Origin: a virus
DNA: 22,126 nt
Direction: 5' to 3' (one strand)
IMG/VR virus record: IMGVR_UViG_3300042945_001424
Coordinates: 1 to 22,126 of that record
Shown: in pieces, positions 1 through 22,126 of the stretch
Position numbering within the stretch: position 1 is the first letter of the stretch
Layout of the letters: every line of letters begins with the position of its first letter
Notes under the pieces: generated by a model
What the model was told of the DNA's origin: nothing
Databases searched by the model: none
Seen by the model: the letters and a program-made list of their open reading frames with translations, nothing else
Program-made: the position numbers and the translations under genes

Positions 1-16
1 GACAAACACTAATCCC

Positions 17-22
17 TATACT
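17..22 (+). promoter_or_regulatory. Putative -10 box (TATACT) for the first gene run
   Basis: TATACT lies 28 nt before the ATG at 51. A GGAG at 31-34 is too far from that ATG (16 nt) for a standard ribosome binding site. No -35 is visible because the window starts here. Confidence 0.45.
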
Positions 23-50
23 AAAATAAAGGAGTCCAAAACAAACTGAA

Positions 51-281
51 ATGAAATCACTGTATATTGTTGACTACTGGGTGCCGTTCCCTTCTTCCGA
101 ATATGGAGGTCTGATCAATCTGATTGCCGAGTCTGATACTGAAGCATTTGAGATTCTTTCACGAGAGCAAATGTTTGATGATCGTTACACTGATCGCATT
201 ATGGAAAGAGTCGTGAACGCTCAAAAGTTCGCTTTGGTTGATGAATATGAGTCTGGACTTCTGGAGGCATTTACCACATGA
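51..281 (+). CDS. Small conserved cyanophage protein, unknown function
   Basis: A 76-residue soluble, acidic protein with no membrane segment. The N-terminal stretch YIVDYWVPFPSSEYGG is a pattern I remember from small cyanomyophage proteins, but no biochemical role is known to me. It follows a TATACT box and its stop overlaps the next start (ATGA), so it heads a tightly packed run of five genes that is probably one transcript. The ATG at 51 is the only sensible start. Gene reality is well supported by the context and codon pattern; the function is unassigned. Confidence 0.8.
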   Translation: MKSLYIVDYWVPFPSSEYGGLINLIAESDTEAFEILSREQMFDDRYTDRIMERVVNAQKFALVDEYESGLLEAFTT

Positions 282-439
282 CACAACTGTATCGTATTGA
301 AGAACTGTTCTCTCACGGTTGGGCATTGATTGAAGAGGATGCAAAGAATCTGACGAAAGAACAGTGTGATCTAATGTTAAACAATTATCTGTCTTTAGGT
401 TACAATCCAAAGTATCTCCGTGCAGTCCGTGATTCCTGA
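278..439 (+). CDS. Small conserved cyanophage protein (53 aa), unknown function
   Basis: Starts at the ATG inside the ATGA overlap with the previous stop, which implies translational coupling. The 53-residue product contains FSHGWALIEEDAKNLTKEQC and ends in NPKYLRAVRDS. I recall this pattern as a recurrent short helical protein of marine cyanomyophages that sits just before the next gene's family. It is predicted soluble and mostly alpha-helical. No catalytic motif is visible. The adjacency to the following gene also supports the call. Confidence 0.75.
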   Translation: MTQLYRIEELFSHGWALIEEDAKNLTKEQCDLMLNNYLSLGYNPKYLRAVRDS

Positions 440-710
440 ATTTCCACATCAAGCACCCAAAGGTTATTATTATGAACAAGTTCCATTCAAGCGTAATGTT
501 ACCGCAATCTGGATTCACAACACTCGTAAGTTTGATTATAACCTTGGTGCTTCTGTTCGGTGTATTTGGGGATTCTATAATTCAAAGACAAAAGAATACT
601 TCGCCCCAGTTAATAGTAAGACCGTTGGTAAGTGCGTAAAGATTGAAGATACAACTCCATACTCTGCAATGCAACTTAAACTCACACCATTAGAAGCTGC
701 TTATGTATAA
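429..710 (+). CDS. Conserved cyanophage protein, GTG start, unknown function
   Basis: Chosen start is GTG at 429, giving a protein of 93 residues beginning (M)IPEFPHQAPKG; a second GTG at 420 would add three residues. It overlaps the end of the upstream gene by 11 nt in another frame. The core WGFYNSKTKEYFAPVNS and the conserved TTPYSAM near the C-terminus are features I associate with a cyanophage-wide small protein family. The composition is aromatic-rich and beta-like. No enzymatic motif is recognised. The last codons overlap the ATG of the next gene. Confidence 0.78.
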   Translation: MIPEFPHQAPKGYYYEQVPFKRNVTAIWIHNTRKFDYNLGASVRCIWGFYNSKTKEYFAPVNSKTVGKCVKIEDTTPYSAMQLKLTPLEAAYV

Positions 711-951
711 ACCACGTTTGAATGATTATGTTCAATGGACTAAAGGAGTAGAAGGATGGGTTTACTTTGTAGATCAATCTTATATTACCATTGAGACAAG
801 AGTTATTCCCAAAGATGAACTTAATCTTCAAGCGTGTTCACTTCATAAGAATAACCGAGTGCTTGTCTTATGTTATCCTTATCAATGGGATGAATTAAAG
901 GTTATAGGATATAGAAAGGATAAGTATTCAGAGGTTATGTGTAAGGTATGA
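703..951 (+). CDS. Conserved cyanophage protein (82 aa), unknown function
   Basis: The ATG at 703 lies within the last codons of the previous gene (8-nt overlap), consistent with coupled translation. The protein begins MYKPRLNDYVQW and has alternating hydrophobic and polar residues such as GWVYFVDQSYITIET, suggesting a small beta-barrel or SH3-like fold; that fold is my inference. Similar N-termini are familiar from other cyanomyophages. There is no signal peptide or membrane segment. The stop overlaps the next ATG (ATGA). Confidence 0.75.
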   Translation: MYKPRLNDYVQWTKGVEGWVYFVDQSYITIETRVIPKDELNLQACSLHKNNRVLVLCYPYQWDELKVIGYRKDKYSEVMCKV

Positions 952-1160
952 AAAAGAAAAAAACACTGTGGAGATGGTGGGCAAAGTCATTAGGTGAGAA
1001 AGCATCCAAGTGTGATAAAGAGTCTGATAGAATCGCAATCATTCGTACTATTATCTTCGCAACCTATCTGATTACCAACTGTTTTATCATTGCTGGAGTA
1101 GTTAGACATTGGAATGATTGTGATACTGTTCAACAACAAAATCAATTAAAAATGTATTAA
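948..1160 (+). CDS. Small single-pass membrane protein, last gene of the run
   Basis: A 70-residue protein with a basic N-terminus (MKKKK), a tryptophan-rich amphipathic stretch, and one hydrophobic segment at about residues 30-52 ending before RHW. It is probably an inner-membrane protein with the basic N-terminus in the cytoplasm. I recall similar proteins (WWAKSLGEKAS then a membrane helix) in cyanomyophages, always unassigned. It starts in an ATGA overlap with the upstream gene. No intrinsic terminator follows directly; a non-coding repeat region comes next. Confidence 0.75.
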   Translation: MKKKKTLWRWWAKSLGEKASKCDKESDRIAIIRTIIFATYLITNCFIIAGVVRHWNDCDTVQQQNQLKMY

Positions 1161-1189
1161 AAAATATATTTGTGTGATTTGTTTGGTTG

Positions 1190-1195
1190 TATAAT
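1190..1195 (+). promoter_or_regulatory. Putative -10 box (TATAAT) reading into the tandem repeats
   Basis: A perfect TATAAT in an AT-rich non-coding stretch 30 nt after the last gene of the run. No convincing -35 and no open reading frame follow it on this strand. It could drive a non-coding transcript through the repeats at 1226-1335, or be a chance match in AT-rich DNA. Confidence 0.35.
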
Positions 1196-1225
1196 GTTAG
1201 TGTTATATCCTTGTATTATTTGAAT

Positions 1226-1335
1226 TAAGTGCTCTAAATGCTTATAAATGCCTCCAGTACCTTATAAACCCCTCCAGGTCTAAGTGCTCTAAATGCTTAT
1301 AAATGCCTCCAGTACCTTATAAACCCCTCCAGGTC
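1226..1335 (+). repeat. Perfect 55-bp tandem duplication with internal subrepeats
   Basis: Two identical 55-bp units, 1226-1280 and 1281-1335, follow each other without spacer. Each unit contains two related ~20-bp subunits, CTTATAAATGCCTCCAGTAC and CTTATAAACCCCTCCAGGTC, so the block holds four copies of CTTATAAA-N2-CCTCCAG. The TATAAAT core resembles the T4 late promoter (TATAAATA) in seven of eight positions in two copies. There is no open reading frame across it. Confidence 0.95.
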
Positions 1336-1364
1336 TTGTGAGCTAAGCGAGCGTAGCATAAGAC
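1333..1364 (+). other. Compound stem-loop between repeats and HNH gene
   Basis: GTCTT (1333-1337) can pair with AAGAC (1360-1364), and inside it GCTA (1342-1345) with TAGC (1354-1357). No T-tract follows on the + strand. The next ~70 nt (1365-1436) are non-coding and C-rich. It may end transcripts of the upstream genes or form part of a structured RNA with the tandem repeats; low confidence. Confidence 0.4.
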
Positions 1365-1436
1365 TCGCAGTTCGTCAAGCCCCACCCCCGCAAATATCCC
1401 CAGACCGACACAAAAATTCACACAGACCTCATGCAA

Positions 1437-1805
1437 TTATGTTATAACGTTACTGTGATACTTAAGTACGTTTTCTTTTTGCGTAACCCACTCTAAGTTT
1501 TTTGCATGGTTATTATGAGGGTTACCATCGATATGATTAACCACAAGACCTGTTATATCTTCAAGATTTAAATCACAATATTGATACGCTACAAGTCGAT
1601 GTACAAAGAATTGTCTTGCAAAACCAGAGGTCTTATCCCACACACTGATACTTAAATAGGGACACCTAGACTGTTTGTTCCTTCTGAATTGCTTAAGTAC
1701 TTTATTTTTTCTAGATATTACCTTACCATCATAAGTCGCACAATATCCTTCTAGAAGTGGATTTAATTCTCGTAGAGATCTCATTATAAAATCTAGTCTA
1801 AACAT
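1437..1805 (-). CDS. Free-standing HNH homing-type endonuclease
   Basis: A 122-residue reverse-strand protein. The C-terminal half holds the HNH signature: FVHRLVAY, then VVNHIDGNPHNNHAKNLEWV, then TQKENV, the pattern of HNH endonucleases found as homing genes in T4-like phages. The first part (EGYCATYDGKVISRKNKVLKQ) resembles the NUMOD4-like or DNA-binding leader of these enzymes. It is predicted to nick or cut double-stranded DNA and spread its own gene; phage copies may instead help exclude relatives. The start at 1805 is nearly leaderless relative to the candidate promoter; Met at 1784 (115 aa) is the alternative. It is the only convincing minus-strand gene in the window and looks like an insertion between two plus-strand units. 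Confidence 0.88.
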   Translation of the reverse strand: MFRLDFIMRSLRELNPLLEGYCATYDGKVISRKNKVLKQFRRNKQSRCPYLSISVWDKTSGFARQFFVHRLVAYQYCDLNLEDITGLVVNHIDGNPHNNHAKNLEWVTQKENVLKYHSNVIT

Positions 1806-1812
1806 TATTTGT

Positions 1813-1821
1813 ATTCTAACA
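1813..1821 (-). promoter_or_regulatory. Extended -10 (TGT-TAGAAT) for the HNH gene
   Basis: On the minus strand TGT is followed by TAGAAT, ending 8 nt before the ATG at 1805. A start of transcription about 7 nt downstream would make the HNH message almost leaderless if the first ATG is used, or give it a ~20-nt leader if the second is used. Confidence 0.45.
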
Positions 1822-1866
1822 TAAAGCTAGACTAGAAATCAACTAGATTGCATATATATGTACTAG

Positions 1867-1910
1867 AAGCTCGACGAGAACTCACATCTAGTTTGCATCT
1901 CGTCGAGCTT
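1867..1910. repeat. Perfect 13-bp inverted repeat, CTCGNCGAG family
   Basis: AAGCTCGACGAGA at 1867-1879 is the exact reverse complement of 1898-1910, with an 18-nt loop. The core CTCGACGAG is itself a palindrome around one central base. Further direct copies of AGCTCGACGAG occur at 1938-1948 and 2024-2034. There is no T-run after it, so it is not a typical terminator. It lies just before an extended -10 box and may be a protein-binding site or an RNA hairpin. Confidence 0.85.
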
Positions 1911-1912
1911 TA

Positions 1913-1921
1913 TGCTACAAT
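1913..1921 (+). promoter_or_regulatory. Extended -10 promoter TGC-TACAAT
   Basis: TGCTACAAT lies 29 nt before the ATG at 1951 and directly follows the 13-bp inverted repeat. It is the same box found before genes at 7528, 8006 and 8211. A CTCGNCGAG copy (1938-1948) lies in the leader, just before the start codon. Confidence 0.6.
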
Positions 1922-1950
1922 ATACTAGTATTCAATAAGCTCGACGAGTT

Positions 1951-2091
1951 ATGTACGACGATTACGATCTCGACTACACATACACAAACGATTATGCGGA
2001 TCTCGAAGAGTATTATACACAAGAGCTCGACGAGGACTATGCACGAGACGCGCATGATTATCAAGATCTCGCGTATCGTCATTATGCATGA
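1951..2091 (+). CDS. Tyr/Asp-rich acidic microprotein (46 aa)
   Basis: A 46-residue open frame with 11 tyrosines, 11 aspartates and 4 glutamates, against only two arginines and no lysine. It begins MYDDYDLDYTYTNDYAD. I do not recognise a family. The extreme negative charge would suit a DNA-mimic or a protein that binds a basic host factor, but that is speculation. Support for a real gene: a good extended -10 box 29 nt upstream, a clean ATG and stop, and another promoter that begins exactly at its stop codon. Its DNA contains one CTCGACGAG copy (2026-2034). No Shine-Dalgarno sequence is visible. Confidence 0.55.
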   Translation: MYDDYDLDYTYTNDYADLEEYYTQELDEDYARDAHDYQDLAYRHYA

Positions 2092-2097
2092 TACAAT
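2089..2097 (+). promoter_or_regulatory. Extended -10 TGA-TACAAT overlapping a stop codon
   Basis: The TGA stop of the preceding microprotein (2089-2091) supplies the TGN of an extended -10 whose hexamer TACAAT is 2092-2097. The next ATG is 25 nt downstream at 2123. The same arrangement recurs at 6794-6802. Confidence 0.55.
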
Positions 2098-2122
2098 CTA
2101 GTACACATATGCATCTAGTACT

Positions 2123-2272
2123 ATGATAGCACAGAAACGCCTAGTACGTGTACATTTAGACATCATGTGTTATGATGATCTAGATGTAGAACATATAGAC
2201 TGGAAAGAATTATTAGATCTTGAAGGTGACGAAGAAGTCTATGCTAGCACCAAGGAATTTGATCCATTCTGA
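2123..2272 (+). CDS. Small acidic protein (49 aa), unknown
   Basis: A 49-residue acidic protein. It begins MIAQKRLVRVHLDIM, then is dominated by Asp and Glu (YDDLDVEHIDWKELLDLEGD), and ends EFDPF. I do not recognise an assigned family, although short acidic proteins ending in FDPF are a pattern I vaguely associate with cyanophages. It is preceded at 25 nt by a TGA-TACAAT promoter. There is no Shine-Dalgarno sequence. It is followed by a non-coding stretch with a 21-bp palindrome (2286-2306). Confidence 0.55.
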   Translation: MIAQKRLVRVHLDIMCYDDLDVEHIDWKELLDLEGDEEVYASTKEFDPF

Positions 2273-2285
2273 TATTGTGACACTT

Positions 2286-2306
2286 TTATAACTGGACCAG
2301 TTATAA
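2286..2306. promoter_or_regulatory. 21-bp perfect palindrome, candidate operator
   Basis: A perfect palindrome centred on base 2296 with 10-bp arms (left half TTATAACTGG, right half CCAGTTATAA). It sits immediately before AT-rich sequence with overlapping TATAAT/TACAAT-like boxes at about 2302-2324. The length and symmetry fit a dimeric repressor site. It could also act as a small hairpin at the end of the preceding gene; there is no clear T-tract. Confidence 0.6.
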
Positions 2307-2393
2307 TATTATAATACAATATAATGCTAGCGTTATATGTGACGATTCTAGAAGTGGCACAATCCCCCTTGTGGTGGGGGCGGAAATCGGTTA

Positions 2394-2402
2394 TGTTACA
2401 TT
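2394..2402 (+). promoter_or_regulatory. Extended -10 TGT-TACATT
   Basis: TGT then TACATT, 17 nt before the ATG at 2420. The following CATTCGTCGCTGAG resembles the sequence after the -10 boxes at 2676 and 3210 (CATTCGTTCCTGAG), so it is one of a family of promoter-leader modules. The GC-rich block at 2366-2382 upstream includes short C and G runs that could pair. Confidence 0.55.
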
Positions 2403-2419
2403 CGTCGCTGAGATTCCTG

Positions 2420-2626
2420 ATGCTTCCTTCCTTCAACGCTCTCCAGTTTAACTCCAAGGAAGAACATTCTGCAGCACTGTATGATGCTTGCCTGCTGATT
2501 GTGAACACGTATAATCAAACCGATGTTTTGGATGGTTATGCTATCGACAATCACAAAGGTGGTGTGACTGCTTATGATTTCATGAAGTTTGCCCGCAATA
2601 TTATTAATCAATTGGCGGAGGTGTGA
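2420..2626 (+). CDS. Unknown 68-aa phage protein
   Basis: The frame is open from 2324, but earlier ATGs (2324, 2393) lie upstream of or inside the -10 box at 2394-2402. I therefore place the start at 2420, giving 68 residues beginning MLPSFNALQFNSKEEHSAAL. It is predicted soluble and helical, with no motif I can name. The stop is embedded in a 31-bp element (2623-2653) that recurs almost exactly at 3675-3705. It is probably monocistronic, since the next gene has its own promoter. Confidence 0.6.
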   Translation: MLPSFNALQFNSKEEHSAALYDACLLIVNTYNQTDVLDGYAIDNHKGGVTAYDFMKFARNIINQLAEV

Positions 2627-2653
2627 CAGTCTACAAGGTGGCACAAGACCCCT
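2623..2653 (+). repeat. 31-bp junction repeat, copy 1
   Basis: Matches 3675-3705 at 30 of 31 positions (T/C difference). It contains CCTACAAGGTGG-like sequence here and CCACAAGGTGG in copy 2 (4-bp stem, 3-nt loop), followed by CACAAGACCCCT. A related sequence occurs at about 6123-6150. All copies lie at gene ends directly upstream of a promoter, which suggests a mobile or recombinogenic terminator element. Confidence 0.8.
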
Positions 2654-2675
2654 AGACTTCCTGCCCAATCCGTCC

Positions 2676-2681
2676 TACATT
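2676..2681 (+). promoter_or_regulatory. -10 box TACATT with conserved leader
   Basis: TACATT 24 nt before the ATG at 2706, followed by the leader GCATTCGTTCCTGAG, which is nearly identical to that after the box at 3210. It lacks the TG extension. Confidence 0.45.
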
Positions 2682-2705
2682 GCATTCGTTCCTGAGTTTT
2701 TGATT

Positions 2706-2852
2706 ATGTGCGGTCCCGCTTTTGAATATACTTTCGAAGACTTCATTAATGATGCTTCGGAAGCCGAATGGAAAGAATGGGAAAGTGAGGCAAACCGTCT
2801 GGAATTGCCGCTGGATTATTATATTCAGGAGTTCGTGGGACAGTTGGGATAG
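2706..2852 (+). CDS. Small acidic cyanophage protein (48 aa)
   Basis: The 48-residue product begins MCGPAFEYTFEDFINDASEA and contains EWKEWESEANRLELPLDYY. The pattern, an FTFEDF-like segment followed by a Trp/Glu helix and LPLDYYxQEF, is one I recall from short cyanophage proteins without known function. It is acidic, soluble and probably two helices. It is preceded by a TACATT promoter and followed by a strong GC hairpin with a TTCG loop, so it is likely a single-gene transcript. The start was chosen because it is the first ATG after the promoter. Confidence 0.68.
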   Translation: MCGPAFEYTFEDFINDASEAEWKEWESEANRLELPLDYYIQEFVGQLG

Positions 2853-2860
2853 TGGTACAA

Positions 2861-2886
2861 GGGGGGTTGCATTCGTGCTGCCCCCC
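2861..2886 (+). terminator. G6/C6 hairpin with TTCG tetraloop
   Basis: GGGGGG (2861-2866) pairs with CCCCCC (2881-2886). Inside, GCA (2869-2871) pairs with TGC (2876-2878) around the tetraloop TTCG. There is no long T-tract; instead TGT-TATGTT begins at 2887, so the hairpin sits directly against the next extended -10. Confidence 0.6.
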
Positions 2887-2895
2887 TGTTATGTT
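2887..2895 (+). promoter_or_regulatory. Extended -10 TGT-TATGTT
   Basis: Begins at the base after the GC hairpin. It would give a ~40-nt leader before the ATG at 2945; no better box lies nearer. Confidence 0.4.
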
Positions 2896-2944
2896 TGATT
2901 CGTGGTTGAGGAATTCTCTACACCAACCTCCCACACCATTTGTT

Positions 2945-3202
2945 ATGAAAACCACCAACACTTTCTACTGGACTTTCATCGACACGTTGATCTTCAACGT
3001 TGCTACCATCTCCGCAATCGTTGTGGGAATTGTACAGTTTGCTGTGCGTTCGTTCAATGAGAACAATGGCAAAGAAAAGACCCGTAAGATGATGCAAACT
3101 GTTCTGCAGTTCGTTGATACCATTGTGGATCAACTGCTGGCACAACTGAATGCTGATGTGCCGCCTGTGAAAGTGGCACAGAAGCGCACCAAGCGTTCCT
3201 GA
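2945..3202 (+). CDS. Single-pass membrane protein conserved in cyanophages
   Basis: 85 residues. A hydrophobic segment at about residues 8-34 (WTFIDTLIFNVATISAIVVG...) is followed by FAVRSFNENNGKEKTRKMM, an amphipathic helix, and a very basic tail ending RTKRS. It probably has a short N-terminus outside or in the membrane, with the basic tail in the cytoplasm. I recall close relatives in many cyanomyophages with the same FAVRSFNENNGKEKT block, always unassigned. The frame is open upstream to 2852, but the first ATG after the promoter at 2887 is 2945. Confidence 0.75.
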   Translation: MKTTNTFYWTFIDTLIFNVATISAIVVGIVQFAVRSFNENNGKEKTRKMMQTVLQFVDTIVDQLLAQLNADVPPVKVAQKRTKRS

Positions 3203-3206
3203 TTCC

Positions 3207-3215
3207 TGCTACATT
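3207..3215 (+). promoter_or_regulatory. Extended -10 TGC-TACATT
   Basis: Begins 5 nt after the stop of the membrane-protein gene and lies 24 nt before the ATG at 3240. It is followed by ACATTCGTTCCTGAGAG, the same leader type as at 2676. It drives the three-gene run 3240-3669. Confidence 0.55.
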
Positions 3216-3239
3216 ACATTCGTTCCTGAGAGACAAACC

Positions 3240-3365
3240 ATGTTTGATGAACTCTGGTCTGAGATTCAAGATGCTCCTGGTGAGATCTTTGACATGGACA
3301 TTCCCGAACTGAAAGATGAAAAGTTCGATGTGAATGAGTACCTGAACGCAAACTACGATTACTGA
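3240..3365 (+). CDS. Very acidic 41-aa protein, first of a coupled trio
   Basis: A 41-residue product with 13 acidic residues and two lysines, beginning MFDELWSEIQDAPGEIFDMD and ending YLNANYDY. I do not recognise a characterised family. It has its own extended -10 promoter 24 nt upstream, and its stop overlaps the next start (TGATG), so it is translationally coupled to two further small acidic genes. Possible roles such as DNA mimicry or binding of a basic host factor are speculation based only on charge. Confidence 0.6.
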   Translation: MFDELWSEIQDAPGEIFDMDIPELKDEKFDVNEYLNANYDY

Positions 3366-3520
3366 TGACAATGACTCTCACTTCGTTGACATTTGAGGAA
3401 CTGGATGCCATTCTGGCACTCATTGAGTTTCATGATGATTGGAGTTTCGTGAGTGAACAACTGAATGTAGATGTTTCTGCATTGTATGACAAACTTTCTG
3501 AAATGAGGGATGAAGTCTGA
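3365..3520 (+). CDS. Small acidic protein (51 aa), middle of coupled trio
   Basis: Starts within TGATG at the end of the previous gene. The product begins MTMTLTSLTFEELDAILALI and continues with an acidic helix to the end (LYDKLSEMRDEV). Its LTFEELDAILALIE block aligns with LTPDDLNNLIRLVE in the next gene, so the two look like diverged tandem copies. Short helical proteins of this kind (LT-x-E-E-L with hydrophobic heptads) are common in cyanophages and unassigned. An internal in-frame ATG at 3371 is a possible alternative start. Confidence 0.62.
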   Translation: MTMTLTSLTFEELDAILALIEFHDDWSFVSEQLNVDVSALYDKLSEMRDEV

Positions 3521-3669
3521 TGAACTATCTCACTCCTGACGATCTTAACAATCTGATTCGTTTGGTTGAAGATAACAACCAATACAATGACGATGAGGAT
3601 AAAGAGTTCTGGGATGACATTCTGACTCGTTTGCAGCAACAGTACAACTTCGCACTCTACACTTCCTGA
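3520..3669 (+). CDS. Small acidic protein (49 aa), last of coupled trio
   Basis: Starts in a TGATG overlap with the preceding stop. It begins MNYLTPDDLNNLIRLVEDNN, then an Asp-rich patch, and ends LYTS. Its first helix resembles that of the upstream gene (see there), pointing to an old tandem duplication. It is followed after 5 nt by the 31-bp junction repeat copy 2 (3675-3705), which is likely where the trio's transcript ends. No function is assigned. Confidence 0.62.
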   Translation: MNYLTPDDLNNLIRLVEDNNQYNDDEDKEFWDDILTRLQQQYNFALYTS

Positions 3670-3674
3670 ACCAT

Positions 3675-3705
3675 GTGACAGTCCACAAGGTGGCACAAGA
3701 CCCCT
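3675..3705 (+). repeat. 31-bp junction repeat, copy 2
   Basis: Differs from 2623-2653 at a single base. It contains CCAC-AAG-GTGG (4-bp stem) and then CACAAGACCCCT. Its last base is the first T of the TTGCAA -35-like hexamer of the next promoter, so repeat, gene end and promoter abut. Confidence 0.8.
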
Positions 3706-3733
3706 TGCAATTGCCCCCGATCTGATCCATACT
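3705..3733 (+). promoter_or_regulatory. Sigma-70-like promoter TTGCAA-17-CATACT
   Basis: TTGCAA at 3705-3710 and CATACT at 3728-3733 are separated by 17 nt; the ATG at 3759 follows after 25 nt. It is one of the few promoters here with a recognisable -35. Confidence 0.6.
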
Positions 3734-3758
3734 GTATTTGTTGAGAGGGAAACCCCCA

Positions 3759-4106
3759 ATGCGTAAGATCGAACAGCAGATGAACGCCGCCATTCGTGAC
3801 TCCATCAACTGGAAGTCTGGCAACACTGAGGTTACCTTTGACCCTGAAACTCAAGAGTCTAAAGTGTTCCTGCACGGCAATCACATCGCCACCATTGGTG
3901 ATGACTTCGTGCAAATCTTTGACGGTGGTTATCAGTCTGTGACCACCAAATCGCGCCTGAATGCTATTCTTCAAGAGCATGGAATCAAGGGCGAATGTGT
4001 GTTTCAACGCAACTTCAATTGGTTCGTCCACAAGTTCATCGGGCAGGCAGGAACTTCTCCTGTCTACAATGAATACGAATTCCAAGATGGGTTCATGTTC
4101 GCATAA
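3759..4106 (+). CDS. Conserved T4-like cyanophage protein (115 aa)
   Basis: A 115-residue protein beginning MRKIEQQMNAAIRDSINWKS, with SNTEVTFDPET-like and LHGNHIATIGDDFVQIFDGG blocks, then TTKSRLNAILQEHG and a C-terminal VFQRNFNWFVH. I remember this arrangement as a widely conserved protein in cyanomyophages and some other T4-like phages, without assigned function. The fold is likely beta-rich first, then helical. The frame is open to a TTG at 3738, but the ATG at 3759 has proper spacing from the promoter. It is followed by the best intrinsic terminator in the window. Confidence 0.78.
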   Translation: MRKIEQQMNAAIRDSINWKSGNTEVTFDPETQESKVFLHGNHIATIGDDFVQIFDGGYQSVTTKSRLNAILQEHGIKGECVFQRNFNWFVHKFIGQAGTSPVYNEYEFQDGFMFA

Positions 4107-4112
4107 AGAATC

Positions 4113-4137
4113 GGGGGGCGATTGCCTCCCTTTTTTT
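4113..4137 (+). terminator. Canonical intrinsic terminator
   Basis: GGGGGGC (4113-4119) pairs with GCCTCCC (4124-4130) around GATT, with one G-T pair, and is followed by seven T (4131-4137). It ends transcription of the 3759-4106 gene. The last T overlaps a TATACT (4137-4142) that may start a new transcript. Confidence 0.92.
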
Positions 4138-4328
4138 ATACTTTCTTTCTTACTATTTCAAAGCTGCCCCAGTGGCGACCTTTTTCGTCTTCAGGGCTAC
4201 CCCGCCCCTCCTTCGCTTGTGACCTTAGTATAAGACGCCACAGACCCCGTAGAGGGTCACCCTGTGCCAGTTCGTAAGGTGGCACCCTACCGCTTGTGCT
4301 GCCCCTGAATCCCTGGTATCTTAAGAGC
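4138..4328 (+). other. 191-bp non-coding gap with hairpins
   Basis: No supported gene. It holds a TATACT box at its edge, a GACCC/GGGTC inverted repeat around 4244-4258, and a GTGCCA/TGGCAC hairpin (4264-4285) whose right arm resembles the GGTGGCAC core of the junction repeats. An extended -10 lies at the end (4314-4322). Confidence 0.5.
4314..4322 (+). promoter_or_regulatory. Extended -10 TGG-TATCTT, near-leaderless start
   Basis: The hexamer ends only 6 nt before the ATG at 4329, so transcription would begin at or near the start codon. If this is the true promoter, the ligase-like mRNA is leaderless; otherwise an upstream promoter such as 4137-4142 is used. Confidence 0.35.
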
Positions 4329-5222
4329 ATGAAGAACACCCACCTCGAACACCCCGAAGATACCATCCTCACGGGCGACCTGTCCGTTCTGGATTGGTTC
4401 GTGAATCCTGGTTCCCTGTCCGTTAAGATCGACGGTGCTCCCGCCATTGTATGGGGCATCGACCCTGCCTGTGGTGAATTCTTTGTAGGAACCAAGGCAG
4501 TCTTTAACAAGAAAAAGATTCGTATTGCACACAATCATGAAGAGATTGATGCATTCTATCAGGGTGAAGTTGCGCGTATTCTGCATTCTTGCTTTGATTA
4601 TCTGCCTCGCGCAAATGCTATCATTCAAGGTGATTTTATTGGTTTTGGCGGTAGTGATGAGTATTGCCCCAATACGATCACTTACAAGTTTGGTGAGGTA
4701 GTTTCTCAAGAGATTATCATCGCTCCTCACACTTGCTATTATGCTGAGAGCGACCTTCGTGATGCAGTCGCAATGCCTGATCGTGCCGTCTGGAATGATA
4801 CTGAAACGGTGAAGTTCATCAAACCTGATGCTTACATTCTGCACAATCAAGAGTCGTTCGCTGATGTAAAAGAGGTTGTAGATTTTGCCCGTCAAATGTC
4901 TACTACTGCTCAGTTCGTGAGTGAGAAGGAAGCAGCAAAGATCAAACAGCAGATCAACGCTTGCATCCGTTCGGGTGATCAGATCGTCGCAGAAGATTTC
5001 GATTGTGACGCTAACCTGATTCGTTTGTGGGCATTGGTAAAGAGCATCAAAGATGACTGCCTGTTTATCTGCCGCAATGACGGACCTGCAGCATACATCA
5101 ATGGCAACCGTATTGATGCCGAAGGTTATGTGATGACCAATGAGTTTGGTATGTTCAAACTGGTGAATCGTGAGGTGTTCGCTTATCATAATTTCAACAG
5201 CGGACGGTTTCAGGTCGCATAA
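4329..5222 (+). CDS. ATP-dependent ligase / nucleotidyltransferase-like protein
   Basis: A 297-residue protein with the motifs of the covalent nucleotidyltransferase (DNA/RNA ligase) superfamily. Motif I is K33-I-D-G36 within SLSVKIDGAPAIVWG, whose lysine would take AMP. A QGDFIGFGG segment near residues 99-107 may stand for motif III. Motif IV is E265-G-Y-V268, and motif V is K277-L-V279. I know this family from cyanomyophages (TGDLSVLDWF... KxDGxPAIVWG), usually labelled hypothetical or RNA ligase-like; the substrate is unknown. The frame is open from 4296, but 4329 is the first plausible ATG. The next gene is a nuclease-like protein, which suggests joint action on nucleic acid ends. Codon use is richer in GC at the start than in the middle. 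Confidence 0.75.
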   Translation: MKNTHLEHPEDTILTGDLSVLDWFVNPGSLSVKIDGAPAIVWGIDPACGEFFVGTKAVFNKKKIRIAHNHEEIDAFYQGEVARILHSCFDYLPRANAIIQGDFIGFGGSDEYCPNTITYKFGEVVSQEIIIAPHTCYYAESDLRDAVAMPDRAVWNDTETVKFIKPDAYILHNQESFADVKEVVDFARQMSTTAQFVSEKEAAKIKQQINACIRSGDQIVAEDFDCDANLIRLWALVKSIKDDCLFICRNDGPAAYINGNRIDAEGYVMTNEFGMFKLVNREVFAYHNFNSGRFQVA

Positions 5223-5239
5223 GCGACGCTAATGGGTCA

Positions 5240-5257
5240 GGGGGTTGACCTGCCCCC
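5240..5257 (+). terminator. G5/C5 hairpin with -35 in its loop
   Basis: GGGGG (5240-5244) pairs with CCCCC (5253-5257) around TTGACCTG. An alternative pairing is GGTCA (5235-5239) with TGACC (5246-5250). There is no T-tract. The TTGACC of the next promoter lies in the loop, so end and start signals are superimposed. Confidence 0.5.
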
Positions 5258-5273
5258 CAATCCAGGGTATTCT
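5245..5273 (+). promoter_or_regulatory. Sigma-70 promoter TTGACC-17-TATTCT
   Basis: TTGACC (5245-5250) and TATTCT (5268-5273) with exactly 17 nt between them, one of the two best sigma-70-like promoters in the window. It gives a leader of roughly 88 nt to the ATG at 5368. Confidence 0.65.
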
Positions 5274-5281
5274 ATGTTCAC

Positions 5282-5326
5282 CAGGGGGGAGGAAGGAGGA
5301 CCCCCCAAGGGCAGAGGTGAGGACTG
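5282..5326 (+). other. Structured leader with two GC hairpins
   Basis: The leader between the promoter and the nuclease-like gene can fold a G-run (5284-5289) with a C-run near 5301-5306, then GGGCAG with CTGCCC (about 5309-5329, 9-nt loop). It may be an attenuator or the remnant of a junction element. A second weak -10 (TCTATT) lies downstream at about 5336-5341. Confidence 0.4.
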
Positions 5327-5367
5327 CCCAACCTACTCTATTCGCCCGTGTCGATCACGGTAAACAA

Positions 5368-6120
5368 ATGACCTACAAAACTGACGGTTCTGTTCATCAC
5401 GGTGGTGTGAAGAATGAGGACCTCACCGTTCAAATCCTGAATGAAAAGCAAATCTACAGCGAAACTGTAGAGAAGCGTGGCGGCACTAAGTGTAAGGAAG
5501 ATGCCGTCGCTGGTGATAAGAAGATCAGCATCAAGCGTAAGGAAGGCATCAGCAACGGTTCGTTTGATTGGTTCAACACCAGCGCCTACAATGACGTGCT
5601 GGGTGATACCTTTGACCACTTTCTTTCTAACATGAAAGAACTCCGTCAGATGCCCGAATCGCTGCGTTCTGATGAAGAATTTGTGCTGAAGATTCGCGAC
5701 AGTTTCAATGCTCTCTGCGAACTTTCCCTGGATTCTCTCACCTCTGCACAAGTGATTGAGATTCTGCAGCGTGGTCTGATTGAGCACAATGCTGGGTTTG
5801 ATCTGGTGATCAACGACACCAAGACTTCTGAACTTTATGTGTTCGCTGCAGAGCAACATCCTGCAGTCGGTTACATTCAGAAGGGTTACTCTGTTGTTCT
5901 CAAAGGCAACGGCAAATCTTCCCGCATGGTGTACTTTGTAGATGCTGAAGGGAATGTGTATGATTGCGGTCTGCGTTTGCGGGTGACCAGTAACAACGGC
6001 ATCAATGCATTTCTGGGCGCCAGTAAGGCAAACCGTAACAGTCAAGTTGTCATCAAACTGCAGCAGGACAAGGTAGGTAAACTTCTGCAGGAAGTCAACG
6101 CCCGCTGTGACGCTTACTGA
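5368..6120 (+). CDS. PD-(D/E)XK-nuclease-like protein
   Basis: A 250-residue protein. The N-terminal region reads HHGGVKNED (E17), then GGTKCKEDAVAGDKKISIK, in which D45 followed by S54-I-K56 fits the D...(S/E)xK metal-binding core of restriction-type nucleases. The rest is mixed alpha/beta, with a helical middle and a C-terminal domain rich in beta strands (YSVVLKG, MVYFVDAEGNVYDCG). I infer a nuclease from this pattern only; I have no family name. It lies directly after the ligase-like gene but has its own sigma-70-like promoter. The frame is open to 5245; the ATG at 5368 is the first methionine and precedes the conserved block. It ends just before a G6/C6 hairpin. Confidence 0.6.
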   Translation: MTYKTDGSVHHGGVKNEDLTVQILNEKQIYSETVEKRGGTKCKEDAVAGDKKISIKRKEGISNGSFDWFNTSAYNDVLGDTFDHFLSNMKELRQMPESLRSDEEFVLKIRDSFNALCELSLDSLTSAQVIEILQRGLIEHNAGFDLVINDTKTSELYVFAAEQHPAVGYIQKGYSVVLKGNGKSSRMVYFVDAEGNVYDCGLRLRVTSNNGINAFLGASKANRNSQVVIKLQQDKVGKLLQEVNARCDAY

Positions 6121-6131
6121 ACTGTCCACCA

Positions 6132-6149
6132 GGGGGGCACAGACCCCCC
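6132..6149 (+). terminator. G6/C6 hairpin before the GC-rich array
   Basis: GGGGGG (6132-6137) pairs with CCCCCC (6144-6149) around CACAGA. The surrounding GTCCACCAGG...GGCACAGACCCC aligns with the 31-bp junction repeat at 2623 and 3675. The next -10 box starts 11 nt later. Confidence 0.6.
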
Positions 6150-6159
6150 TCCCTGCCCC

Positions 6160-6165
6160 TATACT
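6160..6165 (+). promoter_or_regulatory. -10 box TATACT, leader CAGTTCA
   Basis: TATACT 22 nt before the ATG at 6188. The leader ACTTCAGTTCA also follows the box at 7765. No -35 is visible, since its place is taken by the hairpin. Confidence 0.6.
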
Positions 6166-6187
6166 AACTTCAGTTCAAACGAACCCA

Positions 6188-6448
6188 ATGCCCGCCACCA
6201 CCTACCAGACCAACCTCACCGACCGCACCTATAACGGTTGGACGAATTATGAGACCTGGAATGTTGTGCTCTGGATTGAGAATGATGAGGGCATTTATAC
6301 CTTCATCCGTGAGAATGATATCTGCTGCTATGAGGATCTGCTTGAGGCATTCTATGAGTTCGGCACCAAAGAAACTCCCGATGGTGTGAAGTGGAACGAC
6401 CCTAAGATCAACCGCGCTGAGATTAACGGCGACGTGTTTGATTTCTGA
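6188..6448 (+). CDS. NGWTNYETW-family small protein (DUF7249-like)
   Basis: An 86-residue protein with the conserved block NGWTNYETWNVVLWI at residues 16-30. I recognise this from a family of small proteins common in cyanophages and other phages (annotated DUF7249, as I recall), with no established function. It continues with an acidic helical part and ends DVFDF. The frame is open from 6107, but the ATG at 6188 has the standard spacing from the TATACT box and its leader is A/C-rich without a Shine-Dalgarno. It is the first gene of the GC-rich array, though its own GC is intermediate. Confidence 0.82.
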   Translation: MPATTYQTNLTDRTYNGWTNYETWNVVLWIENDEGIYTFIRENDICCYEDLLEAFYEFGTKETPDGVKWNDPKINRAEINGDVFDF

Positions 6449-6481
6449 TTCTGATTCTCACTTTCCCATCGCAAATTTCTG

Positions 6482-6598
6482 ATGTTTAAACTGCTGGTTC
6501 TGGGTTGCGTCGCTTACACTCTCTGGGGTCCGCTGGAACCGATCCGCAGTGTGACGGCAAGCGCACTGCACACCGCAGGCGATATCGTCTCCCGCTGA
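6482..6598 (+). CDS. Tiny membrane-anchored or exported protein (38 aa)
   Basis: A 38-residue product with a hydrophobic N-terminus (MFKLLVLGCVAYTLWGPLEP) that could span the membrane or serve as a signal anchor, then a short polar tail. I recall similar MxKLLVLGCVAYTLW peptides in cyanophages. It lies 33 nt after the previous stop with no clear promoter of its own, so it is probably co-transcribed with 6188-6448. Its stop is followed at 5 nt by the next -10 box. Confidence 0.6.
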   Translation: MFKLLVLGCVAYTLWGPLEPIRSVTASALHTAGDIVSR

Positions 6599-6603
6599 CC
6601 CTG

Positions 6604-6609
6604 TAGAAT
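6604..6609 (+). promoter_or_regulatory. -10 box TAGAAT
   Basis: TAGAAT, 25 nt before the ATG at 6635. The leader ends CAAGCAAACGACCCC, matching the one before the ATG at 7092 (AAAGCAAACGACTC). Confidence 0.5.
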
Positions 6610-6634
6610 TCTTCCATACCAAGCAAACGACCCC

Positions 6635-6796
6635 ATGCGCTTCGAAGTCCGTTACCAGACCCCCTACAACGCTTGTGAGTGGCGGTCGCAGTGGTTCACC
6701 AGTAAAGAGGAGGCAGACCGCATGGTAGACTTCTACCGCTCCTGTGGTTCTCCCTCTCACATCGCCCCTAGCAGTCTGGCGCAACTCGAACGCTGA
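6635..6796 (+). CDS. Small unknown protein (53 aa)
   Basis: 53 residues, MRFEVRYQTPYNACEWRSQW then FTSKEEADRMVDFYRSCGSP. An N-terminal strand, a helix and an Ala/Glu helix suggest a compact alpha/beta mini-domain. The phrase FTSKEEADRMVDFYRS resembles small cyanophage or cyanobacterial proteins with a 'W-x-S-x-x-F-x-S-x-E-E-A' pattern; function unknown. The codon choice is GC-rich. The stop TGA at 6794-6796 is also the TGN of the next promoter. Confidence 0.65.
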   Translation: MRFEVRYQTPYNACEWRSQWFTSKEEADRMVDFYRSCGSPSHIAPSSLAQLER

Positions 6797-6802
6797 TACA
6801 AT
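6794..6802 (+). promoter_or_regulatory. Extended -10 TGA-TACAAT overlapping a stop codon
   Basis: The stop codon TGA (6794-6796) is followed at once by TACAAT (6797-6802). This is the second such overlap in the window (see 2089-2097). The next ATG is 52 nt downstream at 6855, longer than the usual leader. Confidence 0.6.
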
Positions 6803-6854
6803 GGGAACGGCAGCGCCCCTAAAGACTCCGCCAACCTTTCTACCCGAATTCCAA

Positions 6855-7022
6855 ATGACCCGCGACCTTGCCCTGTCCCTGCTCCGCCAAGGTAGCAACG
6901 GGGACAGCATCCTGCAGATCCTGGATACCATCACCAGCGACGTTGAGCAGGCAGGCATCGCTGACTGCGCCGCCCATTATGCGGCAATCAGCGCCCCGAC
7001 CGCCGATCCGATCCAGTTCTGA
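6855..7022 (+). CDS. Small helical protein (55 aa), MTRDLALSLL type
   Basis: 55 residues, MTRDLALSLLRQGSNGDSIL then QILDTITSDVEQAG. I recall this short helix-turn-helix-like pattern (LALSLLxQGxNGxxILxILD) from many cyanophage and marine Synechococcus small proteins; function unknown. The frame is open to 6744, but upstream of 6855 it overlaps the preceding gene and the promoter, so the ATG at 6855 is the start. An ATG at 6802 is in another frame. It is followed by a strong hairpin (7034-7062). Confidence 0.72.
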   Translation: MTRDLALSLLRQGSNGDSILQILDTITSDVEQAGIADCAAHYAAISAPTADPIQF

Positions 7023-7033
7023 ATCTGACCACC

Positions 7034-7062
7034 AGACCCCCACGGTTCGCCGCTGGGGGTCT
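7034..7062 (+). terminator. 8-bp hairpin fused to the next -10
   Basis: AGACCCCC (7034-7041) pairs perfectly with GGGGGTCT (7055-7062), with a 13-nt loop. The next base starts TATACT (7063-7068). Terminator stem and promoter are directly joined and the hairpin occupies the -35 region. Confidence 0.75.
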
Positions 7063-7068
7063 TATACT
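7063..7068 (+). promoter_or_regulatory. -10 box TATACT
   Basis: TATACT, 23 nt before the ATG at 7092. There is no TG extension and no -35. Confidence 0.55.
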
Positions 7069-7091
7069 ATGGGAACCAAAGCAAACGACTC

Positions 7092-7259
7092 ATGACCCTG
7101 ACCGAAGCGAACCTAATCTGGAATGCCTGCTACGGCGACGACCTCAACAGCGATGGTTGGGCAACCTACACCAGCGCCCAGAGGCAGCAGGCGATCGAAG
7201 TCCGCGACGCTCACGCCAACGGCGGCTGGGGCGTGTGGGACATCAGCGACCGCCACTGA
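7092..7259 (+). CDS. Small unknown protein (55 aa) upstream of HicA-like gene
   Basis: 55 residues beginning MTLTEANLIWNACYGDDLNS and ending GGWGVWDISDRH, with a central helix (AQRQQAIEVRDAHANG). I do not recognise a characterised family. It is co-transcribed with the following HicA-like gene (13-nt gap and no promoter between them), so it is the obvious positional candidate for an antitoxin partner. However, it does not look like HicB: there is no RNase-H-like strand pattern and no C-terminal ribbon-helix-helix or HTH. GC-rich codon use. Confidence 0.65.
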   Translation: MTLTEANLIWNACYGDDLNSDGWATYTSAQRQQAIEVRDAHANGGWGVWDISDRH

Positions 7260-7272
7260 CCCCGACCCTCCT

Positions 7273-7494
7273 ATGGCATCCCCAATCAAGGTACGCGACG
7301 CCCGCCGCCAGTTCCTGAAGGCAGGAGCAACCATCAAATCAGGGGGCAGTCACGACAAGGTGACCCATCCTAGCATCCCCCAGACCTTCCACCTTCCGAC
7401 TCACGGCAGCAAGGGACGCCCGACTCTCTCCCCTGGCATGACCCACGAATTCCACAAATTTCATGCCCTGCTCCTAGCAGCACGGGACGCCTGA
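7273..7494 (+). CDS. HicA-like (YcfA family) mRNA-interferase-type protein
   Basis: A 73-residue basic protein. The N-terminal helix KVRDARRQFLKAGATIK, then GGSHDKVTHP with H27 in the G-S-H motif, and then the strand FHLPTHG fit the HicA double-stranded-RNA-binding fold, in which the GSH histidine is catalytic. HicA toxins cleave mRNA until bound by HicB. Here no HicB is seen on either side. An early phage gene could use it alone against host mRNA, or the 55-aa upstream gene could be a novel partner. The frame is open further upstream in an overlap; the ATG at 7273 puts the domain at the expected N-terminal position. Similarity is by eye only. Confidence 0.6.
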   Translation: MASPIKVRDARRQFLKAGATIKSGGSHDKVTHPSIPQTFHLPTHGSKGRPTLSPGMTHEFHKFHALLLAARDA

Positions 7495-7496
7495 TC

Positions 7497-7505
7497 TGCT
7501 ACAAT
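7497..7505 (+). promoter_or_regulatory. Extended -10 TGC-TACAAT
   Basis: GATCTGCTACAATACTCTCA here is repeated identically at 7967-7986 and largely at 8174-8190. It lies 2 nt after the HicA-like stop and 22 nt before the ATG at 7528. Confidence 0.7.
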
Positions 7506-7527
7506 ACTCTCAACCGCAACGAACCCC

Positions 7528-7725
7528 ATGACTCACACCATCTCCAACGCCGACGCCCAACTCCTGCAGACTGCTGATGTGATCACCTGGGATTGCTTCA
7601 CCCCTAGCATGATCCGCCAGATGCACGCCACCCCTGACGGTGCTGAGATCCTCCGCCTGATCGTCCGCGACAACCTGCAGGGCGCTGCTGATAAGATCGC
7701 CAACGCCCTCTGGCCCAATTCCTGA
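7528..7725 (+). CDS. Small unknown protein (65 aa)
   Basis: 65 residues, MTHTISNADAQLLQTADVIT then WDCFTPSMIRQMHATPDGAE and a helical C-terminus. Two or three helices are predicted with no membrane segment. I do not recognise a family; it is not HicB-like although it follows the HicA-like gene. It has its own extended -10 promoter and an A/C-rich leader without Shine-Dalgarno, and a GC hairpin follows its stop, so it is a single-gene unit. Confidence 0.7.
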   Translation: MTHTISNADAQLLQTADVITWDCFTPSMIRQMHATPDGAEILRLIVRDNLQGAADKIANALWPNS

Positions 7726-7735
7726 ACCGCACACT

Positions 7736-7753
7736 GGGGGCCGCGATGCCCCC
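7736..7753 (+). terminator. GGGGGC/GCCCCC hairpin
   Basis: GGGGGC (7736-7741) pairs with GCCCCC (7748-7753) around CGCGAT. It has no T-tract; a TATACT box follows 11 nt later. Confidence 0.55.
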
Positions 7754-7764
7754 CACCGACCCGC

Positions 7765-7770
7765 TATACT
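7765..7770 (+). promoter_or_regulatory. -10 box TATACT, leader CAGTTCA
   Basis: CTATACTGACTTCAGTTCAG closely matches the promoter at 6160 (CTATACTAACTTCAGTTCAA). The ATG follows 23 nt after the box. Confidence 0.6.
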
Positions 7771-7793
7771 GACTTCAGTTCAGACAACCTCTC

Positions 7794-7955
7794 ATGACCC
7801 GCTACGACGTGTTCTGCCCCTCCGCTCCTTGGGAGAACACCACCACCGACGCCGACCGCGCCTGGCTCCTGTGCCTGGACCTCTCTGAAGAGTACGGTTA
7901 CGCTCAGGTCCGCTGCAACGGGGTCATCATCGGAGACTACACCAACGGGCAGTGA
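7794..7955 (+). CDS. Small unknown protein (53 aa)
   Basis: 53 residues, MTRYDVFCPSAPWENTTTDA, then DRAWLLCLDLSEEYGYAQVR and a final strand VIIGDYTNGQ. A strand-helix-strand mini-domain is plausible (W-x-L-x-L-x-L-x-E-x-Y-G). No known family comes to mind. Promoter spacing and leader type match its neighbours. A run of ten C (7957-7966) follows its stop, between it and the next promoter. Confidence 0.65.
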   Translation: MTRYDVFCPSAPWENTTTDADRAWLLCLDLSEEYGYAQVRCNGVIIGDYTNGQ

Positions 7956-7970
7956 GCCCCCCCCCCGATC

Positions 7971-7979
7971 TGCTACAAT
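7971..7979 (+). promoter_or_regulatory. Extended -10 TGC-TACAAT
   Basis: Identical over about 20 bp to the promoter at 7497 (GATCTGCTACAATACTCTCA) and followed by ACC as there. It lies 26 nt before the ATG at 8006 and directly after a C10 run. Confidence 0.7.
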
Positions 7980-8005
7980 ACTCTCAACCGACACCTCCCC
8001 CACCG

Positions 8006-8173
8006 ATGACCAACCACACCTGGGCCGACAACGCGATGCGCTGCGCCGCTGCCCGCGCTGCCGCCCTGCGTCCCTTTGAGCACGAGTCCTGGGCACACTA
8101 CCGTCAGCAGCGGGAGCGGGAGACTCTGACCGCCCTGTGGCATCTCTACTGGGATCATGAGGTCGCCTTTTGA
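8006..8173 (+). CDS. Small helical, Ala/Arg/Trp-rich protein (55 aa)
   Basis: 55 residues, MTNHTWADNAMRCAAARAAA then LRPFEHESWAHYRQQRERE and ALWHLYWDHEVAF. It is largely helical, with aromatic residues spread along it. No recognised family. The frame is open to 7952, but the upstream part covers the promoter, so the ATG at 8006 is preferred. Its stop at 8171-8173 is followed 2 nt later by the next TGC-TACAAT box. Confidence 0.65.
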   Translation: MTNHTWADNAMRCAAARAAALRPFEHESWAHYRQQRERETLTALWHLYWDHEVAF

Positions 8174-8175
8174 CC

Positions 8176-8184
8176 TGCTACAAT
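8176..8184 (+). promoter_or_regulatory. Extended -10 TGC-TACAAT
   Basis: CCTGCTACAATACTCTCAGT, then TCACAGG, 26 nt before the ATG at 8211. It has no hairpin upstream; the preceding stop codon is 2 nt away. Confidence 0.7.
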
Positions 8185-8210
8185 ACTCTCAGTTCACAGG
8201 ACCCCGAACC

Positions 8211-8471
8211 ATGCTCACCTCCATCATCTGCGCCGCCATCCGCACTCACCTGATCAACGATGGCCCCATGACCTGCTCCGACCTGGTGCGCTCTATGGGT
8301 CTTGACCCCCGCCGCCACAAGGGCACCATCCATGCCCTGATGGTGGACATGGAGCAGGAGCGCATCCTCGCCGCCACCTGCCACGCCAACGGCAAGCGTG
8401 ATGAGTGGTTCATCCTGCCCGAAGCGATCCGCAAGCGTGATCGGCTGGTCGCCGCAATGGCAGGCATCTGA
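8211..8471 (+). CDS. Winged-helix-like DNA-binding protein (86 aa), candidate regulator
   Basis: An 86-residue protein with the layout of a small winged helix. Helix 1 is about residues 3-16. MTCSDLVRSMGLD (20-32) is the first HTH helix, HKGTIHALMVDMEQE (36-50) the likely recognition helix, and RILAATCHANGKRDEWFIL (51-69) a beta-wing hairpin. A basic helix and tail follow. This resembles MarR/ArsR-type or replication-initiator-type wHTH folds; no specific family is certain. It could bind host or phage promoters, and the repeated promoter boxes in this array are natural candidate targets (speculative). The frame is open to 8157, but the ATG at 8211 fits the promoter. Confidence 0.68.
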   Translation: MLTSIICAAIRTHLINDGPMTCSDLVRSMGLDPRRHKGTIHALMVDMEQERILAATCHANGKRDEWFILPEAIRKRDRLVAAMAGI

Positions 8472-8478
8472 TTCGTGA

Positions 8479-8502
8479 GGGGGTGGGTTGCGATCCGCCC
8501 CC
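8479..8502 (+). terminator. 9-pair GC hairpin
   Basis: GGGGGTGGG (8479-8487) pairs with TCCGCCCCC (8494-8502), including two G-T pairs, around TTGCGA. It begins 8 nt after the stop of the wHTH gene and is followed by the TACAAT box at 8511. Confidence 0.65.
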
Positions 8503-8510
8503 CGATGCTG

Positions 8511-8516
8511 TACAAT
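8511..8516 (+). promoter_or_regulatory. -10 box TACAAT
   Basis: GATGCTGTACAATTCTCTCA is a variant of the array promoter with one extra base before the hexamer, so the TG is displaced. The ATG lies 25 nt downstream. Confidence 0.6.
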
Positions 8517-8541
8517 TCTCTCAGTTCACCACCCCAGACCG

Positions 8542-8712
8542 ATGCGCTTCCCCCTCTGCATGTGCTCTGACCTGGAGACCCGCCAGATCAAATGGATCTC
8601 CCGCCACGACCAACTGAAGAACGGTTCCCGCCCCTCCGCCTACATCCACTGGGGTCTGCCCGCCGTCGCCATCGCCGCCCAGTACTCTGAGGCATTCGCG
8701 GGGCGGGGGTGA
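8542..8712 (+). CDS. Small unknown protein (56 aa), last of the GC-rich array
   Basis: 56 residues, MRFPLCMCSDLETRQIKWIS, RHDQLKNGSRPSAYIHWGL, then an Ala-rich helix. Two cysteines (C6, C8) lie close to the N-terminus. No family recognised. The frame is open to 8488, but the start at 8542 is consistent with the promoter. After its stop, 197 nt are non-coding, including G/C-rich arms at about 8755-8784 that can form a hairpin. Beyond that the base composition turns AT-rich. Confidence 0.62.
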   Translation: MRFPLCMCSDLETRQIKWISRHDQLKNGSRPSAYIHWGLPAVAIAAQYSEAFAGRG

Positions 8713-8755
8713 CCCGCTGTTCGTGGGGGCAGTCTTATTCGTTCGTGATCGGCAG

Positions 8756-8784
8756 TGGGTGGGGGGTTGCGGTCCCCTACCCCG
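8756..8784 (+). terminator. Imperfect GC hairpin at the array's end
   Basis: GGGTGGGG-type sequence (about 8757-8766) can pair with CCCC-T-ACCC (about 8774-8782) with one bulge, followed by further C-runs. It lies 10 nt before a TATAAT box and marks the boundary from GC-rich to AT-rich sequence. Confidence 0.45.
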
Positions 8785-8793
8785 CCCCCGTGT

Positions 8794-8799
8794 TATAAT
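8794..8799 (+). promoter_or_regulatory. -10 box TATAAT
   Basis: A perfect TATAAT following a G/C hairpin. TTGCGG lies at 8767-8772 but is 21 nt away, too far for a standard -35. It would transcribe the small gene at 8910 (or 8880). Confidence 0.5.
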
Positions 8800-8909
8800 G
8801 AATGGGTCCCCATAAGCTATAAACGACCCAGATCGACCTTTCAATATCTCTCTATTCAAAAAATCCCGGAGAATATATAATAGCAGAAAAGGTTCAATCA
8901 TATACTGAA

Positions 8910-9080
8910 ATGAAAAAAAATTCCGGAGATATTTTTGAGACGATACAAGTCGATCCAATTAACGGTGAATACTACCTTGTAATACCTGAGCAGATCATAA
9001 ACGATCTTTCATGGTACGAAGACACAGAAGTTAAGTTTACCTTAGAGGGTAACGAAGTCGTTTTATCAGAAAGAGACTGA
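8910..9080 (+). CDS. Small AbrB/SpoVT-like protein, start codon uncertain
   Basis: From the ATG at 8910 the product is 56 residues and ends GNEVVLSERD. The segment ETIQVDPINGEYYLVIPEQI, then DLSWYEDTEVKF and EGNEVVLS, resembles the swapped-hairpin AbrB/MazE DNA-binding fold (V-x-x-x-x-Y-x-x-I-P-E-x-I...L-x-W...V-x-F-x-x-x-x-x-x-V). The frame stays open upstream: AEKVQSYTEM precedes the ATG, and a GGAG (8868-8871) sits 8 nt before an in-frame ATA at 8880. That could mean a rare ATA start or a mutated ATG (then 66 aa). There is no ATG, GTG or TTG in that upstream extension. It is probably a small transcription regulator; cyanophage homologues are familiar but unassigned. Confidence 0.68.
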   Translation: MKKNSGDIFETIQVDPINGEYYLVIPEQIINDLSWYEDTEVKFTLEGNEVVLSERD

Positions 9081-9109
9081 TTGACTTCTTCTACATAATA
9101 GAGTATGAT
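9081..9109 (+). promoter_or_regulatory. Sigma-70 promoter TTGACT-17-TATGAT
   Basis: TTGACT (9081-9086), which begins at the base after the preceding stop codon, and TATGAT (9104-9109) with a 17-nt spacer. The glycosyltransferase ATG at 9132 follows 22 nt later. Confidence 0.7.
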
Positions 9110-9131
9110 ACTGAAGTAAACAACTTATCTT

Positions 9132-9890
9132 ATGGCTAAAGGATTTACAGTAAAAGCAAAATCGCCCGTAGTCGCATCACCCACACAAGAATGGGACTAT
9201 GATCTGGCAAAAGAAATGGTAAAAGGAAAGTCAATTGTTTTTTGTCTTCCTGGTAGAGGTGTATCTTACACATACTTAAAGAACTTCGTGCAACTGTGTT
9301 TTGACCTTGTGCAATCGGGGGCAAGCATTCAGATCTCGCAGGACTATTCATCGATGGTAAACTTTGCTCGATGCAAATGTTTAGGTGCGAATGTACTGCG
9401 TGGACCTGATCAGATTCCCTGGGATGGAAAACTTAAATATGATTGGCAACTTTGGATTGATTCTGATATTGTTTTCAATACAGAAAAATTCTGGCAATTA
9501 GTTCTAATGGAAAAGGATATCGCTGCTGGTTGGTATGCTACAGAGGACGGTCACACAACCTCAGTGGCGCACTGGTTGGATGAAGATGATTTCCGTGGTA
9601 ATGGTGGAGTGATGAATCATGAAACCGTTGATAGCATCTCAAAGCGTCGTAAGCCTTTCACAGTTGACTACACTGGTTTTGGTTGGGTTCTGATTAAAAA
9701 CGGTGTATTTGAACATTCGGAGATGAAGTATCCATGGTTTGCTCCTAAGATGCAAGTCTTTGAGTCTGGTCAAGTTCAGGATATGTGTGGAGAAGATGTA
9801 TCGTTCTGTTTGGATGCAAAAGAAGCAGGATTTGAAATTTGGTGCGATCCTCGCATCAGAGTCGGTCACGAAAAATCAAGGATTATTTGA
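9132..9890 (+). CDS. GT-A-fold glycosyltransferase-like protein
   Basis: A 252-residue protein with a nucleotide-sugar transferase layout. It has an N-terminal strand (KSIVFCLPGRGVSY), helices with the SQDYSSMVNFARC segment, then WQLWIDSDIVF containing the DXD metal motif D110-S-D112. A middle region GNGGVMNH follows, then TGFGWVLIKNGVFE, and the C-terminal E221-D222...C...G...DP...H246 typical of GT2-like enzymes. It probably transfers a sugar to phage DNA, a virion protein or host envelope; the acceptor cannot be read from sequence. This gene and the two tiny genes after it are a module I recall from cyanomyophages near speD and gene 25. Its TGA overlaps the next ATG (TGATG). Confidence 0.83.
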   Translation: MAKGFTVKAKSPVVASPTQEWDYDLAKEMVKGKSIVFCLPGRGVSYTYLKNFVQLCFDLVQSGASIQISQDYSSMVNFARCKCLGANVLRGPDQIPWDGKLKYDWQLWIDSDIVFNTEKFWQLVLMEKDIAAGWYATEDGHTTSVAHWLDEDDFRGNGGVMNHETVDSISKRRKPFTVDYTGFGWVLIKNGVFEHSEMKYPWFAPKMQVFESGQVQDMCGEDVSFCLDAKEAGFEIWCDPRIRVGHEKSRII

Positions 9891-10054
9891 TGTCTAACGA
9901 TTCTTACAATATTATCTGTAAGGGGAGAAAGATTTACTCAAGTCTTACAGAGCAAGAATATTTCGATATTATGGAGGACCTGGCGATTGAATTTTATCAG
10001 ACAGGTTCTCCACGCCCTGAAGAAATTGAAACTGAAATTATTGGAGAAAATTAA
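9890..10054 (+). CDS. Conserved small acidic cyanophage protein (54 aa)
   Basis: Starts within TGATG at the end of the glycosyltransferase gene and stops within TAATG at the start of the next, so it is coupled on both sides. The 54 residues include NIICKGRKIYSSLTEQEYFD, then IMEDLAIEFYQTGSP, and an acidic tail. I recognise this as a recurrent cyanomyophage protein of unknown function. The frame is open into the upstream gene as far as 9839, but the ATG at 9890 is clearly preferable. It is mostly helical and acidic. Confidence 0.8.
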   Translation: MSNDSYNIICKGRKIYSSLTEQEYFDIMEDLAIEFYQTGSPRPEEIETEIIGEN

Positions 10055-10209
10055 TGGCTGTAAAATCAAAGGTTGGACCAACTAAGAACGGTTCTTATAA
10101 TCCTGGACCTCCTAAGAAATCTCGTCAAGGAAATGGATACGGAACTAAGTATGCTGCGTCTTCTCGTAATAAAGCTCGTAAAAAATATAGAGGGCAGGGG
10201 AAAGGATGA
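10054..10209 (+). CDS. Small strongly basic cyanophage protein (51 aa)
   Basis: The 51-residue product has 14 Lys/Arg and no acidic residue. It reads MAVKSKVGPTKNGSYNPGPP, then KKSRQGNGYGTKYAASSRNK and ARKKYRGQGKG. It is glycine- and lysine-rich and probably disordered, so it likely binds nucleic acid or is packaged with it (inference from composition). Close relatives occur next to this acidic gene in other cyanomyophages, as I recall. Its ATG overlaps the preceding TAA, and its TGA overlaps the next ATG (four-base overlap, 10206-10209). Confidence 0.8.
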   Translation: MAVKSKVGPTKNGSYNPGPPKKSRQGNGYGTKYAASSRNKARKKYRGQGKG

Positions 10210-10799
10210 TGTATTACCTAGATGGTAATGATGAATGGAATCAAATACATCCATCAGACCTCTGGGTTTACAATAAATTATTTCTAAGTCGGGTTTTGGG
10301 TTATACTTGTGGTCCTGTTGGTACCACAGTTCCCAGACCCGACTTTTATATTGTGCGCCCATCCTTCAATTTGATGGGCATGGGGCGTTTTGCTCGTAAA
10401 GAATGGTTAGAACAATACACGGATCACATACATCCTTCTGAATTTTGGTGTGAGATCTTTGAAGGAGAGCATTTAAGTGTTGATTTTCACCATCAAAAGG
10501 CGGATTTAATCGTACTTGGCACTCGTGACCCCAATGATCCTTACTATAAGTGGAAAAAATGGGAAAAAGTTGATAGAAATGTTGAATTTCCCGACATTTT
10601 AAAAGACTTAAAGGGCAATTATGAGTGGATAAACTGCGAATTTATTGGTAAAAATCTAATTGAAGTACATTTTCGAAGAAATCCTGATTTTAGGTACGGT
10701 AATTCAGTTGCGATTCCTGTTTGGGATGGTGAAAAGATAGAAAATATGCCCTTCATTGAGGATCCTGACTACTTTAGACAGGGTTTTTATGTACAATAA
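10206..10799 (+). CDS. Conserved cyanophage protein of 197 aa, function unknown
   Basis: 197 residues beginning MMYYLDGNDEWNQIHPSDLW. It contains NKLFLSRVLGYTCGPVGTTV, RPSFNLMGMGRFARKEW, WCEIFEGEHLSVDFHH and a C-terminal mixed region (INCEFIGKNLIEVHFRRNPD). The order 'NK...RVLGY-xCGPxG...RPxFNLMGMG' faintly recalls ATP-grasp or carboxylate-amine ligase N-domains, but I cannot confirm it. It has a good ribosome site (AGGGGAAAGG) before the tandem ATG-ATG at 10206/10209. It is coupled to the small basic gene upstream. Its end overlaps an AATAAATA late-promoter-like motif. Confidence 0.75.
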   Translation: MMYYLDGNDEWNQIHPSDLWVYNKLFLSRVLGYTCGPVGTTVPRPDFYIVRPSFNLMGMGRFARKEWLEQYTDHIHPSEFWCEIFEGEHLSVDFHHQKADLIVLGTRDPNDPYYKWKKWEKVDRNVEFPDILKDLKGNYEWINCEFIGKNLIEVHFRRNPDFRYGNSVAIPVWDGEKIENMPFIEDPDYFRQGFYVQ

Positions 10800-10802
10800 A
10801 TA
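10795..10802 (+). promoter_or_regulatory. Late-promoter-like motif AATAAATA
   Basis: AATAAATA overlaps the stop codon of the upstream gene and lies 36 nt before the speD ATG. It matches the T4 late consensus TATAAATA at seven of eight positions, and is followed by ATAAATTTTTA. The same ATAAATAAA core occurs before gene 25. Confidence 0.45.
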
Positions 10803-10838
10803 AATTTTTAACAGAAATTTGAGTTGGAAAAGTTTTCA

Positions 10839-11165
10839 ATGGGTAAGCACCTTCTGTTAGAGGTGTATAATGTTAAATTTGATCTGATCAATGACGTTGA
10901 ATCTCTACAAAACGTCATGATCAAAGGCATAAATCGCGCTAAGATGACGATTTTGAACACTTTTTCTCATTGCTTTCTTCCACAAGGATGTACTGTTGTG
11001 ATCGCACTTGCAGAAAGTCATGTTTCTTGCCACACTTGGCCAGAGAATGGTTGTCTAGCGGTAGATGTTTACACTTGTGGCGAAGGAAATCCACGTTTGA
11101 TTGCGTTAGAGATACTTAAATATCTTGACACGGACTCTTATTCTCTGAGAGAAGTAGAGCGTTAA
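10839..11165 (+). CDS. speD: S-adenosylmethionine decarboxylase (SpeD)
   Basis: A pyruvoyl-dependent prokaryotic AdoMet decarboxylase of 108 residues. It makes decarboxylated AdoMet, the aminopropyl donor for spermidine synthesis. The processing site E59-S60 lies in AESHVSCHTWPENG: Ser60 becomes the pyruvoyl group. His65 and Cys80 (in VYTCG) match the Ser63/His68/Cys83 triad of the T. maritima enzyme with identical spacing. MGKHLLLEVYNV is the family's usual N-terminus, so I start at 10839 rather than the TTG at 10824. speD is a common cyanomyophage auxiliary metabolic gene, thought to support polyamine supply during infection. It is close in length to short class 1b enzymes (about 120-130 aa). 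Confidence 0.96.
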   Translation: MGKHLLLEVYNVKFDLINDVESLQNVMIKGINRAKMTILNTFSHCFLPQGCTVVIALAESHVSCHTWPENGCLAVDVYTCGEGNPRLIALEILKYLDTDSYSLREVER

Positions 11166-11173
11166 ATAGAAAT

Positions 11174-11225
11174 AAGGAGATAGCAACCTCCTTTATAAAA
11201 GTTCTGTTTTATATTTGTAAAACAG
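11174..11225 (+). other. Two hairpins between speD and the next gene
   Basis: AAGGAG (11174-11179) can pair with CTCCTT (11188-11193); the right arm lies in ACCTCCTTTA, which mimics the anti-Shine-Dalgarno end of 16S rRNA. A second perfect hairpin, CTGTTTTA (11204-11211) with TAAAACAG (11218-11225), ends directly before the Shine-Dalgarno GGAG (11225-11228) of the next gene. The first may terminate speD; the second could affect access to the ribosome site. Confidence 0.5.
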
Positions 11226-11236
11226 GAGCTAACACA

Positions 11237-11479
11237 ATGTCAAATCTACCCGTAGATAGAGATTCAAATTACATGTATGAGATGTGGGGAACCTCAAAAC
11301 TCATCACAGATTACAATTACCCACAACAAAAAAGAATCATTCAAGAGGTTATGCACGATCTAGCACCAAAGCATGATCTCAAAAAACAAGTTGAGTTGCA
11401 TGAGAAAATTAGAAACGATGAAGATTATGATGACTGGGAGTATGGAACCGATGCAATGTACGGTTCTCCCTGGAAATAG
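11237..11479 (+). CDS. Conserved cyanophage protein (80 aa), unknown function
   Basis: 80 residues, MSNLPVDRDSNYMYEMWGTS, KLITDYNYPQQKRIIQEVM, then HDLAPKHDLKKQVELHEKIR, and an acidic, aromatic C-terminus (DYDDWEYGTDAMYGSPWK). It is helical in the middle. I recall relatives just upstream of gene 25 in cyanomyophages, without known function. A clear Shine-Dalgarno (CAGGAG) is 8 nt before the ATG. It is followed by the gene 25 late-promoter motif. Confidence 0.78.
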   Translation: MSNLPVDRDSNYMYEMWGTSKLITDYNYPQQKRIIQEVMHDLAPKHDLKKQVELHEKIRNDEDYDDWEYGTDAMYGSPWK

Positions 11480-11480
11480 T

Positions 11481-11488
11481 CATAAATA
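11481..11488 (+). promoter_or_regulatory. Late promoter-like CATAAATA before gene 25
   Basis: CATAAATAAATAAAG lies 21 nt before the gene 25 ATG and matches seven of eight bases of T4 late TATAAATA, which is known to be used in cyanomyophages with small variations. It probably starts the baseplate transcript. Confidence 0.65.
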
Positions 11489-11509
11489 AATAAAGAAATT
11501 TTATGTCCA

Positions 11510-11911
11510 ATGACCGTTACAAGGATATCTAGATCCTTCAAAGATATTAGTTTATCCTTTGAACCGCATCCTGTTACTAAGGACCTGCCGGTTCTGAAGA
11601 ATGAACGTGCGATCATGCGTTCTATTCGTAATTTGGTCGAAACAATTCCAACTGAAAGATTCTTTAATTCTGTTCTTGGTTCAAAAGTTCGTTCAAGTTT
11701 ATTTGATTTCGTTGATTATGGTACTGCGAGTGTAATCAGAGATCAAATTATCAATACTGTTCGGAATTTTGAACCAAGAGTCACTGATGTTAGAGTAATT
11801 GTGGAACCGTCCCCAGATACTAATAACTTCGATGTTACTGTATCTTTTGATATTATTGGGCAGGAAATTCCTACGCAGCAATATTCATTTATCTTAGAGG
11901 CAGCAAGATAA
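11510..11911 (+). CDS. 25: Baseplate wedge protein gp25
   Basis: The 133-residue product is a clear gp25 of the T4 baseplate wedge, a lysozyme-like-fold (inactive) protein that also exists in type VI secretion (TssE). It binds the wedge core at the inner baseplate near the sheath and takes part in sheath attachment and contraction start. Diagnostic features are ISRSFKDISLSFEPHPVTKD, NERAIMRSIRNLVETIPTERFF with the conserved RNLVxTxxGERxF-type pattern (here IPTERF), and the final strand YSFILEAAR. A shorter ATG at 11503 leads only to a stop, so 11510 is correct. One base separates it from gene 6. Confidence 0.95.
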   Translation: MTVTRISRSFKDISLSFEPHPVTKDLPVLKNERAIMRSIRNLVETIPTERFFNSVLGSKVRSSLFDFVDYGTASVIRDQIINTVRNFEPRVTDVRVIVEPSPDTNNFDVTVSFDIIGQEIPTQQYSFILEAAR

Positions 11912-11912
11912 A

Positions 11913-13835
11913 ATGCCTTTTACTAAGTTTTCAAATTTAGACTTTGATCAGATCAGAACTTCAATTAAGGATTACCTTAGGGCAAATTCTTCCTTTACAG
12001 ATTTTGACTTTGAGGGTTCCAATTTCTCAGTTCTGATTGATACGTTAGCATATAACACATATATCACAGCGTTCAACTCTAACTTAGTTGTAAATGAATC
12101 TTTCTTAGATTCTGCAACAGTAAGAGAGAATGTTGTATCTCTAGCAAGAAATATTGGATATGTACCACGTTCCAGAACCGCCTCTAAGGCAGTTGTTTCC
12201 TTTCAGGTTAGTACTTCTTCAACAACCCCAACACTAACCTTACAGGCGGGTCTGGTATGCACTGGTAGTGCAGAAGGAACATCATATACTTTCTCAGTTT
12301 CGGAGAATATATCTTCATCAGTAGTCAATGGAACTGCAACGTTTAGCAACCTCACAATTAGCGAAGGAACGTTCCTTCGTAAGCAATTTGTCGTTGATGG
12401 TTCTCTTGATCAGAAATTTATTTTAGATAATTCATTCATCGATTCATCAACAATTGTTGTTTATGTGAAGGGTACCAGCGATACTGGTTTAGGTAGAGAA
12501 TATTCTCTAGCAGATAATATCTTTGATATTAATTCAACTTCAGAGATCTATCTGCTTCAAGAAGTGCAGGATGAGAAATATCAGATTCTTTTTGGTGATG
12601 GATTTTTTGGTAAGAAACTTGAAAATGGGTCCGTAATTACAGTTACCTATATTGTGACTGATGGAAAAGAAGGCAACGGCGTGAGTGGTTTCTCCTTCGC
12701 AGGATCTTTAAAGGATGCTAGTGGGAATACAATTATTCCAACAAACACAATTACAGTTACAACAAATCAAAGATCCCAAAATGGATCTGATATTGAAAGT
12801 ATAGACTCTGTAAAATATTTCGCACCAAGAATCTATTCATCTCAATATAGAGCTGTAACTGGAAGAGATTATGAGGCAATATTAAAATCTAAAATATACC
12901 CAGATACAGAATCAGTAGCAGTTGTTGGTGGTGAAGATTTGGATCCACCACAATATGGAAAAGTCTTGATCAGTATTAAACCAAAAAATGGTACTTATGT
13001 ATCGGACTTTAATAAGCAACAAATTCAAAATAAACTTAAGCAATATACGGTAGCGGGAATTGAACCACAAATCGTAGATCTTCAAGTTTTATATGTTGAA
13101 ATAGATTCATCAATCTACTACAACTATTCACAAGTTTCAACTGTAGAAGATCTTAAGAACAGAGTTGTAAATTCCCTCACAACTTATGCAGGTTCACCAA
13201 ATCTAAATGCATTTGGTGGTAGATTTAAGTACAGTAAGATTTTACAAGTAATTGATTCTACAGATAGTGCGATCACATCTAACATTACAAAAGTTAGAAT
13301 TAGAAGAGATCTGAAAGCAAAACTGAATCAACTTGCTCAGTATGAAATATGCTATGGAAACAGATTCCATGTAAATCCTGCAGGATATAATATCAAATCA
13401 ACTGGATTCAAGATTTTTGGAGAATCCGATACCGTTTATCTCACAGATACTCCAAACTCCGATCTTAAGACTGGAATTATTTCTATTGTTAAACCCTATA
13501 CTGTTCTTTCAGGAGTAGGCACAGATTCTACAATTAAAACATCCGTTATTGTTCAATCTGCAGGAACAGTTAATTATGAAACTGGAGAGATATTATTAGG
13601 TACACTGAATATCACTTCAACCGATATTCAAGACGATATTATTGAAATACAGGCATTCCCAGAATCAAACGATATCATTGGATTGAAGAATCTTTATGTC
13701 TCATTTGATGTTTCAAAAAGCACAATAAATATGGTTAAGGACGTAATTGCTTCTGGTGACGATATATCTGGAGTTGTGTTTACACAAGATTCTTACAGGT
13801 CAAGCTATTCAAACGGAGAATTAACGAGGTCGTAA
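11913..13835 (+). CDS. 6: Baseplate wedge protein gp6
   Basis: The 640-residue product is the T4 gp6 homologue (660 aa in T4), which dimerises and links wedges into the ring of the baseplate; it belongs to the baseplate-J-like superfamily. The N-terminus DFDQIRTSIKDYLRANSSFT and DFEGSNFSVLIDTLAYNTYI is the typical gp6 start. The conserved block SLARNIGYVPRSRTASKAVV follows at about residues 84-103, then long beta-rich domains and the TGRDYEAILKSKIYPDTESV block (about 317-336). Gene order 25-6 is as in other T4-like phages. The ATG follows the gene 25 stop by one base. The full length is present. Confidence 0.95.
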   Translation: MPFTKFSNLDFDQIRTSIKDYLRANSSFTDFDFEGSNFSVLIDTLAYNTYITAFNSNLVVNESFLDSATVRENVVSLARNIGYVPRSRTASKAVVSFQVSTSSTTPTLTLQAGLVCTGSAEGTSYTFSVSENISSSVVNGTATFSNLTISEGTFLRKQFVVDGSLDQKFILDNSFIDSSTIVVYVKGTSDTGLGREYSLADNIFDINSTSEIYLLQEVQDEKYQILFGDGFFGKKLENGSVITVTYIVTDGKEGNGVSGFSFAGSLKDASGNTIIPTNTITVTTNQRSQNGSDIESIDSVKYFAPRIYSSQYRAVTGRDYEAILKSKIYPDTESVAVVGGEDLDPPQYGKVLISIKPKNGTYVSDFNKQQIQNKLKQYTVAGIEPQIVDLQVLYVEIDSSIYYNYSQVSTVEDLKNRVVNSLTTYAGSPNLNAFGGRFKYSKILQVIDSTDSAITSNITKVRIRRDLKAKLNQLAQYEICYGNRFHVNPAGYNIKSTGFKIFGESDTVYLTDTPNSDLKTGIISIVKPYTVLSGVGTDSTIKTSVIVQSAGTVNYETGEILLGTLNITSTDIQDDIIEIQAFPESNDIIGLKNLYVSFDVSKSTINMVKDVIASGDDISGVVFTQDSYRSSYSNGELTRS

Positions 13836-13836
13836 T

Positions 13837-16800
13837 ATGATACAAACTGGTTTTGAATCTAGGGTAAAAATACAGCAAGTTATTGATAGTCAACTTCCAG
13901 AATTTATATTAGATGAAAGTCCAAAGGCTGCCGAATTTTTAAAGCAATATTACATTTCTCAGGAATACCAAGGCGGTCCTGTAGATATTGCTGAGAATTT
14001 AGACGAATATATCAAATTAGACAATCTGACTCCGGAGGTTGTAGTTGGATCAACTACTTTAAGTTCGGATATTTCAGCATCTTCTGCAACGATTCAAGTA
14101 TCCAGTACAAAAGGATTTCCACAGTCCTACGGTTTGTTAAAGATTGATGATGAGATCATCACATACACTGGTATTACAACAAATACTTTTACTGGTTGTA
14201 TCCGTGGATTTAGTGGAATTACAACATATAATGCAGGTATTACTCCCAACAATACATCAAACTATGTTGGCGATCTGATTTTTGAAACTTCTAATGGTTC
14301 GGAGCACAATTCAAATACTTCAGTAATTAATTTAAGTTCATTATTTTTAAAAGAGTTTTATAATAATCTCAAGTATACATTTACACCAGGACTAGAAAAC
14401 TTAGATTTTGCTCCTGAGTTAAACGTAGGAAATTTTGTAAAGGAAGCAAGAACATTATATCAATCAAAAGGTACTGAAGAATCATTTAGAATTCTATTCA
14501 ATGTTTTATTTGGAGAAACTCCAAAGATTATTAATCTTGAAAATTCACTGATTAAACCATCTTCAGCAACTTATGTAAGAAGATTAGTAGTTGTTGCAGA
14601 AAGAATTTCAGGTAATCCTGTTCTACTAGCAGGACAAACGATTAAGAAAAGTACAGATGCTAATACAAGCGCATCCGTATCTGAAGTAGAAGTCATCAGG
14701 AGAGGAGATAAAGTTTATTATAAACTTTTACTCTTCATTGGTTATGATGATTCTTTCCCAACCATTACTGGAAAATTTGGAATTACTGGAAGTACCAAAG
14801 TAGTTCAGCGTGCTCCAATTGGATCCGAAGTTATTACTGTAGATTCCACTATTGGATTCCCACAATCGGGAAAACTTTATTCTGGAAATAATGTAATTGA
14901 ATACACTAGCAAGAGCATAAATCAATTTTTTGGATGCTCGGGTATCGTTGAGCAAATAAATCCTACAGAAAATATTCGTTCGGATGAAACTTATTATGGA
15001 TTTGAAGACGGCAATTCAGAAAATCTTGTTGAGTTAAGGATCACTGGAGTTCTATCAGACTTTAACTCTATATCACAATCATCACCAATTGATGCTGGTG
15101 AAGAAATTTCAGTTAAAAATTTGGGTGAAATTATTGAGAACCCAGTAGACAATCCAACATATAAAGAAATTTTTGCTAATAGTTGGACATATAACACCAG
15201 TTCAAGATATCAAATTTCTACTTTTGCATCTGGAACCATATCACAAGTCACTTTAAAGAGTGATGTGGATAAGTCCAGCTTGAAAGTTGGAGATGTTATT
15301 GATATCTTAAGTAGAAATAGTGAGACTCTAGATGCTTCCGATTTGGTTGTAACTCAAATTAATGGTAAACAAATCACAACAAACGGAACATTCACACTCA
15401 ATCAAAGTTTCAATTACGATATTAGAAGAAAATTATCAGTTGCAACTTCTTCTCAGGTACCTTTAGAGTATTCTGATCTAACCAGTGATGTTCAGAATGT
15501 TTATACTGAAGGTGATGAATACATTTACGTAGCCTCTAACTCGCTTCCATCTTATCAGATTTCTATTGGAATATTCAGTTACAATGCATCTTCGGTTTCT
15601 GGTCAAGATGTAACAACGGGAAATTATTCCATTCTGAACTTTTTGGATAAAGTTTCCTTCCAGACAGGATCTGAGATCTACTACAAACCATCAGAAACTC
15701 CAATCTCAGGATTATCTGAGGGAACTTATTATGTCGAAGTAATTAATGATAAGCGTCAAATTAGATTGTACATATCAAGATCCTTTATAGGGTCTGATAA
15801 TTATGTTCAATTTGGTCCTCTTACATCAGGAACTCATAATTTCACTTTAAATAGTCAAAAAGAATCGGTTATCTCTCCACAAAAGATTCTAAGAAAATTC
15901 CCACTGAATGTTAATATTGCGGATGGGGATTCAGATCCAACACCAGTATCATTCGTTGGAATGTTAGTCAATGGTGTTGAAATTAGTGGATATAAAACAA
16001 ACGATAAGGTTTACTACGGTTCATTAGAATCGGTTCAGGTTTTAAATGGTGGGACAAATTTTGATGTAATAAACCCACCTTTATTAGAACCATCTTCAGG
16101 CAATGCTCTCCTCCAACCTGTTGTTAGAGGATCCTTTGAGAAGGTTTATGTAAATCCCCAAGACTTTGATGTTGATGCAATCGTATCAATTGCAGTTACA
16201 GGTGGAAATGGTAAGGGTGCAACATTTGAACCAGTAATTGAAACAAGAAAAAGAGCAATAGAATTTGATGCTAGACAGATTGGATTTGGTGGCGGTTTAG
16301 ATACTTCCAGCGAAACTATAACCTTTACAAAGGCTCATGGTCTTGTTAATGGGCAACAAATAACATATAATCCAGTAAACAACCAATCAATAGGTATAGG
16401 TACATTTAATGGATCTGATGCTGATAGTGGTATTACCCTGAAAAAGGGAGCCACATATTTTACAAAATATATTAGTGATACCACTATCCAGATTTATCAA
16501 ACTGTATCTGATTACCTAGCAGGAATTAATACTGTAGGATTCACCACCATAGGAAATTCTGGTATTCACAAATTTGAAACTGATCTTAAAAAGACCTTAA
16601 CTCAGATTAAGGTTACTAATCCAGGAAGTGGATATGAGAACAGAAGACTTCTGGTAAGTCCATCTGGAATTTCAACTGTTAATAGCACAGTATACTTTAA
16701 GAATCATGGTTTTTCTGATGGAGATCTAGTTATATACTCTACTACTGTTGGAGTTGGTACAACTGTTCCTGTTGCTATTTCTGGAGTATCTACATCAAAT

Positions 16801-19800
16801 CAATACTACATTCTCAAAGTAGATAATGATACTTTTAAAATTGCAAATGCTGGAGTAGCAGGAACAAACACGTCAAACTACTTGAGAAAGAATTACGTAA
16901 AGTTTGAAAGCACTGGATCGGGTTATCAAATTTTCAGTTATCCAGAAATTTCCCTATCGGTTCAATACAGCACTGCTGGTATTGGAAGCACACAATTCGT
17001 TGGTCAAATTGTATCTACTCCAATTGTAAAGGGTAGTATCGTTGACGTTTATGTTTATGAAAATGGATCTGATTATGGATCAAATATTTTAAATCTACAC
17101 AAGAAACCAAAAATTCTTATTAAGAATGGTAAAAACGCTCAGTTAAAACCTGTTGTTGTAAATGGACGCATCGAAGATGTTAATGTCCAATATAGTGGGT
17201 CAGAATATTATTCCACACCAGAAATTAAGATCTATGGTAGTGGTACTGGTGCTACTATTAAACCAGTCATTGTTAATAATAAACTTGTAGATGTTGTTAT
17301 CATAAATCCAGGTACGGGATATGGTGCATCCAATACTACACTTGTTGTTGAATCATCTGGAAGAAATGAAGTTTTAAATGCACAAGTAAGATCATTAACT
17401 GTTAATAAGAATGTTTTATATGGACAAGAAGATGATATAAGAGAACTTGCTGATGATATCCTTATTTCATCACTGAATAATTTACAGTATACGGTATCTG
17501 GATATTCACAAAAGATTCAAGATGAATTTGCGGATAGTGGAGTTCAACACTCACCAATTATTGGATGGGCATATGATGGAAACCCAATTTATGGTTCTTA
17601 TGGATATTCTAATGCTAGTGATGATAACTCAGAAATTAAGAGATTAATATCTGGATATTCTTTGAACACAACAAATGTTCAAAATAGACCAAATGGTTTT
17701 GATCCTGGATTCTTCGTAGAAGACTATGTATTTACTAATACTGGAGATCTTGATGAATATAATGGAAGATATTGTGTAACCCCAGAGTTTCCAAATGGTG
17801 TTTATGCATACTTTGCTACTTCTGAAGAGGATATCTACGGAGATGTTGTTGGACAATTCCCATATTTTATTGGTAATAAGTACAGATCTAAGTTTATCTC
17901 GGAGAATAGTAATCTAGATCAAACTTTTGATTTCAATGAATCTGGTCTGATTAGAAATACACTACCATACAAAGTAAATGAAGAATTTGCTGGTAATGAT
18001 TTCATTATTGAATCTAATGATGTTATTGATCAACTAACAATTGTGGAGTCAGTATCTTCTGGTTCAATTACTTCATATGAAATAATCAATGAAGGTGATG
18101 AATATAAGGTTGGAGATTCTGTAGAATTCAACCAAGACAATACTGGAGGATCTGGACTTTCTGCTCAAATTTCTGAGTTAACTGGTAAGAGAATTGATAA
18201 CATTAACACTAATGTAACTTCTTACGATGATGTTGTTTTCACTTGGGATAGTGGGGCACAAGTAAAAGTAACAGTTGACCCATATCATTCATTGAATAAC
18301 TTGGATTATGTAACAGTTTCTGGTTTCTCAACAGAACTTTCTCCATTAAATGGTTTTACTCAAATAGGAGTTACATCTTATACTTCTTCACTATCAAAAG
18401 ATATCCCAGTATACAGTGTTGCTGGAGTAGTTACGGATATTTACGTTAATAGAATTCCTGACAATATTTCCATAGGAAGTTCTATAAAGATTGAAGGAGA
18501 GACTTTATCAGTTCTCAACATCTTCAATGAAGATAGTGTTCTGAGAGTTGTGAGAGAGTCTACTGGATCTGCACATACTGCAACGACAACGGTAAATTAT
18601 ATACCAAATACATTTACAATTAATAAATCAGTTTCTTATTTTGATTCTAAAGTAAATGACACCTATTACTTCAACCCCAAACAATCTGTTGGTTTAGGAA
18701 CCACTTCTGGAGTTGGATTCTCAACCACTTTTGTAATTGGAACCCGCAATATTCCAACCTCAATCCCAACACAATCCATTTACCTACCCAATCATCCATT
18801 TGCAAATAATCAGCAAGTAATTTTTAGAAAATTATCATCCTCTTCACCAATCTCAGTATCTAATACATCTACAAGTGCTACATTTAATCTCCCAAGTTCT
18901 GGAGATCAGCAAGTAGTATATGTGATTAAAAAATCTGTTGATCATATTGGAATTGTTACTCAAATTGGATTAACCACTTCAACAAATGGTCTATTCTTTA
19001 GAAGTAATGGTGATGATAATTATCAATATTCAATTCAGTCTAATTTTGAGCAGATAAAAGGAGATATTGATAGCATTAAATCAACTGTTTCAATTTCTAC
19101 CTCACATGGTCTACTATCTGGAGACAAGGTTGATTTGGAAGTAAAACCAAATCTTTCGGTTGGTATTGGAACTTCAACATCAATCAAGGTAAAATATGAT
19201 TCCGTTAGAGAAAGAATCATAATTAATCCAGTATCATTTGATTCTGCGGGAATCAATACGGTAACAAATCAAATTACAATACAAAATCATATCTTTAATA
19301 CTGGTGATAAGGTCATATATTCAAGTACAGCACCTGCTACTGGATTAACAACTGGATTCTACTATGTTTATAAAGTTGATAACGATAACATTAAGTTATG
19401 TGATACTTTAGTAGATGCTACAACTACGGATCCACTCTTTATTGATATAACAAATGCTCCAGCAGCTACTCATCAATTATCTCCAATTAACCCACCATTA
19501 AATGTAGTTGCTAATAATAATGTAGTATTTGACTTATCAGATAGTTCTTTATCTGGATATAAGTTTAAAGTATTCTACGATCAAACTTTTAAAGATGAAT
19601 TTGTTTCTATTGGATCTACGAATTCTTTCTCTGTTTCTGGAGTTGGGACAGTAGGTTTATCTTCAACAGCATCGTTGACTATAAACTATAACAATGAACT
19701 TCCCTCTAAGTTGTTCTATAACTTAGAAAAGTCTGGTTATATTAGCACTGCAGACACTGAAGTTACTAATTACTCTCAAATTGCATTTGTAGATAGTGTT

Positions 19801-22126
19801 TATAATGGTTCATACAATATTTCTGGTGTTGGTGAAACCACCTTTGTAGTATCCCTTCAGCAGTTACCAGAAAATCTGAACTATAATTATTCAGATTGTG
19901 ATGTTATTGAATATAGAACTACTTCTAGCACTGCTTCTGGTGGTATTTCTAAAATTAGATCCATATCGTCAGGAATAGGATTTAAAAAGATTCCATCATT
20001 TGTAGGATCAGACTCCGCTAATGGAAAGGGTGCCTATGTAATCGCAAAATCAGACTCAGTTGGAAAAGTAAATCAAACAAGAATTGTAAATGAAGGATTT
20101 GAGTATCCGTCCGACAAAACTTTAAGACCAACTGCTACAATACCATCCCTACTTACAATTAAAAACTCAAATACAATTTCTTCTATTGAAATAACCAATA
20201 ATGGAAGAAATTACACCAGTGCTCCAAACTTAATTATTGTTGATAGTGAGACTGGTTCTAAAATTGATTCTGGTCTCCTTGTAGCAAATCTTTCAGGAAC
20301 ATCTGTTATCTCTGTAGATATTGAACAGGAACCAAAAGGACTCCCATCTACCCCAGTTACAATTAAAGCAATCAACAATACCAATGGTATTGGTATTCAA
20401 ACTATAACAGGATCTTCTTCGGGAATAATTACTTGCTATCTTGTAACTCCTCTGAGTGGATTTGGAACTGAACCTTTCTCTGTCGGAGATAAAATCTACG
20501 TAGAGGGTGTTCAGAAGTACGGCACTGATGGCGATGGATTTAATTCTGAAGATTATGGATATGAATTTTTCACTGTTAGTGTCTATGAAAATGCAGGAAC
20601 TCTCTTACCAAGAAAATTAGAATATAATCTGGCGGGTCTTTCTACAAATGTAGGTATTGCTAAGACCGTCCAAGATTCTTCCAGCTTTATAATAAATTCT
20701 AATAACTATCCACAATTTGAAGTTACTCAGACTTATTCACCTTTCATTATTGGTGAGCAATTATCTGTTAGAAATGAAACTGGATTTGAAATACAGGATC
20801 TAAGAGTAACCCAAGATGATCAAAATTATATTAAAGTATCTGGAAGTTATAAAATTGCTTCTGGACAAGTAGTTCGTGGAGTTCAGTCGGGAAATATTGC
20901 TACTATTGATAATGTAGGAACAAATACTGGAAACTTCAGTGTTGGTTATGGATCAACTCAAGAAATTGGTTGGTCTGATAATACTGGAAAATTAGATGAA
21001 GATAGTCAAGTAACTCCAGATAATGATTATTACCAAAATCTTTCCTACTCAGTTAGAAGTAATCAAGAGTGGGTTGATATTGTTAGCCCAGTTAATAGTA
21101 TTCTACACCCAATTGGATTAAAAAATTTCGCAGATACAACAATTACTCAAAGTGTCGGTAGCGGATCTACCAATGTAACAGAATCTACTACAATTTTATA
21201 TGATATCATCGATGAAAGTAGAGTGGATACAATTAATAATATTGACCTAGTTGTTGATATTGATACTGTAGGATCCACTTCAAGATTCTTGAAATTCAGC
21301 AACATAAAATTAGCAGACTATGTTGAGTGTAGAACTAATCGTGTTCTTTCAATTGATGATATTAGTTCACAATTCTCTAGCTCTGAAGGTGATGTTCAAA
21401 CTTTTGCTAACATCCTTCCCATAAACAAATCAACCAAATACAATAACTATCTTGTTCAGATTACAAGCCTAGATTATAGTCAGGTTCAATTTACAGAATT
21501 GGTTGTTATCAACGATGATGAAGATGTTTATACTTTAGAGAAGGCAAGTATCAGCAACTTAGAAGGTAAGGTTGGTGATGTTGAAGGATATGTTGATCAG
21601 ACTGGAGAATTCAACCTCAAATTTACACCTTATGATCCATATAATACAGATTATAAGATTAAGATTCTATCTGATAATTTCTCAACATTCTTCTCAGGAA
21701 TTGGAACATATTCTGTAGGATTTGTTGATCTAATTGGATCCAATGCAAACGTATCTTCAGGAATAACAACTTCTCTGATTTCAAAAAATATTTCATCGTT
21801 TGAAACCCTCTATTCTAATATTCACGTATTAGACACAATAACCAATGAGATGAATTATGTTGAACTATATGTTGATCATGATGGTACCAATACAAACTTA
21901 ACTGAGTTTTACTTTGATTCCAATAGCGAATATACTGGAAACTTTATTGGATCCTTCGGTGCTTCAATTTCGGGTGGAGTGCTAACTCTCAATTACACAA
22001 ATACATCTTCCAATAATGTTATTGTTAGAAGTAAGAATATTGGATTCAATACCACAGCATCTGGAATAGGAACTTATAGATTTAAGAAGACAGGGCAAAT
22101 TGATGGATTTGAAAGAACTGTAAACT
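13837..22126 (+). CDS. Giant cyanophage virion structural protein (partial, no stop in window)
   Basis: Open from the ATG at 13837 (one base after the gene 6 stop) to the window end: at least 2,763 codons with no in-frame stop. It is in the position of a baseplate or tail structural protein; such giant proteins follow gene 6 in cyanomyophages, where they replace T4 baseplate genes. The N-terminal ~250 residues look like a docking part (LPEFILDESPKAAEFLKQYY, TPGLENLDFAPELNVGNF). The rest is made of beta-rich repeats of two types. One has HGxxxGDxVxY-like turns (His at 834, 957, 1653, 1757, 1818) followed by Y-Y-x-x-K-V-D-N-D-x-x-K. The other has G-x-G-Y-x-x-x-P-x-x-x-I-x-G-x-G-T-G-A turns. A YHYH-like motif PIIGWAYDGNPIYG lies at about 1240-1253. 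Whether it is gp7-like is uncertain. Confidence 0.85.
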   Translation, partial: MIQTGFESRVKIQQVIDSQLPEFILDESPKAAEFLKQYYISQEYQGGPVDIAENLDEYIKLDNLTPEVVVGSTTLSSDISASSATIQVSSTKGFPQSYGLLKIDDEIITYTGITTNTFTGCIRGFSGITTYNAGITPNNTSNYVGDLIFETSNGSEHNSNTSVINLSSLFLKEFYNNLKYTFTPGLENLDFAPELNVGNFVKEARTLYQSKGTEESFRILFNVLFGETPKIINLENSLIKPSSATYVRRLVVVAERISGNPVLLAGQTIKKSTDANTSASVSEVEVIRRGDKVYYKLLLFIGYDDSFPTITGKFGITGSTKVVQRAPIGSEVITVDSTIGFPQSGKLYSGNNVIEYTSKSINQFFGCSGIVEQINPTENIRSDETYYGFEDGNSENLVELRITGVLSDFNSISQSSPIDAGEEISVKNLGEIIENPVDNPTYKEIFANSWTYNTSSRYQISTFASGTISQVTLKSDVDKSSLKVGDVIDILSRNSETLDASDLVVTQINGKQITTNGTFTLNQSFNYDIRRKLSVATSSQVPLEYSDLTSDVQNVYTEGDEYIYVASNSLPSYQISIGIFSYNASSVSGQDVTTGNYSILNFLDKVSFQTGSEIYYKPSETPISGLSEGTYYVEVINDKRQIRLYISRSFIGSDNYVQFGPLTSGTHNFTLNSQKESVISPQKILRKFPLNVNIADGDSDPTPVSFVGMLVNGVEISGYKTNDKVYYGSLESVQVLNGGTNFDVINPPLLEPSSGNALLQPVVRGSFEKVYVNPQDFDVDAIVSIAVTGGNGKGATFEPVIETRKRAIEFDARQIGFGGGLDTSSETITFTKAHGLVNGQQITYNPVNNQSIGIGTFNGSDADSGITLKKGATYFTKYISDTTIQIYQTVSDYLAGINTVGFTTIGNSGIHKFETDLKKTLTQIKVTNPGSGYENRRLLVSPSGISTVNSTVYFKNHGFSDGDLVIYSTTVGVGTTVPVAISGVSTSNQYYILKVDNDTFKIANAGVAGTNTSNYLRKNYVKFESTGSGYQIFSYPEISLSVQYSTAGIGSTQFVGQIVSTPIVKGSIVDVYVYENGSDYGSNILNLHKKPKILIKNGKNAQLKPVVVNGRIEDVNVQYSGSEYYSTPEIKIYGSGTGATIKPVIVNNKLVDVVIINPGTGYGASNTTLVVESSGRNEVLNAQVRSLTVNKNVLYGQEDDIRELADDILISSLNNLQYTVSGYSQKIQDEFADSGVQHSPIIGWAYDGNPIYGSYGYSNASDDNSEIKRLISGYSLNTTNVQNRPNGFDPGFFVEDYVFTNTGDLDEYNGRYCVTPEFPNGVYAYFATSEEDIYGDVVGQFPYFIGNKYRSKFISENSNLDQTFDFNESGLIRNTLPYKVNEEFAGNDFIIESNDVIDQLTIVESVSSGSITSYEIINEGDEYKVGDSVEFNQDNTGGSGLSAQISELTGKRIDNINTNVTSYDDVVFTWDSGAQVKVTVDPYHSLNNLDYVTVSGFSTELSPLNGFTQIGVTSYTSSLSKDIPVYSVAGVVTDIYVNRIPDNISIGSSIKIEGETLSVLNIFNEDSVLRVVRESTGSAHTATTTVNYIPNTFTINKSVSYFDSKVNDTYYFNPKQSVGLGTTSGVGFSTTFVIGTRNIPTSIPTQSIYLPNHPFANNQQVIFRKLSSSSPISVSNTSTSATFNLPSSGDQQVVYVIKKSVDHIGIVTQIGLTTSTNGLFFRSNGDDNYQYSIQSNFEQIKGDIDSIKSTVSISTSHGLLSGDKVDLEVKPNLSVGIGTSTSIKVKYDSVRERIIINPVSFDSAGINTVTNQITIQNHIFNTGDKVIYSSTAPATGLTTGFYYVYKVDNDNIKLCDTLVDATTTDPLFIDITNAPAATHQLSPINPPLNVVANNNVVFDLSDSSLSGYKFKVFYDQTFKDEFVSIGSTNSFSVSGVGTVGLSSTASLTINYNNELPSKLFYNLEKSGYISTADTEVTNYSQIAFVDSVYNGSYNISGVGETTFVVSLQQLPENLNYNYSDCDVIEYRTTSSTASGGISKIRSISSGIGFKKIPSFVGSDSANGKGAYVIAKSDSVGKVNQTRIVNEGFEYPSDKTLRPTATIPSLLTIKNSNTISSIEITNNGRNYTSAPNLIIVDSETGSKIDSGLLVANLSGTSVISVDIEQEPKGLPSTPVTIKAINNTNGIGIQTITGSSSGIITCYLVTPLSGFGTEPFSVGDKIYVEGVQKYGTDGDGFNSEDYGYEFFTVSVYENAGTLLPRKLEYNLAGLSTNVGIAKTVQDSSSFIINSNNYPQFEVTQTYSPFIIGEQLSVRNETGFEIQDLRVTQDDQNYIKVSGSYKIASGQVVRGVQSGNIATIDNVGTNTGNFSVGYGSTQEIGWSDNTGKLDEDSQVTPDNDYYQNLSYSVRSNQEWVDIVSPVNSILHPIGLKNFADTTITQSVGSGSTNVTESTTILYDIIDESRVDTINNIDLVVDIDTVGSTSRFLKFSNIKLADYVECRTNRVLSIDDISSQFSSSEGDVQTFANILPINKSTKYNNYLVQITSLDYSQVQFTELVVINDDEDVYTLEKASISNLEGKVGDVEGYVDQTGEFNLKFTPYDPYNTDYKIKILSDNFSTFFSGIGTYSVGFVDLIGSNANVSSGITTSLISKNISSFETLYSNIHVLDTITNEMNYVELYVDHDGTNTNLTEFYFDSNSEYTGNFIGSFGASISGGVLTLNYTNTSSNNVIVRSKNIGFNTTASGIGTYRFKKTGQIDGFERTVN

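Follow-up and report, generated by a model that had tools for sequence, protein, structure and literature searches.

Does each small gene in a hypervariable phage locus carry a promoter of its own, and do gene and promoter move together? This question was raised by positions 1.9-8.7 kb of the window (the whole stretch of 22,126 nucleotides analysed, IMG/VR record IMGVR_UViG_3300042945_001424), a fragment of a freshwater T4-like cyanophage kin to Synechococcus phage S-SRM01. Most small genes of this region had a sigma70-type -10 hexamer 22-29 nt 5' of the start codon. The initial annotation had seen one minimal extended -10 promoter shared array-wide; the observation was mostly correct and of greater extent than described, but two promoter classes were present instead of one, the promoters of the 5' sector forming a separate class that has a -35 preceded by an inverted repeat. 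The region is probably a hypervariable stretch in which freshwater T4-like cyanophages keep small accessory genes, mostly as promoter-led single-gene units. The array was established by its sequence, position, strand, confinement to one locus, gene turnover, leaders that followed genes, and exchanged modules. At the head of each unit would stand a promoter of host type (SigA/sigma70-like) with a short leader. A few promoter-leader modules recur: type A, in the 3' sector, is an extended -10 type without a -35, and type B, in the 5' sector, has a -35 and a -10 downstream of a 24-bp inverted repeat. Judged from their sequence, the boxes may be active promoters that act early.

Candidate promoter sites in the window

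Seventeen candidate -10 sites from 1916 to 8511, picked by us, were tabulated, and p-values came from scoring with a matrix derived from other phages. The hexamer-to-ATG gap was regular, as first reported, at 22-29 nt for 14 of the 17 sites; the exceptions were 2890 (49 nt), 4317 (6 nt to ATG 4329), and 6797 (52 nt). TGn, said to stand "often" directly before the hexamer, did so at 9 of the 17 sites (2089 counted). The sites first noted at 1913, 3207, 7497, 7971, and 8176 had good matrix scores (p 0.000-0.003), and the one at 2394 was promoter-like (2392) but of the other, -35-bearing class. The site at 2089 failed the matrix (p=0.495), yet 41 of 48 distinct relatives had TGnTAnn(A/T)T upstream of this gene, and the site was therefore taken as real. 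The site at 6794 failed the matrix (p=0.183) and lay 52 nt from the gene, and in relatives the downstream hairpin was better kept than TACAAT. No own promoter was evident for the genes at 3365, 3520, 6482, 7273, and probably 5368.

All array features lay on the + strand. At the 5' end, the extended -10 promoter TGC-TACAAT (1913-1928, p=0.003) preceded a small gene of 46 aa (1951-2091, an ORF with homologues in 45 matches). S-SRM01 had TGC-TAYAAT at the corresponding position (L003:6307; TGC-TATAAT there), and the expression TGnTAnn(A/T)T was matched in 11 of 23 distinct relatives. The next box, TGA-TACAAT (2089-2097; hexamer 2092-2097, gap 25), was fused to the stop of this gene and preceded gene 2123-2272. 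An inverted repeat at 2338-2361, with 2 mismatches to TGTGNCASTTNNNNAASTGGCACA, was located 30 nt before the -10 of a type-B promoter at 2369-2404 (-35 TTGTGG, -10 TATGTT at 2392-2397, predicted start G2404), ahead of a gene from ATG 2420 to 2626. Further type-B units were found at 2622-2688 (inverted repeat 2622-2645, -35 TAGACT, -10 TACATT at 2676-2681, p=0.012; gene from ATG 2706), at 2836-2902 (inverted repeat with 3 mismatches, -35 TTGCAT, -10 TATGTT at 2890-2895; gene 2945-3202, gap 49), and at 3157-3230 (TGC-TACATT, hexamer 3210-3215, with ACATTC and GTTCCTGAG; exact 21-mer, p=0.000; gene 3240-3365). The repeat of the last unit (3157-3180) was degenerate, lay inside the preceding gene, and was missed by the composite filter. 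Gene 3240-3365 was followed by the overlapping genes 3365-3520 and 3520-3669, whose start codons overlapped the preceding stop. Type-B variants were located at 3674-3740 (inverted repeat 3674-3697, -35 TTGCAA, -10 CATACT at 3728-3733), with the Kyano_Gp96 gene at 3759-4106 (PF23790, E=6.7e-48), and at 4263-4329 (inverted repeat 4263-4286, -35 TTGTGC, -10 TATCTT at 4317-4322). Because this last -10 ended so close to ATG 4329, the DUF6267 gene starting there (PF19782, E=1.5e-76, searched from 4332) is possibly leaderless.

Further modules, counted with expressions written after the sequences had been seen, were TATACT-AACTTC-A (A3; 6160-6172, p=0.013; 209 matches versus 0 in Markov sequence) before gene 6188-6448 (DUF7249), TAGAAT (A4; 6604-6616, p=0.013; 6 matches in 2 distinct contexts versus 0) before gene 6635-6796, and TATACT-ATGGGA-A (A5; 7063-7075, gap 23; 17 matches in 10 contexts versus 0) before gene 7092-7259. 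The module at 7063 was weak in the type-A matrix, where p=0.214 belongs to another site. Gene 7092-7259 was followed by a HicA-like gene without its own promoter (7273-7494). The module TATACT-GACTTC-A (7765-7777, p=0.014) preceded gene 7794-7955, before which relatives had other modules. The repeated block reported earlier, TGCTACAATACTCTCA, was exact at 7497, 7971, and 8176, in type-A promoters at 7488-7512 (16-mer 7497-7512; gene 7528-7725), 7962-7986 (16-mer 7971-7986; gene 8006-8173), and 8167-8191 (16-mer 8176-8191, with the TGA of the preceding gene at its 5' edge; gene 8211-8471). The 20-mer with GATC occurred twice in the window (7493 and 7967), and the third copy had GACC. The variant CTG-TACAAT-TCTCTC-A (8508-8523, p=0.000) preceded the last array gene (8542-8712). 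The conserved right flank (8910-9890, + strand) held genes 8910-9080 and 9132-9890, and beyond it lay a baseplate-wedge gene (11510-11911), gp25-like by the S-SRM01 and S-PM2 annotation. The late-promoter-like NATAAATA was matched on the + strand only at 10795, 11481, and 13724, with none in the array.

Two promoter classes

In 80 non-redundant type-A sites, CCNCYGAYC immediately upstream of TGC-TACAAT and ACTCTC-A downstream of the hexamer were conserved, and no -35 was. Extended -10 boxes, as initially claimed, were thus real for this class: among 184 non-redundant sites from a search requiring TA...T, TACAAT was present in 158 and TGn in 142. The claim that most sites lack a -35 held for type A, where 22% of the 184 sites had at least 4/6 matches to TTGACA at 16-18 nt (5-7% in shifted controls), but not for type B, where 56% of 27 sites did (controls 0-4%). 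By its letters, type A fits a sigma70/SigA extended -10 promoter, with TGn and a -10 hexamer and no need of a -35. No conserved element was found in the 80 sites around -30, where the MotA box of T4 middle promoters is centred. The 16-mer was present in at least 119 IMG/VR stretches, and the 20-mer had 0 matches in 84,980 prokaryote genomes, which argues that type A is not simply a host consensus. A blastn search with a 51-nt type-A query returned nothing at E<=10 in 50,697 phage records, and the isolate S-PM2 had two degenerate type-A-like copies (3 and 5 mismatches) with one leader common to both. Boxes with up to 3 mismatches numbered 395 in 1.13 Mb of loci chosen by the exact 16-mer (191 of the 395 were inexact), versus 6 in Markov-shuffled sequence. 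A start codon followed 374 of the 395, nearly always 13-25 nt past the predicted +1, and the median ORF was 63 aa.

In an unbiased sample of 40 loci anchored on a neighbour gene with at least 2 kb upstream, 20 had at least one type-A box and 20 had none; 48 boxes were on the gene strand and 2 on the other, and 1 was found in 344 kb downstream. All exact copies lay within 3 kb in 6 of 8 large contigs. Folding of the 51 of 239 type-A sites with a stop-to-box gap of at least 25 nt gave a mean z of -1.61, versus -0.01 for a coding control (n=150) and -0.23 for 78 stop-fused sites (all against mononucleotide shuffles).

In type B, a spacer of 7 nt separated the 24-bp inverted repeat from a TTGnnn -35, which was followed after 17 nt by the -10; the commonest form also had a conserved leader, and the type-B 21-mer was present in 94 IMG/VR stretches. 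Mean matches to TTGACA were 3.22/6 at a spacer of 17, 2.15 at 18, and about 0.8-1.9 at other spacers. This arrangement is consistent with a sigma70/SigA -35/-10 promoter, in which a TTGACA-like -35 and the -10 are some 17 nt apart; a -35 stands where a T4 middle promoter would have the MotA box. The repeat had 416 matches in 281 loci (2.67 Mb), a count leaving out prokaryote genome loci that had been chosen for the repeat. TTG stood at +7±1 in 208 of them and TAnnnT at +30±1 in 269; shifts of +4 and +6 gave 172 and 141 TAnnnT matches, which came from overlapping T/A-rich letters after the hexamer, and the other eight shifts gave 2-19. The window held five repeat/-10 composites, all at 30 nt, versus 0.12 per Markov window.

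A stem-loop reading of the repeat is doubtful, as folding was weak (z -0.4 to -0.7) and the central letters did not covary (unpaired G/G in 130 and C/C in 88 of 256); the repeat may be either a protein site or a degenerate stem-loop. A host origin was not supported. The repeat was found in 21 stretches of the 84,980 prokaryote genomes, with about 4 expected by a rough count, and among 36 orientation rows at phage spacing TTG was present in 2, a -10-like hexamer in 4, and both in 0. About 6 of the 21 records were cyanobacterial, without the promoter arrangement. Tentatively, the locus might be a combinatorial host-takeover platform, in which shared one-gene units recombine via promoter-leader modules and a putative regulator, of phage or host, additionally controls the 5' sector by binding the inverted repeat, whose centre lies about 54 nt ahead of the start. 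If true, this repeat, always 30 nt away from the -10, would represent a cyanophage operator of a new kind.

The promoters could be real and the array still transcribed mainly as a long polycistronic early RNA from upstream, with the boxes boosting distal genes. All genes were on one strand and some overlapped, hairpins before boxes had no subsequent T-runs in the examples examined, and T4 middle RNA comes partly from extension of early RNA, according to the pages of PMC2988021 on T4. However, nearly every gene had a site of its own, which is needless in a polycistron, and the box sequence was strongly conserved; we regard this reading as possible but not favoured.

Gene turnover and exchange of promoter modules

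Gene content and order differed between phages. Near-identical loci were merged (97 loci with at least 2 boxes gave 69 clusters), and the AT-rich loci L005, L017, L054, and L079 were left out of array analyses. Array gene-family pairs occurred in both orders in 71 of 186 cases and flanking pairs in 27 of 294; array order was mostly colinear, 145 of 1536 observations departing from the majority order. Leader sequence followed the gene more than the genome: when a gene was compared between genomes in which its upstream neighbours differed, its leaders had an edit distance of 0.342, versus 0.446 for shuffled labels (sd 0.009). Box sequence followed the gene weakly (3.12 versus 3.47 mismatches, sd 0.16), and boxes were also weakly similar within a genome (3.16 versus 3.44, sd 0.09). 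One promoter module was found before many genes, and 21 of 27 families with at least 4 typed promoters had at least 2 module types. Since the same gene stood behind different modules, promoters were exchanged as well as carried. Pairs with at least 95% identical genes had unrelated upstream sequence in 30 of 81 cases, where the shared stretch, by an ungapped measure that understates sharing when leaders differ by an indel, ended 0-9 nt (13 pairs) or 20-44 nt (12 pairs) before the start codon. In some pairs it ended at the box edge. The earlier view of a cassette system in which small genes come with promoters of their own therefore stood in part: most genes had a promoter-like site, promoter and leader tended to travel with the gene, and the locus was a shuffling one, but some genes were in small operons.

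Boxes were also considered as crossover points. An initial junction test, with noisy gene calls, showed no difference between box and box-free junctions. With conserved flanking genes included, neighbour conservation was lower at boxes (0.139 versus 0.271, p=0.0001), but this was gone in array families alone, where it was equal at three thresholds (0.129 versus 0.124, p=0.57; 0.128 versus 0.139, p=0.35; 0.152 versus 0.186, p=0.20). Because turnover at box-free junctions was equal, the boxes are at most candidate crossover points. Other modules may, however, be present at many of the junctions that lack a box.

The colinear order and a turnover not tied to boxes would also suit promoters that evolved independently to one host optimum, with ordinary indels and no cassettes. 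This is unlikely, as leaders clustered by gene across genomes, 7 of the 30 pairs were identical over 30-41 nt of non-promoter leader letters despite unrelated upstream sequence, and the type-A 20-mer was absent from prokaryote genomes. A reading of the repeats as sites for recombination or for mobile elements (integron-like or MITE-like), with a mere likeness to promoters, is quite improbable: in 6 of 8 contigs the boxes were confined to the locus that shuffles, and they bounded shared stretches in some pairs, but their distance to start codons was fixed, type B had sigma70 geometry with a 17-nt spacer, orthologues interchanged TAYAAT and TAGAAT at the third hexamer base, and turnover was not higher at boxes. 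Misassembly of metagenome contigs rich in near-identical 16-40 nt repeats is most improbable, since the same arrays came from different samples (for example the window/L008/L026; L051/L053/L091/L114; L033/L042) and the isolate S-PM2 has two type-A-like units with one shared leader.

In an array of promoter-led units, recombination could add, remove, or relocate a gene, and its transcription should begin immediately, as the unit carries its own promoter. Transcription would be by host polymerase, most likely early in infection, and shuffling would proceed by homologous recombination between co-infecting relatives. If true, T4-like cyanophages would have a concrete route to gain or lose small accessory genes yet express them, with gene and switch moving together or a resident switch being reused. 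The modules would also offer a sequence handle to pull thousands of unknown early phage proteins from metagenomes, and a candidate phage-specific regulatory site.

Comparison with known systems

A literature search, judged by title and start of abstract, found no paper describing such an array, and an Rfam search gave no relevant match (3 weak ones). The locus is best read as a shuffling locus of promoter-led single-gene units, related as a variant to the PeSL cassettes known from T4-like phages. Arbiol in 2010 and Comeau in 2014 reportedly described PeSLs as mobile regulatory cassettes of these phages. In the account of PMC4503421, they are repeated early-promoter elements in hyperplastic regions, tied to the exchange of small unrelated genes. 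What the two have in common is a T4-like phage whose hypervariable region holds repeated promoters, though "early" would be a prediction here. Unlike PeSLs, most type-A units had neither a clear stem-loop nor a -35, the stop of the preceding gene was often fused to the type-A box, and type B had the inverted repeat at a fixed distance. The part of PMC4503421 on marine cyanophage S-PM2 judged PeSLs too sparse there to explain the ORFan region, whereas promoter-module density was high here. In that part, Puxty et al. left open the origin of the freshwater-like ORFan genes of S-PM2, a question on which the related units with a shared leader in S-PM2 would bear.

For marine cyanomyophages, the passage concerned in PMC3037559 places a small-gene hot spot between gp46 and gp25. 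The present array also adjoins a gp25-like gene, the gp46 side being outside the window; unlike for this locus, that passage describes no repeated promoter array. Halovirus HF2, as presented in the relevant part of PMC8707807, has two reporter-tested classes of promoter-carrying intergenic repeats. Here too there are two repeat classes, with promoters predicted from sequence; HF2 is an archaeal virus whose repeat positions are described as conserved between viruses, whereas the genes behind the repeats here are shuffled. Array-wide use of extended -10 promoters had initially seemed unusual. In the text of PMC2988021 on promoter classes, these TGn/-10 sigma70 promoters are a known ordinary class with a dispensable -35, and the unusual features here are sequence shared across the array and shuffling. 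Type A likewise has TGn and TACAAT without a -35, but its conservation extends well beyond these elements, to CCNCYGAYC on the 5' side and ACTCTC-A on the 3' side. T4 early promoters are described in the same text as combining UP, -35, TGn, and -10 elements (PMC2988021). They too serve the host polymerase ahead of small genes whose function is unknown, as the sites here would, but they have a -35 and type A has none. Integron gene cassettes are promoterless, bear attC sites, and are moved by the integron integrase; unlike them, the units here carry promoter-like sites of their own.

Composition of the window and its candidate -10 sites

The window, an IMG/VR virus record of 22,126 bases, matched Synechococcus phage S-SRM01 (Kyanoviridae, from Serangoon Reservoir) at 78% in its right part (8903-12163), and baseplate-wedge genes were located downstream of this part. 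No S-SRM01 match was found by the same search for the array itself. The GC content was 0.54-0.61 at 6-9 kb versus 0.31-0.40 from 9 kb onward, and many relatives showed humps similar to that at 6000-9000 ahead of the corresponding neighbour gene (9132-9890 in the window). At the left array edge lay an opposite-strand ORF (1437-1805, minus strand); the corresponding region of S-SRM01 encodes an HNH endonuclease, likewise in minus orientation. A 55-bp unit was perfectly duplicated in tandem at 1226-1335.

The regular spacing proposed in the initial annotation was found at 14 of the 17 candidate -10 sites of the window, where the hexamer stood 22-29 nt from the start of a small gene, and the repeated block proved to be a 16-mer, TGCTACAATACTCTCA, present in three exact copies (7497, 7971, and 8176). 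When scored with a matrix of 261 sites taken from other phages, 10 array genes reached p≤0.014 and others were not significant. Among the latter, the proposed site at 2089 was nevertheless conserved in 41/48 relatives, and that at 6794 was a poor case.

Two further elements were noticed. CTCGACGAG repeats flanked the 1913 promoter (1868-1952), inverted upstream and again directly before the start codon; retained in S-SRM01 and relatives, they are a possible operator or stem-loop. The GGGAACGGCAGCGCCCCTAAAGACTCCGCC element (6801-6835) had 57 matches (35 contexts) in relatives, none in Markov-shuffled sequence, and no Rfam match. Its stem letters covaried (GGCAG/CTGCC 20, GGGTG/CGCCC 10, GGGAG/CTCCC 6), and the loop CCC could form a pseudoknot with GGG; pairing was imperfect in the window copy.

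Two predicted promoter classes

The type-A 16-mer, the extended -10 core of the 3' sector, occurred in at least 119 IMG/VR stretches, frequently in multiple copies 200-500 bp apart within one stretch. Among 80 non-redundant GC-rich sites, judged on letters outside the 16-mer used for selection, CCNCYGAYC was conserved immediately 5' and a C/A-rich leader 3', and no -35 was found. Allowing ≤3 mismatches, 395 sites were present in 123 loci versus 6 in shuffled sequence; 374 of them led an ORF, and the preceding gene's stop codon abutted the box in 71/239 sites. The pattern with GAYC was not matched exactly in any of 84,980 prokaryote genomes. The 16-mer was also present in four AT-rich phages (loci L005, L017, L054, and L079), apparently members of a separate phage group, and the leader after it had a ribosome site resembling GAAAGAGGAA.

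The type-B 21-mer of the 5' sector, TACATTACATTCGTTCCTGAG, was exact in 94 IMG/VR stretches, with a TTGnnn -35 at 17 nt in non-redundant sites. The 24-bp inverted repeat upstream, TGTGNCASTTNNNNAASTGGCACA, gave 423 matches versus 0 in Markov sequence; leaving out prokaryote loci, 416 matches represented 300 genomic sites in 125 loci. A -10-like hexamer lay 30±1 nt from the repeat, in one orientation, at 217/300 sites, and at 64/88 sites non-redundant by downstream sequence, compared with 2 and 5 at shifted positions. This fixed distance suggests a candidate regulator. Five composites in the window (2338, 2622, 2836, 3674, and 4263) had exactly 30 nt between repeat and -10, against 0.12 expected per Markov window; two weaker minus-strand ones lay beyond the array. 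The +1 predicted for the DUF6267 promoter (4317-4329) fell on the ATG itself, which would allow a leaderless message.

The location of these promoters was analyzed in 80 loci anchored on the neighbour gene (9132-9890), an unbiased set in which 40 loci had ≥2 kb upstream. Type-A boxes were present in 20 of these 40; in the anchored loci the boxes numbered 48 in gene orientation, 2 in the opposite orientation, and 1 in 344 kb downstream. Exact type-A copies were confined to 3 kb in 6/8 large contigs, with type-B copies 3-6 kb ahead of the cluster; the remaining two contained one exact type-A copy or none.

Gene shuffling and promoter exchange

The 374 proteins behind boxes fell into 79 families, the commonest having 14 different predecessors. 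In 65 non-redundant loci, both orders were seen for 71/186 array-family pairs versus 27/294 flanking pairs, with the array order mostly colinear (minority order in 145/1536 observations versus 41/2546 flanking). Unrelated upstream sequence was found in 30/81 gene pairs ≥95% identical (16 families); the stretch shared before the start codon was 0-9 nt in 13, 10-19 nt in 5, and 20-44 nt in 12. The leader edit distance for one gene compared across genomes in which its neighbour differed was 0.342 versus 0.446 with shuffled labels (sd 0.009), and leader similarity within one genome was slight (0.433 versus 0.447, sd 0.007). One gene stood behind different promoter modules in 21 of the 27 families having ≥4 typed promoters, as for genes 6635 and 7794.

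If boxes were crossover points, more neighbour change would be expected at them. It was no greater than at box-free junctions inside the array, which gives no support for boxes as crossover points, although the test was weak because box-free junctions, mostly with 30-75 nt gaps, may hold other modules and the clean control comprised just 4-7 abutting gene pairs.

Among the encoded proteins, a HicA-toxin-like one (7273-7494) matched phrog_18430 'toxin' (E=1.7e-15) and PF07927 at 21.9 bits, under its cut-off of 27. The array family MLLTSGQKQRPRL..., seen in related loci such as L097 and L106, contained HELIH and had a weak putative-metallopeptidase match (PF13203, E=0.0066, under cut-off).

Proposed mechanism and known systems

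Judging from sequence, each unit would be read by the host polymerase with SigA; host-like early promoters have been reported for the T4-like cyanophage Ma-LMM01 (PMC5780444). No late-promoter-like NATAAATA was found in the array. The array content would be altered when related phages recombine, in genes as well as in promoter-leader modules, and such change would be harmless for expression because the units are self-promoted. The array would function much as PeSL cassettes do in T4-like phages, although it apparently lacks a constant stem-loop. Marine cyanophages are known to carry a hot spot of small genes ahead of gp25 (PMC3037559). We regard the array as a variant of the PeSL kind.
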